Source of the DNA: Roseovarius sp.
GTDB taxonomy: Bacteria > Pseudomonadota > Alphaproteobacteria > Rhodobacterales > Rhodobacteraceae
DNA: 64,000 nt
NCBI GenBank assembly: GCA_014359765.1
Contig: JACIYT010000010.1
Span: forward strand, 1 to 64,000
Reading direction: 5' to 3'
This document shows, in pieces, positions 1-64,000 of the stretch; the first letter of the stretch is position 1, and the number at the start of each line of letters is the position of its first letter. A program made the position numbers and the translations under genes. The notes under the pieces were generated by a model, which was given only the letters and a program-made list of their open reading frames with translations, did not search any database and was not told the origin of the DNA.

Positions 1-80
1 CCGCCGCCAGCGTCATGGGCGCACGTCGTCGGGGCCGCGGCCTCCGTAGCGCCTGTCATCTCGTTCGTTCTGTCAGTCAT
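1..80 (-). CDS. possible 5' end of an unidentified gene, running off the left edge
   Basis: An ATG reads leftwards from position 80 with a GGGAG-type ribosome binding site about 7 bases upstream, and the frame stays open to the window edge (26 codons, polar and alanine/threonine rich at the start). The piece is too short to recognise. A real gene start is plausible because an AT-richer intergenic stretch lies upstream of it. Confidence 0.3.
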   Translation of the reverse strand, partial: MTDRTNEMTGATEAAAPTTCAHDAGG

Positions 81-400
81 GTTCTACTCCCGTTCCTGTC
101 GGAAATAGCGCTCGCGACTGTCTCAGAAAACCGTGCCCAAACCCAGAACTCATTCTACCTCTGGTTGCCTGCATAGTGCCAAGTGGAACTGGAGCAATTG
201 TGACTGACATGGGATTTGTCACACACGACATAATGATTATCGAAGGTGATAGCTCAGGTTGTCGGGGAAACATCCCGATGGAGGCCCTTAAGAGCAGGTA
301 AGGGTCCCGGAGAGCCGTTCTAGTGTTCCACACCTGACACAACGTGCCTGCCTCTGCGCGGTCACCCTTCGTGACTGCGTGCCGCCGGTCACCAAGCCGT

Positions 401-525
401 GCAGCGCCCGACCGCGGGTGGGCGCAAGAACGCGCGTGGTCCTCAATTTATGGTGCCAGATACTGCAACGGCTGAGCGGACGTTGACGTGGTAAAAGCGC
501 CCGCCGGGGGGCGGTCGGGCGCTGC
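401..525. repeat. perfect 15-base inverted repeat with a 95-base spacer
   Basis: GCAGCGCCCGACCGC at 401-415 is exactly repeated in reverse complement at 511-525. The match does not extend outward or inward. The distance is too long for a simple terminator. It could be the ends of a small decayed element or a long-range RNA stem. Confidence 0.6.
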
Positions 526-630
526 GCGGCGGCGCGTGCCGCGCCGTGATTCCGCGCATTTGGAGCAAACCCTGAACGCCCGCACCGGGCCATTCCGAAG
601 CGCCTCGTGCACCGCAGCCCGCTGCATCCT

Positions 631-668
631 ATGCGGCGCCCTCATTGGGCACCATCCGTCAGATGTCG
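631..668 (+). repeat. dispersed intergenic repeat, copy A
   Basis: About 32 of 38 bases match the sequence at 38291-38328 in the same orientation, including a shared 13-base block CATCCGTCAGATG at 653-665. Both copies lie outside genes. The shared block has short CATC/GATG arms. Confidence 0.6.
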
Positions 669-896
669 AACACTGGGCTGATTAAACGGCCATACCCCCA
701 GCCGCCCAAAGCTCCCTCCCAGGCTCGGGCGCGGCCCTCGACGCGGGGCTCCGGGCACGTGACAGGAACAATTCCCCCGGCAAGGGCTGCCCTGAGCCCT
801 TTTTCGGCGCCCTGTCAGGGTGCCGCGCGGCCTTTCCCTTTGGCGGCGGGGGGCCTATAGGTGCCGGGTCATCCACCCTTTCCCGGACCCCTGCCC

Positions 897-1409
897 ATGA
901 CCTGCGCGCTCTGTTCTGCCGATACGCCCCTGACCGATACCCCCGTGCCGGGCGGCCCGGACGGGGCACGCGCCGCGCTCTGTGCCACCTGCGCCGAGCA
1001 GATCACCGGCACGCCGGACCCCGACCACTGGCGCTGTCTGGCGTCGTCGATGTGGTCCGAGGATCCGGCCACGCAGGTTCTGGCTGCGCGGATGCTGGCA
1101 CGGCTCTCGGATCACGACTGGGCGCGCGATCTGGCCGATCAGCTCTGGCTCGACGACGCGACCCGCGCCTGGGCCGGGAACGTGCCGCAGGATAGCGGCC
1201 ACCGCGACAGCAACGGCGTGGCCCTCGCACAGGGCGATACGGTGGTGCTGATCAAGGACCTGCCCGTGAAGGGCGCCAATTTCACCGCCAAGCGCGGCAC
1301 CGCCGTGCGCGGCATCTCTCTTGTCGCCGACAACCCGGCCCATATCGAGGGCCGCGTCGAGGGTCAGCGCATCGTGATCCTCACCGAGTTCGTGAAAAAG
1401 CGCGGCTGA
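897..1409 (+). CDS. phnA: PhnA/YjdM-family zinc-ribbon protein
   Basis: The 170-residue product matches the PhnA family. It has an N-terminal zinc ribbon with CxxC pairs at Cys3/Cys6 and Cys29/Cys32, and the conserved C-terminal core around residues 110-165 (DSNG, DTVVLIKDLPVKG, KRGT, HIEG, VILTEFVKK). The name comes from its E. coli position near phosphonate genes; a direct role in phosphonate breakdown is not established. The ATG at 897 fits homologues, which begin just before the first CxxC. A GTG at 861 in the same frame has a better G-rich ribosome binding site and would add 12 residues. Confidence 0.85.
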   Translation: MTCALCSADTPLTDTPVPGGPDGARAALCATCAEQITGTPDPDHWRCLASSMWSEDPATQVLAARMLARLSDHDWARDLADQLWLDDATRAWAGNVPQDSGHRDSNGVALAQGDTVVLIKDLPVKGANFTAKRGTAVRGISLVADNPAHIEGRVEGQRIVILTEFVKKRG

Positions 1410-1452
1410 CCCGTGGCGCGCGGGCGTTCAGGCCTGGCCCCGATGCGCGGCA

Positions 1453-2559
1453 TCAGGCATCCGCATCACCCGGCATATGCCGCCCGCTGCCGATATCGGC
1501 GGGGGCCACGGCGACCGATTTGAGGATGGCGTGACAGGTCTGCCCGGGCGCGAGGCCCAGGGCCGCGACCGAACGCCGGGTGACGCGCGCGCTCAGCCGC
1601 TCCTCGCCCATCGCCAGCACCACCAGCGCGGCCGGCCCCCGGCCGGGGCGGATCTCGGCGATGGTGCCGCGCAGCACGTTGAGCGCCGACAGGCCGGACG
1701 GCGCCTCGCGCGCCAGGATCACCTCGTTGGCCGCGATCCGCACGCGGATCTGCGTGCCCGGCGCCTCGGGCACACGCGGCAGAAGAAGCGGCCCCGCCGC
1801 GGTGGCCAGCTCGCTCAGCCCGTCGGCGTGATGGGCGCTCACACGGGCGCGCAGGACGGAGGCAATGTCGCGCACACCGACTGCGGCGACATCGCCCAGC
1901 ACCCGGGCCGGGCTTCCCATGGCCACCACCCGCCCCTCGCGCAGCGCGATCACCGTGGTGGCCAGGCGCGCCACCTCGGCCGAGGCATGGCTCACATAAA
2001 GGATCGGCACCGACACCTCGTCGCGCAGCCGCTCGAAATAGGGCAGGATCTCGGCCTTGCGCGCCTCGTCGAGCGCCGCCAGCGGCTCATCGGCAAGGAT
2101 CAGCCGTGGTGCCGCCAGAAGCGCGCGCCCGATGGCCACCCGGCTCTTCTCGCCACCCGAGAGCGTGCCGGGACGGCGGCGCAGCAAGTGGCCGATTCCC
2201 AGAAGCTCGACCACGCGATCGAGGCTCTCGGGCCGACTGTCGCGCGGCGCGAACCAGCGCCCATATGCGAGGTTCTGCCGAACGCTCAGATGCGGAAACA
2301 GCCGCCCCTCCTGAAACACATAGCCGATCCGGCGGCGATGCGGCGGCAGGCAATGCCCCGCCCCGGTGTCGAGCAATGTCCAGTCACCCACCGCGATGCG
2401 CCCCGAATCGGGGCGCAGGAGGCCCGCAACGGCATTGACCAGCGTGGTCTTGCCCGAGCCGGACGGCCCGAAGAGCACCGTCACGCCCGGCGGGGCCGCA
2501 ACATCGACATCGAGGGCAAAGCCCCCGAATCGGTGCCGGACCTGCAACGCCAGCGTCAT
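1453..2559 (-). CDS. modC: molybdate ABC transporter ATP-binding protein ModC
   Basis: This 368-residue ATPase powers high-affinity molybdate import with ModA and ModB. It has Walker A GPSGSGKTT at 31-39, a Q-loop around residue 83, the ABC signature LSGGE at 133-137 and Walker B LILADEP at 153-159. The C-terminal third resembles the TOBE/Mop-type regulatory domain of ModC. The ATG overlaps the modB stop (ATGA), so the two are translationally coupled. The same frame stays open far upstream inside modB, but that part is a shadow. Confidence 0.95.
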   Translation of the reverse strand: MTLALQVRHRFGGFALDVDVAAPPGVTVLFGPSGSGKTTLVNAVAGLLRPDSGRIAVGDWTLLDTGAGHCLPPHRRRIGYVFQEGRLFPHLSVRQNLAYGRWFAPRDSRPESLDRVVELLGIGHLLRRRPGTLSGGEKSRVAIGRALLAAPRLILADEPLAALDEARKAEILPYFERLRDEVSVPILYVSHASAEVARLATTVIALREGRVVAMGSPARVLGDVAAVGVRDIASVLRARVSAHHADGLSELATAAGPLLLPRVPEAPGTQIRVRIAANEVILAREAPSGLSALNVLRGTIAEIRPGRGPAALVVLAMGEERLSARVTRRSVAALGLAPGQTCHAILKSVAVAPADIGSGRHMPGDADA

Positions 2560-3266
2560 CTTCCCCCCACCACGCGGGCCACCTGCCGCGCGACGAATTC
2601 CGACAGGAGCAGCGCCGCCATGGCGATGACGATGGCGACGATCACCAGCCGCGTCGCCGCCTCCTCCCCGCCGGGGACCTGAAGGAAGGCATGAATCCCC
2701 GAGGGGATGGTCTGGGTCTGGCCGGGGATGTTGGAGACGAAGGTGATGGTCGCGCCGAATTCGCCGATTGCCTTGGCAAAGGCGAGGATCGCACCCGCGA
2801 TGATGCCGGGCAGGATCAGCGGCAGCGTGACCGTGACGAAGACCCACGGCCTTGAGGCGCCAAGCGTGCCGGCGGCGGCCTCGAGCCCGGGATCCACCGC
2901 CTCGATCGCCAGCCGGATCGCGCGCACCATCAGCGGAAAGGCCATGATGGCCGCCGCCAGCGCCGCCCCCGTCCAGCGGAAGGACAGGACGATCCCGAAC
3001 CACTGTTCGAGCCACTGTCCCAGATACCCGCGCCGCCCCATCACCAGCAACAGCAGGTAGCCCGTCACCACCGGCGGCAGGATCAGCGGCAGATGCACGA
3101 GACCGTTGAGCACCTGCCTGCCCGGAAATTCCCACCGTGCCAGCGCATAGGCCGCGAGGATCCCCGGCGGCAGGCTCACGAGCGTCGCCCAGAACGAGAC
3201 CCGGAGCGACAGCCGCACCGCCGCCCACTCGGCCGGGCCGAGCCAGTTCGCCAGGTCAGCCCCCAT
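2556..3266 (-). CDS. modB: molybdate ABC transporter permease ModB
   Basis: A 236-residue inner-membrane permease with about five hydrophobic helices. The binding-protein-dependent transport EAA loop lies near residues 125-145 (EAAAGTLGASRPWVF), where ModC docks. The motif KAIGEFGATITFVSNIPGQTQT is typical of ModB. The ATG at 3266 shares one base with the modA stop codon, which supports this start over the longer open frame. It lies between modA and modC in one operon. Confidence 0.95.
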   Translation of the reverse strand: MGADLANWLGPAEWAAVRLSLRVSFWATLVSLPPGILAAYALARWEFPGRQVLNGLVHLPLILPPVVTGYLLLLVMGRRGYLGQWLEQWFGIVLSFRWTGAALAAAIMAFPLMVRAIRLAIEAVDPGLEAAAGTLGASRPWVFVTVTLPLILPGIIAGAILAFAKAIGEFGATITFVSNIPGQTQTIPSGIHAFLQVPGGEEAATRLVIVAIVIAMAALLLSEFVARQVARVVGGR

Positions 3267-4045
3267 CAGTCGGGAACGCGAAATCCGAACCGCTGCCAGA
3301 TGGCGCGCGCGGCATCGGAGGTCATGAAATCGAGAAAGGCCACCGCCACGTGGCTTGTGCTCTGCGCGGTGATGGCTGCGGGATGGGTGATCGGCGCATG
3401 GCTGCCTTCGGGGAAGGTGCCGATGACGGTCACGTTCTGTGCGACGGCGGCATCGGTGGCATAGACGATCCCGAGCGGCGCCTCGCCCTGCGCGACAAAG
3501 GCCAGCGCGCTGCGCACGTTGTCGGACTGCGCGACCAGCGGCGCGACCTCCTCCCAAAGCCCCAGCGCCGTCAGCGCGGCCTTGCCATAGATGCCGGCGG
3601 GCACGGCATCGACCAGCGCCATCGACAGCCGCCCGCCGTCGAGCATCCCGACCAGATCGAGGCTTTCGTCGATGGTCACGGGCGCGGCGCCCTCGCCATG
3701 GGCGATCAGCACCAGCGTGTTGCCGAGGATGTCGCGGCGCGTGCCCTCGCGCAGGTCGCCCGAGGCCGCGAGTGTGTCCATCCAGTCAACGCTCGCCGAG
3801 ATGAAGACATCCGCCGGCGCGCCCTGCTGGATCTGCCGCGCGAGCGCCGAGCTTCCGGCAAAGGAGGTGGTGACCCGGTGGCCGGTGGCATCGGCCCAGG
3901 CCTCGGCCACGGCGCCGAGCGCGTCGGTGAGGCTCGCGGCGGCAAAGATCGTGACCTCATCGGCGGCGGCACGCGGGGGCGCGAGGGTCACCGCCAGAAT
4001 CGGCAGAAGGGCAAGCAGCGCCCTGCGGGCATGTCGCAGGATCAT
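3266..4045 (-). CDS. modA: molybdate-binding periplasmic protein ModA
   Basis: A 259-residue substrate-binding protein. An N-terminal Sec signal peptide (arginines, then a leucine-rich core, AAA at the likely cleavage site near residue 28) precedes the mature start DEVTIFAAASLTDAL, a hallmark of ModA. Conserved blocks FAGSSALARQI and APADVFISA follow. The ATG at 4045 has GGGAG 5-6 bases upstream and begins a proper signal peptide; the frame is open 37 codons further up without support. First gene of modABC, downstream of a palindromic Mo-box-like site. Confidence 0.95.
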   Translation of the reverse strand: MILRHARRALLALLPILAVTLAPPRAAADEVTIFAAASLTDALGAVAEAWADATGHRVTTSFAGSSALARQIQQGAPADVFISASVDWMDTLAASGDLREGTRRDILGNTLVLIAHGEGAAPVTIDESLDLVGMLDGGRLSMALVDAVPAGIYGKAALTALGLWEEVAPLVAQSDNVRSALAFVAQGEAPLGIVYATDAAVAQNVTVIGTFPEGSHAPITHPAAITAQSTSHVAVAFLDFMTSDAARAIWQRFGFRVPD

Positions 4046-4060
4046 GGGGAACTCCCGGGT

Positions 4061-4082
4061 GATATGTTTCCAGAAATATATC
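4061..4082. promoter_or_regulatory. Mo-box-like palindrome, probable ModE operator
   Basis: A 22-base dyad (arms GATAT, then TTTC and GAAA, then ATATC) with two mismatched positions per arm. It sits 15 bases upstream of the modA start, between modA and modE. AT-rich ATAT-flanked dyads of this size upstream of modA are known ModE binding sites. Its isolation in a GC-rich stretch makes chance unlikely. Binding by the adjacent ModE is inferred. Confidence 0.75.
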
Positions 4083-4109
4083 GCAGCAGCCGCCGCCCCG
4101 ACGCAAGCG

Positions 4110-4481
4110 TTATTTTCCGTCGGGAATAGCGCGCAGGCGGGCCTCCAGCGCCGCAAGCTGCGAAGCCCCGGCGCGGGCGGCCTCTTCCTCGAACGCGCGG
4201 TAAAGCCTCAGCACCTCGCGCCCGGCCTCGGTCAGCGCCGCGCCGCCCCCGCCCGGCCCGCCGCGTGTGCTCTCGACCAGAGGCGCGCGGAACATGGCAT
4301 TGAGCGTGCCCACCAGCTCCCAGGCGCGCTTGTAGCTCATCCCCATCTCGCGCCCCGCCCCCGCGATCGAGCCGCAACGCGCGATCCGCTCCAGAAGCTC
4401 GGCCTTGCCAGGGCCGATCATTTCGTCTTCGCCAAAGACGATGCGGATGCGGAGCCGGGGGGGTCTGGTGTCGTCGCGCAT
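4110..4481 (-). CDS. modE: ModE-like molybdenum-responsive regulator, DNA-binding domain only
   Basis: A 123-residue protein matching the N-terminal winged-helix domain of ModE (LysR-type helix-turn-helix, about residues 18-75). It contains the conserved core LLERIARCGSIAGAGREMGMSYKRAWELV and a glycine-rich turn before the wing (GGPGGGGAALTEAGREVL). It ends where two-domain ModE proteins continue into the molybdate-binding TOBE domains, so it cannot sense molybdate by the usual route. The rest is helical, probably for dimerisation. The start at 4481 skips an upstream open frame that runs into the rpoC terminator. Confidence 0.85.
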   Translation of the reverse strand: MRDDTRPPRLRIRIVFGEDEMIGPGKAELLERIARCGSIAGAGREMGMSYKRAWELVGTLNAMFRAPLVESTRGGPGGGGAALTEAGREVLRLYRAFEEEAARAGASQLAALEARLRAIPDGK

Positions 4482-4549
4482 GGCGCGATCTTCGGGTGCC
4501 GGGCACGAACATGCAAGCCTCCCGGCAGCCGGGCAACGCCCGAAAGACA

Positions 4550-4580
4550 ACAGGCCCGGCCATTCGCTGGCCGGGCCTGT
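4550..4580 (-). terminator. rho-independent terminator of the rpoBC operon
   Basis: A perfect 13-base-pair GC-rich stem with a 5-base loop lies 25 bases after the rpoC stop. On the minus strand it is followed by the T-rich tract TTGTCTTTC. Confidence 0.9.
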
Positions 4581-4605
4581 CGATGTCGCGCGTTCCGCCC
4601 GACGA

Positions 4606-7600
4606 TCAATCGTCGCGGTTTTCCGGCGTGTCCACGAAGTTGTCGAACACGTCATCGGCGCTCACGTCGTCGTCGATGACCGGGGCGGCGAGCGCGGCCG
4701 CGGCCGCAGCCTCCTCGCGGCGCGCCTCGATCACGATATTGTCGCGTGCCTGCGCGACCCTCCGGATTTCCTGCGTCGCGCGCCCCGTGCCCGCCGGGAT
4801 CAGCCGCCCGACGATCACGTTTTCCTTGAGGCCCACGAGCTTGTCACGCTTGCCCTGAACCGACGCCTCGGTGAGCACGCGCGTCGTCTCCTGGAAGGAG
4901 GCCGCCGAGATGAACGACCGGGTCTGGAGCGATGCCTTGGTGATGCCCAGCAGGATCGGCTCGCCGGTGGCGGGACGACCGCCCTTGGCCTCCACCTTGG
5001 CATTGGCCTCGTCGAGCTCGATCTTGTCCACATGCTCGCCCTTGAGAAGGGTGGTGTCGCCCGAATCGCGGATCTCCCATTTCTGGAGCATCTGGCGGAC
5101 GATCACCTCGATATGCTTGTCGTTGATCTTCACGCCCTGGAGACGATAGACCTCCTGCACCTCGTCGATCATGTAATTGGCCAGCGCCTCGACCCCCATG
5201 ATGGCGAGGATGTCATGCGGCGCCGGGTTGCCGTCCATGATGTAATCGCCCCGCTGGACGAAATCGCCCTCCTGGACCGGAATGTGCTTGCCCTTGGGGA
5301 CCATGTATTCGACCGGCGCGCGGCTTTCGTCCACGGGCTCGATGGTGATGCGGCGCTTGTTCTTGTAGTCCTTGCCAAAGCGCACATAGCCATCGGTCTC
5401 GGCGATGATCGCGTGATCCTTGGGGCGGCGCGCCTCGAACAGTTCCGCCACCCGCGGAAGACCGCCGGTGATGTCCTTGGTCTTGCCGCCCTCGCGCGGG
5501 ATGCGCGCGATGACATCGCCGGCCTCGACCTTCTGCCCGTCCTCGACCGACAGGATCGCATCCACCGACATCGCATAGGTCACCGGGTTTCCGGCATCGT
5601 TGCGCACCGGCTCACCATCCTCGCCCACGATGAAGATCTCCGGCTTGAGCTCGTTGCCACGCGGTGCCGCGCGCCAGTCGGTCACGACCTTCTGGGTCAT
5701 GCCGGTGGCCTCGTCGGTCACCTCGCGCACCGACAGGCCGGTGATCAGATCGACGAATTTCGCCGTGCCCGATTTCTCGGCGAGGATCGGCAGGGTGTAG
5801 GGATCCCATTCCAGGAGCTTCTGGCCGCGCACCACCTTGTCACCCTCGGCGACGAACAGCCGGGTGCCATATCCGACCTTGTGGCTGGCCAGCTCAACCC
5901 CGGCCTCGGAGCGGATCACCACCTTCATGTTGCGCCCCATGACCAGCGTCTCACCCCGCGAATTGACGAGGATCTGCGGGTTCTCGAAGGCGATGACGCC
6001 CTCCTGGCTCGACTCGAGGAAGGATTTCTGCCCGCCCTGCGCAACCCCGCCGATATGGAAGGTCCGCATGGTGAGCTGGGTGCCCGGCTCGCCGATCGAC
6101 TGGGCGGCGATGATCCCCACCGCCTCGCCGATATTGACCAGCGTGCCCCGCGCCAGATCGCGCCCGTAGCAGGTGGCGCAGACCCCATCCTCGGCCTCGC
6201 AGGTGAGCGGCGAGCGCAGGCGCAGCGACTGCACCGCGGACTCCTCGAGCGCATCGGCCATGCGCTCGTCGATGAGCTGGCCCTTGCGCACGAGAACGGC
6301 GCCGGTTTCGGGATCGACGATATCCTCCGCGGCCACCCGGCCAAGGCTGCGCTCGGCCAGCGAGGCGACCACCTCGCCGTCGTTCACCGCCGCCTCGACG
6401 GTGACGGCGCGCTCGGTCCCGCAATCGTGCTCGCGCACGATGCAGTCCTGCGCCACGTCCACCAGACGCCGCGTCAGGTAGCCCGAGTTGGCGGTCTTGA
6501 GCGCAGTATCCGAGAGGCCCTTGCGCGCGCCATGGGTCGAGTTGAAATATTCGAGAACGGTCAGACCTTCCTTGAAGTTCGAGATGATCGGCGTCTCGAT
6601 GATGTCGCCATTGGGCTTGGCCATCAGGCCGCGCATCCCGCCCAGCTGCTTCATCTGCGTGACCGAGCCGCGCGCGCCCGAATGGGCCATCATGTAGACG
6701 CTGTTGGGCTCCATCTCGGCGCCGGTCTCGTCGCGTCGCTCGGCCGAAATGGCCGCCATCATCGCCTCGGTGACCTTGTCGTTGCACTTCGACCAGGCAT
6801 CGACGACCTTGTTGTATTTCTCGCCCTGGGTGATGAGGCCGTCCATGTATTGCTGCTCGAAGCCCTTCACCAGCGCGCGCGTCTCCTCGACGATCGGCCA
6901 TTTCTCCTCGGGGATCACCATGTCGTCCTTGCCAAAGGAAATCCCCGCGCGGAACGCTTCGCGGAAGCCCATGGTCATGATCTGGTCACAGAAGATGACC
7001 GATTCCTTCTGGCCGCAATAGCGGTAAACCGTGTCGATGACCTGCTGCACCTCCTTCTTGCGCAGGAGGCGGTTCACGAGGCTGAACGGGGCCTTGGCAT
7101 TGGGCGGCAGCAGCGCGCCGAGCTTGGCGCGGCCCGGCGTGGTCTCGACGCGGACGAAGGTCTCGTTGCCCTCGTCGTCGATCTGCGGCACCCGCACCGT
7201 GACCTTGCTGTGCAGATGCACCTCGCCGGCGTCGAGCGCGTGCTGCACCTCCTCGAGCGAGGCAAAGACCTTGCCCTCGCCCTTCATGCCCTCGCGCATC
7301 AGCGTGACATAATAGAGGCCGAGCACCATGTCCTGCGACGGCACGATGATCGGGGCGCCGTTGGCGGGCGACAGCACGTTGTTGGTGGACATCATCAGCA
7401 CCCGCGCCTCGAGCTGCGCCTCGAGGCTGAGCGGGACGTGCACGGCCATCTGGTCGCCGTCGAAATCGGCGTTGAAGGCGGCGCAGACCAGCGGGTGAAG
7501 CTGGATCGCCTTGCCCTCGATCAGGATCGGCTCGAACGCCTGGATGCCCAGACGGTGCAGCGTCGGCGCACGGTTGAGCATGACGGGATGTTCGCGAATC

Positions 7601-8853
7601 ACCTCGTCGAGGATATCCCAGACCTCCGGACGCTCCTTCTCGACGAGCTTCTTGGCCTGCTTGACGGTGGAGGAATACCCCTTGGCCTCGAGCCGCGAAT
7701 AGATGAACGGCTTGAACAGCTCGAGCGCCATCTTTTTCGGCAGCCCGCATTGATGCAGCTTGAGCTCCGGGCCCGTCACGATCACCGAACGGCCCGAGAA
7801 ATCGACCCGCTTGCCCAGAAGGTTCTGGCGGAAACGGCCCTGCTTGCCCTTGAGCATGTCCGAGAGCGATTTGAGCGGGCGCTTGTTGGCGCCGGTGATG
7901 ACGCGGCCGCGGCGGCCGTTGTCAAAGAGCGCGTCCACCGCCTCCTGCAACATCCGCTTTTCGTTGCGCACGATGATGTCGGGCGCGCGCAGCTCGATCA
8001 GCCGCTTGAGGCGGTTGTTGCGGTTGATCACGCGGCGATAGAGATCGTTGAGATCGGAGGTGGCGAAGCGCCCCCCGTCGAGCGGCACCAGCGGCCGCAG
8101 TTCGGGCGGAATGACCGGCAGCACGGTCAGCACCATCCATTCCGGGCGGTTGCCCGATTCGATGAAGCTCTCGACCACCTTGAGGCGCTTGATGATCTTC
8201 TTGGGCTTCAATTCGCCGGTGGCTTCCTTGAGCTCCTCGCGCAGCCGCTCGGCCTCGGCCTCGAGGTCGATATTGGCGAGCATCTCGCGGATCGCCTCGG
8301 CGCCGATATTGGCGGTGAAGGCGTCCATGCCATAGGCGTCCTGCGCGTCCATGAACTCTTCTTCCGACAGCATCTGACCATAGGTCAGGTCGGTCAGGCC
8401 CGGCTCGATCACGACGTAATTCTCGAAATAGAGCACCCGCTCCAGATCGCGCAGCGTCATGTCGAGCATGAGGCCGATGCGCGACGGCAGGGATTTCAGA
8501 AACCAGATATGCGCGCAGGGCGCGGCCAGCTCGATATGGCCCATGCGCTCGCGCCGGACCTTCTGGAGCGTTACCTCGACGCCGCATTTCTCGCAGACGA
8601 CGCCGCGATATTTCATGCGCTTGTATTTGCCGCAGAGGCATTCGTAATCCTTGATCGGACCGAAGATGCGCGCGCAGAAGAGGCCGTCACGCTCGGGCTT
8701 GAACGTGCGGTAGTTGATCGTCTCGGGCTTCTTGATCTCGCCATAGGACCACGAGAGGATACGCTCGGGGCTGGCAAGGCTGATCTTGATCTCGTCGAAG
8801 ACCTTGGCAGGGGCCACCGGGTTGAACGGGTTGTTGGTGAGTTCCTGGTTCAT
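4606..8853 (-). CDS. rpoC: DNA-directed RNA polymerase subunit beta'
   Basis: The 1415-residue product is full length for the alphaproteobacterial beta' subunit, the half of the polymerase that holds the catalytic magnesium. Visible landmarks are the N-terminal zinc site (Cys72, Cys74, Cys87, Cys90), the active-site motif NADFDGDQM near residue 465, and the second zinc cluster with [13 protein letters not shown] before the C-terminal region. The ATG at 8853 follows an AAGGA ribosome binding site. It is co-transcribed with rpoB, from which it is separated by 93 bases holding two strong hairpins. The acidic, alanine-rich C-terminal tail ([15 protein letters not shown]) is normal for the group. 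Confidence 0.98.
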
Positions 8854-8892
8854 TGTCTGATCCTTGAAGGCTGGCAGAGGGGGGGACGGGGG

Positions 8893-8944
8893 CCCGGATT
8901 TTTCTCCGAAAAATCCGGGGCAGAATTTTCGATGAAAATTCTGC
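8893..8944. repeat. two consecutive hairpins in the rpoB-rpoC spacer
   Basis: Hairpin 1 has 11-base arms at 8893-8903 and 8909-8919 (CCCGGATTTTT type). Hairpin 2 has 11-base arms at 8920-8930 and 8934-8944 (GCAGAATTTTC type) and abuts hairpin 1 directly. Both are perfect. They occupy most of the spacer and end 2 bases before the rpoB stop codon region. Short AT-cored stems of this kind recur between genes in Rhodobacteraceae. A role in RNA processing or in adjusting rpoC expression is inferred. Confidence 0.75.
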
Positions 8945-8946
8945 GC

Positions 8947-13083
<4,137 letters not shown>

Positions 13084-13261
13084 GTCGATCTTACCTTTCG
13101 TGTCTCACCGGCCACGGTCGCTGTCGGGCACCAGCGCCGCGAGCCTCAGAGAGGGCGGGGGCGATCCATTCCCGGCCGTCGTCCCGATGACGGCCTCCCG
13201 ATCGCGTGAACCTCGCCTGAGAGAACCCCCGGCACGCGCGGGGCCTCTCCGAGACAGGTTC

Positions 13262-13291
13262 GGCCAGACCCGGGATACCCCGGATCTGGCC
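13262..13291 (-). terminator. attenuator-like hairpin between rplL and rpoB
   Basis: A GGCCAGA/CCGGG stem (12 of 13 positions paired) lies about 32 bases after the rplL stop and has no strong T tract. A leaky terminator here that lowers rpoBC relative to ribosomal protein synthesis is known in E. coli; the same role here is inferred from position. Confidence 0.6.
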
Positions 13292-13322
13292 TTGTCGCAT
13301 CATTCTGCCCGGCGGGCAGCGA

Positions 13323-13706
13323 TCACTTGAGCTCGACCTCGGCGCCGGCTGCTTCCAGCTTGCCCTTGATCTCTTCGGCTTCGGCCTTGGAAACCTGCTC
13401 CTTGACGGCCTTGCCGCCGGCTTCCACCAGGTCCTTGGCTTCCTTGAGGCCAAGGCCGGTGATGGCGCGGACTTCCTTGATGACGTTGATCTTCGACGCA
13501 CCGGCCGATTTCAGGATCACGTCGAATTCGGTCTGCTCTTCGGCAGCCGCGCCACCGGCATCGCCCGCGGCGGGGCCGGCGACCATGACAGCACCGCCGG
13601 CGGCGGGCTCGATGCCATACTCATCCTTCAGGATGGTTTTCAGTTCCTGTGCTTCGAGAAGGGTCAGATTGACAATCTCTTCCGCGAGTTTCTTCAGATC
13701 AGCCAT
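13323..13706 (-). CDS. rplL: 50S ribosomal protein L7/L12
   Basis: A 127-residue acidic stalk protein. The N-terminal dimerisation helices ([22 protein letters not shown]) are followed by an alanine/glycine-rich hinge around residues 40-55. The globular C-terminal domain has the elongation-factor binding surface ([24 protein letters not shown]). Length and order are normal. It is transcribed after rplJ with a 71-base gap. Four L7/L12 copies bind L10 on the ribosome. Confidence 0.97.
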
Positions 13707-13777
13707 TGTTCAGCTCTTTCCGTAACTTGATGTGTTCCAACGTCGGGGACGACCCCACACGCGTGTGACAGTTTGCC

Positions 13778-14296
13778 TTATGCCGCCTCGGCCTTTTCCT
13801 CGATCGTCGAGAGGATGCCCGCGATATTCGAGGCAGGTGCGCCAATGGCCCCGGCGATGTTCGAGGCAGGCGCGCCGATGCAGCCGACGATGGAGGCGAT
13901 AAGCTCCTCGCGCGACGGCATCTTCGACACGGCCTCGACACCGGCCCGGTCCAGAGCCGTGCCACCCATTGCCCCGCCAAGGATCTCGAACTTCTTGTTT
14001 TCCTTGGCGAAATCCTCGGCCACCTTGGCTGCTGCCACGGGGTCCTCGGAGAAGGTGAGCACGGTCATGCCCGAGAGGTAGTCGGCGATGCTTGCGCAGG
14101 GCTTTCCCTCAAGGGCGATCTTGGCGAGCCTGTTCTTGGCAACACGAACCGATGCCTCTGCCGCACGGGCGCGGGCACGAAGGTTCTGCATTTCGGCAAC
14201 TGTCAGACCCGTGTAGTGGGCAACCACCACGACGCCAGAGCTTTCGAAGATCTGGCCGAGTTCCTCGACCACTTTCTCTTTCTGGGCTCTATCCAC
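13778..14296 (-). CDS. rplJ: 50S ribosomal protein L10, GTG start
   Basis: A 172-residue stalk-base protein that anchors L7/L12 and represses its own mRNA. The core [20 protein letters not shown] and the following KNRLAKIAL are characteristic. The GTG at 14296 is chosen over an upstream ATG at 14440 because it begins directly with [12 protein letters not shown], as in homologues, and has GGAG 6 bases upstream; the extra N-terminus would be the leader RNA. Near the C-terminus the segment [21 protein letters not shown] is a local duplication of an 11-residue unit. Confidence 0.96.
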
Positions 14297-14450
14297 AGTT
14301 TCACTCCAAATTTGGGGGTTTCCCCCCGGCTCAGGTCTGCCACCCCCGAGGGGGCGGCGTTCGGGTCCAAAACAAGGGGTCCCGAGGCCAAGACCACCCG
14401 AGGAAAGATGCCCCGGCTGGAATCTCATCTCGTTCCCCATCTCGGGAAGG
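14297..14450 (-). ncRNA. probable L10 leader (autoregulatory 5' untranslated region of rplJL)
   Basis: About 150 bases separate the probable promoter from the rplJ start. The leader includes a perfect CCCCC/GGGGG hairpin at about 14341-14357 and further pyrimidine/purine complementarity near the start codon. L10 or L10(L7/L12)4 binding to such leaders is known in bacteria. I have not modelled the fold. Confidence 0.45.
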
Positions 14451-14451
14451 A

Positions 14452-14457
14452 ATTATA
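14452..14457 (-). promoter_or_regulatory. -10 hexamer of a probable rplJ promoter
   Basis: A perfect TATAAT on the minus strand in the rplA-rplJ spacer, conspicuous in GC-rich DNA. No good -35 is seen; the best is a GAC-containing hexamer 19 bases upstream. Position fits the classic promoter driving rplJL-rpoBC separately from rplKA. Confidence 0.5.
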
Positions 14458-14545
14458 CGCCTGTCGGCGAACCCTCCGTCTCGGACAGGACAGGGCCGGC
14501 AGGCCCCGCCATCCGCCCCGGCCCGGAAGGGACCGGGACGAGATC

Positions 14546-15244
14546 TCATTCGGTGACAGCGCTGTTGACGTCCACCGACACACCCGCGCCCATCGTGGAC
14601 GAGAGCGAGATTTTCTTCACATAGGTGCCCTTGGCACCGGCGGGCCGCGCCTTCTGCACGGCAGAGACGAAGGCGCGCACGTTCTCGGCCAGCTTCTCGG
14701 CGTCGAACGAGGCCTTGCCGATCCCGGCATGGACCACCCCGGCCTTTTCCACCTTGAACTGGACCTGGCCACCCTTGGCGTCCTTGACCGCCTGCGCCAC
14801 GTCCATGGTCACGGTGCCGACCTTGGGGTTCGGCATCAGGTTGCGCGGGCCCAGAACCTTGCCCAGGCGGCCCACGATCGGCATCATGTCCGGCGTGGCG
14901 ATGCAACGGTCGAACTCGATCTTGCCGCTCTGGACGGTCTCCATCAGGTCCTCGGCGCCGACGATATCGGCCCCGGCGGCCTGCGCCTCCTCGGCCTTGG
15001 GGCCACGGGCAAAGACAGCGACGCGCACGGTCTTGCCGGTGCCGTTGGGAAGGCTCACCACACCGCGCACCATCTGATCCGCATGGCGCGGATCGACCCC
15101 GAGATTCATCGCAATTTCAACCGTTTCGTCGAATTTCGCGCTGGCATTGTCCTTGACCAGGGCAACCGCCTCCTCGACCGTCACGTTTTCCTTGCCGGCA
15201 AAAGCCTCGCGCAGGGCACGCATCCGTTTTCCAAGCTTTGCCAT
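14546..15244 (-). CDS. rplA: 50S ribosomal protein L1
   Basis: A 232-residue 23S rRNA-binding stalk protein. Recognisable blocks are the N-terminal [35 protein letters not shown], the second-domain [15 protein letters not shown], and the C-terminal [14 protein letters not shown]. The ATG lies one base after the rplK stop, so the two are translated together; in E. coli L1 represses the rplKA message. No internal break or unusual residue is seen. Confidence 0.97.
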
Positions 15245-15245
15245 C

Positions 15246-15671
15246 TTATTTCACCTCGATGCCCATGGAGCGCGCGGAGCCGAGAATGATCTGCATCGCC
15301 GCCTCGACGGAATTGGCGTTGAGATCCTTCATCTTGGCCTCGGCAATCTCGCGCACCTGCGCGATGGTGACGCTGCCCGCCGTGGCGCGGCCCGGCGTCT
15401 TGGAGCCGGATTGCAGCTTGGCGGCCTTCTTCAGGTAATAAGACGCGGGCGGCGTCTTGATTTCCATGTCGAAGGACTTGTCCTGGTAATAGGAAATCAC
15501 CGTCGGACACGGCGCGCCCGGCTCCATGTCCGCCGTCCTGGCGTTGAACGCCTTGCAGAATTCCATGATGTTGATGCCGCGCTGGCCCAGGGCCGGGCCG
15601 ACAGGCGGGCTGGGATTGGCTTGCCCGGCTTTCACCTGGAGCTTGAGCTTCCCGATCAGTTTCTTGGCCAT
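15246..15671 (-). CDS. rplK: 50S ribosomal protein L11
   Basis: A 141-residue protein of the GTPase-associated centre. The N-terminal motif [34 protein letters not shown] is diagnostic, with the conserved prolines of the linker helix, and the C-terminal RNA-binding domain ends in the usual GSARSMGI. Length is normal. It begins the rplKA pair, 108 bases after nusG. Confidence 0.97.
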
Positions 15672-15779
15672 GCGGCCTCTCCTTCGCTTTCAACACCGTC
15701 GGGGCGCGCCCCTCCGGCTCTCTCGTTGCGCGGTCCGGTCCGGCGGCCGCGGCCGCAGCACCTCCCACGGTTCACATCA

Positions 15780-16313
15780 TCAGGCCTGCTTCGTGACCTG
15801 TGTGAATTCCAGCTCGACCGGGGTTTCCCGGCCGAAGATCGACACCGACACCTTCAGGCGCTGGTTGTCCTCGTCCACATATTCCACCATCCCGTCGAAA
15901 TCCTCGAACGGGCCATCGTTGACCTTGACCTTCTCGCCCACCTCGAAATGGATGAGGGTGCGCGGGCTCTCCTCGCCCTCCTGCACCCGGCCCAGGATCG
16001 CCTCCACCTCGGCATCGCGCATCGGCATCGGGCGGCCCTGCGGACCGAGAAACCCCGTGACGCGGTTGATCGAGTTGATCAGGTGATAGCCCCGGTCCGA
16101 CATCTCCATATGAACGAGCACATAGCCCGGCATGAAGCGGCGCTCGGTGGTCACCTTCTTGCCGCGGCGGATCTCGATCACCTCCTCGGTCGGCACCAGA
16201 ACCTCGTCGATCTCGTCCTCAAGGCCATTGTCGATCACCGCCTGCCTGATCTGCTCGGCGATCTTCTTCTCGAAATTCGAGAGGACGCTGACCGAGTACC
16301 ACCGCTTTGCCAT
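15780..16313 (-). CDS. nusG: transcription termination/antitermination factor NusG
   Basis: A 177-residue protein that binds the beta' clamp and couples polymerase to Rho or the ribosome. The NGN domain (about 1-115) starts MAKRWYSVSVLSNFEKK and includes the conserved RRFMPGYVLVHMEMSDRGYHLI. The KOW domain (about 120-175) holds FEVGEKVKVNDGPFEDFDGMV. The ATG at 16313 matches homologues; the frame stays open another 90 codons upstream without homology. It follows secE by 208 bases. Confidence 0.96.
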   Translation of the reverse strand: MAKRWYSVSVLSNFEKKIAEQIRQAVIDNGLEDEIDEVLVPTEEVIEIRRGKKVTTERRFMPGYVLVHMEMSDRGYHLINSINRVTGFLGPQGRPMPMRDAEVEAILGRVQEGEESPRTLIHFEVGEKVKVNDGPFEDFDGMVEYVDEDNQRLKVSVSIFGRETPVELEFTQVTKQA

Positions 16314-16521
16314 TGCCGACCTTGCCCTTGCTTCCCGGCGCAAGCGCCGGTTTTTCGTATTCTTTACACGCGGTTGATCCCGCGGCCCCGGAAATGAAAA
16401 GCGGCGCGCAACACGAATCGCCACGCGCCTTTTGACCGGATGCCGGGCGAGGTAGCCCCGTTCTGCCCGGAATTCAAGGGCTTTCTGCGCACGATCCCCG
16501 CGCCGCGCCCCGCCCGAAGAC

Positions 16522-16719
16522 CTAGCCGAAGATGCCGAGCACCGCCTGAAGCCCGCTGCGGATCGCCAGATCGACAAGTGCAAAGAACACCGCCGTCAGC
16601 GTCGCGAGGATGAACACCATCACCGTGGTCAACAGCACCTCGCGGCGGGTCGGCCAGACGACCTTGGCCACCTCCGAACGGACCTGCTGAATGAACTGGA
16701 TCGGATTCGTGCCTGTCAT
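16522..16719 (-). CDS. secE: preprotein translocase subunit SecE
   Basis: A 65-residue single-span form of SecE, the clamp of the SecYEG channel. The conserved cytoplasmic helix IQFIQQVRSEVAKVVWPTRREV precedes one transmembrane helix (about 31-57). The ATG at 16719 gives the standard short alphaproteobacterial length. The longer open frame upstream is created by the tRNA-Trp gene. Confidence 0.95.
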   Translation of the reverse strand: MTGTNPIQFIQQVRSEVAKVVWPTRREVLLTTVMVFILATLTAVFFALVDLAIRSGLQAVLGIFG

Positions 16720-16852
16720 CTGTGCCGTCTTTCCTCGATGCGTCCGTGGCGACATACGCGGCGACGCGCGCGACTTCAAGAGCCAGGAGGCGTCCCGGCA
16801 GCCCGCGTCGCGTGGCGCGACCGGCCCTGCGGGCGCGATGGACGATGGACAT

Positions 16853-16928
16853 TGGCAGGGGCAGCAGGGCTCGAACCCGCGACCTACGGTTTTGGAGACC
16901 GTCGCTCTACCAGCTGAGCTATACCCCT
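16853..16928 (-). tRNA. tRNA-Trp (anticodon CCA)
   Basis: A complete 76-base cloverleaf on the minus strand: acceptor stem AGGGGTA paired with TGCCCCT, D arm GCTCAGCTGGTAGAGC, anticodon loop TCTCCAAAA with CCA, T loop GGTTCGAGCCC, and an encoded 3' CCA. Its position directly upstream of secE-nusG is conserved in the group. Confidence 0.97.
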
Positions 16929-17285
16929 GCGGTGCGGCGGTGTTATTTGCTTTCACCGCCCCCGTCAAGCAGGCGCGCGCGCGCGCGCGCCCCGCGTCCG
17001 GGGATCTCGCATCTGGCCGATGACGGATCTTGCGAAGGCGTCATCGACAGCCAGACCGCCAGGACGGTGGATCGAGGGCCAGGGTGCCGAAAAGCGGATC
17101 AACGGGAATAAACACGTCATGACACCGGTTCGCACGAAGCAAGCGGCGCAAAGGACATGAACGTCGTGCGCGCAAGGCCCCACATGGACTCGCGACATGA
17201 AGGCGGCCCGCCGGAGGGCCTTGCACCGCATATTCGCATTCAGGGGCGGCTTTCTTATCGGGATCAAGGCATCCTCGACCGCGCC
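16929..17285. other. intergenic stretch upstream of the nos remnant
   Basis: No gene recognised in 357 bases. An 18-base alternating GC run lies at 16973-16990. A half-perfect FNR-type site, TTGAT-N4-ATAAG on the minus strand (8 of 10 consensus positions), lies at 17254-17267; it is suggestive because nos genes are usually under FNR/NNR control, but it is weak. Confidence 0.5.
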
Positions 17286-17620
17286 ATGAATGATGGCCTC
17301 ATGCGAACGCGCATCGGCCATATGATCCTGTCTGCCCTGCTCGTCCTGGGGCTGAGCCTCTCGGGCCTCGCCGGGGGCTACGCCCATGGCCGAACCGGGG
17401 CGGGGCAGATGGAGGTGGTGATCTGCGCCGATGGCGAGGCGCGCAGCGTGGTGATCGATGCGCAGGGCGTGCCGGTCGATCCGGGCGACCCCTGCCGGCG
17501 CAGCTCCTGCCCCGATTGCATCTCCGTCAAAGGCATCGCACCGCCGCCCGATGCCGCGCTTTCTGGCCACACTTTCGCCCGCTGCCGCGCCGCGCCTCGG
17601 CCCGGACCTCGGCCGCGGCC
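17286..17620 (+). pseudogene. 5' part of a small exported protein gene (DUF2946-like), 3' end lost into nosZ
   Basis: From the ATG at 17286 or 17301 the frame encodes an N-terminal hydrophobic segment ([17 protein letters not shown]), then a short periplasmic-looking domain with [17 protein letters not shown] and CRRSSCPDC. This resembles small DUF2946-type proteins often found near copper or heme genes; the family call is tentative. After about residue 100 the sequence becomes proline/arginine rich and runs over the start of NosZ homology in a different frame, so its natural end appears to be missing. No good ribosome binding site is seen at either ATG. Confidence 0.5.
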
Positions 17621-19051
17621 CAGGCCCATGTGGGCCCGGGCGAACTGGACGAATACTATGGCTTCTGGTCCTCGGGCCAGACCGGCGAGGTGCGAATCCT
17701 CGGCGTGCCGTCCATGCGCGAACTGATGCGGGTGCCCGTGTTCAACACCTGCTCGGCCACCGGCTGGGGGATCACCAACGAATCCCGCGCCATCATGAAC
17801 GGCAAGCTGACCGAGAAGACAAAGGCCTACATGGCAGCGAACGGCCTGGAGGTGCTGCCCAATGGTGATTTGCACCACGTCCACATGTCCTTCACCGAGG
17901 GCAAGTATGACGGTCGCTTCCTGTTCATGAACGACAAGGCCAATACCCGCGTCGCGCGCGTCCGCTGTGACGTGATGAAATGCGACGCCATTCTCGAAAT
18001 CCCCAATGCCAAGGCGATCCACGGCCTGCGGCCCCAGAAATGGCCGCGCACCAACTACGTCTTCGCGAACGGCGAGGACGAGGGGCCGATGGTCAACGAT
18101 GGCCAGATCCTGGACGAGCCTGACAAGTATGTGAACTTCTACACCGCCATCGACGCCGACACGATGGAGGTCGCCTGGCAGGTGATGGTCACGGGCAACC
18201 TCGACAACACCGATGCCGACTATGAGGGCAAGTGGGCCTTCGCGACCTCCTACAACTCGGAAATGGGGATGACCCTGCCCGACATGACGGCGAGCGAGAT
18301 GGACCATGTCGTGGTCTTCAATCTCGCCGAGATCGAGCGCGGCATCGCCGAGGGGGACTTCATCGAGCTGAACGGCGTCAAGGTGATCGACGGGCGCAAG
18401 GGGGTGAACAGGAAATACACCCGCTACATCCCGATCCCCAACAACCCGCATGGCTGCAACATGGCCCCCGACCGGATCCACCTGTGCATCGCCGGCAAGC
18501 TGTCGCCCACCGTCAGCGTGATCGACGTGCGGAGGCTGGACGCGTATTTCGAGGATGACAGCCTCGATCCGCGCTATCCCGTGGTGGCCGAGCGGGAGTT
18601 GGGCCTGGGGCCGCTGCACACCGCCTTCGACGGAAAGGGCAACGCCTACACCACGCTCTTCCTCGACAGTCAGGTCGTGTTCTGGAACATCGAACGCGCC
18701 GTGCGCGCCCATAACGGCGAGGATGTCGATCCGATCATCTCCAAGACCGACGTGCACTATCAACCCGGCCACAACTCCACCACAATGGGCGAGACGCTGG
18801 ACGCGGACGGCAAGTATTTCGTCTCGATGAACAAGTTCTCGAAGGACCGCTTCCTCAATGTCGGCCCGCTCAAGCCCGAGAACGAACAGCTTTTCGTCAT
18901 CGACGGCGAACGGCTGCATCTGGTGCATGACGGGCCCACCTTCGCCGAGCCGCACGACTCGATCCTCGTTCACCGCTCGGTGGTCAACCCCGTCCATGTC
19001 TGGGACCACAACGATCCGATGTGGGCCGCGGCCCGGGCGCAGGCCGAGGCC
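17606..19051 (+). pseudogene. nosZ: nosZ, nitrous-oxide reductase, truncated at both ends
   Basis: From [24 protein letters not shown] the frame matches the seven-bladed propeller domain of NosZ, which reduces N2O to N2 in the periplasm. The histidine-containing blocks that ligate the CuZ cluster are all present: [47 protein letters not shown] and FAEPHDSI. The Tat signal and N-terminus are missing. The sequence stops matching after [15 protein letters not shown], exactly where the linker to the C-terminal CuA domain should begin. The CuA domain, essential for electron entry, is absent, and the frame runs on into NosY without a stop. No usable start codon or ribosome binding site precedes it. 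Confidence 0.9.
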
Positions 19052-19837
19052 CGCATCGCGCTCCGCAATCGCTGGGTCGCGATCGCCGTGGCGCTGATGG
19101 CGCTGTTTTCGATGGTGCTGTCGGCCACCGGCAGCGCCCCCACAGGCACGCTCGGTGCCGACCGGCTGTCGGTGACGGTCGCGAGCCTCACCAGCCTCGC
19201 CGTCTATCTGGTGCCACTCGTGGCACTCCTGATGGCCTTCGACGCGGTGGCAGGCGAGGTCGAGCGCGGCACACTGCCCCTCGTGCTGACCTATCCGGTC
19301 AGCCGCGCCGAGCTGATCCTCGGCAAGTTCCTCGCCCATATCGCGGTGCTCGCGCTGGCTGTGGCGGCAGGCTACGGCATCGCCGCGGCGGCGGCGATCT
19401 GGGCCGATCCGCGGGCACAGGCGGGGCTGCCGGCGCTGTGGCGGCTGGGCTGGACCTCGGTGCTGCTCGGCGCGACCTTCCTCGGCATCGGCTATGCGCT
19501 CTCGGCCGTGGCCAGGCGGCCCGGGGCGGCCGCGGGGCTGGCGATCGGGCTGTGGCTGGTGCTGATCGTCCTCTACGACCTCGGCCTGCTTGCGGCGGTG
19601 GTCGCCGATGGCGGCGGCTGGTTCACCGCCGAGCTCTTTCCATGGCTCCTGCTTGCCAATCCGGCCGACGCGTTCCGCCTCTACAACCTCGCCGCATCGG
19701 AGGCGACTGCCGCCGCCGCCGGCATCGGTGGCGCCGCCAGCGCCATCTCTGCCCCGCTCGCACTGGCCTCGGTCGCCCTCTGGCCGCTGGTCGCGCTTTT
19801 TCTCGCCATCCTCGCCTGCCAAAGGGTCACGCCATGA
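19043..19837 (+). pseudogene. nosY: nosY, copper-ABC-type permease, lacking its N-terminus and fused to nosZ
   Basis: From [22 protein letters not shown] onward the frame matches NosY, the membrane part of the NosDFY machinery that matures the NosZ copper site. About six transmembrane helices and the [20 protein letters not shown] loop are preserved through the normal C-terminus. The first dozen or so residues are missing, together with nosD and nosF, which normally lie between nosZ and nosY. The stop overlaps the nosL start (ATGA), the natural arrangement, so the right-hand side of the deletion is undisturbed. Confidence 0.88.
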
Positions 19838-20418
19838 ACCACGCCCCCAGATACGCGCTTGCCGCTCTCGGGCTGCTCGCGCTCGCGGCCTGCCGCGAGG
19901 AGCTGGCCGAACTGCCTGCCGCCGTCGCAATGACCGGGGATTCGGTGGGCCACTTTTGCCAGATGGGCCTGCTGGAACACCCCGGCCCCAAGGGACAGCT
20001 GCATCTGGCCGGCCTGCCTGACCCGCTGTTCTTCAGCCAGGTGCGCGATGCCATCGCCTATCAGCGCATGCCCGAACAAAGCCGCATGATCGTTGCGATC
20101 CATGTCTCCGACATGGGCGCCGCGGGCGCTGTCTGGGACGATCCCGGCGCCGGGAACTATATCGCCGCCGAGAGCGCCCATTATGTCGTGGGCGCCACCG
20201 TCGCTGGTGGCATGGGCGCGCCCGAGCTGGTCCCGTTCGCCGACCCGGACCGTGCCATGGCCTTTGCCGCCGAACATGGCGGGGACGTGCTGCGCCTTGC
20301 CGACATTCCCGACGCCGCGGTGCTGAGCCCGGTGGAGCTGGAGGGTGGCATCGACGCCGGCGAAGACGCCGATTTCCTCGACCGGCTGCGCACATTTCAG
20401 GAAAAACAGGAGAGCTGA
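19834..20418 (+). CDS. nosL: copper chaperone lipoprotein NosL
   Basis: A 194-residue outer-facing lipoprotein that delivers Cu(I) to apo-NosZ through NosDFY. The signal ends in the lipobox LAAC with Cys20 as the lipid-bearing residue. The metal-binding segment [16 protein letters not shown] near residue 42-57 carries the Cys and Met used by NosL. The NosL core follows ([31 protein letters not shown]). The gene is intact although its client NosZ is not. Start overlaps the nosY stop. Confidence 0.9.
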
Positions 20419-20421
20419 GCC

Positions 20422-21350
20422 ATGCCCACCCGTCGCCGCTTTCTGATCACCGCCGCGGCCGCGGATGCCTGCCCGGGCCTGCCGGCCAAAGCCGCCGCCC
20501 CGCTCACCCGCTGGGACGGGATCGCGCTGGGCGCCCCGGCCTCGATCCATTTCGCCCATCCGCAGGCCGACCGGCTGATCCGAATGGCACTGGCCGAGAT
20601 CGCCCGGCTGGAGGCTGTCTTCAGCCTGCATCGCCCCGACTCGGCGCTCGCGCACCTGAACGCGACCGGCCGGCTGGAGGCGCCGCCCTTCGAGCTGCTG
20701 GAATGCCTGTCGCTCTGCGGCGCCGTCCATGCCGCCAGCGGCGGCGCCTTCGATCCGACCGTGCAGCCCCTCTGGAGCCTCCACGCCGAAAGCCACAGCA
20801 CCGGCCGCACCCCTACCGACCCCGAGATCGCCGCCGCGCTGTCACGCGTTGGCTGGGGGGGGTCCATGCCGATGCCGGCGCCGTCGCCTTCGCTCGCCCC
20901 GGCATGGCGCTGACCCTCAACGGCGTCGCGCAAGGCGTCATCGCCGATCGCGTGGCCGATCTGCTGGCGGCGGAGGGCCTGACCGACATTCTCGTGAACA
21001 CCGGCGAGTTCCGCGCCCTCGGAAGCCATCCCGACGGTTTGCCCTGGCCGCTGCGGCTCGACGATGGCGCCGCCACCCCCGTGCCTCTGCGCGACCGGGC
21101 GCTGGCCAGTTCCGGCGCGCTCGGCACCACCTTCGACACCGAGGGCCGCGTTGGCCACATCCTCGACCCGCGCACCGGCCGGCCCGCCGCACCCCGCTGG
21201 CGCCTGGTCAGCGTGACCGCCCCCCGCGCCGGCCTCGCCGATGCGCTCTCCACCGCGGCCTGCCTGCTGGACGCGGAGGGGATCGAAACGCTCATGGCCG
21301 GATTCCCCGCGGCGCGGCTGGTCGGGCGCGCGAATCTCACCGATACCTGA
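20422..21350 (+). pseudogene. nosX: nosX/apbE-type FMN transferase, frameshifted
   Basis: ApbE-family flavin transferases attach FMN to proteins such as NosR. The N-terminal half (20422-20863) has a Tat-type signal with RRRFLI and the ApbE core ending FDPTVQPLWSLH. The C-terminal half continues in another frame from about 20864 (GAVAFARPGMALTLNGVAQGVIADRVADLL, then LDPRTGRPAAPRWRLVSVTAP) to the stop at 21350. The break coincides with eight G at 20855-20862. One extra G or two fewer would restore a continuous protein of about 309 residues. Whether it is a true mutation, a slippage site or a sequence error cannot be told here. It is the last gene of the nos remnant. Confidence 0.85.
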
Positions 21351-21424
21351 CCCTGCCTGCCATGGGCACAAGCCCCCGGCACCCCGCATGGCGGCGCATG
21401 GCGCGGGATGTCGCGCCTGCGCCC

Positions 21425-22747
21425 TCAGGACCGTCGCAGCAACGCCAGAAGCTGTTGCGAGGGCAAACCGTCCTGCGCCACACCGGCCGCGGCCTGAAAG
21501 GCGCGGATGGCGCTCACCGTGTTCGGCCCCACGATGCCGTCGATCTTTTCCACGGCATATCCCTTGCGTTGCAGCAGGCGCTGCATTTCCATGCGCTCCT
21601 CGAATCCGAGCGCGTCATAGCCGCGCGGCCATTGCCCGGCGATTTCGGGTCCGCCACCGATCCGGTCCGCGAGATGCCCCACCCCGAGCGCATAGGCGTT
21701 GGAATTGTTGTAGCGCTTGATCACGTCGAAATTGGCAAAGACCATGAAGGACGGCCCCGCCGGGCCCGCAGGCTGAAAGATCCGCGCCGCGCCGAAATCG
21801 CGCACCGCCCGCCCGTCGAGCCCCACGACGCCGCGCGCCGCCCAGTCCGAAGGCATCCGCTGCGCATCGCCGAAGGAGGCGCCGCGCGGCACCCGCACCT
21901 CGACCCCCCAGGGCATCCCCTTCTTCCAGCCGAACCGCGCGAGATAGGCGGCGGTGGAGGCGAGCGCGTCGGTGGGGTCGTCGGACCAGATATCGCGCCG
22001 CCCGTCGCCGGTGAAATCCACCGCATAGGCGAGATAGGAGGTCGGCATGAATTGCGTGTGCCCCATCGCCCCCGCCCAGGAGCCGGTCATCCTCTCGGGC
22101 GTGGTATCGCCCGATTGCAGGATCTGGAGCGCGGCGACGAGCTGCTTTTCAAAGAACGCGCCCCGCCGCCCGTCAAAGGCGAGCGTCGCCATGGACTGAA
22201 TGAGCGGCAGGCTGCCGAGGCGCTCGCCATAGCTGCTCTCCATCCCCCAGATCGCCGTGACCACCTCCTTTTCCACGCCGTAATGCGCCTCGATCCGCTC
22301 CAGCGTGCGGCGGTGTTTGCGCAGCGCCTCGCGCCCGTTCCCGACGCGCACGGGCGACACCGCCGAATCGAGATAATCCCAGATCTCGCGGCGGAATTCG
22401 GACTGGTTGCGATCCCGGGCCACCACCTCGGGATCGTAGCGCACGCTGGCAAAGGCGCGATCGTAAACGCGCGGGCCGATCCCCTGGGCCAGCGCGCGTC
22501 CCCGGAACCCGGCGATCCAGCGATCGAATCCCGCGTGCCCGCTGGCGGGTGTGACGCGCGCCGCCGCCTCGGGGCGGGCCTGAGGGCGCAGGCTGCGCAC
22601 CGGGACATCGACCGAGGCCACCGCCGCGGCCGTCACGAGGCCCGAGCCGGGCCGCATCTGCGGGCGCGGCGATTCGCTGACGCTGGCCATGGCGGCCCCG
22701 CCCGCGATCAGGAAAATGCCGAGAATTCCGATATGCGCTGCCTGCAT
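21425..22747 (-). CDS. lytic murein transglycosylase, MltB type, with peptidoglycan-binding domain
   Basis: A 440-residue cell-wall enzyme that cleaves peptidoglycan glycan strands to 1,6-anhydro ends. A signal anchor (about 5-22) is followed by an SLT_2/MltB catalytic domain (about 85-370) with the catalytic glutamate in WGMESSYGERLGSLP and the family blocks GAMGHTQFMPTSYLAYAVDFTGDG and NNSNAYALGVGHLADRI. A C-terminal PG_binding_1 domain (about 385-437) contains LQRKGYAVEKIDGIVGPNTVSAIRAFQ. The ATG at 22747 begins the hydrophobic signal; an upstream in-frame ATG adds an unlikely polar extension. No operon partner. Confidence 0.92.
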   Translation of the reverse strand: MQAAHIGILGIFLIAGGAAMASVSESPRPQMRPGSGLVTAAAVASVDVPVRSLRPQARPEAAARVTPASGHAGFDRWIAGFRGRALAQGIGPRVYDRAFASVRYDPEVVARDRNQSEFRREIWDYLDSAVSPVRVGNGREALRKHRRTLERIEAHYGVEKEVVTAIWGMESSYGERLGSLPLIQSMATLAFDGRRGAFFEKQLVAALQILQSGDTTPERMTGSWAGAMGHTQFMPTSYLAYAVDFTGDGRRDIWSDDPTDALASTAAYLARFGWKKGMPWGVEVRVPRGASFGDAQRMPSDWAARGVVGLDGRAVRDFGAARIFQPAGPAGPSFMVFANFDVIKRYNNSNAYALGVGHLADRIGGGPEIAGQWPRGYDALGFEERMEMQRLLQRKGYAVEKIDGIVGPNTVSAIRAFQAAAGVAQDGLPSQQLLALLRRS

Positions 22748-22927
22748 CGCTCCACCTCTGCCTGCCCGGTGTTCCGCCCGGTATTTTCCCGCATGATAGC
22801 GCGATTGTCGCCATTGCGAAAGCACCGTGCCCCGGCGAGATTATCCTGAGCGCGATCTTGACCGGCGCGCGGGCGGGGGGCATCTCAGGACCGTGCCGCG
22901 CGCGGTCGCCACCTCGGGAGAACGAAA

Positions 22928-23881
<954 letters not shown>

Positions 23882-23884
23882 GCG

Positions 23885-26140
23885 TCACCCGCGCTTGCGC
23901 GCCGCCTTGCGCTTGAGCCTGGCTGCCTTGGCGCGGGCGGCGCCGAGCTTGCGGCGGGGCGGCTTGCCGCGCGATTTCGACGGGCCGCGTGGCACATGCA
24001 CCCCCTCGAGCGCCACCAGATCGAAGGCAAGCCCCCCCGAGACCGGCGCCGCCTCCGCGAGCCGCACCGTCACCCGCTGGCCGAGAGCGATCACGCGCCC
24101 CGTCTCGGCCCCCATCAAGGTGCTGCTGTCGCGGTCGAAATGGAAATATTCCTGCCCCAGCGCACGCATCGGGATGAGGCCATCGGCCCCGGTCTCGTCC
24201 AGCTTCACGAACACGCCAAAGCGCGCGATGCCGCTGATCCGCCCGACGAACTCCTCGCCCAGCCGCTCCGACAGGAAGGCGGCAAGGTAGCGGTCATTGG
24301 TGTCGCGCTCGGCCATCATCGAGCGCCGCTCGGTGTCGGAAATATGCTGCGCGGTCTGCTCCAGCCGTTCGATTTCCTCGGCGCCGAGTCCGTCCTTGCC
24401 CCAGCCATGCGCGGCGATGAGCGCGCGATGCACCACCAGATCGGCATAGCGCCGGATCGGCGAGGTGAAATGCGCATAGGCGCGCAGCGCAAGGCCGAAA
24501 TGCCCGAAATTCTGCGGCGCGTAATAGGCCTGCGTCATCGCGCGAAGGGTGGACATGTTGATGATCTCGGCGTGATCGGTGCCCCTGGCCGCGTGCAGTA
24601 GCGCGTTGAGATGCGCGGTGCGCAGCACCTGCCCCTTGGCCAGCACCAGCCCCGCCGCCTGCGCCACCTCGCGCAAACTGTCGAGCTTTTCGGGGGCGGG
24701 CTCTTCGTGGACGCGGAAGAGCAGCGGCATCTTCCGCGCGATCAGCTCTTCGGCGGCGGCGACATTGGCCAGCACCATGCATTCCTCGATCAGCCGGTGC
24801 GCGTCGAGCCGCTCGGCAAAGCGCACCGATGTGACCTCGCCGGCCTCGCTCAGCACCACCTTGCGCTCGGGCAGGTCGAGATCGAGCGGCTGGCGCCTCT
24901 GGCGCGCCTGCGCGAGCGCCGCATAGGCGGCATAAAGCGGGCGGATGACGGGATCGAGCAGCGGCCCCGCCTTGTCGCCCGGCGCGCCGTCCATCGCCGC
25001 CTGCACCTGTTCATAGGTCAGAGAGGCCGCCGAGCGCATCAGCCCGCGCACGAAACGCTGCCCGGTCTTGTTGCCCTCGGCGTCGATGGTCATGCGCACC
25101 GCGAGACAGGGGCGCGGCACGCCCTCGTGCAGCGAGCACAGATCGCCCGACAGCCGGTCGGGCAGCATCGGCACCACGCGATCCGGGAAATAGGTGGAAT
25201 TGCCGCGCTTGCGCGCCTCGGCATCGAGCGCCGAGCCGGGGCGCACGTAATGGGCGACATCGGCGATGGCGACCCAGATCACATGGCCGCCCGGATTGTC
25301 CGGGTCGTCATCGGCATGGGCGTAAACCGCGTCGTCGTGGTCGCGCGCATCCCAGGGGTCGATGGTGACGAGCGGCAGATCGCGCAGGTCCTCGCGGCCT
25401 TTCAACCCGGCGGGTTTCATCGCGTCCGCCTCGGCGATCACCGCGTCGGGGAAATCGTCGGGGATCCCGTGCTGATGGATGGCGATGAGCGAGACGGCGC
25501 GCGGCGCGGACGGGTTGCCCAGCCGGTCGCGCACCCGCGCGCGCGCCAGCCCGAGCCGCCCCGCAGGCCCCGCCTGTTCGGCCTCCACCAGCTCGCCATC
25601 GAGCGCGCCCCCCGTCGCCTCGGGCGCGACCAGCCATTCGCGCCCCTCGCCCTTGTCGATCGGCACGATGCGCCCGCCCTCGGTGCTCTTGCGGAAGATG
25701 CCCAGCACCTTGCGCGGGCTCACGCCGATGCGCCGGATCAGCCGCGCCTCGTAATGATGCGCCTCGCCGCGCACCTCCTGAAGCCGCGCGAGGATGCGAT
25801 CCCCCTCGCCCAGCGCCGGATCGGCGGCACGTTGCAGCATCAGGATCACCGGCTCGACCCCCTCGCCATGCCATTCGAGCGGGCGCGCCAGCAATTCGCC
25901 ATCCGCCGTCTGGCCCGAGATCTGCACCACGCTCACCGGCGGCAGGCGATCGGGGTCGCGGTAGGTTTTCTTGCGCTTTTCGAGATGACCCTCGGCCTCG
26001 AGCTCGCGCAGCACGCGCTTGAGGTCGATCCGCGACGCGCCCTTGATGCCAAAGGCCTTGGCGATGTCGCGCTTGGAGGTGAGGGTCGGATGGTCGGAAA
26101 TCCATTGCAGGATTTCCGCCTTGGAGGGCAGCTGGCTCAT
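23885..26140 (-). CDS. rnr: ribonuclease R
   Basis: A 751-residue 3'-5' exoribonuclease that degrades structured RNA. An N-terminal winged-helix segment (about 1-75) and cold-shock-like regions precede the RNB catalytic domain (about 245-570). The RNB active site is visible as VTIDPWDARDHDDAVYAH, whose aspartates bind magnesium, and YFPDRVVPMLPDRLS with SPIRRYADLVVHR further on. An S1 domain (about 620-705) and a lysine/arginine-rich tail finish the protein. It converges with the antiporter, leaving a 3-base gap. Start ATG at 26140; no upstream alternative. Confidence 0.95.
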   Translation of the reverse strand: MSQLPSKAEILQWISDHPTLTSKRDIAKAFGIKGASRIDLKRVLRELEAEGHLEKRKKTYRDPDRLPPVSVVQISGQTADGELLARPLEWHGEGVEPVILMLQRAADPALGEGDRILARLQEVRGEAHHYEARLIRRIGVSPRKVLGIFRKSTEGGRIVPIDKGEGREWLVAPEATGGALDGELVEAEQAGPAGRLGLARARVRDRLGNPSAPRAVSLIAIHQHGIPDDFPDAVIAEADAMKPAGLKGREDLRDLPLVTIDPWDARDHDDAVYAHADDDPDNPGGHVIWVAIADVAHYVRPGSALDAEARKRGNSTYFPDRVVPMLPDRLSGDLCSLHEGVPRPCLAVRMTIDAEGNKTGQRFVRGLMRSAASLTYEQVQAAMDGAPGDKAGPLLDPVIRPLYAAYAALAQARQRRQPLDLDLPERKVVLSEAGEVTSVRFAERLDAHRLIEECMVLANVAAAEELIARKMPLLFRVHEEPAPEKLDSLREVAQAAGLVLAKGQVLRTAHLNALLHAARGTDHAEIINMSTLRAMTQAYYAPQNFGHFGLALRAYAHFTSPIRRYADLVVHRALIAAHGWGKDGLGAEEIERLEQTAQHISDTERRSMMAERDTNDRYLAAFLSERLGEEFVGRISGIARFGVFVKLDETGADGLIPMRALGQEYFHFDRDSSTLMGAETGRVIALGQRVTVRLAEAAPVSGGLAFDLVALEGVHVPRGPSKSRGKPPRRKLGAARAKAARLKRKAARKRG

Positions 26141-26246
26141 GGCCCCCGCCTAGCACGGCGCGCGCGCGCCGTCATCCGCGAAAACCGCCCGGCGAGGGCG
26201 CGCGACGCCTCCGTGAAAATCGGGCTCTCGAAAATGAGGGCGATCA

Positions 26247-26293
26247 TGGTCGGGGTGAGAGGATCCGAACCTGCGGCCCCTGCCTCCCGAAGG
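26247..26293 (-). tRNA. 3' fragment of a tRNA-Pro gene (incomplete, att-like)
   Basis: On the minus strand the 46-base sequence runs from an anticodon loop TTCGGGA (anticodon CGG) through GGCAGGGGCC, a T arm with GGTTCGGATCC, the acceptor 3' strand CACCCCG and an encoded CCA. The 5' half of the gene (acceptor 5' strand, D arm) is absent. The T stem has a C-C mismatch, so it is not a working tRNA. Such 3' halves are typical scars of integrative elements that use the tRNA 3' end as attachment site. Confidence 0.75.
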
Positions 26294-26577
26294 CCGGGGA
26301 ATTGGCAAATCCGGGGATTCAGCCCGTGACGCATATAGCCGTCAGGTTTGATTTATCAATGAACACAGCGCCCTATCTGGATGCCCTCCTGATCGGGAGC
26401 ATGTCCCGGTTTCTTTTTGGGCGGGAGAGATCAGGGATCGAAGGCGGCCTCCGGCGTCGGTTGACAGGACGGTCGGACGCGGGTGATGCTGATGGGCAGG
26501 AAAAGAGCCCGACACGCATACGCATATGGCACGCATCGGCGTGGTGTGCTCGGCAGACCGCCGGGATGGGGATCACC
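26294..26577. other. intergenic stretch before the monooxygenase gene
   Basis: About 280 bases with no recognisable gene. The open frame that continues upstream of 26578 here lacks homology. An AT-richer patch at 26341-26375 (TTTGATTTATCAATG) could hold the promoter; no clear -35/-10 pair was identified. Confidence 0.5.
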
Positions 26578-28248
26578 ATGACACGACATCAGCCGCAGCA
26601 CCCGACGGTTCAGCCCGGGACATCCCGCGATGCCGACGCCATTTCCCCGGTGCGGACCGATGTTCTGGTCATCGGCGCGGGCATGTGCGGGATCTATGCG
26701 CTTTATCGCCTGCGAGAGCTGGGATTCGGGACGATCGTTCTCGAGGCGGGCGGGGATGTCGGCGGCACGTGGTACTGGAACCGCTATCCCGGCTGCCGCT
26801 TCGATTCCGAGAGTTACAGCTACGGCTATTCGTTCTCGCGCGAACTCCTGGAGGAGTGGGACTGGAAGGAACATTTCGCGCCCCAGACGGAAACCCTGGC
26901 CTATGTCAGGCATGTGGTCGAGAAATTCGACCTGCGCCGCGACATGGTGTTCGACTGCCGGGTGACGGATGCGATCCATGACGCGAAAAACGACGAATGG
27001 GAGGTGCGGACCGAAAGCGGGCAGGTATTCCGAAGCACCTATCTGCTGACCGCCGTCGGGATGCTCTCGGCGCCGACGCTGCCCCGGATCGAGGGCCGGG
27101 AGTCCTTCGGCGGGCAGGCGTTTCACACCTATGACTGGCCGGAGGAGAAAACCGGTTTCGCCGGGGAACGCGTGGGCATCATCGGCACCGGCGCGACCGG
27201 AGTGCAGCTCATCCCGGTGGTCGCCGCACAGGCCGAGGCGCTCCATGTGTTCCAGCGGCGTCCGAACTGGTGCGCGCCGCTGCATAATTCGCCCATTTCC
27301 CCCGAAGAAATGGCCCGGATCAAGACACGCTATGACGAGTTCTTCGCGCAATGCCGGACGACACCCGGGGGCTTTCTCCACGGGCCCGACCGTCGGAAAT
27401 TCCGCGAGGTCCCCGAGGCGGAGCGCCTTGCGTTCTGGGAAGAGCTTTACGCCTCGCCGGGCTTCGGGGTCTGGATCGGCAATTTCGCCGAAGTGCTCAC
27501 CGATCCCGAGGTGAATGCCGAATACAGCGCCTTCATCGCCGACAAGATCCGCCAGCGGGTATCCGATCCCGATCTGGCGGAGAAGCTCATCCCGAAGGAT
27601 CACGGCTTCGGGACCCGGCGCGTGCCGCTCGAGACCGGCTATTACGAGGCTTACAATCGGCCGAATGTCGATCTTGTCGATGTGAGCGAAACCCCGATCC
27701 TGCGCGTGACCCCGAAGGGGATCCGCACCACGGCGCGGGAATACGAACTCGACACGCTGATCTACGCCACCGGCTTTGACGCGATCACCGGCGCGTTCGA
27801 CCGGATCAACATCATCGGCCGGGACGGGGCGCGGCTGCGCGATCAGTGGCGGGACGGGCCACTGACCTATCTCGGCGTGCAGTCGCGCGGCTTTCCCAAT
27901 CTCTTCATGCTGGCCGGCCCGCAGGGCGGGTCGGTCTCCACCAACTTCCCGCGCGGCATCGAGGATATCGTGGACTGGGTGACGGGGTTCCTGGTGCGGC
28001 TCCGCGACCGGGGCATCCGCCGCGTCGAACCGCGCGAGGATGCGGTTGCCGCCTGGCAGAAGGAGGTCCGCGACCTCTATCAGATGACCTTGTTCCGGAC
28101 CGCGAAATCCTGGTTCACGGGGTATAACTCCAATATCGAGGGGCGCGACGGGATCCGCTACCTGATCTATAACGGCGGCGCGCCACGCTACCGCCGACGC
28201 CTCGAGGACGCGGCCGAAAAGGGCTATGAGGGCTTCGAGATGCGCTGA
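26578..28248 (+). CDS. flavin-containing Baeyer-Villiger-type monooxygenase
   Basis: A 556-residue FAD/NADPH enzyme of the class B family that inserts oxygen next to a ketone carbonyl to give an ester or lactone. The FAD Rossmann motif GAGMCG is at 33-38. The BVMO fingerprint FGGQAFHTYDWP (FxGxxxHTxxWP) is complete at 177-188. The NADPH Rossmann motif GIIGTGATG is at 200-208. The signature DALIYATGFD-type segment (DTLIYATGFDAITG) lies near 400. The ATG at 26578 has GGGGA five bases upstream. The natural substrate is unknown; cyclohexanone, cyclopentadecanone and steroid monooxygenases share these motifs. First gene of a plus-strand group ending at 30812. Confidence 0.9.
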   Translation: MTRHQPQHPTVQPGTSRDADAISPVRTDVLVIGAGMCGIYALYRLRELGFGTIVLEAGGDVGGTWYWNRYPGCRFDSESYSYGYSFSRELLEEWDWKEHFAPQTETLAYVRHVVEKFDLRRDMVFDCRVTDAIHDAKNDEWEVRTESGQVFRSTYLLTAVGMLSAPTLPRIEGRESFGGQAFHTYDWPEEKTGFAGERVGIIGTGATGVQLIPVVAAQAEALHVFQRRPNWCAPLHNSPISPEEMARIKTRYDEFFAQCRTTPGGFLHGPDRRKFREVPEAERLAFWEELYASPGFGVWIGNFAEVLTDPEVNAEYSAFIADKIRQRVSDPDLAEKLIPKDHGFGTRRVPLETGYYEAYNRPNVDLVDVSETPILRVTPKGIRTTAREYELDTLIYATGFDAITGAFDRINIIGRDGARLRDQWRDGPLTYLGVQSRGFPNLFMLAGPQGGSVSTNFPRGIEDIVDWVTGFLVRLRDRGIRRVEPREDAVAAWQKEVRDLYQMTLFRTAKSWFTGYNSNIEGRDGIRYLIYNGGAPRYRRRLEDAAEKGYEGFEMR

Positions 28249-28343
28249 GCCGCGCCCGGCGGCGCCTGCGTTCTCCACGCTTGTGTTTCCGGGGCCTCGC
28301 GGCTTGACAGGCCGGGAGCGGCGTCCCTACCGTCCACAGGACT

Positions 28344-28499
28344 GCCAGAGGCCATCCTTTCGCGCCGGCAATCGCGGCGATGGCGCAGGCCCTGTGCATG
28401 GACAGCCCGTATCACCGGGAGGCGGTTCAGCGCTTTCTCGACAGGACACCGGCGCTTTTCGACTGGGAGCGCATGAACGAGGGTGAGGCAGACGCATGA
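28344..28499 (+). pseudogene. C-terminal remnant of a crotonase-family gene
   Basis: A frame reading HPFAPAIAAMAQALCMDSPY and then HREAVQRFLDRTP ends with a TGA overlapping the next gene's ATG. The helical pattern with a final ...REAVQRFLDR... matches the C-terminal end of enoyl-CoA hydratase/isomerase proteins; the rest of that gene is missing between it and the monooxygenase. The ATGA overlap suggests it was once translationally coupled to the thiolase-like gene. It could instead encode a 39-residue peptide from the ATG at 28380. Confidence 0.5.
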
Positions 28500-29644
28500 A
28501 GAAGGCCGTCATGACGGGGGCATACAGCACCAGGGTGGGCGAGTTGACGGGTGCCACCTGCATGTCGCTTCATACCGAGGCGGGGCTTGGGGCGCTGGCC
28601 GATGCGGGGTTGGCGGTCGGCGATGTCGATGGCCTGCTCTGCGCCTATTCCTTCACCGAGCCGCACCTGATGCTGGCCTCGGTCTTTGCCGAATATGTCG
28701 GGATGCAGCCGGCCTATGCCTCGGCGGTCTCGATGGGCGGGGTCACGGCCTGCATGTTGGTGATGCAGGCGGCGGCCCTGGTCGAGGCGGGATATTGCCG
28801 CCACGTTCTGGTGGTGACCGGCGACAACCGCCTCAGCGGGATGCGCGGCAATGCCGTGCAGGCGCTCGCCGAGGTCGGCAACCAGCAATACGAACAGCCC
28901 TACGGCATGACCATTCCCGCGGCATATGCCCTTGTCGCGCAGCGCTACATGGCGGAATTCGGCGTCACCTCGGAACAGCTCGCGGCAATCGCGGTGACGC
29001 ATCGGGAACATGCCGCGCGCAACCCCAAGGCGCATATGCGCGCGCCGATCACCGTCGATGACGTGATGAACTCGCGCTTCATCGCGACGCCCCTGCATCT
29101 GCTGGACTGCTGCCTGATCTCCGATGGCGGCGCCGCCGTGGTGGTGAGCGCCGCGGATGCGGCCGCCGATCTGCGCCAGCCCCGGATCGACGTTCTCGGC
29201 ACCGGGCAGGGGCATACCCACGAATACCTCGTGGCCGCGCCCTCGCTGACCGACTTCGGCTGCAAGCGCTCGGCCGCGGATGCCCTGGGGCGGGCCGGGC
29301 TCACGCCCTCGGATATCGACGTGGTCGAGATCTACGACAGCTTCACGATCACGCTGCTGGCAGAGCTCGAATCCATGGGCTTCTTCGAGCGCGGCGAGGC
29401 CGGCGCGGCCGCCGCCGCGGGCGAGCTGCGGATCGGCGGCAAGCTGCCGTGCAACACCCATGGCGGGCTCCTGTCTTACGGGCATTCCGGGGCCGCGGGG
29501 GGGATGTTTCACGTCGTCGAGGCGGTCGAGCAGCTGCGAGGCAGCGCCGAGGGCCGGCAGGTGGCCGGGGCGGAGCTTGCGCTTGTCCATGGGGACGGCG
29601 GCATCCTGTCCGCCCACTGTTCCGTCGTTCTGGGGAGGGCCTGA
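28496..29644 (+). CDS. thiolase-fold acyl-CoA lyase (SCPx/Ltp2-like), without the catalytic cysteine
   Basis: A 382-residue protein with the double thiolase fold. Where thiolases have the nucleophilic Cys (N-x-CATGS), this one reads ASAVSMGGVTA around residues 75-85, so it cannot form an acyl-enzyme in the usual way. The second-domain pieces EIYDSFTITLLAELE and GGLLSYGHSGAAGG are retained. Steroid side-chain aldolases (Ltp2, Sal1) are Cys-less thiolase homologues that need a DUF35 partner, and a DUF35 gene follows directly. That makes a retro-aldol (C-C lyase) role the best inference. A non-catalytic lipid-transfer role is the alternative. Confidence 0.75.
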   Translation: MKKAVMTGAYSTRVGELTGATCMSLHTEAGLGALADAGLAVGDVDGLLCAYSFTEPHLMLASVFAEYVGMQPAYASAVSMGGVTACMLVMQAAALVEAGYCRHVLVVTGDNRLSGMRGNAVQALAEVGNQQYEQPYGMTIPAAYALVAQRYMAEFGVTSEQLAAIAVTHREHAARNPKAHMRAPITVDDVMNSRFIATPLHLLDCCLISDGGAAVVVSAADAAADLRQPRIDVLGTGQGHTHEYLVAAPSLTDFGCKRSAADALGRAGLTPSDIDVVEIYDSFTITLLAELESMGFFERGEAGAAAAAGELRIGGKLPCNTHGGLLSYGHSGAAGGMFHVVEAVEQLRGSAEGRQVAGAELALVHGDGGILSAHCSVVLGRA

Positions 29645-29647
29645 CAG

Positions 29648-30037
29648 ATGGAGAAACCCGTTCCGCGTCCCAATGCCGATTCGGCACCGTTCTGGGAGGG
29701 CTGCGCGCAGCACGAATTCCGCTTTCAGCGCTGCGCCGGCTGCGGCGAGGCGCAGTTCTACCCGCGTGCCGTCTGCGCCCACTGCCAGTGCCGCGATCTC
29801 GCCTGGGAGGTTTCCGCCGGCAAGGGCACGGTCCACAGCGTGACCACCGTCCATCGCGGGCCAAGCGCGGCCTTCAAGGATGTCACGCCCTACCAGATCG
29901 CGCTTGTCGATATGGACGAGGGCTTTCGCTTCATGGCCAATGTGCGCGGCGGCGAGGCCATGATCGGGACACGGGTGCATGTCATCTATGAGAAACGCGG
30001 CGATCAGACGATACCGCAGGTCGAAATCGGGGGGTAA
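29648..30037 (+). CDS. DUF35 zinc-ribbon/OB-fold protein, partner of the thiolase-like lyase
   Basis: A 129-residue small protein. The rubredoxin-like zinc ribbon has four cysteines in CAGCGEAQFYPRAVCAHC (about 35-52), followed by an OB fold (GKGTVHSVTTVHRGP, YQIALVDMDEG, GTRVHVIY). DUF35 proteins bind acyl-CoA substrate for thiolase-fold partners, and such pairs are encoded side by side. It begins three bases after the lyase stop, supporting a heteromeric complex. Cytoplasmic. Confidence 0.85.
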   Translation: MEKPVPRPNADSAPFWEGCAQHEFRFQRCAGCGEAQFYPRAVCAHCQCRDLAWEVSAGKGTVHSVTTVHRGPSAAFKDVTPYQIALVDMDEGFRFMANVRGGEAMIGTRVHVIYEKRGDQTIPQVEIGG

Positions 30038-30039
30038 CA

Positions 30040-30423
30040 ATGTTCGACTACGACCATTTCGAGGTAGGGAAAAACTACGGGAGCGACAGCTTCACGGTGG
30101 ACCGCGAGCGGATCGACAAATGGCTTGCCGTCTATCCCGATGACGATAACGGGGATCTGATGCCCCCGGGCATGACCGCGATGATCCAGATACAGTGCTA
30201 CATGGCCCGCATCACGCCGCGCCCCAAGGGCAACGTGCACGGCAGCCAGGTCTTCGAGCTGCGGCGCCTGCCGAAACTGGGCGAGACGCTGACCACGGAC
30301 GCGGTCTGCACGCACAAGGAAATCCGCAAGGGCCGCAAATGGGTGGAGACCACCTTCACCACGCGCGACGACCGGGGCGATGTCGTCTTTACCGGGATCA
30401 TGACGACCCTCGTGGCGGCCTGA
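30040..30423 (+). CDS. MaoC-type hotdog protein (FAS1-like dehydratase half)
   Basis: A 127-residue single hotdog domain beginning FDYDHFEVGKNYGSDSFTVDRERIDKWLAVYPDDDN, typical of the N-terminal MaoC-like half. It lacks a clear hydratase-2 motif with catalytic Asp and His. Such proteins usually pair with a second MaoC subunit that carries the active site, as in steroid ChsH1/ChsH2 hydratases. The active partner is probably the next gene. It starts two bases after the DUF35 stop, in the same operon. Confidence 0.8.
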   Translation: MFDYDHFEVGKNYGSDSFTVDRERIDKWLAVYPDDDNGDLMPPGMTAMIQIQCYMARITPRPKGNVHGSQVFELRRLPKLGETLTTDAVCTHKEIRKGRKWVETTFTTRDDRGDVVFTGIMTTLVAA

Positions 30424-30440
30424 GGACAGGGAGAACCGAG

Positions 30441-30812
30441 ATGCCGAACCAGCTGCAACCCGTCAGCCTGACGGTCACCATGCCGACGATCATGGCCTAT
30501 GCCGATCTCACCGACGATTACAATCCGATCCATGTGGATCGCGAATTCGCCGAAAGGACCGAAATGAAGGGCATCATCGCCCATGGGACCATGTCGCTCA
30601 ACCTCATCTGGCAATCGCTGCGCAAGACCCTCGGAACGCCGGCGATGGCGGGAGCCCGCCTCGATATCCGCTTCGTGCGCCCGGTGCGCGAAAACGACAT
30701 CGTGACCGGCGGCGGCGCGGAGCGCGCCGACACGCCCGGCACCTATGACGTCTGGGTGCGCAACCAGAAGGACGAGCCGGTGATCACCGGCACGGCAACG
30801 GTCGCGCCCTGA
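30441..30812 (+). CDS. MaoC-family enoyl-CoA hydratase subunit
   Basis: A 123-residue hotdog protein with the hydratase-2 motif YADLTDDYNPIHVDREFA (Asp and His of the catalytic dyad) and GIIAHGTMSLNLIWQSL. It hydrates 2-enoyl-CoA to 3-hydroxyacyl-CoA, which would be the substrate for the adjacent Cys-less thiolase acting as a retro-aldolase. The ATG at 30441 follows GGGAGAACCGAG. It is the last gene of the group begun by the monooxygenase and converges with the SDR gene. Confidence 0.88.
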   Translation: MPNQLQPVSLTVTMPTIMAYADLTDDYNPIHVDREFAERTEMKGIIAHGTMSLNLIWQSLRKTLGTPAMAGARLDIRFVRPVRENDIVTGGGAERADTPGTYDVWVRNQKDEPVITGTATVAP

Positions 30813-30833
30813 TGCGCGAGGGCGCGCGCCCCC

Positions 30834-31589
30834 TCAGCTGATCCGGAGCGCCGGCAAACCGACGCCCGCGGCGTCAAAGCCGCCATCGGCGGCGAGGACC
30901 TGGCCGGTAATGAAGGAGGCGCGTTCCCCCAGAAGAAAGGCGATGGCCTCGCCGATCTCGGCCTCGGTGCCGTAGCGGTTGAGCGGGATCGCATCGTGAT
31001 AGGCGGCGCGGATCGCCGGGCTGTGAACGGCAAGGGCGAGCTTGGTGTTGACCGGGCCGGGCGCCACGCAATTCACGCGGATGCCATGCTCGCCCAGCTC
31101 GACCGCCTGCTGCCGCGTCAGGTGGATCACCGCGGCCTTTGACGTGCCATAGGCAACCCGCAGCGTCGAAGCCCGCAGCCCCGAGATCGACGCGATGTTG
31201 ACGATGGCGCCGCGCGTTTGCGCGAGATGCGGGGTCACGGCCTGCGCGCACAGGAACACACCATCGAGATTGGTCGCCATGATCCGGCGCCAGGTCGCGA
31301 AATCGGTCTCCTGAAGCGGCCGGAAATCGGCAACGCCGGCATTGTTCACCAGCCCGTCGATCCGGCCCGCCCAATCTGCGGCGCGGGCGATCATGGCGGC
31401 GACCTGCCCCTCTTGCGAGACATCGCCGGGAATGGCGAGGACACCCTCCAGCGACGCTGCCGCGGCCTCGAGCTCCGGGGCGTCGATGTCGATCATCGCG
31501 ACACGCCAGCCCTGCCCGAGCAGCAGCCTCGTCGTGGCAAGACCGATGCCGCGCGCGGCGCCGGTCACAATGGCGGTTCTTCGGGTCAT
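30834..31589 (-). CDS. short-chain dehydrogenase/reductase
   Basis: A 251-residue classical SDR. It has the cofactor motif VTGAARGIG near residue 8, an acidic residue after the second strand (MIDID, NAD preference), NNAG near 85, catalytic Ser in NIASISG and YGTSK with the Tyr and Lys. Substrate is unknown; a 3-hydroxyacyl-CoA or alcohol dehydrogenase role would suit the surrounding acyl-CoA genes. The start at 31589 begins the Rossmann fold directly; the longer frame upstream is dctM shadow. Last gene of the TRAP transporter operon. Confidence 0.88.
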   Translation of the reverse strand: MTRRTAIVTGAARGIGLATTRLLLGQGWRVAMIDIDAPELEAAAASLEGVLAIPGDVSQEGQVAAMIARAADWAGRIDGLVNNAGVADFRPLQETDFATWRRIMATNLDGVFLCAQAVTPHLAQTRGAIVNIASISGLRASTLRVAYGTSKAAVIHLTRQQAVELGEHGIRVNCVAPGPVNTKLALAVHSPAIRAAYHDAIPLNRYGTEAEIGEAIAFLLGERASFITGQVLAADGGFDAAGVGLPALRIS

Positions 31590-31605
31590 GGGACGATTCC
31601 TGTGC

Positions 31606-32943
31606 TCAGCGCAGCCACCCGACCAGCAGCAGCGAAATGGACGGGAAGGCCGCGATGATGGCAAGCCCCGCAAGCGTGGCGGCGAGGAAGGGCAGCGCGC
31701 CCTTCGCGACCTTCTCGATCGAGATCCGCGACACATTCGCCGCGACATAGAGGTTGATGCCGACAGGTGGCGTGATGAGGCCGATGGCGAGGTTCACCAT
31801 CACCAGAACGCCGAACCAGACCGGATCCCAGCCGAGCGCGTGCATCACCGGGAGAATGATCGGCAGGGTGATGAACATGACCGTCACCGCATCCATGAAC
31901 ATCCCCGCGACCAGCAGGATCAGCATGATCACCAGGAGAATGGCCCAGGGGTTCTCGCTGATCCCGAGCAGGCCGCGCGAATAGCTGCCGACCACGTCCT
32001 CGACCGTGATCACCCATCCGAACAGCGCGGCATAGGCCACCACCAGCATCACCGTGGCCGAGGACGCAGCGGCCTCGGCCACGGTCTCGTAGAGGCTCCG
32101 GAGTGACAGGCTCCGGTAGATCAGCCCGCCGACCGCGAGGGCATAGACCGTGGCGACCAGCGCCGCCTCGGTCGGGGTAAAGACCCCCGAATAGATCCCG
32201 CCGAGAATCACCACGGGCGTCATCAGCCCCCAGAAACTGTCCCGCAGCGCGTGCAGGAGGCGGATGGCGTAGGGCTCACCGGCAAAGGGCTCGGGGCTGA
32301 GCGCCATCAGGGCGCCGCGCGCGGCCTTCGGGGCGATGGCGGGAAGGACGATGATCATCGTCAGCCCCATGACGAGGCCGGGCAGGATCGCGGCGATGAA
32401 AAGCTGCGAGATCGACACCTCGGCGATCACGCCATAGATCACGAGGCCGATCGAGGGGGGAATCACGATGGACAGCGCCGCGCCCGCGCAAACGAGCCCT
32501 GCGGCATGGGCACGGGCATAGCCGTCCTCTTCCATCCCCCTGATGATCATCGGGCCGATCGCCGCGACCGAGGCCGGCCCCGAGCCGCTGACCGCCCCCC
32601 AGAACAGGCAGACCACCGTCCCGACGACCCCCATCCCCCCCGGCAGCCCGCCGACAAGGACGCGGAAGAATCGGATCATCCGCTCGGCGATGCCGGTGCT
32701 GCCCATGAGCGCCCCGGCAAGGATGAAGAACGGAATCGCCAGAAGCGAATAGCGCGCGACGCCGGCGGTGATCAGATCGCCCGCAAGCTCCAGCCCGAAA
32801 CCGATCCGCCACATCGCATAGAGCGCCGAGAGACCGAGCGCAAAGGCCACCGGCACCCGCAGCGCCAGCAGAACAAAGAACAGCAGCACCATCTGCGTGC
32901 CGGTGTCGAGGCCCGGCAGAAGTCCTGGCAGAAGCTCAGTCAT
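31606..32943 (-). CDS. dctM: TRAP transporter large permease, DctM type
   Basis: A 445-residue membrane protein of the DctM family, with about twelve helices. Typical pieces are LLAIPFFILAGALMGSTGIAERMIRF, GAVSGSGPASVAAIG and the C-terminal LAIGLITPPVGINLYVAAN. With DctP and DctQ it imports an organic anion using a sodium gradient. It overlaps the dctQ stop by 8 bases. The annotated start MTELLPGLL fits the family; an upstream in-frame start lies in dctQ. Confidence 0.93.
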   Translation of the reverse strand: MTELLPGLLPGLDTGTQMVLLFFVLLALRVPVAFALGLSALYAMWRIGFGLELAGDLITAGVARYSLLAIPFFILAGALMGSTGIAERMIRFFRVLVGGLPGGMGVVGTVVCLFWGAVSGSGPASVAAIGPMIIRGMEEDGYARAHAAGLVCAGAALSIVIPPSIGLVIYGVIAEVSISQLFIAAILPGLVMGLTMIIVLPAIAPKAARGALMALSPEPFAGEPYAIRLLHALRDSFWGLMTPVVILGGIYSGVFTPTEAALVATVYALAVGGLIYRSLSLRSLYETVAEAAASSATVMLVVAYAALFGWVITVEDVVGSYSRGLLGISENPWAILLVIMLILLVAGMFMDAVTVMFITLPIILPVMHALGWDPVWFGVLVMVNLAIGLITPPVGINLYVAANVSRISIEKVAKGALPFLAATLAGLAIIAAFPSISLLLVGWLR

Positions 32944-33412
32944 GGGCACAGGCCTCGCGGTATTCGGCGACCGTATGCGCGACAAAGCGGATCGCGATCA
33001 GGACAAAGGCAAAGGGCACGGCCGCCTGATAATACCAGGCCGGAATGCCCAGCGCATAGGACCGCAACCCATTCGCCAGAAGCACCGTCAGCGATTGCCA
33101 GGCGAGCCACGCCGAGGCGAGCAGCAGCAGGACCGACAGCGCCGCCGAGATCAGCACCACGGGCCGGCGCAGCGCGGGCGGCAACAGGTCCACCACCGCC
33201 GTCACCGCGAGATGCTGACCCTGCCGCGCGGCGATGGCCGCGCCGAACACGGTCAGCAGCAGAAAGCCGTTGGTCAGCAGCTCCTCGCTCGCGGCAAAGG
33301 AATAGCTGGTCCCGTAGCGCACGACGACATTGGCAAAGCCGATCAGCGTCATGCCGAGGAACAGGACAACACAGACGAGCCTTTCGGCCTCGCGGATCAG
33401 GAAGGCAAGCAT
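32936..33412 (-). CDS. dctQ: TRAP transporter small permease, DctQ type
   Basis: A 158-residue four-helix protein, the small membrane subunit of a TRAP transporter. It includes the pattern GFANVVVRYGTSYSFAASEELLTNGFLLLTVFGAAIAARQGQHLAV, which matches the DctQ family. The start at 33412 opens the first helix; the longer frame runs through the spacer from dctP. Overlaps dctM. Confidence 0.92.
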   Translation of the reverse strand: MLAFLIREAERLVCVVLFLGMTLIGFANVVVRYGTSYSFAASEELLTNGFLLLTVFGAAIAARQGQHLAVTAVVDLLPPALRRPVVLISAALSVLLLLASAWLAWQSLTVLLANGLRSYALGIPAWYYQAAVPFAFVLIAIRFVAHTVAEYREACAHD

Positions 33413-33468
33413 TGCGGCCTCGGATGGGACAGGCGTGGCGGGGACACCCCGCCACGCGAAGGGCGGCC

Positions 33469-34476
33469 TTACTTCGCCTGGGCGATCGCGTCCTGGAACG
33501 CCTTCACCAGTTCGGGGCCGACGCGTTCGGCCCATTGGTCAAAGGCAGGCTGCGTCGCGGCGCGGAAGGCGGCGAGCTCTTCCTCGCCCGGCTCATGGAC
33601 CTCCATGCCCCGCTCGCGCAGGAAGTCGATGCCGGTCGCGGTGCCCTCGCGGGTGATCCGGCGCTGGTAATCCATCGCCTCGACCGCCGCCTCACGCAGC
33701 ATCTGCTGCGTGTCCGCGTCATAGCTGTCCCATTTCGCCTTCGAGATGCCGAGAAAGATCGGATCGTAGGAATAATGCCAGGTGGTCAGGTATTTCTGCA
33801 CCTCGAACACCTGCTGCGGGATGATGACGGCGCCGATCGGGTTTTCCTGACCGTCCACGACGCCCTGCTGAAGGGCGGTCATGGTCTCGGTCCATTGCAT
33901 CTGCTGGGGATTGGCGCCGAGCGCGTTCATCACGTCGATATACATCGGCCCGGCCACGCGCATGTTCAGTCCGTGCATGTCCTCGGGCGCGGTGATCGGA
34001 CGGACGTTGTTGGTCACCTCGCGAAAGCCGTTCTCCCCCCAGGCGAGCACCATGATGCCCTTTTCCTCGAGGATGTCGGCCAGGCGCCCCGCCGGACCGC
34101 CCGGCGCGGTGGTGGCATCGACCTGTTCGTAGCTGGCATAGAGATAGGGCAGCGAGAAAACCGCCATCTCGGGCACGAGCGGGGTGACGTTGATCGCCGA
34201 TGTCACCACCAGGTCGAGCGCGCCGCGCCCGACCATGTCGGCCTGACGCATCTGGTCGCCGCCGGCCAGCTGCGCATTCGGAAACACGCGAACCTCGATC
34301 GCGCCGTCCGAACGCTCGGCCACGAGCTCGGCGAATTTCTCGGCCCCCTTGTGCCAGGTGGTGCTGTCTCCGGTGTTGTGCGACAGGCGCAGCGTCTCCG
34401 CCGCGGCCGCGCCCAGGCCAAGCGTGGTCACCAGCGCGGTTGCCAGCGCAACCCGCCCAAATCTCATGAAACGCAT
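33469..34476 (-). CDS. dctP: TRAP transporter substrate-binding protein, DctP type
   Basis: A 335-residue periplasmic binding protein. The signal peptide ends GLGAAAAETL, then LRLSHNTGDSTTWHKGAEKFAELV begins the fold. The conserved arginine that clamps substrate carboxylates lies in the GLNMRVAGPMYIDVMNALGANP region, followed by ALQQGVVDGQENP, both diagnostic for DctP. The substrate is therefore probably a carboxylate, perhaps the acid degraded by nearby enzymes. First gene of dctPQM-SDR, with a palindrome-rich divergent promoter region behind it. MRFMRF gives two possible ATGs; the outer one is used. Confidence 0.93.
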   Translation of the reverse strand: MRFMRFGRVALATALVTTLGLGAAAAETLRLSHNTGDSTTWHKGAEKFAELVAERSDGAIEVRVFPNAQLAGGDQMRQADMVGRGALDLVVTSAINVTPLVPEMAVFSLPYLYASYEQVDATTAPGGPAGRLADILEEKGIMVLAWGENGFREVTNNVRPITAPEDMHGLNMRVAGPMYIDVMNALGANPQQMQWTETMTALQQGVVDGQENPIGAVIIPQQVFEVQKYLTTWHYSYDPIFLGISKAKWDSYDADTQQMLREAAVEAMDYQRRITREGTATGIDFLRERGMEVHEPGEEELAAFRAATQPAFDQWAERVGPELVKAFQDAIAQAK

Positions 34477-34512
34477 CGCGCGTATCCCCCCTCTTCCCTG
34501 TGTCTTCCCTGT

Positions 34513-34605
34513 GTGACGGAATTGCCGTCACGGTTTCGCCGCTCCCGCGCGGCGGTGGATGACATGTCATTGCGTTCCACCGGCCTTTGCAAGAATAAAC
34601 TTGCA
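34513..34605. promoter_or_regulatory. divergent regulatory region with three palindromes
   Basis: Between dctP (minus) and the thiolase gene (plus) lie three perfect dyads: GTGACGG-N5-CCGTCAC at 34513-34531, ATGACATGTCAT at 34559-34570 and TGCAAG-N6-CTTGCA at 34588-34605. They are probable operators for regulators controlling both directions. No regulator gene of any kind is present nearby. Confidence 0.65.
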
Positions 34606-34672
34606 CGATGAGAAAGAATTCTGCCATCTCCGCCCAGGACAGCGGGACAATGGCACAACGGAGGAGAGCGAC

Positions 34673-35842
34673 ATGACAGACCCGATGATCGTGGGCTGGG
34701 GGCACACCGTCTTCGGCAAGTCGGAGCACGAGGATACCGAGGCGCTGATGGCCGCCGCCATTGCCCCGGCGCTCGAGCATGCGGGGATCACCGCGGGCGA
34801 TGTGGACGGCATTTTCGCAGGCGTGTTCAACAACGGATTTTCCAGGCAGGATTTTCAGGCGGCGCTGGTCGCGATGGGGAACGAGGAATTCGCCCACACC
34901 CCCGCGACACGCTACGAGAATGCCTGCGCCACCGGCTCGGCGGCGCTGTTCGGGGCGATGGATTTCATCGCCTCGGGGCGGGGGCGGATCGCGCTGGTGG
35001 TCGGGGCCGAGAAGATGACCGCCACCCCCACCGCCGAGGTCGGAGACATCCTCCTCGGCGCCAGCTACCGCAAGGAAGAGGCCGAGGTGGAGGCGGGCTT
35101 TGCCGGCCTGTTCGGGCAGATCGCGGGCAGCTATTTCCAGCGCCACGGGGATCAGTCCGAGGCGCTCGCCATGATCGCCGCAAAGAACCACGCGAACGGC
35201 ATGGCCAATCCCTTTGCCCACATGCGCAAGGATCTCGGCATCGCCTTCTGCAACACGGTCAGCGAGCGCAACCCGCTGGTCGCCGGGCCGCTGCGCCGGT
35301 CGGACTGCTCGCTGGTCTCGGATGGCGCGGCGGCGCTGATTCTTGCCGATGCCGAAACGGCGATGGGGATGCGCCGCGCCATCGCGTTTCGCGCGCGTGC
35401 CCAGGCCGCCGACATCATGGCCCTGTCGCGGCGTGACGTGCTCGCGTTCCGGGGCGCGCGGCAGGCGTGGCAACAGGCGCTGGAGGCAGCAGGGGTGACG
35501 CTCGACGATCTGTCACTGGTGGAGAGCCACGACTGTTTCACCATCGCCGAGCTCCTGGAATACGAGGCGATGGGGCTCGCCGCGCCCGGGCAGGGACACC
35601 GCGTCATCCGCGAGGGGATCACCGCGCGCGACGGAAAGCTGCCGGTCAACCTGTCGGGCGGCCTGAAATCCAAGGGCCACCCGATCGGCGCGACGGGCGT
35701 CTCGATGCATGTCATGGCCGCGATGCAGCTGGCCGGGGAGGCGGGCGAGATGCAGTTGCCCGGCGCGACGATGGCCGGCGTCTTCAACATGGGCGGCGCG
35801 GCGGTCGCGAATTACGTCTCGATCCTCGAGCGCGCGCGATGA
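34673..35842 (+). CDS. thiolase (acetyl-CoA acyltransferase family)
   Basis: A 389-residue thiolase that should cleave 3-ketoacyl-CoA with CoA. In contrast to the homologue at 28496, the nucleophile is present in YENACATGSAALFGAMD, and the second-domain motif LKSKGHPIGATGVSMHV carries the catalytic His. It belongs to the SCPx-type branch. The ATG at 34673 has GGAGGAGAG upstream. The stop overlaps the start of the acyl-CoA ligase gene (ATGA). First gene of a three-gene plus-strand operon. Confidence 0.9.
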   Translation: MTDPMIVGWGHTVFGKSEHEDTEALMAAAIAPALEHAGITAGDVDGIFAGVFNNGFSRQDFQAALVAMGNEEFAHTPATRYENACATGSAALFGAMDFIASGRGRIALVVGAEKMTATPTAEVGDILLGASYRKEEAEVEAGFAGLFGQIAGSYFQRHGDQSEALAMIAAKNHANGMANPFAHMRKDLGIAFCNTVSERNPLVAGPLRRSDCSLVSDGAAALILADAETAMGMRRAIAFRARAQAADIMALSRRDVLAFRGARQAWQQALEAAGVTLDDLSLVESHDCFTIAELLEYEAMGLAAPGQGHRVIREGITARDGKLPVNLSGGLKSKGHPIGATGVSMHVMAAMQLAGEAGEMQLPGATMAGVFNMGGAAVANYVSILERAR

Positions 35843-37413
35843 CGCCGGTCTCGACCCGGGTGATGAACCTGTGTCATTTCCTGACACAGAGTGCCCGGCG
35901 CTTTCCCGACAGGCCCGGCTTCATTCGTGGTGAAACATCGACCACCTGGGCGGAAATGCAGGCCAGCGCCGGCGCCTTCGCCCAGGCGCTGGTGCACGAT
36001 TACGGCCTGAAGAAGGGCGACCGCCTCCTCGTGCAATCGGCCAATTGCCGCGAGATGTTCGTGGCGATGTTCGCCTGCTGGCGCGTCGGCGCGGTCTGGG
36101 TGCCCGCCAATTACCGCCAGTCGCCCGAGGATCTCGCCTATCTCGCGCAGGCCTCGGGGGCGCGGCTGATGCTCTGCGGGGCGCAATTCCCCGATCACGC
36201 CGCAGCCTGCGCGCCATCGGTGGGAGCGGTGATCTCGATCGGCGCCAGCAGCCTTGGCAGGGATTACGCCGAACTGGTCCGCCGCCACGCAGGCGAGGCG
36301 CCCCCCGAGGCCGAGGTCACCCGCGACGATCCCTGCTGGTTCTTCTTCACCTCGGGCACGACCGGGCGCCCAAAGGCGGCGGTGCTGACGCATGGGCAGA
36401 TGGCCTTTGTCATCACCAATCACCTGTGCGATCTGATGCCCGGCACCACCGAGGCCCATGCCTCGCTGGTGGTGGCGCCGCTGTCGCACGGGGCTGGGAT
36501 TCACCAGCTCGCTCAGGTTGCGCGCGGCGTGCCGACGATCCTGCCCGAGGGTGATCGCCTTGATCCTGCGGAGATCTGGGCGCTGGTCGCGCGCCACCGC
36601 GTTACCAACATGTTCACCGTGCCGACCATCGTGAAACTCCTGGTCGAGGACGAGGCGGTGGACCGCTTCGACCATTCCAGCCTGCGTTACCTGATCTATG
36701 CCGGCGCGCCCATGTATCGCGCCGACCAGATCCGCGCGCTCGACAGGCTGGGCCCGGTGCTGGTGCAGTATTTCGGCCTTGGCGAGGTGACGGGCAACAT
36801 CACCGTCCTGCCGCCGGCGCTGCATTCGACCGACGATGCCGCGATGCGGATCGGCACCTGCGGCTTTGCGCGCACGGGGATGCAGGTGCAGGTGCAGGAC
36901 GGCGAGGGGCGCGAACTGCCGCCCGGGGAAACCGGCGAGATCGCGGTCATCGGCCCGGCGGTCTTTGCCGGCTATCACGACAATCCCGCGGCAAACGCCG
37001 CCGCCTTCCGCAACGGCTGGTTCCTGACCGGCGATCTCGGGCATATGGATGCCGAGGGATTTCTCTACCTGACCGGGCGCGCCTCGGACATGTATATCTC
37101 GGGCGGCTCGAACATCTATCCCCGCGAGATCGAGGAGAAGCTTCTCACACATCCCGACCTCGCCGAGGTGCTCGTGCTTGGCGCGCCCGATCCGGTCTGG
37201 GGCGAGACCGGGCTCGCGGTCTGCGTGCCCCGGCCCGGCGCACGGCTCGATCCGCAGGCGGTGCTGGCATGGCTCGAGGGCCGGATCGCGCGCTACAAGA
37301 TGCCGCGTCGGGTGGTGCTGTGGGAGGCGCTGCCGAAATCCGCCTATGGCAAGATCACCCGCAGGATGGTGCGGGATGCGTTGATCGCGCGCGGCGAGTG
37401 GCCCGAAGGATGA
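35839..37413 (+). CDS. acyl-CoA ligase (AMP-forming)
   Basis: A 524-residue ANL-superfamily enzyme that activates a carboxylic acid to its CoA thioester through an acyl-adenylate. The P-loop FFFTSGTTGRPKAAVLTHG is at about 168-187, the Y/F-G-E segment reads VQYFGLGEVTG, the hinge region GWFLTGDLGHMDAEGFLYLTGR is present, and the catalytic lysine lies in KSAYGKITRRM near the end. The acid cannot be named; the neighbours suggest it feeds the beta-oxidation genes of this region. Overlaps both neighbours by 4 bases. Confidence 0.92.
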   Translation: MTPVSTRVMNLCHFLTQSARRFPDRPGFIRGETSTTWAEMQASAGAFAQALVHDYGLKKGDRLLVQSANCREMFVAMFACWRVGAVWVPANYRQSPEDLAYLAQASGARLMLCGAQFPDHAAACAPSVGAVISIGASSLGRDYAELVRRHAGEAPPEAEVTRDDPCWFFFTSGTTGRPKAAVLTHGQMAFVITNHLCDLMPGTTEAHASLVVAPLSHGAGIHQLAQVARGVPTILPEGDRLDPAEIWALVARHRVTNMFTVPTIVKLLVEDEAVDRFDHSSLRYLIYAGAPMYRADQIRALDRLGPVLVQYFGLGEVTGNITVLPPALHSTDDAAMRIGTCGFARTGMQVQVQDGEGRELPPGETGEIAVIGPAVFAGYHDNPAANAAAFRNGWFLTGDLGHMDAEGFLYLTGRASDMYISGGSNIYPREIEEKLLTHPDLAEVLVLGAPDPVWGETGLAVCVPRPGARLDPQAVLAWLEGRIARYKMPRRVVLWEALPKSAYGKITRRMVRDALIARGEWPEG

Positions 37414-38258
37414 GCCTGCCGCACCTCACCCATCCCGGCCCGGCTGTCGGTCCGCGTCTCACGGCGGTGGCCTGCACGGCCCATCCCGTGACGCTCCGCC
37501 TGCCGGCGGGCGCGCGCGTGACGCAGGCGGTGGCCGAGGCCTTGCAGAGGGCGGGATTTGCCGCCGGCTATCTGCGGCTCGACGGGGTCGCGCTTGCGGC
37601 GCTGCGCTATGTCATCCCCGCGCCCGGGCCCGGCGATGGCCGCGTCGCCTGGTATGGCGAGACGCGCCAGCTGAACGGGGCGCGCGTGATCGCGGCCGGG
37701 CTGCATCTGGGCGAGGCCGGGGGCGCGCCCTTCTGTCACTGTCACGGGATCTGGGCAGAGGACGCGGCCCCTGCCGTGATGGGGCATCTGCTATGCGACG
37801 AGAGCGTTCTCGCCCGCGATGCCGTGGTGTCGGGCTGGGGGATTTCCGGCGCGCGCCTGTCCCGTCAGGACGATCCGGAGACCGGCTTTGCGCTGTTCGA
37901 GCCCGTGGCGGTCGCCGCTGCGCCCCACGAGGACGGCGCGCCCCGGGGTGCGGCCCGTCTCTGCCGCATCCGCCCCAATGCGGATCTGGCGACGGAACTC
38001 GGCAGGCTGCGCGTCGGCCGGGCGCAGGTCGAGGGGATCGGCAGCCTGATCGGGGTGGCATTCGAGGCCGCCCCACCCGTGGCCGGCCCGGCAGCCGAGG
38101 TCCTGATCACGCGCGGCGCGCTCGACGCGCGCAGCCTGTCGCTCGAGATTGCGGCGGTCGGCATGGATGGCGGGCTGCGCGAAGGCGTGCCCGCGCGGGG
38201 GCGAAACGCGGTCTGCATCACGGCCGAGCTCCTGGTGCTGCCCGCCGTCGCCCCGTAA
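37410..38258 (+). CDS. protein with two PPC (DUF296) domains
   Basis: A 282-residue protein of unknown role. Residues about 25-135 (ALQRAGFAAGYLRLDGVALAALRY to AAGLHLGEAGGAPFCHCHGIW) and about 180-280 (CRIRPNADLATELGRLRVG, IEGIGSLIGVAF-type GSL, LSLEIAAVGMDGG, CITAELLVLP) each resemble a PPC/DUF296 domain. In the second copy the metal-binding histidines of the family (HLH) appear replaced by SLE. The first has HCHG and HLG instead. Single PPC proteins often lie beside thiolase or acyl-CoA ligase genes in proteobacteria. Here the start overlaps the ligase stop (ATGA), so it is probably co-translated and metabolic rather than DNA-binding. Confidence 0.7.
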   Translation: MSLPHLTHPGPAVGPRLTAVACTAHPVTLRLPAGARVTQAVAEALQRAGFAAGYLRLDGVALAALRYVIPAPGPGDGRVAWYGETRQLNGARVIAAGLHLGEAGGAPFCHCHGIWAEDAAPAVMGHLLCDESVLARDAVVSGWGISGARLSRQDDPETGFALFEPVAVAAAPHEDGAPRGAARLCRIRPNADLATELGRLRVGRAQVEGIGSLIGVAFEAAPPVAGPAAEVLITRGALDARSLSLEIAAVGMDGGLREGVPARGRNAVCITAELLVLPAVAP

Positions 38259-38290
38259 GGACCACGCCGGCCCGCGCGCCGCGCCACCCC

Positions 38291-38328
38291 ATGCGGCGTT
38301 GTCATCGGGCAACATCCGTCAGATGCCG
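38291..38328 (+). repeat. dispersed intergenic repeat, copy B
   Basis: Matches copy A at 631-668 in about 32 of 38 positions, including CATCCGTCAGATG at 38313-38325. It lies between the convergent PPC-protein and crotonase genes and ends a few bases before the crotonase stop. Confidence 0.6.
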
Positions 38329-38332
38329 GGTC

Positions 38333-39115
38333 TCAGCAGTCGCGGAACTCGGGCTTGCGCTTTTCCGAGAAGGCCTTCATCGCCTCGGGAAAATCATGCG
38401 CGCAGAGCAGCACGCTTTGCGCGTCGCGTTCGATGTCGAGCGCCTCCATATAGCCGCATTCCGCCGATGCGCGCATCACCCGCTTGGCGGTCTGCACCCC
38501 GAAGAGCGGATGTGCCGCGATCTCGCGGGCGATTTCGAGCGCGCGCGCCTCGACCTGCGTGGCGGGAACGCATTCCTCCACCACCCGCAGCTCTTGCGCG
38601 GTGCGCCCGTCGATCTCGCGCCCGGTCAGGACCAGCATCCGCGCCACTCCCGTGCCGGCACGCTGCGCAAGCAGCCAGCTCGAGCCCGTATCGGGACATC
38701 CGCCGACGCGCACGAAGACCTCGCACAGGCGTGCATCCTCTGCGGCGACGATGATATCGGCGGAAAGCGCAAGGCTCAGCCCCGCGCCGAATGCGACCCC
38801 GCAGACCGCCGCGACCAGCGGCTTGCGAAAGCGATAGGCGGCGCGCCCGCCGTCGTGAACGCGGTCCACCATCTCGGAGGTGGCCCGCGCCCCTTTGCCG
38901 GTTTCGGCCTGAAAGCCCACGAGATCGCCGCCGCTGCTGAAATGATCGCCGCCGGTCATGACGACCACCCGGATCGAGTCATCCCGGTCGGCGGCGGTCA
39001 GATGCGCGATCAGCTCGTCCACGAAGGCGATGCTGTAGGGGTTCCGCTTTGCCGGTTGCAGGAACCGCAGGATACCGATGGGGCCTTCGCGGTCGAGGCG
39101 CATGAGTTCGGGCAT
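38333..39115 (-). CDS. enoyl-CoA hydratase/isomerase (crotonase) family protein
   Basis: A 260-residue crotonase-fold protein. The first oxyanion block is SSGGDLVGFQ (FSSGGDL) and the second is AVCGVAFGAGLSLALSADIIVAA. The position of the second hydratase glutamate reads GGCPDTGSSWLLAQRAG, so it has Asp and Gly/Cys there rather than the usual paired glutamates. An isomerase, hydrolase or lyase of this fold is therefore as likely as a plain hydratase. Twelve bases downstream of the next crotonase, in the same minus-strand unit. Confidence 0.85.
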   Translation of the reverse strand: MPELMRLDREGPIGILRFLQPAKRNPYSIAFVDELIAHLTAADRDDSIRVVVMTGGDHFSSGGDLVGFQAETGKGARATSEMVDRVHDGGRAAYRFRKPLVAAVCGVAFGAGLSLALSADIIVAAEDARLCEVFVRVGGCPDTGSSWLLAQRAGTGVARMLVLTGREIDGRTAQELRVVEECVPATQVEARALEIAREIAAHPLFGVQTAKRVMRASAECGYMEALDIERDAQSVLLCAHDFPEAMKAFSEKRKPEFRDC

Positions 39116-39126
39116 GGTGTTCTCCT

Positions 39127-39906
39127 TCAGGTTCCGGTCCAGACCGGGGCGCGCTTTTCGGCAAAGGCGCGGGGGCCTTCGATCGCATCATTGCTGGCAT
39201 AGACGACCTCGTGCAGGCGCCGCCCCTCCTCGAGGCCCCGCGCACAGCCGAGATCCATGGTCGCGCGCACGCTGGCCTTGGCCGCCACCACCGAAAGCGG
39301 CGCCGCGCTGGCGATCCGCCGCGCGAGATCATGCGCCCGTGCGCGAACCGCATCGGGCGTGTCCTCGAGGTAATTGGTAAACCCGTAATCGTGCAGCCGC
39401 TCGATCGGCATGAGATCGCCGGTCAGGACAATTTCCATCAGGATGGGCTGGGGCAGCATGAACAGGGCCGGCGCCGCCCAGGGCGATCCGCGGCCGATCT
39501 TGACCTCGGTGATCCCCACCTTGGTGCCCTTGAGCCCGACCCGAAGATCGCAGTTCAGCGACAGCATCATGCCGCCGGCCATCAACGAGCCGGTCATCGC
39601 CGCGATGATCGGCTTGCGGCAGGCGCGCATGGTCTCGTGGAACGGATCGCGCATCTTCGACAGGATATCGACACCCTCTTCCTGCGCGATCTGCGCCGCC
39701 TCCTTGAGGTCCATCCCGGCCGAGAACACGCCGCAATCCGCCGAGGTCAGGATGGCCACGCGAACGCTGTCATCCGCCTCGATCCGCTCCCAGGCGTCGG
39801 CGAGCCCGTTGGTGGCGGCCACCGACAGCGCATTCTTGCGCTCGGGGCGGTTGATGGAGACGGTAGCGATGCCGTCCTCGATTGTCACGTCTATCGGGCT
39901 GTTCAT
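39127..39906 (-). CDS. enoyl-CoA hydratase/isomerase (crotonase) family protein
   Basis: A 259-residue crotonase-fold protein. Blocks are FSAGMDLKEAAQ for the first oxyanion hole, AMTGSLMAGGMMLSLNCDLRVG for the second, and KIGRGSPWAAPALFMLPQP where the hydratase acid residues would lie; no paired glutamates are seen. It is clearly diverged from the neighbour at 38333, so the two are not recent duplicates and probably act on different CoA esters. Located immediately downstream of the terminator of the transporter operon. Confidence 0.85.
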   Translation of the reverse strand: MNSPIDVTIEDGIATVSINRPERKNALSVAATNGLADAWERIEADDSVRVAILTSADCGVFSAGMDLKEAAQIAQEEGVDILSKMRDPFHETMRACRKPIIAAMTGSLMAGGMMLSLNCDLRVGLKGTKVGITEVKIGRGSPWAAPALFMLPQPILMEIVLTGDLMPIERLHDYGFTNYLEDTPDAVRARAHDLARRIASAAPLSVVAAKASVRATMDLGCARGLEEGRRLHEVVYASNDAIEGPRAFAEKRAPVWTGT

Positions 39907-39947
39907 CGGCTCTGGTTCTTTCGGTTCAAAACGCGCTCGGACAATTG

Positions 39948-39974
39948 AAAGCCCCCCGCCCGAAGGCGGGGGGT
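39948..39974 (-). terminator. rho-independent terminator of the liv-type operon
   Basis: A perfect 9-base-pair stem (CCCCCCGCC with GGCGGGGGG, arms 39952-39960 and 39965-39973) with a CGAA loop (read TTCG on the transcript). On the minus strand it is followed by CTTTCAATTG. It lies 8 bases after the last substrate-binding protein stop. Confidence 0.92.
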
Positions 39975-39981
39975 GCCATGT

Positions 39982-41232
39982 TCATTCGATCGTGAACTTG
40001 GAGGAGCTTTCCTTGATGACCTCCCAGACGACATCGAGATAGTCGGCGCTCCAGTCGGTGAGGGGCACCCAGGTTTCGCCATCCCACTGTTCGATGCGCG
40101 TCTTGCCGCCGCCGCCGTGATCGCTCGTGGTGACGGTGACCGGCGCCATGAGGCCGTTCGCGTCGAAATTCTCAAGCGATTCGAAGCCGTCCTTCATGCT
40201 CTCGGCGGTCAGCGGCGAGCCGTGCTTCTCGATGGCGATGCGCGCCGCCTCGAGGCCAAGCGCCTGGATCGCCAGGCCGGTGTTGTAATACACGTCGCGC
40301 ACGAGGCTTTCGGGACCGCTGCCCTTGCCCTTGGCGTAGTAGGTCTCGAGCATCGTCTGCACGATCGGGACATCCTGACCGCCGGCCACGTTGGTCGTGC
40401 GCAGCAGGCCCTTTGCCTCCTGCAGGCCGATATTGACGATATCGACCTCGTTCAGCCAGTTGGACGTGATGTAGCGATCGATCGGGAACTGATTGCGCCG
40501 CATCTCGCGGGAGGCGACCACATGCCCGCCCGCCAGCAACCAGCTGATCACGTAATCGGGCTTGTCGCGGCGGATCTTGCTCCATGCGCCGGCCTGGTCC
40601 GAACCGGGCAACGGCACCGGGTAGAGCTCGAGATCGAAGCCCTCCTTCTTCGACAGGGTCCTGAGAATCTCGATCGGCTCCTGCCCGAACGGATAATCGA
40701 GATAGATGAAGCCGATCTTGCGGCCTTCCAGATTGCCCCCGAGCTGGCCCTTGACGAAGGAGACGGCATTTGCCGCCTGCTGCCAGTAGGTCGGGCCGAC
40801 GGGGAAGACCCATTCGAACACATCGCCATCGACCGCGTCGCCGCGACCGACAAAGTTCTGCATCAGCACGTTCTTGTCCTTCATGGCCCGCGGCAGGGCC
40901 GCGTTCGTGACCGGCGTGGACATGAAGTTGAAGATGAACACGCCGTCGCGCTTGAGCTGCTCGTAGCATTCCACGCCGCGCTGCGGCTCGTTGCCGTGGT
41001 CGCGCACGATGATCTCGACCGGTTGGCCGCCGATGCCGCCATTCTCGTTGGCATACATCGCGAGATCCTGCGCCGCCTGGGCGATCTGCGGTGTCACGAA
41101 GGTATAGGACTTGCTGAGGTCAAAGCAGAGGCCGAAGCGGATCGGCTCCTTCTCCTGGGCAGAGGCGCTGAGCGCCCCCGCCGTGAGGGTCGCCGCGAGG
41201 GCGGCGGTCCTGATATGTCGTTTCAGTGTCAT
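39982..41232 (-). CDS. ABC transporter substrate-binding protein, branched-chain amino acid type (copy 1)
   Basis: A 416-residue type I periplasmic binding protein (Peripla_BP_6/LivK-like). A signal peptide ends near ASAQEKEP; the mature protein starts PIRFGLCFDLSKSYTFVTPQ and contains GGIGGQPVEIIVRDHGNEPQRGVECY. It is about 92% identical by eye to the next gene upstream (about 34 substitutions, none or one across residues ~175-325). LivK-like proteins encoded with acyl-CoA ligases and crotonases usually bind aromatic or aliphatic carboxylates rather than amino acids. The start at 41232 has GGGAG upstream. Confidence 0.92.
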   Translation of the reverse strand: MTLKRHIRTAALAATLTAGALSASAQEKEPIRFGLCFDLSKSYTFVTPQIAQAAQDLAMYANENGGIGGQPVEIIVRDHGNEPQRGVECYEQLKRDGVFIFNFMSTPVTNAALPRAMKDKNVLMQNFVGRGDAVDGDVFEWVFPVGPTYWQQAANAVSFVKGQLGGNLEGRKIGFIYLDYPFGQEPIEILRTLSKKEGFDLELYPVPLPGSDQAGAWSKIRRDKPDYVISWLLAGGHVVASREMRRNQFPIDRYITSNWLNEVDIVNIGLQEAKGLLRTTNVAGGQDVPIVQTMLETYYAKGKGSGPESLVRDVYYNTGLAIQALGLEAARIAIEKHGSPLTAESMKDGFESLENFDANGLMAPVTVTTSDHGGGGKTRIEQWDGETWVPLTDWSADYLDVVWEVIKESSSKFTIE

Positions 41233-41267
41233 GTGGTTTCTCCCTGTGGCACCAGTGCCGGTCATTG

Positions 41268-42512
41268 TCATTCGTATTTCGAGGAATTTTCCTTGATGAC
41301 CTCCCAGACGACATCGAGATAGTCGGCGCTCCAGTCGGTGAGGGGCACCCAGGTTTCGCCATCCCACTGTTCGATGCGCGTCTTGCCGCCGCCGCCGTGA
41401 TCCTCGGCGGTGACGGTGAGCGGTGCCATGAGGCCGTTCGCGTCGAACTCCACAATCGATTCGAAGCCGTCCTTCATGCTCTCGGGGGTCAGCGGCGAGC
41501 CGTGCTTCTCGATGGCGATGCGCGCCGCCTCGAGGCCGGGGGCGAGGATCGCGAGGCCGGTGTTGTAATACACGTCGCGCACCAGGTTTTCGGGACCGCT
41601 GCCCTTGCCCTTGGCATAGTAGGTCTCGAGCATCGTCTGCACGATCGGGACATCCTGACCGCCGGCCACGTTGGTCGTGCGCAGCAGGCCCTTTGCCTCC
41701 TGCAGGCCGATATTGACGATATCGACCTCGTTGAGCCAGTTGGACGTGATGTAGCGATCAATCGGGAACTGGTTGCGCCGCATCTCGCGGGAGGCGACCA
41801 CATGCCCGCCCGCCAGCAACCAGCTGATCACGTAATCGGGCTTGTCGCGGCGGATCTTGCTCCATGCGCCGGACTGATCCGAACCGGGCAACGGCACCGG
41901 GTAGAGCTCGAGATCGAAGCCCTCCTTCTTCGACAGGGTCCTGAGGATCTCGATCGGCTCCTGCCCGAACGGATAATCGAGATAGATGAAGCCGATCTTG
42001 CGGCCTTCCAGATCACCCCCGAGCTGGCCCTTGACGAAGGAGACGGCATTTGCCGCCTGCTGCCAGTAGCTCGGGCCGATGGGGAAGACCCATTCGAACA
42101 CGGAACCATCGACCGCGTCGCCGCGACCGGTAAAGTTCTGCATCAGGATGGTCTGATCCTTCATGGCGCGGGGCAGCACCGCGTTCGTGACCGGCGTGGA
42201 CAGGAAGTAGAAGATGAACACACCGTCGCGCTTGAGCTGCTCGTAGCATTCCACGCCGCGCTGCGGCTCGTTGCCGTGGTCGCGCACGATGATCTCGACC
42301 GGGTGGCCGCCGATGCCGCCATTGTCATTGGTGTACATCGCGAGGTCCTGCGCCGCCTGCGCCACCTGCGGCGAGACGAAACTGTAGGACTTGCTGATGT
42401 CGAAGCAGAGGCCGAAGCGGATCGGCTCCTTCTCCTGAGCAGAGGCGCCGAGCGCCCCTGCCGTGAGGGTCGCCGCGAGGGCGGCAGTCCTGATATGCCG
42501 TTTCAGTGTCAT
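41268..42512 (-). CDS. ABC transporter substrate-binding protein, branched-chain amino acid type (copy 2)
   Basis: A 414-residue near-duplicate of the downstream gene, with the same signal peptide (MTLKRHIRTAALAATLTAGAL) and the same downstream extension. Differences cluster in residues 30-150 (for example DISKSYSFVSPQV, FIFYFLSTPV, MKDQTILMQNF) and at the C-terminus, while the middle third is almost unchanged in DNA as well. This suggests recent duplication plus gene conversion, with some change of the ligand pocket. Confidence 0.92.
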   Translation of the reverse strand: MTLKRHIRTAALAATLTAGALGASAQEKEPIRFGLCFDISKSYSFVSPQVAQAAQDLAMYTNDNGGIGGHPVEIIVRDHGNEPQRGVECYEQLKRDGVFIFYFLSTPVTNAVLPRAMKDQTILMQNFTGRGDAVDGSVFEWVFPIGPSYWQQAANAVSFVKGQLGGDLEGRKIGFIYLDYPFGQEPIEILRTLSKKEGFDLELYPVPLPGSDQSGAWSKIRRDKPDYVISWLLAGGHVVASREMRRNQFPIDRYITSNWLNEVDIVNIGLQEAKGLLRTTNVAGGQDVPIVQTMLETYYAKGKGSGPENLVRDVYYNTGLAILAPGLEAARIAIEKHGSPLTPESMKDGFESIVEFDANGLMAPLTVTAEDHGGGGKTRIEQWDGETWVPLTDWSADYLDVVWEVIKENSSKYE

Positions 42513-42544
42513 TTTCTCTCTCCCTGTTGAGCCCGTCCGGGCCG

Positions 42545-43783
42545 TCACTGACCGTATTTCGAGGAACTTTCCCTGACAACCTCCCAGACCACATCGGTAT
42601 AGGCCGCGATCCAGTCCGTTTGCGGGACCCAGGTCTCGCCATCCCACATCTCGATCCGCGTCTTGCCGCCGCCGCCGTGATCCTCGGCGGTGACCGTGAT
42701 CGGCGCCATCATGCCGTTCGCGTCATAGTCCACCAGCGTCTCAAGCGCCGCCTTGAAGCTCTGGGGCGTGATCGGAAGCCCGCCCTGTTCGGCGGCCCGG
42801 CTCGCGGCCTCGAAAATGATCGAATACATCGCCAGACCCGTGTTGTAGAACACATCCTCGGTATTCACGATCGGGCCCGAGCCCTGCCCCTTGTCGTAAA
42901 GCTCGGCCATCATGACCTGACGCAGGGGCGCATCGAGGCCGCCGACGACATTGGTGCCACGCTTGAGGCCCTTGGCCGCCTCCTTGCCGATATTGCCGAT
43001 ATCCACCTCGTTGAGCCAGTTGACCGAGATGTATTTGTCGATCGGAATGCGGTTGCGCGCCATTTCCTTGGCCGCGACCACATGGGCACCGCCCAGCATC
43101 CACGAGATGATGTGATCGGGATTGTCGCGGCGCATCTTGGACCACACCCCGGCCTGATCGCTGCCGGGGAGCGGCACGGGATAGAGCAGCAGCTCGAAGC
43201 CCTCCTTTTTCGCAAGCGTCTGGAGGATCTCGATCGGCTCCTGGCCGAACGGGTAGTCAAAATAGACAAAGCCGACCTTGACGCCGGACAGATCGCCGTC
43301 ATGGAGTTGCTTGATATAGGCGATATTGTTGGCGGCCTGGCCCCAGTAGGTCGGCCCGACGGGGTAAACCCAATCGAAAACCGTGCCATCGACGGCATCG
43401 CCGCGGCCGACGAGCGACTGCATCAGGATCACCTGATCCTCCATGGCGCGCGGCAGGATCGCCAGCGAGACCGGGGTGGACAGGGTATCGAAGACGAACA
43501 CGCCTTCACGCCGCAGCCTGGAATAGCATTCGATCCCGCGCTGCGGCTCGTTGCCATGGTCGCGCACGATCACCTCGACCGGCTCGCCGCCGATGCCGCC
43601 GCGCATGTTCACCAGCTTGCCCAGATCCTGCGCCGCCTGTGCCACCTGCGGGGTGGCGAATGTATAGGCCTTGCTGAGGTCGTAGCAGACCCCGACCTTG
43701 AAAGGCTCGGCCAGCGCGGCGCCGGCACTCAGCAGGCCGCCGGCCACCGCGAGGCCCCCCAGAAACCTGTTCAATCCCTTCAT
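42545..43783 (-). CDS. ABC transporter substrate-binding protein, branched-chain amino acid type (copy 3)
   Basis: A 412-residue paralogue of the two genes downstream, clearly older: it shares the layout and many blocks (GGIGGEPVEVIVRDHGNEPQRGIECY, DYPFGQEPIEIL, PVPLPGSDQAG, NWLNEVDIGNIG) but differs throughout. Signal peptide ends AALAEPFKV. It may be the ancestral binding protein of the transporter, since it is the one next to livF. Confidence 0.92.
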   Translation of the reverse strand: MKGLNRFLGGLAVAGGLLSAGAALAEPFKVGVCYDLSKAYTFATPQVAQAAQDLGKLVNMRGGIGGEPVEVIVRDHGNEPQRGIECYSRLRREGVFVFDTLSTPVSLAILPRAMEDQVILMQSLVGRGDAVDGTVFDWVYPVGPTYWGQAANNIAYIKQLHDGDLSGVKVGFVYFDYPFGQEPIEILQTLAKKEGFELLLYPVPLPGSDQAGVWSKMRRDNPDHIISWMLGGAHVVAAKEMARNRIPIDKYISVNWLNEVDIGNIGKEAAKGLKRGTNVVGGLDAPLRQVMMAELYDKGQGSGPIVNTEDVFYNTGLAMYSIIFEAASRAAEQGGLPITPQSFKAALETLVDYDANGMMAPITVTAEDHGGGGKTRIEMWDGETWVPQTDWIAAYTDVVWEVVRESSSKYGQ

Positions 43784-43816
43784 CGTGTCCTCCCGGTTTG
43801 ATTCTCTGGTCTTGTG

Positions 43817-44635
43817 TCAGCTCAGCCAGCGCTTGCGCCGGCTGTAATGCTTGACGTTGTGGAAATCGGTCCCCTCGCCACCGCCAAGGTAGAATTCCTG
43901 AATGTCGGAATTGGCCTTGAGCGCCTCGGCCGTGCCATGCATCACGACGCGGCCATTCTCGATCAGGTATCCTTCCGACACGATCTCGAGCGCGGCCAGC
44001 GCATTCTGCTCGACGAGCAGCACCGACATGCCCTCCTGGCGATTGATCTGGCTGATGATGCCGAAGATCTCCTCGACGAGGAAGGGCGCGAGCCCGAGGC
44101 TCGGCTCATCGAGCATCAGCAGGCGCGGCTGCGTCACCAGCGCGCGACCGATGGCGAGCATCTGCTGCTCGCCGCCCGACAGATAGCCCGCCGCCGAATT
44201 TCGGCGCTCGGCCAGACGCGGGAAATAGGTGTATATCTTTTCCTTTTCCGCGTTCAGCGCCGACCGCGACATCGACATCGGCGCCGCCGCGGTCAGGTTC
44301 TCGTCAGGCGTCAGATGTTCGAACACGCGCCGGCCCTCGATGACGTGGCAGATGCCCATCTCGACCCGTTTCTGCGCGAGCATCTCGGTGATGTCGGTCC
44401 CGTCGAACCGGATCTCGCCGCGGCTGACACGCCCGCGCTCGGCCTTCAGCAGGCCGCTGATGGCCTTGAGCGTGGTGCTCTTGCCGGCGCCGTTCGACCC
44501 CAGAAGCGCCACCATGTCGCCCCTGGGAACCTGGATCGAGACCCCCTTGATTGCCAGCATCACGTTGTCATAGAGGACTTCGACGCTGTTCATCGAAAGG
44601 ATGGGCAAGGCTTCGGATTTTTCCTGAATGCTCAT
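43817..44635 (-). CDS. livF: ABC transporter ATP-binding protein, LivF type
   Basis: A 272-residue ATPase. Walker A GSNGAGKST, the Q-loop segment, ABC signature YLSGGEQQM and Walker B LLMLDEPSLGLAP are all present, the last being diagnostic of LivF. The protein is some 35 residues longer than amino-acid LivF, mainly in a C-terminal extension (GGGEGTDFHNVKHYSRRKRWLS). Six bases separate it from livM. Confidence 0.93.
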   Translation of the reverse strand: MSIQEKSEALPILSMNSVEVLYDNVMLAIKGVSIQVPRGDMVALLGSNGAGKSTTLKAISGLLKAERGRVSRGEIRFDGTDITEMLAQKRVEMGICHVIEGRRVFEHLTPDENLTAAAPMSMSRSALNAEKEKIYTYFPRLAERRNSAAGYLSGGEQQMLAIGRALVTQPRLLMLDEPSLGLAPFLVEEIFGIISQINRQEGMSVLLVEQNALAALEIVSEGYLIENGRVVMHGTAEALKANSDIQEFYLGGGEGTDFHNVKHYSRRKRWLS

Positions 44636-44641
44636 CTTTGG

Positions 44642-45715
44642 TCACTTTCTGAACTGATCGAAGGGCCAGATCATGAGATAGTCCCTGATGTTGCCGTAGA
44701 GCTTCCCGAGGCCGAGCGGCTCGATCAGCAGGATGATGACGATCAGCGCGCCATAGACCGCGTTCGGCATGTGGGCGAGCGTCTCGACATCGACCTGGAG
44801 CCCGAGATTCGCGCTCGTGGTGGCGAAAATGCCGTTCACGATACCCGGCACGAGAAGGATGAGCGCGACGCCGAAATAGGTGCCGATGATGCTGCCCAGC
44901 CCGCCGACGATGACCATGGCCAGAACCTGGATCGAGACCGCGACCGAGAACTGCTCGGGCGCCGCCAGAAAGAAGAACGCCGCGACCAGGAGCGCGCCGC
45001 TGACCCCGGCGATGAAGGACGAGGTCGCGAAGGCGAGGATCTTGTAGTAGAAACTGTTCACCCCGAGGATCGCCGCGGCATAATCCTTTTCGCGCACGGC
45101 CACCAGGGCGCGGCCCAGCGCGGAGCGCTTGAGGTTCAGCATGAAGATCGTCACCATCAGGCACCACCCGAAGGCCACATAGTAATAGCCCGCATCCGAG
45201 GTGATCGGCTGTCCGAGCAATGCCAGCGTCGGCGATTGCAGCGAGGCATGCGAGCCGCCCGTGATCGCCGGCGAATGTGTCAGGACCCAGTCCATCACGA
45301 ACTGCATCGCCAGCGTGGTGAGCGCGAGATAGAGCCCCTTGACCCGCAGCGCCGCGAAGGCGAACAGGCTGCCGATCACCGACGAGGCAAGGCCGCCGAT
45401 GATCAGGGCGAATTCCCAAGGCACCCCGAACCGCGCGGCATGGATCGCCGAATAGGCGCCGACCGCCATGACCGCCGCATAGCCCAGGTGCAACTGGCCC
45501 GCCCAGCCCGTCACGAGGTTCAGCCCCAGCGCCGCCGCCGACCAGATGAGCCAGGGCAGGATATAGCTGTTCAGATAGAGCGACGGGATGATGAACGGCG
45601 CCGCAAGACCGATGACGAGGATGAACACCGCAAGGTTCCGGTCCGCGGGGACCTTGTAGATGCGGCTGTCCGAAACGTAATCGGCATGGTGAACACCGGA
45701 AAGTCGGTAGAACAT
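44642..45715 (-). CDS. livM: ABC transporter permease, LivM type
   Basis: A 357-residue membrane protein with about ten helices. The stretch WSAAALGLNLVTGWAGQLHLGYAAVMAVGAYSA is the LivM signature. The EAA-like cytoplasmic loop ALVAVREKDYAAAILGVNSFYYKILAF follows, then VIVGGLGSIIGTYFGVALI. A soluble N-terminal stretch of about 25 residues precedes the first helix. Three bases after livH. Confidence 0.93.
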   Translation of the reverse strand: MFYRLSGVHHADYVSDSRIYKVPADRNLAVFILVIGLAAPFIIPSLYLNSYILPWLIWSAAALGLNLVTGWAGQLHLGYAAVMAVGAYSAIHAARFGVPWEFALIIGGLASSVIGSLFAFAALRVKGLYLALTTLAMQFVMDWVLTHSPAITGGSHASLQSPTLALLGQPITSDAGYYYVAFGWCLMVTIFMLNLKRSALGRALVAVREKDYAAAILGVNSFYYKILAFATSSFIAGVSGALLVAAFFFLAAPEQFSVAVSIQVLAMVIVGGLGSIIGTYFGVALILLVPGIVNGIFATTSANLGLQVDVETLAHMPNAVYGALIVIILLIEPLGLGKLYGNIRDYLMIWPFDQFRK

Positions 45716-45718
45716 GGA

Positions 45719-46606
45719 TTACACCCTTTCGATGTCGTGGCGGCCGAAGAGACCGTGCGGACGGATCATCACCGTCAGAATGAGCACCGCGGCAACGATC
45801 AGCTCGCGGCTGCCGCCGCCCACCAGCGGATCGAGGAATTCCGCGCCGACATTCTCGACGATGCCGAGGATGATCCCCGCGATGATCGCGCCGAGGATGC
45901 TGTCGAGACCGCCGAGAACCGCCACCGTGAGCCCCTTGAGGAGCAAGAGCGACAGCGCCTGATCGACGCCCTGGATCTCGCCCCAGATGACGCCTGCCGC
46001 GACGGCCACGACCGAGGCCAGCGCCCAGGACAGCCCGACGCCGCGCTCCACCGAAATGCCGACCGACCAGGAGGCCATGTAATCATCCGCGATCGCGCGC
46101 AGCTTGATGCCGGTGCGGCTGCGGAAGAAGACGAGGAAGGCGCCGAAAAGGGCGATGGCGACCGCCGCGCCGACCAGATGGATACGGCTGATGAAGATGT
46201 CGCCCAGCAGGAGCGGATCGTAACCGACCCCGAGCTCGACCGAGCGCGACGTGCCCCCCCAGATCGCGAGCGTTGCCCCCCGCAGGAAGATGTCGAGCCC
46301 CAGCGTCATCATCAGGATCATGATCACCGGGCGCCCCGCCAGCCGGCGCAGCGCCACCCGCTCGATGCCGAAGCCGAGGCCGAACATCAACAGCGCGGCC
46401 AGCGGAATGGCCACCCAGAGCGGCATCCCCACATCGCGCGCCAGCGCAAGGACCACATAGGCCGCGAGCATCGTCAGCCCGCCCTGCGCCAGATTGGGCA
46501 CCGACGACGCCTTGTAGATCAGCACCAGACCGATCGCGAACAGCGAATAGAGAAGCCCGGTGAGCGCCCCGTTGATCGCCAGTTCCGTGAGAAAGATCAG
46601 ATCCAT
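45719..46606 (-). CDS. livH: ABC transporter permease, LivH type
   Basis: A 295-residue membrane protein with about eight helices. Typical LivH features are NGALTGLLYSLFAIGLVLIYKASSVPNLAQGGLTMLAAY at the N-terminus, LRAIADDYMASWSVGISVERG for the EAA-like loop, and VAVLGGLDSILGAIIAGIILGIVENVG at the C-terminal end. It starts directly at the ligase stop (adjacent bases). Confidence 0.93.
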   Translation of the reverse strand: MDLIFLTELAINGALTGLLYSLFAIGLVLIYKASSVPNLAQGGLTMLAAYVVLALARDVGMPLWVAIPLAALLMFGLGFGIERVALRRLAGRPVIMILMMTLGLDIFLRGATLAIWGGTSRSVELGVGYDPLLLGDIFISRIHLVGAAVAIALFGAFLVFFRSRTGIKLRAIADDYMASWSVGISVERGVGLSWALASVVAVAAGVIWGEIQGVDQALSLLLLKGLTVAVLGGLDSILGAIIAGIILGIVENVGAEFLDPLVGGGSRELIVAAVLILTVMIRPHGLFGRHDIERV

Positions 46607-48526
46607 TCATACCTCCCTGATGGGAAGGATTCGATCGACCTTCCCGGTTTCGCCGGTCTCGTAGGTCACCAGGGCGCTGACATGGACCTCCTTCGATCCA
46701 TCGTAGAGCGCGGTGATGACATCGGCATAACGTTCCTGAACCACCTTGCGGCGCAGCTTCCTGGTGCGGGTGATCTCGCCGTCATCCGGGTCGAACTCCT
46801 TGGGCAGGCTGACGAACCGCTTGAGCCGCAGGCCCTCGGGGATGACAGCATTCACCCGGCGGAAAGCGTCGCGCAGCAGCTTGGCGACCTCGTCGCGCTG
46901 CGACAGATCGGCATAGGACACATAGGGCACGCCATTGACCTCCGCCCAGTGCCCGACCGCCTCGAAATCGATACAGACCATCGCCGTCAGCTCCTCAAGC
47001 CCGGCACCGATCACGGCGGCGTCCTTGATATACGGGCTGAATTTCAGGCGGTTCTCGATGTAGTTGGGCACATAGCGTTCGCCGCTGGCGGTATGCATGA
47101 CCTCCGACACGCGCCCGAGCACCACGAGATGCCCGTCCTCCTCCAGATAGCCGGCATCGCCCGAATGCAGCCAGCCGCCCTCGAGCGCCTCGGCCGACGC
47201 TTCGGGGTTGTTGAAATACCCGCTGAACACGCTGTCCGAGCGCAGCAGGATCTCGCCATCATCGGAGATCTTCACCTCGACGCCCGGCACCGGCTTGCCG
47301 ACCGTGTGCAGCCGCACCTCGTCGGGCGCCTGGATGGCGGTGATCGCGCTGATTTCGGTCTGGCCGTAGAACTGGCGGAGCTTGATGCCCAGCGCCCGGT
47401 AGAAGACAAAGGTGTCCTCGCCGATCGCCTCGCCGCCGGTAAAGGCGTTCCTCAGGCGGCTCATGCCGAAATGGTCCTTGATCGGCCCGAAGATCATCGC
47501 CTCGCCAAGAAGCCGCCCCAGGGGTTCCAGAATGCCGCCGCTCTTGCCGTTCAGCTTGCGCGTCTCGGCGGCGATCGCCCGGTCCATGAAGAAATGATAG
47601 AGCGTCTTCTTCAGCCAGGTCGAATTCTCCATCCCGACCTGGATCGTGGTGAGCATCTGATCCCAGCTGCGCGGCGCCGCCAGGTAGAAGGTCGGCGCGA
47701 TCTCGCGCATGTCCCGGACGACCGTTTCCTGCCGCTCCGGCACGTTCACGGTGAACCTCAGCAGCAAGGCCGCCGCCACGGTGATGGCGTAATCGCCGAC
47801 CCATGCCATCGGGAGATAGGCCAGAATCTCCTCACCCTCCTCGAAGGCACCCCCGGCATGGCCGTTGCGGGCGGCGGCCAGGACGTTCTTCTGGCTCAGC
47901 ACGATGCCCTTCGGCTTGCCGGTGGTCCCCGAGGAATGCATGAAGATCGCCGGATCCTCGGGCCCCGCCCGTGTCAGGATATCGTCCCGAAGGCCGGGGT
48001 TCTCGTTCAGGTCGTGCCGGCCCATCTCGACGAGATGGTCCCAGGACATGAGGCCGTCCACCTCGTAGAAACCAAGGCCGCGCGCCTCATCGTAAACGAT
48101 ATGCGCGATGCCGGTCGCGCCCGCGTCGCGCAGCTCGAGGATCTTGTCCACCTGTTCCTGATCCTCGGCAAGGGCGGCGACGATATCGGCCTCGCCGAGA
48201 AAATGCCGCAGCTCTTCCAGCGTCGCGCCGGGATAGGCCGGCATGGGATAGCCGCCAAGCAGGGCGACCGCCAGCATCCCCCCGTAAAGCCGCGCGCGGT
48301 TGTCGCCGAGGATGAGCACCGCCTTGCCCGGCCCGACGCCGATCCGCTCGAGCCCGGCCGCGGCGGCAACCACCTCGTCCACGTAATCCGCCCAGGTCGT
48401 TTCCCGCCAGATGCCGCGCTCCTTCTCGCGGATTGCGATATCCGAGCCGTGGCGCGTCGCGTTGCGCGCCAGCAAGGCGCCGATCGTGTTCTCGGCGGAA
48501 ATCAGGTTCCTTGCTCCGTCAGCCAT
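46607..48526 (-). CDS. long-chain acyl-CoA synthetase embedded in the transporter operon
   Basis: A 639-residue AMP-forming ligase of the long-chain (FAA1) branch, distinct from the 524-residue ligase at 35839. The P-loop FMHSSGTTGKPKGIVLSQKN lies near 205-225, FYGQTEISAITAIQAP is the adenylate motif, and GWLHSGDAGYLEEDGHLVVLGRVSEVM is the hinge. Long-chain members carry the late TRTRKLRRKVVQERYADVI with the catalytic basic residue. Location between livG and livH, overlapping livG by 8 bases, indicates that imported acid is activated at once (vectorial acylation); this coupling is inferred. Confidence 0.92.
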   Translation of the reverse strand: MADGARNLISAENTIGALLARNATRHGSDIAIREKERGIWRETTWADYVDEVVAAAAGLERIGVGPGKAVLILGDNRARLYGGMLAVALLGGYPMPAYPGATLEELRHFLGEADIVAALAEDQEQVDKILELRDAGATGIAHIVYDEARGLGFYEVDGLMSWDHLVEMGRHDLNENPGLRDDILTRAGPEDPAIFMHSSGTTGKPKGIVLSQKNVLAAARNGHAGGAFEEGEEILAYLPMAWVGDYAITVAAALLLRFTVNVPERQETVVRDMREIAPTFYLAAPRSWDQMLTTIQVGMENSTWLKKTLYHFFMDRAIAAETRKLNGKSGGILEPLGRLLGEAMIFGPIKDHFGMSRLRNAFTGGEAIGEDTFVFYRALGIKLRQFYGQTEISAITAIQAPDEVRLHTVGKPVPGVEVKISDDGEILLRSDSVFSGYFNNPEASAEALEGGWLHSGDAGYLEEDGHLVVLGRVSEVMHTASGERYVPNYIENRLKFSPYIKDAAVIGAGLEELTAMVCIDFEAVGHWAEVNGVPYVSYADLSQRDEVAKLLRDAFRRVNAVIPEGLRLKRFVSLPKEFDPDDGEITRTRKLRRKVVQERYADVITALYDGSKEVHVSALVTYETGETGKVDRILPIREV

Positions 48527-49328
48527 GCGACCCTCCGATATATGCCTCGATGACGCGAGGATCCTTGACCACTTCCCTCGGGATGCCGCTGGCGATCATC
48601 TCGCCATAGTTCAGCGCGAGCATCCGGTCGCAGATGCCGATGATCACGTCCATGTGGTGCTCGATCAGGAGCACGCTGACGCCGCGCTCGGCGCGCGCGT
48701 CGAGGATGAAACGGGACATATAGCCCTTTTCTTCCTGGTTCATGCCCGCCATCGGCTCGTCGAGGATGAGCATCGTCGGCTCGGCCACGAGGGCGCGCGC
48801 CAGCTCCACCCGTTTCTTGAGGCCGATCGGCAGACCATCGACAAGCTCATGCCGGATGCTCTCGAGCTGAAGAAACTCGATCACCTCCTCCACGACCTTG
48901 CGGTTCTCGATCTCCTCGGGTCGCGCCGCCCACCAGTAGAAGGCCGTGCGCAGCACCCCCGGATGCATGTGGATGTGCCGGCCAAGCAGGACATTGTCGA
49001 GAACGCTCATGCCATTGAACAGCGCGAGGTTCTGGAACGTCCGGGCAATGCCGAGCCTGGCCACCTTGTGCGGCGCGGTGCCGGTGATGTCCTGGCCGGC
49101 GAGGCGGACGCTGCCCTTGTTGGGCGGGTAGAACCCGGTGATCGCGTTGGTCAGCGTGGTCTTGCCGCTCCCGTTCGGGCCGACCAGTCCGAAGATTTCC
49201 CCTTGGTGAATGGCAAGATCAACGCCGGTCACGGCGACGATACCACCAAAGCGACGCTCGACGCCAAGACATTCCAGGATCGGCTGGTCGCCTTGGTGAG
49301 CACGCGTTGTGTTTCCTTGTATCGACAT
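48519..49328 (-). CDS. livG: ABC transporter ATP-binding protein, LivG type
   Basis: A 269-residue ATPase. Walker A GPNGSGKTT and Walker B MLILDEPMAGMNQEEK are clear. The ABC signature is the variant LPIGLKKRVELARAL in place of LSYGQQR, a form typical of this ligase-associated transporter type. The LivG-specific loop before it (HMHPGVLRTAFYWWAARPEEIENRKVVEEVIEFL) is present. Overlaps the ligase gene and follows the SDR gene by 44 bases. Confidence 0.92.
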   Translation of the reverse strand: MSIQGNTTRAHQGDQPILECLGVERRFGGIVAVTGVDLAIHQGEIFGLVGPNGSGKTTLTNAITGFYPPNKGSVRLAGQDITGTAPHKVARLGIARTFQNLALFNGMSVLDNVLLGRHIHMHPGVLRTAFYWWAARPEEIENRKVVEEVIEFLQLESIRHELVDGLPIGLKKRVELARALVAEPTMLILDEPMAGMNQEEKGYMSRFILDARAERGVSVLLIEHHMDVIIGICDRMLALNYGEMIASGIPREVVKDPRVIEAYIGGSHG

Positions 49329-49372
49329 CTATCCCCTGTCAGTTTCGACCACGGTGTGGCTTGTTATGGAAT

Positions 49373-50227
49373 TCACGGGATCCGGAAGTAGTCCGGTCGA
49401 CCCGTCGGCCATGGGTCACCCCACAATTGCTGTCCACCGTCGATATTGAGCACCTCCCCGGTCACGAACTTTCCCGAATGCGCGGCCATGTAAACGACCC
49501 CCTCGGCAACGTCGAATTCGTCGCCCGCGTGGCGCATCGGGTTCGAATCCTGGAACGTCGCGGATCCCTCCTCGGGATAATTGCCAAAGCCGTTGCTCTC
49601 GCAGCAGCCCGGCGCCACGCAATTCACGCGGATCTTGTGGGGCGCCCATTCGACGGCGACCGTCTTCGACAGGTAGATCACGCCGGCGCGCGCCGCGCAG
49701 GTATGCGCGATGCCGGGCATCCCCCGCCAGATATCGGCAACGATGTTCACGATCGCGCCCGGCTGCCCGCGCCCGACCCAATGCCGCGCGGTGGACTGCA
49801 TCATCCACCAGGTGCCGTTGAGGTTGGTGTCGATCACCGCGTTCCAGCCCTTGGGCGTGAAATCGAGCGCGGCCTGCGGAAACTGACCGCCGGCATTGTT
49901 CACGAGCACATCGATCGCGCCGAATTCGCTGTTCACCTGTTCGGTGAAGGCCTCGACCTGGTCGATATCGCGGATCGACATCGGCACCGCCAGAACCTCG
50001 CCGCCGAAACCACGCAGGAATTCGGCCGCATCGCGGAGCTTCTCCTCGTTGCGGCCGTTGATGGCGAGATTCGCGCCAAGCCTTGCGAAAAGGGTGGCGA
50101 TGGCCAGCCCCAGCCCGCCGCCCGCGCCGGTCACGACCACGGACTGACCCGCGAACAGGCCCGGCGCATAAACAGTCGGATACGTGGCGAGATCCTCTCG
50201 CGAGGACCCGAAACGTGGCTTGCTCAT
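49373..50227 (-). CDS. SDR-family enoyl-CoA reductase-like protein (DECR/PECR type)
   Basis: A 284-residue SDR. The cofactor motif is VTGAGGGLG near 31-39, with NGRN after strand 2 (NADPH preference) and NNAGGQFPQAALDFTPKGWNAVIDTNLNGTWWMMQ. The classical YxxxK is replaced: IVADIWRGMPGIAHTCAARAGVIYLSK has no Tyr at the usual place. This matches 2,4-dienoyl-CoA and trans-2-enoyl-CoA reductases, which use HSxAARAG. So it probably reduces an unsaturated acyl-CoA. First gene of the long operon, behind a TetR-style operator. Confidence 0.85.
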   Translation of the reverse strand: MSKPRFGSSREDLATYPTVYAPGLFAGQSVVVTGAGGGLGLAIATLFARLGANLAINGRNEEKLRDAAEFLRGFGGEVLAVPMSIRDIDQVEAFTEQVNSEFGAIDVLVNNAGGQFPQAALDFTPKGWNAVIDTNLNGTWWMMQSTARHWVGRGQPGAIVNIVADIWRGMPGIAHTCAARAGVIYLSKTVAVEWAPHKIRVNCVAPGCCESNGFGNYPEEGSATFQDSNPMRHAGDEFDVAEGVVYMAAHSGKFVTGEVLNIDGGQQLWGDPWPTGRPDYFRIP

Positions 50228-50266
50228 GACGCCCCTCCCTCTCCCGTCACGCGCGTTTCACGATAA

Positions 50267-50282
50267 TCTAACGGGCGTTAGA
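50267..50282. promoter_or_regulatory. operator-like palindrome upstream of the transport/reductase operon
   Basis: A perfect 7-base inverted repeat TCTAACG-GG-CGTTAGA, 40 bases upstream of the SDR start. Size and symmetry suit a TetR-family operator, common in front of fatty-acid and CoA-ester catabolic operons. No regulator gene is in the window. Confidence 0.7.
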
Positions 50283-50290
50283 AACGATAG

Positions 50291-50324
50291 CAAGGAAAGA
50301 TTCCACGGCTCCGGTCTTTCCTTG
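50291..50324 (-). terminator. hairpin after the ThDP-enzyme gene
   Basis: A perfect 10-base inverted repeat CAAGGAAAGA / TCTTTCCTTG with a 14-base loop, 21 bases after the ThDP gene stop. It lacks a long T tract but the arms end in T-rich sequence. It could also be a second operator for the operon downstream. Confidence 0.5.
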
Positions 50325-50344
50325 CCCGCTTCATGAGAAACGGC

Positions 50345-52051
50345 CTATCGGGGTTGCTCCGGCCCGGGCTGTGCCTGCGCCCGCTCGGCGGCGGCGCGAA
50401 TCGCGCTCAGCGTGGTGCGGGGCGTGATCGCCTCGGGCGAGATCGCCAGATCGAGCACCGCCGCCGTGCCACAGGCCCGCGCCCGCGCAAAGGCCGCCGC
50501 GAAATCCTCAGTCCGTTCCACCCGCTCGCCGAGAAAGCCATAGGCGCGCGCCAGCGCCGCGAAATCGGGGCTGACCATCTCGGTGCCCGAGACGCGGCCG
50601 GGATATTCGCGCTCCTGATGCGCGCGGATCGTGCCGTAGATGCCGTTGTTGAGGATGAGGATCACGGGCCGCGCCCCCACCTGCGCGGCGGTGGCCAGTT
50701 CCTGACAGGTCATCTGGAAATCGCCATCGCCCGCGAAACAGACCACCAGCCGGTCAGGATGCACCACCGAGGCGGCAATGGCGGCGGGCAGGCCATAGCC
50801 CATCGCCCCCGATTGCGGCGCGAGATAGCGCATATGCCCGCCGTATTTCAGGAACCGCCCCGACCAGATGGCAAAATTGCCCGCGCCGTTGGTGATGATG
50901 GCATCCCCGGGAAGCACCTCGCGCAGATGCGCGCAGACCCGGCCCATATCGACGGGCGAGGGCTGATCGGGCAGATCGAACATGGCCTCCCAGGCCGCGC
51001 GCCCCTCGGCGCGCCATGCGCCCCAGCCGCCGGTCACCGGGCCGCCCGCAGCGAGCGCGGTGGCAAAGGCATTCGGCCCCGCCTGAATGCCGAGCGCGGG
51101 CTGATAGACCTTGCCAAGCTCCAGATCCGAGCCATGCACATGGATCACCCGTTGCGCGGGTTCGGGCACGCTGAGCGCGGTGTAGCCATCGGTCGAATTC
51201 TCGCCGAAGCGGGCATTGAGCGCGAGGATGACATCGGCGCGCGCCAACAGGTCGCGCACATGCGGCACCATGCCGACCCCCGCCTCGCCGCAATAGGCGG
51301 GCGAGTGATTGTCGAACCGGTCCTGATAGCGAAAGACCGACAGCACCGGAATGTCCGAGCCTTCGGCAAAGCCGCGCAGCGCGGCGCGCCCGGCCTCGGA
51401 CCAGTTGCCGCCACCATAGAGGATGAGCGGACGGCGGGCATTGGCGAGGATCGCGCGCGCCTCTGTGAGGGCATCGGGCGCGGGGGCGGGCTCGGCATAG
51501 CGGGCGGGGCCGGTGAGGGCGGGCACCTCGGTGAGGGTTGTGAGCATGTCCTCGGGCAGGGCCACCACCACCGGGCCGGGACGCCCGACAAGGGCCGTTT
51601 TCCACGCCCGCGCGACGATCTCTGGCAGGCGGTCCACATCGTCGATCTCGACCGCCCATTTGGCGAGCGGGCCAAAGGCCGCGCGGTAATCCACCTCCTG
51701 AAACGCCTCGCGGCCCTTCATGTCGGTGCCCACCTGCCCGACGAAAAGGATCATCGGCGCGCTGTCCTGCATCGCGGTATGCACGCCGATGGCGGCGTTG
51801 GTCGCACCGGGGCCGCGCGTCACCCAGGCAATGCCGGGACTGCCGGTGAGCTTGCCATAGGCGGCGGCCATGAAGGCGGCACCGCCCTCCTGACGGCAGA
51901 GGATGTAATCGAGCCGCCCGCGCGTGTCATGGAGCGCGTCGAGCACCGCCAGATAGCTCTCTCCCGGCACGCCGAAGCCGTGCCGCGCCCCGAGCGCCAG
52001 CAGACACTCCACCAGCAATTGCCCGCCATTGCGCCTGTTGCCCTGCATCAT
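50345..52051 (-). CDS. thiamine-diphosphate enzyme of the acetolactate-synthase family
   Basis: A 568-residue three-domain ThDP enzyme (PYR about 8-170, central FAD/Rossmann-type domain about 185-320, PP about 370-540). The glutamate that activates ThDP is in LCRQEGGAAFMAAAYG (about residue 55). The ThDP/magnesium motif is GDGDFQMTCQELATAAQVGARPVILILNN. It differs from the biosynthetic IlvB large subunit and has no IlvN beside it. Candidates are acetolactate, benzoylformate or oxalyl/sulfo-acetaldehyde type activities; sequence reading alone does not decide. Not obviously linked to its neighbours. Confidence 0.85.
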   Translation of the reverse strand: MMQGNRRNGGQLLVECLLALGARHGFGVPGESYLAVLDALHDTRGRLDYILCRQEGGAAFMAAAYGKLTGSPGIAWVTRGPGATNAAIGVHTAMQDSAPMILFVGQVGTDMKGREAFQEVDYRAAFGPLAKWAVEIDDVDRLPEIVARAWKTALVGRPGPVVVALPEDMLTTLTEVPALTGPARYAEPAPAPDALTEARAILANARRPLILYGGGNWSEAGRAALRGFAEGSDIPVLSVFRYQDRFDNHSPAYCGEAGVGMVPHVRDLLARADVILALNARFGENSTDGYTALSVPEPAQRVIHVHGSDLELGKVYQPALGIQAGPNAFATALAAGGPVTGGWGAWRAEGRAAWEAMFDLPDQPSPVDMGRVCAHLREVLPGDAIITNGAGNFAIWSGRFLKYGGHMRYLAPQSGAMGYGLPAAIAASVVHPDRLVVCFAGDGDFQMTCQELATAAQVGARPVILILNNGIYGTIRAHQEREYPGRVSGTEMVSPDFAALARAYGFLGERVERTEDFAAAFARARACGTAAVLDLAISPEAITPRTTLSAIRAAAERAQAQPGPEQPR

Positions 52052-52107
52052 CGCCCCCCTCCATGACCGACGCGAGCCTGCCCGCGCGCCGCGCCGATGG
52101 CAAGGCC

Positions 52108-52548
52108 CTACCAGCGGTCGAGCGCGTCCTCATCCTCGTCGCGCGCGGCGACCCAGGAGGCCCCGTCGCGGCCATGCTCCTTCTTCCAGAAGGGGGCGCG
52201 GGACTTGAGGTAATCCATCAGGAATTCGGCCGCCTGAAAGGCATCGGCGCGGTGGCGCGCGGCGGTGGCCACCATCATGATCAGCTCATCGGCGCGCAGA
52301 CGCCCGAAGCGGTGCACGACCAGCACATCGCCCAAGCCCCAGCGCGCGCGCGCCTCCTCGGCGATCCTGGTCAGGGCGCGTTCGGTCATGCCGGGGTAAT
52401 GCTCGATCTCCATCACCTCGAGCCCCTCCGCCACGTCGCGCACGATCCCGGTAAAGGTCACGACCGCGCCCATGCCGCTCTGGCGCGCGGCAAAGGCGCG
52501 GGCCTCCTCGCCCAGATCAAAGGGGACCTCCTGAACGCGGATATCCAT
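52108..52548 (-). CDS. moaE: molybdopterin synthase catalytic subunit MoaE
   Basis: A 146-residue subunit that with MoaD converts precursor Z (cPMP) to molybdopterin. Visible conserved parts are GAVVTFTGIVRD, the VVHRFGRLRADE block and the catalytic lysines in LKSRAPFWKKEH near residues 116-126. The gene lies 15 bases after moaD in the order pgsA-moaD-moaE, a common arrangement in the group. Confidence 0.95.
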   Translation of the reverse strand: MDIRVQEVPFDLGEEARAFAARQSGMGAVVTFTGIVRDVAEGLEVMEIEHYPGMTERALTRIAEEARARWGLGDVLVVHRFGRLRADELIMMVATAARHRADAFQAAEFLMDYLKSRAPFWKKEHGRDGASWVAARDEDEDALDRW

Positions 52549-52563
52549 CGCCCTCAGCCCCCT

Positions 52564-52809
52564 TTATCCACCCGTCATCGGCGGAAAGAACGCCACCTCG
52601 CGCACGCCCGCGAGCGGCGCGTCGAAATCGGCAAGCTCCTGATCGACGGCCACGCGCAGCGCCGAAAGATCGGCAAAGGCCGCCTCATAGCGCGGCTCGC
52701 GCGCGCGCAACTCCTCGACGAGGTCGCGCACGGTGGCGGCCTCTGTGTCAACCTTGTCCTTCGGTGTGCCGATGCGTTCGCGCACCCAGGCGAAATAGAG
52801 CACATCCAT
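52564..52809 (-). CDS. moaD: molybdopterin synthase sulfur carrier subunit MoaD
   Basis: An 81-residue ubiquitin-fold protein ending in the required Gly-Gly, whose C-terminal thiocarboxylate donates sulfur to MoaE. MDVLYFAWVRERIG and VAFFPPMTGG are typical ends. The ATG shares one base with the pgsA stop (TGATG), supporting the start and coupled translation. Confidence 0.93.
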   Translation of the reverse strand: MDVLYFAWVRERIGTPKDKVDTEAATVRDLVEELRAREPRYEAAFADLSALRVAVDQELADFDAPLAGVREVAFFPPMTGG

Positions 52810-53474
52810 CAGCCTTCGTCCTTCAGATGGGGCAGCGCCTTCATCAGGTAATCCGCCCCGGTGATCAGCGTCAGCGCGGCGGCAATCCACAACAGCCAGA
52901 TGCCGACATGGCCCGCCCAGATCATGCCCGCGTGTTTCCACCACAGCCCCCGCGCATCCGCCGCGCGCCCGTCGAGGATATCCATCACCAGCGCCTCGTC
53001 CATGCCGCGGATCGACATGCCGAAATAATGCTCGAAGACCCCTTGGGCAAAGAGCACGGCAATGGCCACCATCTGCGCCGTGGTCTTCCACTTGGCCAGC
53101 CGCGTGACCCGGAGCGTGCCCGCCGTATCGCCGAGAAACTCCCGCAGGCCAGAGACGAACACCTCGCGGAAGAGGATCACCGTGGCGGGCAACACCAGCC
53201 AGGGCGACATCGACGAATAGCCCACAATCACCATGAGCGCGATCACCACCATCGCCTTGTCCGCGATCGGGTCGAGCATGGTGCCGACTTTCGTCACCTG
53301 TTTCCAGTTGCGGGCGAGATAGCCGTCGAACCAGTCCGTCACCGCCGCCCCGACGAACAGCAACAGCGCAAACCAGTCGGCATAGGGCCGGGTGAAATAG
53401 AGAAACATCACCGCCACCGCGGGCGCCGCGAGCAGCCGGAGCGTGGTCAGGATATTTGGTATGGTCCACGTCAT
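52809..53474 (-). CDS. pgsA: CDP-diacylglycerol-glycerol-3-phosphate 3-phosphatidyltransferase
   Basis: A 221-residue membrane enzyme that makes phosphatidylglycerol phosphate. The CDP-alcohol phosphatidyltransferase signature is complete: Asp50-Gly51, Ala54-Arg55, Gly64, Asp68 and Asp72. It begins MTWTIPNILTTLRLLAAP, as expected for PgsA, and has about four to five helices. The C-terminal half carries an additional stretch around residues 130-190 (FEHYFGMSIRGMDEALVMDIL) longer than in E. coli. Divergent from parE. Confidence 0.94.
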   Translation of the reverse strand: MTWTIPNILTTLRLLAAPAVAVMFLYFTRPYADWFALLLFVGAAVTDWFDGYLARNWKQVTKVGTMLDPIADKAMVVIALMVIVGYSSMSPWLVLPATVILFREVFVSGLREFLGDTAGTLRVTRLAKWKTTAQMVAIAVLFAQGVFEHYFGMSIRGMDEALVMDILDGRAADARGLWWKHAGMIWAGHVGIWLLWIAAALTLITGADYLMKALPHLKDEG

Positions 53475-53603
53475 GCAGGTATCTCTAGCCTGCCCCGTTG
53501 GCGAGGGAAAGCACCGCTTTGGGCGCGGCCACTTTCCCCGCCCGGTGCGCTCTGCCATACTGCCGCCCGACCCATGAAAGCAGAAAAGCGAACGAGCAGC
53601 GGC

Positions 53604-55571
53604 ATGAACGATCTCCTGAGCCCCTCCCCCGCCTCCGCCTCCGCCTCCGCCTATGATGCCTCGGCCATTCAGGTGCTCGAGGACATGGAGCATGTGCGCC
53701 TGCGCCCGGGCATGTATATCGGCGGCAAGGATGATCGCGCGCTGCATCACATGGTGGCCGAGATCATCGACAACTCGATGGACGAGGCAGTGGCGGGCCA
53801 TGCCACCTGGATCGAGGTCGAACTGCACGAGAACGGCCATGTCAGCGTCCGCGACAACGGGCGCGGCATCCCCGTCGATCCGCACCCCAGGGACCCGTCG
53901 AAATCGGCGCTCGAAATCATCTTCTGCACGCTGAACGCGGGGGGCAAGTTCTCGGGCGACAGCTATCAGACCTCGGGCGGGTTGCATGGCGTCGGCTCCT
54001 CGGTGGTCAATGCGCTGTCGGATCACCTCAGCGTCGAGGTGGCGCGCAACCGCGAGCTTTACCGCATGGCGTTTTCGCGCGGCGTGCCGCAGGGGCCGCT
54101 GGAAAAGGTCGGCGCCGCCCCCAACCGGCGCGGCACCTCCGTGACCTTTCATCCCGACCCCGAGATCTTCGGCTCGCTCACGCTCAAGCCCGCGCGCCTC
54201 TTCAGGATGGCGCGCTCCAAGGCTTATCTTTTTTCCGGCGTCGAAATCCGCTGGAAAACCGCGATCTCGGATGGCGAGACGCCGCAGGAGGCCACGTTCA
54301 AATTCCCCGGCGGTCTGGCGGATTATCTGGCCGAGACGTTGGCCGGGGCCACCACCTATGCCGAGCGCCCCTTTGCCGGGGCGGTCGAATTCCGCGAGAA
54401 ATTCGGCGTGCCGGGCAAGGTGGAATGGGCGATCAACTGGACACCCGCGCGCGACGGCTTTCTCCACTCCTATTGCAACACGGTGCCCACGCCCGAGGGG
54501 GGCACGCATGAGGCCGGGTTCTGGGCCGCGATCCTCAAGGGGATCAAGGCTTACGGCGAGTTGGCCAATAACCGCAAGGCGGCGCAGATCACGCGCGAGG
54601 ACCTGGTGTCGGGGGGCTGCGCGCTGGTCTCGTGCTTTATCCGAGAGCCGGAATTCGTGGGCCAGACCAAGGACCGGCTGGCCACGACCGAGGCCGCGCG
54701 CATGGTCGAGGGCGCGGTGCGCGACCATTTCGACAACTGGCTGGCGGCGGATACCAAATCGGCGGGGGCGATCCTCGATTTCCTGGTGCTGCGCGCCGAG
54801 GAGCGGCTGCGCCGGCGGCAGGAAAAGGAAACCGCGCGCAAGACCGCCACGAAAAAGCTGCGCCTGCCCGGCAAGCTGGTGGATTGCACGGCCAGTTCCC
54901 GCGAGGGGACCGAGCTTTTCATCGTCGAGGGCGATTCGGCGGGCGGCTCTGCCAAGATGGCGCGCGACCGGCGCACGCAGGCGCTCCTGCCGCTCCGGGG
55001 CAAGATCCTCAACGTGCTGGGCGCGGCCTCGTCCAAGCTGGGCAGCAACCAGGAAATCAACGACCTGACGCAGGCGCTGGGCGTGGGCCTGGGGGCGAAA
55101 TTCAACCTCGACGACCTGCGCTATGACAAGATCATCATCATGACTGACGCCGATGTGGACGGCGCACATATCGCCTCGCTGCTGATGACCTTCTTCTTCA
55201 CCCAGATGCGCCCGATGATCGACGCGGGCCATCTGTATCTCGCCTGCCCGCCCTTGTATCGGCTGACGCAGGGGGCGAAGCGGATCTATTGCCTCGACGA
55301 GGCCGAGCGCGATCTGTGGCTGGAAAAGGGGCTGGGCGGCAAGGGCAGGATCGACGTCTCGCGCTTCAAGGGGCTGGGAGAGATGGACGCCAAGGATCTG
55401 AAGGAAACCACGATGGACCCCGCCTCGCGCAAGCTCATCCGCGTGACGATCGACGAGGACGAACCGGGCGAGACCCACGATCTCGTGGAACGGCTGATGG
55501 GCAAGAAGCCGGAACTGCGGTTCCAGTATATCTCGGAGAATGCGCGGTTCGTGGAGGAGCTCGACGTCTGA
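53604..55571 (+). CDS. parE: DNA topoisomerase IV subunit B
   Basis: A 655-residue ATPase subunit that separates linked daughter chromosomes. The GHKL ATP site is seen in VAEIIDNSMDEAVAGHA, RDNGRGIPVD and GGLHGVGSSVVNAL; the TOPRIM domain in ELFIVEGDSAGGSAKMARDRRTQALLPLRGKILNV and MTDADVDGAHIASLL. The C-terminal FKGLGEMDAKDLKETTM is typical. The ATG at 53604 is chosen because homologues start MxxDLLSP; an upstream in-frame ATG at 53574 would add ten residues. A low-complexity Ser-Ala stretch encoded by a 6-base tandem repeat (53635-53652) lies just after the start. Confidence 0.95.
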   Translation: MNDLLSPSPASASASAYDASAIQVLEDMEHVRLRPGMYIGGKDDRALHHMVAEIIDNSMDEAVAGHATWIEVELHENGHVSVRDNGRGIPVDPHPRDPSKSALEIIFCTLNAGGKFSGDSYQTSGGLHGVGSSVVNALSDHLSVEVARNRELYRMAFSRGVPQGPLEKVGAAPNRRGTSVTFHPDPEIFGSLTLKPARLFRMARSKAYLFSGVEIRWKTAISDGETPQEATFKFPGGLADYLAETLAGATTYAERPFAGAVEFREKFGVPGKVEWAINWTPARDGFLHSYCNTVPTPEGGTHEAGFWAAILKGIKAYGELANNRKAAQITREDLVSGGCALVSCFIREPEFVGQTKDRLATTEAARMVEGAVRDHFDNWLAADTKSAGAILDFLVLRAEERLRRRQEKETARKTATKKLRLPGKLVDCTASSREGTELFIVEGDSAGGSAKMARDRRTQALLPLRGKILNVLGAASSKLGSNQEINDLTQALGVGLGAKFNLDDLRYDKIIIMTDADVDGAHIASLLMTFFFTQMRPMIDAGHLYLACPPLYRLTQGAKRIYCLDEAERDLWLEKGLGGKGRIDVSRFKGLGEMDAKDLKETTMDPASRKLIRVTIDEDEPGETHDLVERLMGKKPELRFQYISENARFVEELDV

Positions 55572-55575
55572 AGGG

Positions 55576-55607
55576 GCCGCGCCCGGCGGATATCCCCGGG
55601 TCGCGGC
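55576..55607 (+). terminator. probable terminator after parE
   Basis: A GCCGCG-CCCGG / CCGGG-CGCGGC stem with one bulged T starts 5 bases after the parE stop and is followed by ATTTG. The T tract is poor, so efficiency is uncertain. Confidence 0.45.
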
Positions 55608-55744
55608 ATTTGCGCGCGCGGGGCGGCTTTGGCCGGGCCGGGCCGTGAATTCATGCCGCAGGCGGTCACTGGCGGTTGATCGGCGCGCGGAATCTTGTTT
55701 GATACGGATAGCGCCATCCCGATCACCGGGGGGCGGACGGTCAG

Positions 55745-55771
55745 GACAACCACGACAACCACGACAACCAG
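55745..55771 (+). repeat. 9-base tandem repeat in the leader of the TAXI transporter gene
   Basis: GACAACCAC occurs twice and GACAACCAG once, head to tail, ending 16 bases before the GGGAGG ribosome binding site. CA-rich unstructured leaders can help translation initiation; a binding site for a regulator is the alternative. Confidence 0.65.
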
Positions 55772-55795
55772 AACAACACAGTTCGGGAGGAAAAC

Positions 55796-56770
55796 ATGAT
55801 CCATCGCACCCTTGCGGCCCTTGCCGCCGCAGCAACCCTTTCATTCGGCACCGCCGCGCTGGCGCAGGACCGGTCGGACTGGCCCAACAGCCTGACCATC
55901 GGCACCGCCAGCCAGGGCGGCACCTATTTCGTCTATGGCAACGGCTTTGCCAGCTATATCGCGGAATCGCTCGGCATCGCGGCCAGCGGCGAGGTGACGG
56001 GCGGCCCGGTGCAGAACGTGACGCTGGTCGAGACCGGCGATCACCTCATGGGGCTGGTCACGATGGGCCCGGCCTATGACGCGTGGAACGGCAAGTCCGA
56101 GCTCGCGCCGGGGCTGGAGCATCGCTCGATCCGCGCGCTCTTCCCGATGTATCAGACCCCGTTCCAGGTGATCGCGCTGCGCTCGTCGGGGATCACCTCG
56201 GTTTCCGATCTTGCGGGCAAGCGCGTCGGCGTCGGCCCGGCGGGTGGCACGCCCGGCACCTACTGGCCGCAATTCCTCGATGTGCTCGGGGTCGAGGCGA
56301 CGGTCTCGAACGCGGGCGCGTCGGATTCGGCGGGTCAGTTGCAGGACGGGCTGATCGACGCCTTCGCCTTTGCCGCCGGCGTGCCGATCTCGGCCTTCGC
56401 GGAACTGGCGGCCAGCCAGGACGTGGTGATGTTCGGCTTCAACGACGAGGAACTGCCGAAGATCCGCGAGGCCTTCCCGGCCTTCGCGCCGCTGACCATC
56501 AAGGCGGGCACCTATGCCGGGCATGACTACGACCAGACCACCGTGGCGATGTGGAATTTCGTCATCGCGCATGAATCCATGCCCGAGAGCCTCGCCTACG
56601 AGATCACCAGGCTCGCCCTCGACAACCCCGAGCGCATGGTCCAGATCCACGCCGCCGCGCGCGAGACGCTGATCGAGAACTGGGACAAGAACACCTTCAT
56701 GCCCTTCCATCCCGGCGCGGTGCGTTATTACGAGGAAAAGGGCATCACCATCCCCGAGAACCTGCGCTGA
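55796..56770 (+). CDS. TAXI-family TRAP transporter substrate-binding protein
   Basis: A 324-residue periplasmic protein of the TAXI (TRAP-associated extracytoplasmic immunogenic) family. The signal peptide ends AALAQDRSDWP; the mature domain begins SLTIGTASQGGTYFVYGNGFASYI, the hallmark of the family. Further blocks are TGGPVQNVTLVETGDHLMGLVTMGPAYDAW and KRVGVGPAGGTPGTYWPQFL. Strong GGGAGG site upstream. It pairs with the fused permease downstream. Substrates of characterised members are dicarboxylates or glutamate; the one here is unknown. Confidence 0.93.
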   Translation: MIHRTLAALAAAATLSFGTAALAQDRSDWPNSLTIGTASQGGTYFVYGNGFASYIAESLGIAASGEVTGGPVQNVTLVETGDHLMGLVTMGPAYDAWNGKSELAPGLEHRSIRALFPMYQTPFQVIALRSSGITSVSDLAGKRVGVGPAGGTPGTYWPQFLDVLGVEATVSNAGASDSAGQLQDGLIDAFAFAAGVPISAFAELAASQDVVMFGFNDEELPKIREAFPAFAPLTIKAGTYAGHDYDQTTVAMWNFVIAHESMPESLAYEITRLALDNPERMVQIHAAARETLIENWDKNTFMPFHPGAVRYYEEKGITIPENLR

Positions 56771-56794
56771 ACGCGCAGGCATGAATGAACGAAC

Positions 56795-56814
56795 GGGCGG
56801 GCCATGGCCCGCCC
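56795..56814 (+). terminator. intercistronic hairpin between TAXI binding protein and permease
   Basis: A perfect 20-base palindrome (GGGCGGGCC-AT-GGCCCGCCC) 24 bases after the binding protein stop, without a T tract. It probably stabilises the upstream message or partly terminates, giving more binding protein than permease. Role inferred. Confidence 0.6.
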
Positions 56815-56871
56815 CATGCCCGTTCCGGTCGCGCCGGGGCGGGCCGTGCCTCGCGGCGGAGGAGAGATGAC

Positions 56872-59088
56872 ATGACCGCGCAACCCGCAAATTCCCCCGG
56901 CACAGCGGCAGGGGACGGTATCGCCGAGGGCGTGGATGCCGAGATCTTCACCGCCAATCAGCGCAAGCCCCTCGGTCGGCTGGGCCTCGTCGCGGCGATC
57001 CTCTGCATCGCCTATACGGTGTTTCATGTCGGCGTGATGAACGGGCTGCACGACCGGATCACCGATCTTCTGGGGCTGCGTTCCATCGACCTCACCGAGC
57101 CCTGGCGCTACCGGCTGATCCATGTCGGCGGCGGGCTTGCGCTCGGGTTCGTGCTGTTTTCCTCGACGCTCTTTTCCGAGGCGCGTCCGGGGCAGGCCGA
57201 TCCCCGGCGTCTGGCGGCGGTGCTGCCCGGCGCGCTGGCGGTGGCGCTCGCCTTCGGGCAGGTGCTCCTGTTCTGGATCACGGGCGAGGCGGTCGATCAG
57301 GCCGCGAGGCCCGGAACCGCCGTCTGGACCTTCGGGGTGCCGCTGGTCGCGGGGGTTGCGTGGCTGGTGCTGCTGGGCTGGGTCTGGCCCGACCGGCGGC
57401 GCGGACAGTTCGACCTGGCCGATCTCCTTCTCGCCCTCGCCGCGATTTCCGTGGCGATGTATCTGATCCTTCACGCACCCTTCCTGCGGCTTCGCGCCGG
57501 CACCGCGCTGGCAAAGCCTGCGGACATGTATGCGGCCCTCGCCGGCACGCTGCTGATCCTCGAGATGACCCGCCGGCTGGCCGGGCTTGCGCTGGTGGTG
57601 ATCGCCGCGATCTTCGTGCTCTATGCCTTTGTCGGGCCGTGGCTGCCGGGCATCCTGCAACATCGCGGCTACACGCTGACCCGCTTCTTCAGCTATGTCT
57701 ATACCGACCAGGGCATTCTCGGGCCGACCACCGCGATCTCCTCGACCTACATCATCCTCTTCGTGACCTTCGCGGCCTTTCTCCAGGCCAGCCGCGTCGG
57801 CGAATATTTCGTCAATTTCGCCTTTGCCGTGGCGGGGGGTGCGCGGGGCGGTCCGGCCAAGGTCGCGATCTTCTCCTCGGGGCTGATGGGGATGATCAAC
57901 GGCACCTCGGCGGGCAATGTCGTCTCGACCGGCTCGCTCACCATCCCCTTGATGAAGAAGGTGGGCTACAGGCCCCAGACAGCGGCAAGCGTGGAGGCCG
58001 CCGCCTCCTCCGGGGGGCAGATCCTGCCGCCGATCATGGGCGCGGGTGCCTTCATCATGTCCGAGATCACCGGCATTCCCTATGCCGAGATCGTGCTGGC
58101 CGCGATCATTCCGGCGGTGCTCTATTTCGCGTCGGTCTATTTCAATGTCGATCTGACGGCGCAGAAATTCGGCATGAAGGGGCTGCCGCGGTCCGAATTG
58201 CCGCGCTTTGACCGGCTGGCGCGGCAGGCCTTCCTGTTCCTGCCGATCTTCATCCTGATCGGCGCGCTCTTTGCGGGCTATTCGGTGATCCGCGCAGGCA
58301 CCTACGGCATGGCGGCGGCGGCGGTGGTCTCGTGGCTGACGCCCTACCGGATGGGGCCGCGGGCGATCCTCTACGCCTTCGAGATCGCGGCGAAGATGAC
58401 GCTCCAGCTGGTCGCGGTCTGTGCGGCGGCGGGGATCATCGTGGGGGTGATCGCGCTCACCGGGGTGGGCACGCGGTTCTCGGCGCTGCTGCTGGGGCTG
58501 GCGGATCAGAACCAGGTGATCGCGCTCTTCTTTGCCATGATCGTGTCGATCATCCTCGGCATGGGGATGCCGACCACCGCCGCCTATGCCGTGGCTGCGA
58601 GCGTGATCGGCCCCGGCCTCGTGCAGATGGGCGTGCCGGCGCTGACCGCGCATTTCTTCATCTTCTACTATGCGGTCATGTCGGCGATCACGCCGCCGGT
58701 GGCGCTTGCCGCCTATGCCGGCGCCGCCATCGCGCAATCGGACCCGATGAAGACCAGCGTGGAGAGCTTTCGCATCGGCCTTGCCGCCTTTGTGGTGCCG
58801 TTCATGTTCTTCTCCTCGCCCGCCCTGCTGATGGATGGCAGCTGGGGAGAGATCCTCCATGTCGTGATCTCGGCCTCGCTCGGCATCTACCTGCTGTCGG
58901 CCTCGGTGCAGGGCTGGTTCGTCGGCCTGCTGGCCTGGCCGCTGCGGCTGATCCTGCTGGCGGCGGCGCTTTCGATGATTTCGCAGGGCTGGCTCACCGA
59001 CGGGATCGGGTTCGGCACGGCGCTGCTGGTCTGGTTCTATCAGAAGCGCCTGATCAAGCCCGGTTCGGTGATCCGCGGGGCGGACTGA
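56872..59088 (+). CDS. TRAP transporter fused permease (4TM/12TM type)
   Basis: A 738-residue inner-membrane protein that joins the DctQ-like and DctM-like parts in one chain, as is usual for TAXI systems. Motifs are LMGMINGTSAGNVVSTGSLTIPLMKKVGY, EAAASSGGQILPPIMGAGAFIMSEITG and SIILGMGMPTTAAYAVAASVIGP. About eighteen hydrophobic helices are visible. The ATG at 56872 has GGAGGAGAG upstream; the frame is open 29 codons further up across the hairpin. It ends well before the urea transporter. Confidence 0.92.
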   Translation: MTAQPANSPGTAAGDGIAEGVDAEIFTANQRKPLGRLGLVAAILCIAYTVFHVGVMNGLHDRITDLLGLRSIDLTEPWRYRLIHVGGGLALGFVLFSSTLFSEARPGQADPRRLAAVLPGALAVALAFGQVLLFWITGEAVDQAARPGTAVWTFGVPLVAGVAWLVLLGWVWPDRRRGQFDLADLLLALAAISVAMYLILHAPFLRLRAGTALAKPADMYAALAGTLLILEMTRRLAGLALVVIAAIFVLYAFVGPWLPGILQHRGYTLTRFFSYVYTDQGILGPTTAISSTYIILFVTFAAFLQASRVGEYFVNFAFAVAGGARGGPAKVAIFSSGLMGMINGTSAGNVVSTGSLTIPLMKKVGYRPQTAASVEAAASSGGQILPPIMGAGAFIMSEITGIPYAEIVLAAIIPAVLYFASVYFNVDLTAQKFGMKGLPRSELPRFDRLARQAFLFLPIFILIGALFAGYSVIRAGTYGMAAAAVVSWLTPYRMGPRAILYAFEIAAKMTLQLVAVCAAAGIIVGVIALTGVGTRFSALLLGLADQNQVIALFFAMIVSIILGMGMPTTAAYAVAASVIGPGLVQMGVPALTAHFFIFYYAVMSAITPPVALAAYAGAAIAQSDPMKTSVESFRIGLAAFVVPFMFFSSPALLMDGSWGEILHVVISASLGIYLLSASVQGWFVGLLAWPLRLILLAAALSMISQGWLTDGIGFGTALLVWFYQKRLIKPGSVIRGAD

Positions 59089-59583
59089 GGCGGTGCGCAG
59101 GACACGGGGCCGCCGATTCGGTCGAAGAACGGGTTGATGCTGACGCCCGATCTGACCAACGCGCCGCGGATCAGCGAAACCGACATCCTCGATGGGCGCC
59201 GGGACAATGCCGGGGTATAGGTCTGGCGGGTGAACTGGCCCGCGCGGCTCGTGCCACGATGCCAGGAGACGGCCCGCCTGGCGGCGCCAATTCTGCGCTG
59301 CGGCGTGGATCGTCTGCGCTCAAACCGGGCAGGATGGCATCGCGCCGCACAAATTCAGGGCAACGCCCTGTGCGGCACCTCCGATCACGATCAAGACGAT
59401 AGCTCGGACCGGGCATAGCGCCTCTTCTGCGGCTGTTCGTCTCCATTGGCGGACCTTCGGGCGTGTCCGGCTCATCCCCGGCCCCCGCCCGAGGACACAC
59501 CGACGTGATGCTGCCACGCCACCGGACAAGTCGCATCCGGCCTCCAGGCGCCTGCGCAGCCCTGACAAGGGAGTTGCAAGACC
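59089..59583. other. 495-base intergenic stretch before urtA
   Basis: No gene I recognise in either strand. A 62-codon open frame at 59230-59418 has no family features. A nested stem (GCCGCAC at 59342-59348 with GTGCGGC at 59368-59374, and AGGGC-AAC-GCCCT inside) is present. urt promoters are commonly nitrogen-regulated, but I found no convincing sigma-54 element (TGGCAC-N5-TTGCA). Confidence 0.5.
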
Positions 59584-60864
59584 ATGAAAAAGACCGTGCT
59601 GGCCGGGCTCGCCACATCGACCGCGCTCTTCGCCGCCCCGGCGCTCGCGCAGGATTGCCCCATCAAGGTGGGCGTGCTGCATTCGCTCTCGGGCACCATG
59701 GCGATCTCCGAGACCACGCTCAAGGATACCGTGCTGATGCTCGTCGAGCAGCAGAATGCCAGGGGCGGGCTCCTGGGCTGCCAGATCGAGGCCGTCGTCG
59801 TCGATCCCGCCTCCGACTGGCCGCTCTTCGCCGAGAAGGCGCGCGAATTGCTGACGGTGAGCGATGTGGACGTGATCTTCGGTTCCTGGACCTCGGTCAG
59901 CCGCAAATCGGCGCTGCCGGTGCTCGAGGAACTCAACGGGCTGATGTTCTATCCCGTGCAATACGAGGGCGAGGAAAGCTCCAGAAACGTCTTCTACACC
60001 GGCGCCGCGCCCAACCAGCAGGCGATCCCGGCGGTGGATTACTTCCTCGATGAGCTGGGCGTGAAGAGCTTTGCCCTTCTCGGCACCGACTATGTCTATC
60101 CCCGAACCACCAACAACATCCTCGATTCCTACCTCAAGTCCAAGGGCATCCCGGCGGAGGATATCTTCGTCAACTACACCCCCTTCGGCCATTCCGACTG
60201 GGCGACGATCGTCGCCGACGTGGTGGCGCTCGGCGCCTCGGGCAAGCGGGTGGGCGTGATCTCGACCATCAACGGCGATGCCAATGTGGGCTTTTACAAG
60301 GAACTGGCCGCGCAAGGTGTGGACGCCGCCGACATCCCCGTTGTGGCCTTCTCGGTCGGCGAGGAAGAGCTTTCGGGCCTCGACACCGCCCCGCTCGTCG
60401 GCCATCTCGCGGCGTGGAACTATTTCCAGTCCGCCGACACCCCGGAAAACGAGGCCTTCATCGCCGCCTGGCATGACTATATCGGCGACACCTCGCGCGT
60501 CACCAACGACCCGATGGAGGCGCATTACATCGGCTTCAACATGTGGGTGAACGCCGTGACCGAGGCCGGCACCACCGATGTGGACGCCGTGCGCGCGGCC
60601 ATGTGGGGACAGGAATTCCCCAACCTCACCGGCGGCATGGCGGTGATGAACACCAACCACCACCTTTCCAAGCCCGTGCTCATCGGCGAAATCCGCGCCG
60701 ATGGTCAGTTCGACATCATCAGCCAGACGGAAGAAGTGCCCGGCGACGCCTGGACCGACCACCTGCCCGAGAGCGCGCCGCTCAAGAGCGACTGGAAGGA
60801 TCTGGGCTGCGGCATGTTCAACACCGAGACCGCGACCTGCGTGCAGATGACCTCGAACTACTGA
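59584..60864 (+). CDS. urtA: urea ABC transporter substrate-binding protein
   Basis: A 426-residue periplasmic protein. Signal peptide ends PALAQDCPIKVGVLHSLSGTMAISE, followed by ARGGLLGCQIEAVVVDPASDWPLFAEKARELL, FGSWTSVSRKSALPVLEE and NGLMFYPVQYEGEESSRNVFYTGAAPNQQAIPA, the UrtA signature region. The binding protein class is LivK-like but the sequence is closer to UrtA than to amino-acid binders, and urtB and urtC follow. AGGGAG ribosome binding site. Confidence 0.95.
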   Translation: MKKTVLAGLATSTALFAAPALAQDCPIKVGVLHSLSGTMAISETTLKDTVLMLVEQQNARGGLLGCQIEAVVVDPASDWPLFAEKARELLTVSDVDVIFGSWTSVSRKSALPVLEELNGLMFYPVQYEGEESSRNVFYTGAAPNQQAIPAVDYFLDELGVKSFALLGTDYVYPRTTNNILDSYLKSKGIPAEDIFVNYTPFGHSDWATIVADVVALGASGKRVGVISTINGDANVGFYKELAAQGVDAADIPVVAFSVGEEELSGLDTAPLVGHLAAWNYFQSADTPENEAFIAAWHDYIGDTSRVTNDPMEAHYIGFNMWVNAVTEAGTTDVDAVRAAMWGQEFPNLTGGMAVMNTNHHLSKPVLIGEIRADGQFDIISQTEEVPGDAWTDHLPESAPLKSDWKDLGCGMFNTETATCVQMTSNY

Positions 60865-60871
60865 TCCGACA

Positions 60872-60901
60872 GGGCCGCGCGGATCCTCCCCCGCGCGGCC
60901 C
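60872..60901 (+). terminator. hairpin between urtA and urtB
   Basis: A perfect 11-base-pair GC stem (GGGCCGCGCGG with CCGCGCGGCCC) with an 8-base loop lies 7 bases after the urtA stop and has no clear T tract. It probably shields the urtA message or reduces read-through into urtB. Confidence 0.65.
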
Positions 60902-60937
60902 GTTACACCGCATTTCCCATCCAGGACCGAACCGACC

Positions 60938-62911
60938 ATGCGTTTGACCGCTCTGCTTTCCCGCGCCGTGACAATGCCGGTGATCCTGGCCTGGCTCCTG
61001 TTCCTGCCCCCGGATGAGGCCGGTGCCCAGCCCGCCTTGCAACCGCTCCTGCAAGAGCATCAGGCAGAGCTTGCACGCCCCTCGCGCAGCACCATCGGCC
61101 CGGTCATCGCGGCGCTTCTGGCCTCCGATCATCCCGGCATCACCGATTTCCTGCGCAAATGGGAGGCGCGCGAGGTTTACCTGCGCCCCGAGGACGGGCT
61201 GTTTTTCTACGCCGAGAAAACCGGCAGCCGCCTGCGCCTCATCGACATCGACAGCGGCGCGGCGGTGGCCGAACCGGGCAGCCGCGAGATCGAGCAGATC
61301 CGCCCCAATGCGGGCGTGCGCCGCGAGGTGGCCGCCGCCCTCGTGCCCTTCGAGTTGAACGCCGCCGATCCCGCCCGCCGCGCCGCGGCACTCGACGCCA
61401 TCGCGCGCAGCGCCGAGGCCAGTCAGATCGCACCGCTCCGCGAGAGCATCGGGACCGAGACCGATCCCGCGCTCAAGATCCGCAAGGAGCGCCTTCTCAC
61501 CCTGCTGACCGCCCAGTTCGCCCCCACCCGATCCGAACGTCTCGACGCGATCGCGGGGCTCGCGGGCGATATCAGCATCGAGGCGCGCGGCGTTCTCAAC
61601 CAGCTCACCGCCACGCGCGACGGTGTGGCCGCGGCCCTGCCCGCGGGGGCCAATATCGCCCGCGTGCTGGAGCCGGGCACCGACCTCACCGAGGCGCAGG
61701 CGCATGACCGGCTCGTGGCCGCGGGTCTCGCCCCGCCGCGCCAGACCGCCGCCGACCTGCGCGACGTGCTGGCGCAGCATATCGTGGAGGGCGCTGTCGG
61801 CGGCGTGCCGCTGCACCGGCTCAACACCACCGCCGAGCGTATCCGCGCCTACGAGGCGCTGGAACGGGCGGGCACGGTGCCCCCCCGCGCCGCCCCGGAC
61901 GAGATGGCCCGCGCGGTCGCCGCCCATGTCTTCTACACCGAATACCTGCAACCCGATCCCCGGATCACCCAGGCCGCCGAGGATGCGCTCGCCGCCACCA
62001 CCCGCACGCTCGGCCTCTACCAGGTTGCCGATCTGGTGCTCGATGGTCTGTCGCTCGCCTCGATCTTCTTTCTCGCCGCGATCGGGCTTGCCATCACCTT
62101 CGGCGTGATGGGCGTCATCAACATGGCGCATGGCGAGTTCATCATGATGGGGGCCTACACGGGCTATGTCGTGCAGCTTTTCATCCCCGACTACACCATC
62201 AGCCTGCTGATCGCCCTGCCGCTGGCCTTTGTCGTCACCTTCGGCGCGGGCGTCGCGATGGAGCGGCTGGTGATCCGCCACCTCTACACAAGACCGCTCG
62301 AGACGCTTCTGGCCACCTTCGGCATCTCCATCGCCCTGCAACAGCTGGCCAAGAACGTCTTCGGCACGCAGGCGCGGCCGCTGACGGCACCCGATTGGCT
62401 GAGCGGGGCGCTGACGCTGAACGACATCGTGGGCATCTCGACGATCCGCGTGGCGATCTTCGTCCTCGCCCTCATCTTCCTCGCGCTGCTGCTCTTCATC
62501 CTCAGGCGCACCCGCCTGGGGCTCGAGGTGCGCGCGGTCACGCAGAATCCGGGCATGGCCGCCTCGATGGGGATCAACCCCGACCGCATCAACATGCTGA
62601 CCTTCGGCCTTGGCTCGGGCATCGCCGGGATCGCGGGCGTAGCCATCGGGCTCTATGCGCAGGTCACCTCCGAGATGGGCGCCAACTACATCGTCCAGAG
62701 CTTCATGACCGTGGTGGTCGGCGGTGTCGGCAATGTCTGGGGCACGCTGGCGGGGGCGTCGCTCATCGGCTTCCTGCAAAAGGGGATCGAGTGGTTCAAT
62801 CCGTCGAACACGCTGGCGGCGCAGACCTACATGATCCTCTTCATCATCCTCTTCATCCAGTTCCGGCCAAAGGGCATCGTCGCCCTCAAGGGCCGCGCGG
62901 CGGGAGACTGA
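60938..62911 (+). CDS. urtB: urea ABC transporter permease UrtB (long form)
   Basis: A 657-residue protein, of which residues about 360-655 are a LivH-type permease (IGLAITFGVMGVINMAHGEFIMMGAYTGYVVQLF, RLGLEVRAVTQNPGMAASMGINPDRIN, VGGVGNVWGTLAGASLIGFLQKGIEW). The first 30 residues are a signal sequence, and about 35-350 form a helical, alanine-rich periplasmic domain found in the long UrtB class of proteobacteria; its function is unknown. The ATG at 60938 begins the signal. The permease lies in one unit with urtC, 3 bases apart. Confidence 0.93.
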   Translation: MRLTALLSRAVTMPVILAWLLFLPPDEAGAQPALQPLLQEHQAELARPSRSTIGPVIAALLASDHPGITDFLRKWEAREVYLRPEDGLFFYAEKTGSRLRLIDIDSGAAVAEPGSREIEQIRPNAGVRREVAAALVPFELNAADPARRAAALDAIARSAEASQIAPLRESIGTETDPALKIRKERLLTLLTAQFAPTRSERLDAIAGLAGDISIEARGVLNQLTATRDGVAAALPAGANIARVLEPGTDLTEAQAHDRLVAAGLAPPRQTAADLRDVLAQHIVEGAVGGVPLHRLNTTAERIRAYEALERAGTVPPRAAPDEMARAVAAHVFYTEYLQPDPRITQAAEDALAATTRTLGLYQVADLVLDGLSLASIFFLAAIGLAITFGVMGVINMAHGEFIMMGAYTGYVVQLFIPDYTISLLIALPLAFVVTFGAGVAMERLVIRHLYTRPLETLLATFGISIALQQLAKNVFGTQARPLTAPDWLSGALTLNDIVGISTIRVAIFVLALIFLALLLFILRRTRLGLEVRAVTQNPGMAASMGINPDRINMLTFGLGSGIAGIAGVAIGLYAQVTSEMGANYIVQSFMTVVVGGVGNVWGTLAGASLIGFLQKGIEWFNPSNTLAAQTYMILFIILFIQFRPKGIVALKGRAAGD

Positions 62912-62914
62912 GCC

Positions 62915-64000
62915 ATGGGCAACCCCGACATCACGCCGCGCCAGAGCTTCCTCGCCCGAACCCCCTCGGTGCTGTGGTTCCTCGGCCTTCTCGGCCTCTT
63001 CACCCTCGGCGTCACGGTGCTGGCCGAGGGCTTCGGCATGGCGCTCCTCTCCACCTCGATGGTCAAGATCCTCGGGATGACGCTCTGCCTGTGCCTCATC
63101 GCGGTGGCGATGGATGTCGTCTGGGGCTATTGCGGCATCCTCAGCCTCGGCCATTTCGCCTTTTTCGGGCTGGGCGGCTATGCCATCGGCATGTGGCTCA
63201 TGTATGCCCGCACCGAGGGCATCGTGATCGAGTCGCTGGCAAACGCCCCGATCCCGCCCACGCAGGAGGAGATCACCAACGCCATCGCCACACAGATCTT
63301 CGGCGTGGTGGGCTCCAACGAACTGCCCGCGCTCTGGACCTTCGCCGACAGCCTGGCCATGCAGCTTCTCTTCGTCGTGCTGGTGCCGGGGCTGCTGGCG
63401 CTCGTCTTCGGCTGGCTCGCCTTCCGCAGCCGGGTCACGGGCGTCTATCTCTCGATCCTGACGCAGGCGATGACACTGGCGCTGTCGCTCTACCTGTTCC
63501 AGAATGACACCGGCTTGCGCGGCAACAACGGGCTCTCGGGGTTGCAGAACATCCCCGGCCTGCTGCACCTGCCGCAATCCACCATCGCGCTGTGGTTCTT
63601 CTGGGCCTCCGCCGCGGCCCTCGGTGCGGGCTATCTCTTCTTCGCCTGGCTCGTCTCCGGCAAGTTCGGCTCGGTCATTCGCGGCATCCGCGACAACGAG
63701 GCCCGCGTGCGCTTTCTGGGCTACCATGTCGAGAGCTACAAGCTGGTCGTCTTCACCCTGACGGCGGTCATATCGGGGCTCGCCGGCGCGCTCTATTACC
63801 CGCAGGCGGGCATCATCAACCCCGCCGAGATCGCGCCCATCGCCTCCATCTACCTCGCCGTCTGGGTGGCCATCGGCGGGCGCGGGCGGCTTTACGGCGC
63901 GGTGATCGGCGCGGCACTCGTCAGCCTCGCCTCAAGCTGGTTCACCGGCGGCGGCGCGCCCGATGTGAATCTCGGCTTCTACACGATCAACTGGACCGAC
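62915..64000 (+). CDS. urtC: urea ABC transporter permease UrtC (3' end beyond the window)
   Basis: The first 362 residues of a LivM-type permease. MTLCLCLIAVAMDVVWGYCGILSLGHFAFFGLGGYAIGMWLMY is the signature region, SVIRGIRDNEARVRFLGYHVESYKLVVF is the cytoplasmic EAA-like loop, and YYPQAGIINPAEIAPIASIYLAVWVAIGGRGRLYGA follows. A long insertion between the early helices (residues about 105-140, ANAPIPPTQEEITNAIATQIF) is usual for UrtC. The frame is open at the right edge. Confidence 0.95.
   Translation, partial: MGNPDITPRQSFLARTPSVLWFLGLLGLFTLGVTVLAEGFGMALLSTSMVKILGMTLCLCLIAVAMDVVWGYCGILSLGHFAFFGLGGYAIGMWLMYARTEGIVIESLANAPIPPTQEEITNAIATQIFGVVGSNELPALWTFADSLAMQLLFVVLVPGLLALVFGWLAFRSRVTGVYLSILTQAMTLALSLYLFQNDTGLRGNNGLSGLQNIPGLLHLPQSTIALWFFWASAAALGAGYLFFAWLVSGKFGSVIRGIRDNEARVRFLGYHVESYKLVVFTLTAVISGLAGALYYPQAGIINPAEIAPIASIYLAVWVAIGGRGRLYGAVIGAALVSLASSWFTGGGAPDVNLGFYTINWTD

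Follow-up and report, generated by a model that had tools for sequence, protein, structure and literature searches.

A Rhodovulum-type nitrous oxide reductase cluster, very probably destroyed by two deletions, leaves an in-frame NosZ-NosY fusion in a Roseovarius-lineage genome

Results

In the window (the whole 64,000-nucleotide stretch analysed here), positions 17286-21350 carry the remnant of a nos cluster, in which a single open frame joins the CuZ propeller of NosZ directly to NosY. We are confident, from sequence comparison, in reading it as a pseudogene cluster: a Rhodovulum strictum-type nos cluster that would have been transferred to a Roseovarius-lineage genome, selected there and then destroyed by two deletions. 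A recent pseudogene cluster, rather than a new protein, is the likeliest explanation.

The fused frame lies on the forward strand at 17516-19837, begins at a TTG (the previous stop is at 17291) and is 773 aa long. In profile searches its residues 28-512 matched TIGR04244 (NosZ; profile positions 34-517 of 627, 865 bits against a cut-off of 625) and its residues 508-766 matched ABC2_membrane_2 (PF12679), bearing out the first-pass annotation, which had described one frame running from the NosZ propeller into NosY. The nosZ fragment (17591..19051, forward strand) starts close to the Tat cleavage site, ends where the CuZ propeller ends and shares 89.5% DNA identity with the intact nosZ of R. strictum DSM 11289 (L032, 8007-9467) and with that of a second Rhodovulum (L177) in blastn. 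All six motif blocks of CuZ ligands, which mark the seven-bladed propeller of clade I (TAT-dependent) NosZ, are present in the frame, as had been claimed. The nosY fragment (19052..19837, forward strand), which holds the PF12679 match, aligns with L032 from 12045 on, and its product is 90 and 89% identical to the two Rhodovulum NosY. Its N-terminus is missing as first described, the loss being of only about 10 residues. The chance that a random fusion is in frame is 1 in 3.

The propeller lacks both of its neighbouring parts. The alignment to the intact nosZ of both Rhodovulum genomes begins at about the cleavage site, leaving out the N-terminal Tat signal. For the C-terminal CuA domain, no cupredoxin or COX2 match was obtained in the frame, and the TIGR04244 match ends at profile position 517 of 627; the NosZ of L032 matched Cupredoxin_1 at 27.1 bits (cut-off 27) and COX2 at 21 bits, just below the cut-off of 22. 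By eye, we found no in-frame export signal for the chimera and no Shine-Dalgarno-like sequence upstream of the in-frame starts.

The same NosZ-NosY join occurs in P0001, a 522-aa protein from a separate 3293-base contig, with differences at 7 of 522 residues; the join is not peculiar to the window's contig.

Aligned to the intact cluster of L032 by blastn, the stretch splits into three pieces (17301-17519, 17591-19051 and 19043-21332), and in comparison with both Rhodovulum clusters two gaps of about 2.4 and 2.6 kb are seen, which we read as deletions. The loss of CuA, nosD and nosF proposed at first agrees with the early end of the profile match, with the blastn gap against L032 and with the lack of a genome match for nosD or a close nosF. 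On the left, nosR and the Tat signal are gone as stated earlier, and what remains there (17286..17590, forward strand) is the 5' portion of a small gene, here called nosC, that lies ahead of nosR in Rhodovulum. Positions 17301-17519 of this remnant align with L032 5281-5499 at 76% and positions 17301-17530 with L177 at 74%; 17286..17590 gave no Pfam match, and the gene's frame enters nosZ out of register and stops at 17724-17726.

At the right junction, 9 bases (19043..19051, forward strand) are common to the nosZ-side and nosY-side pieces. The breakpoint zones of R. strictum share an 8-mer and no 9-mer on the right and no word of 7 or more on the left, so a short-homology deletion is only possible on the right and unsupported on the left. 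An imperfect inverted repeat of 32 nt has its arms at both deletion edges (17591..17622, forward strand, and 19022-19053). It pairs at 26 of 32 positions, a value that none of 360 randomly chosen pairs of 50-base zones reached, the repeat having been noticed post hoc; at the corresponding places in both intact relatives fewer positions pair (21 and 20 of 32). Of 80 named loci, 75 have their NosZ and NosY parts 2369-2640 bases apart; the other five had no NosY match in the DNA searched.

It is quite improbable that the gaps are an assembly artefact, in which a short shared GC-rich sequence led the assembler past real nosR and nosDF segments. The assembly (G000) is a draft in 41 contigs, the left junction is known from it alone (17286-17726 had no match among about 5.8 billion proteins, a set in which the window's own protein was missing as well), the GC-rich junctions are linked by the inverted repeat and nosX changes frame at a run of eight G. 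Usual assembler word sizes, however, exceed the 9-base overlap, the right join recurs on another contig with residue differences, and searches of the rest of the assembly, which is 97% complete, did not turn up the skipped genes.

In that assembly, nosD gave no match (in a search run without a positive control) and nosF gave no close match, only 71 ABC-ATPase matches at 26-40% identity and a single short stretch at 49%. The search for a nosR orthologue returned a single paralogue at 32% identity (451 bits, where the NosR cut-off is 1000), and no second NosZ or NosY place was found. A second intact nos cluster, named by the first-pass annotation as one finding that would overturn its reading, was thus searched for and not found. 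Neither NosR nor the combination of nosD, nosF and a full nosY that a functional nos cluster has is present, which supports the view that the collapsed cluster would be unable to make an N2O reductase; the chimeric protein itself is a prediction. In the same genome, neither NirK nor NirS was found, PF02239 having matched only one protein, a PQQ-associated propeller; the oxidase family to which NorB also belongs has only CtaD-like and CcoN members here.

Downstream of the fusion, nosL (19834..20418, forward strand) appears intact, with a PF05573 match on 19840-20415 (144.7 bits) and the ATGA overlap with nosY at 19834-19837, both gene and overlap being kept as first reported. The ApbE-family gene nosX (20422..21350, forward strand) lies in two reading frames, with PF02424 on both pieces, and the NosX of L032 also matches it in two frames by tblastn. 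The frame change falls at a G8 run (20855-20862), the longest G/C run in the window, and may reflect a consensus error. For the first nosX piece 43 protein relatives were found, at 43-73% identity, none of them near-identical.

In a codon model, omega on the window branch was 0.032 for nosZ, 0.048 for nosY and 0.070 for the first nosX piece, and omega = 1 was rejected for each (2dlnL of 76, 36 and 17, respectively), placing the branch as a whole under purifying selection. For nosZ and nosY this omega is no higher than the background, and NosY does not deviate at its own conserved sites. Such well-kept genes count against the pseudogene reading, and a working chimera would look alike.

The window and P0001 differ at four NosZ sites, where conservation is 90.1, 100, 89.3 and 100% among 121 distinct rows, left after duplicates were dropped from 139. 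Three of these four differences fall at sites conserved at 90% or more, compared with 4 of 95 in 11 row-disjoint close intact pairs and 11 of 173 in all 18 close intact pairs (20 of 253 in 26 pairs before duplicates were dropped), a comparison of four sites at which sequencing error may play a part. A pseudogene should be disrupted in at least two sequences and show relaxed constraint afterwards; we found both, in small numbers and for the right join only. Decay that would already have begun is supported by the changes at near-invariant NosZ sites and, if real, by the nosX frame change. The loss still looks recent, as first proposed; the accompanying statement that the remaining codons are not degraded fails for nosX, which lies in two frames.

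A working membrane-anchored CuZ-type or copper-binding protein of new function, translated and kept, would also account for a frame open over 773 aa in the window and over 522 aa in P0001 and for the preserved CuZ motif blocks. We nevertheless give this explanation hardly any credence: export signal and Shine-Dalgarno-like sequence were both missing by eye, CuA, NosR, NosD and NosF are absent, the two copies differ at near-invariant NosZ sites, and among the other matches listed none runs from NosZ into NosY.

The origin of the cluster was addressed with trees. For NosZ, the window is sister to R. strictum (100/99), and its grouping with two Roseovarius is rejected (p-AU 4e-7); for RpoB, it is sister to the Roseovarius MAG UBA6167 (100/99), and grouping with R. 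strictum is rejected (p-AU 3e-65). From this discordance we infer that the nos block was acquired horizontally, an addition to the first-pass annotation. In both nos-bearing Rhodovulum the sequences flanking the 9.7-kb nos block do not align, which suggests that the block is mobile.

The remnant is embedded in a contig of 102,656 bases, where chromosomal genes flank it on both sides. The left flank, a core region from rpoB to tRNA-Trp (16853..16928, reverse strand; ARAGORN), aligns with L161 and L163, and the similarity stops at 16928. On the right, a chromosomal gene (21425..22825, reverse strand), presumably lytic murein transglycosylase-like, is 84-85% identical in three congeners, and the DNA alignment with L165 and L167 extends to about 26188. 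With NosZ closest to Rhodovulum and both flanks closest to the window's own genus, a real nos remnant of a Rhodovulum-like organism could have been mis-joined into a Roseovarius-lineage contig. This is unlikely in view of the chromosomal genes on each side within so long a contig, the apparent mobility of the block in Rhodovulum and the assembly contamination listed as 0.

Discussion

The pseudogene reading suggests the following course. A nos cluster of the R. strictum type would have entered the Roseovarius-lineage genome by horizontal transfer and been kept under selection before its destruction. The deletion of ~2.4 kb would have taken the end of the gene ahead of nosR, nosR in full and the Tat signal of NosZ; that of ~2.6 kb, the CuA domain, nosD and nosF together with the beginning of nosY, with a join in frame by chance. 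The remaining nosZ propeller, nosY, nosL and frame-broken nosX would have no N2O-reducing function. We infer the order of these events, the way in which the deletions arose and the absence of expression and phenotype.

So read, the remnant would clearly illustrate how the capacity to reduce N2O is gained through transfer and lost through deletion. It also calls for caution: in a marker-gene survey scored on the nosZ propeller, this organism would be listed among the N2O reducers, to which by its gene content it should not belong.

The intact clade I nosRZDFYLX clusters of R. strictum DSM 11289 and the second Rhodovulum have the same gene order as the window, with DNA identities of 89.5% for nosZ and 81-82% for the nosY-nosX stretch. 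Against these two, the window is without nosR, the Tat signal and CuA, without nosD and nosF, and without the beginning of nosY; its nosX is split over two frames. In the literature searched (titles and abstract openings) we found no description of a NosZ-NosY fusion. Neighbouring nos genes are likewise fused in NosY-NosL and NosF-NosY-like frames (P0002, P0003 and P0025), in which NosZ is not involved. Loss of nosZ by decay has already been published for Brucella melitensis, whose nosZ pseudogene is reported to carry an internal stop codon (PMC10714718). As in the window, a denitrification cluster there has lost its final step through a broken nosZ; the window, from a different lineage, shows two apparent deletions of several kilobases each and the fusion of two genes.

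Two gaps in the nos block, one of them joining NosZ to NosY

The nearest intact nosRZDFYLX cluster among those whose DNA was compared is that of Rhodovulum strictum (L032), and blastn of the window against it returned three collinear pieces: window 17301-17519 with L032 5281-5499 (76%), 17591-19051 with 8007-9467 (89%), and 19043-21332 with 12045-14320 (82%). The intact cluster of a second Rhodovulum (L177) split the window almost identically. The left gap, of about 2.4 kb, takes away nosR and the NosZ Tat signal together with the end of a small gene lying upstream; the right gap, of about 2.6 kb, removes CuA, nosD, nosF, and some 9-10 NosY residues. The small gene is presumably nosC, and Pfam gave no matches for either its remnant in the window or its L032 counterpart. 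The frame order nosZ, nosD, nosF, nosY, nosX was found in all 15 loci checked (14 named loci and L177), with NosZ and NosY 2369-2640 bases apart in 75 of the 80 named loci; the available DNA of the other five held no NosY match.

The right gap leaves a 773-codon open frame at 17516-19837 (+). In profile searches, its residues 28-512 matched positions 34-517 of the 627 in TIGR04244 (TAT-dependent nitrous-oxide reductase, 865 bits) and residues 508-766 matched an ABC-2 permease model, i.e. NosY. The first-pass annotation, which had read 17286..21350 as a nos cluster recently collapsed into an in-frame nosZ-nosY chimera, was thus borne out in both the chimeric frame and the two gaps against intact relatives. 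On the same strand, nosL (PF05573) follows nosY with an ATGA overlap at 19834-19837. Downstream of it, nosX (ApbE family) is split over two frames, the switch relative to the R. strictum protein falling at a G8 run (20855-20862) that is the sole G/C run of at least 8 in the window.

A 32-nt inverted repeat (17591-17622 / 19022-19053, 26 of 32 paired) places an arm at both deletion edges. It was spotted after the fact; none of 360 random zone pairs reached this pairing, and the corresponding places in two intact relatives paired more weakly (21/32 and 20/32).

The right join in other sequences

A protein search for the join, with length limits that rule out NosY alone, gave 2612 proteins from 7998 scored candidates. 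Among the best 120 of these, P0001 (522 aa, representing 8 member sequences) was the only one to span the region in full and carry the NosZ-NosY join, and it matched the window frame end to end with 7 differences. The search output labels P0001 in the way it labels proteins of the window itself, but P0001 is not letter-identical and lies on a single 3293-base contig (versus 102,656 bases for that of the window). The right join is thus present in at least two distinct sequences, possibly from one and the same sample.

Apart from the window's own, none of the matches listed for 100 genomes (matches in 41) or for 394 genomes of the family (matches in 113) ran from NosZ on into NosY; both sets include the window's assembly, and part of their matches are weak ABC-permease hits only. 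Nor did any match listed for 16 genomes of the R. strictum genus, 3 of which had matches. Some local alignments extended to residues 546-568, but NosY lay apart in all 75 loci where it was found. In other genomes, P0002, P0003, and P0025 are single frames joining NosY to NosL, or a Cu-processing ATPase to NosY-like sequence.

Timing of the loss

With our own implementation of a branch codon model, omega on the window branch was 0.032 for nosZ (background 0.064) and 0.048 for nosY (0.065); the first nosX piece gave 0.070 (0.117). Omega 1 along the window branch was rejected each time, so the loss is recent when set against the divergence from Rhodovulum, in line with the recent loss read in the first-pass annotation.

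The four NosZ sites that differ between the window and P0001 are 90.1, 100, 89.3, and 100% conserved in 121 distinct intact rows. Differences at sites at least 90% conserved numbered 4 of 95 in 11 row-disjoint close intact pairs and 11 of 173 over all 18 such pairs; these sites make up 138 of the 258 in that NosZ span, the sampling expected from neutral change. The constraint picture would accordingly differ after the loss, judging by four sites only, where sequencing error is possible. The NosY differences fall at 568 (L in 74/75 rows), 768 (F in 55/60), and 769 (R in 51/60). At sites at least 97% conserved, the window has four deviations in NosZ, a number reached or exceeded in just 2 of the 121 intact rows, and none in NosY.

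Origin of the block

Trees of 12 rows each were built for RpoB, from the left flank, and NosZ. The window RpoB grouped at 100/99 with Roseovarius UBA6167, a row only 26% filled; Roseovarius ZX-A-9 and Rhodobacteraceae HLUCCO07 joined it, again at 100/99. Uniting it with R. strictum was rejected (p-AU 3e-65). The window NosZ grouped with R. strictum at 100/99, and uniting it with the two Roseovarius was rejected (p-AU 4e-7). On the right flank, one gene has 84-85% identity in three congeners, in two of which the DNA from about 21420 to 26188 is alignable. A 2934-codon open frame at 4405-13209 (+), antisense to rpoB and beyond, is likely to be a shadow frame arising from GC-rich coding DNA.

Between the two intact Rhodovulum clusters, L032 4598-14331 and L177 3172-12905 are 95% identical across 9.7 kb with non-aligning flanks, which suggests mobility in Rhodovulum as well. 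Of 16 genomes compared in that genus, just 2 carry NosZ. The block thus seems to move between lineages.

Prospects for function and search for the missing genes

CuA, NosR, NosD, and NosF, all gone from the window cluster, are required for electron delivery and CuZ assembly in Nos. By eye, the chimera has no in-frame export signal; an upstream remnant with a hydrophobic start lies in a different frame and stops at 17724-17726. Nor was a Shine-Dalgarno-like sequence seen by eye at the usual distance from in-frame starts between 17516 and 17800, unlike the R. strictum nosZ start, which AAGGAG precedes. An in-frame fusion is expected by chance one third of the time.

The assembly (2.65 Mb, 41 contigs, 97.27% complete) was searched for a second intact nos cluster, and none was found: it has one NosZ place and one NosZ-NosY place, and a NosD search, run without a positive control, gave no match. 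NosF returned 71 ABC-ATPase matches of 26-40% identity save one short 49% stretch, the top-scoring at 35%. NosR returned one NosR/NirI-like protein (32% identity), encoded on the 10.6-kb contig C30 (L176). At 692-6809 there, its gene and an ApbE gene have a phage major capsid gene and an IS5-family transposase close by; in a genome with no NirS match, they may be what is left of a lost nir cluster.

Denitrification context and known losses of nosZ

Copper nitrite reductase was not found in the assembly, and the sole hit to PF02239 proved to be a PQQ-associated propeller. PF00115, the heme-copper oxidase family to which NorB also belongs, has two members there, CcoN and one closest to CtaD (619.7 bits, below the cut-off of 670.75, with part of the protein as query). 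With the assembly 97% complete, the NirS/NirK, NorB, and NosZ steps appear to be missing from the strain. The genome is small for its genus: among 84 genomes, its own included, G017 (2.5 Mb) is the sole smaller one with completeness of at least 90%.

The main reading of the first-pass annotation stands: the nos block is what two deletions have recently left of a cluster, here one acquired by transfer, and it belongs to a known kind. Loss of nosZ through decay is already known: eleven Brucella melitensis genomes are stated to carry a NosZ pseudogene (PMC10714718). Related papers treat NosZ variation in Rhodanobacter (PMC8809349), nirK and qnorB pseudogenes in Bacillus (PMC3475470), and, for a decaying coral Ruegeria, pseudogene proliferation rather than nosZ loss (PMC13313319).
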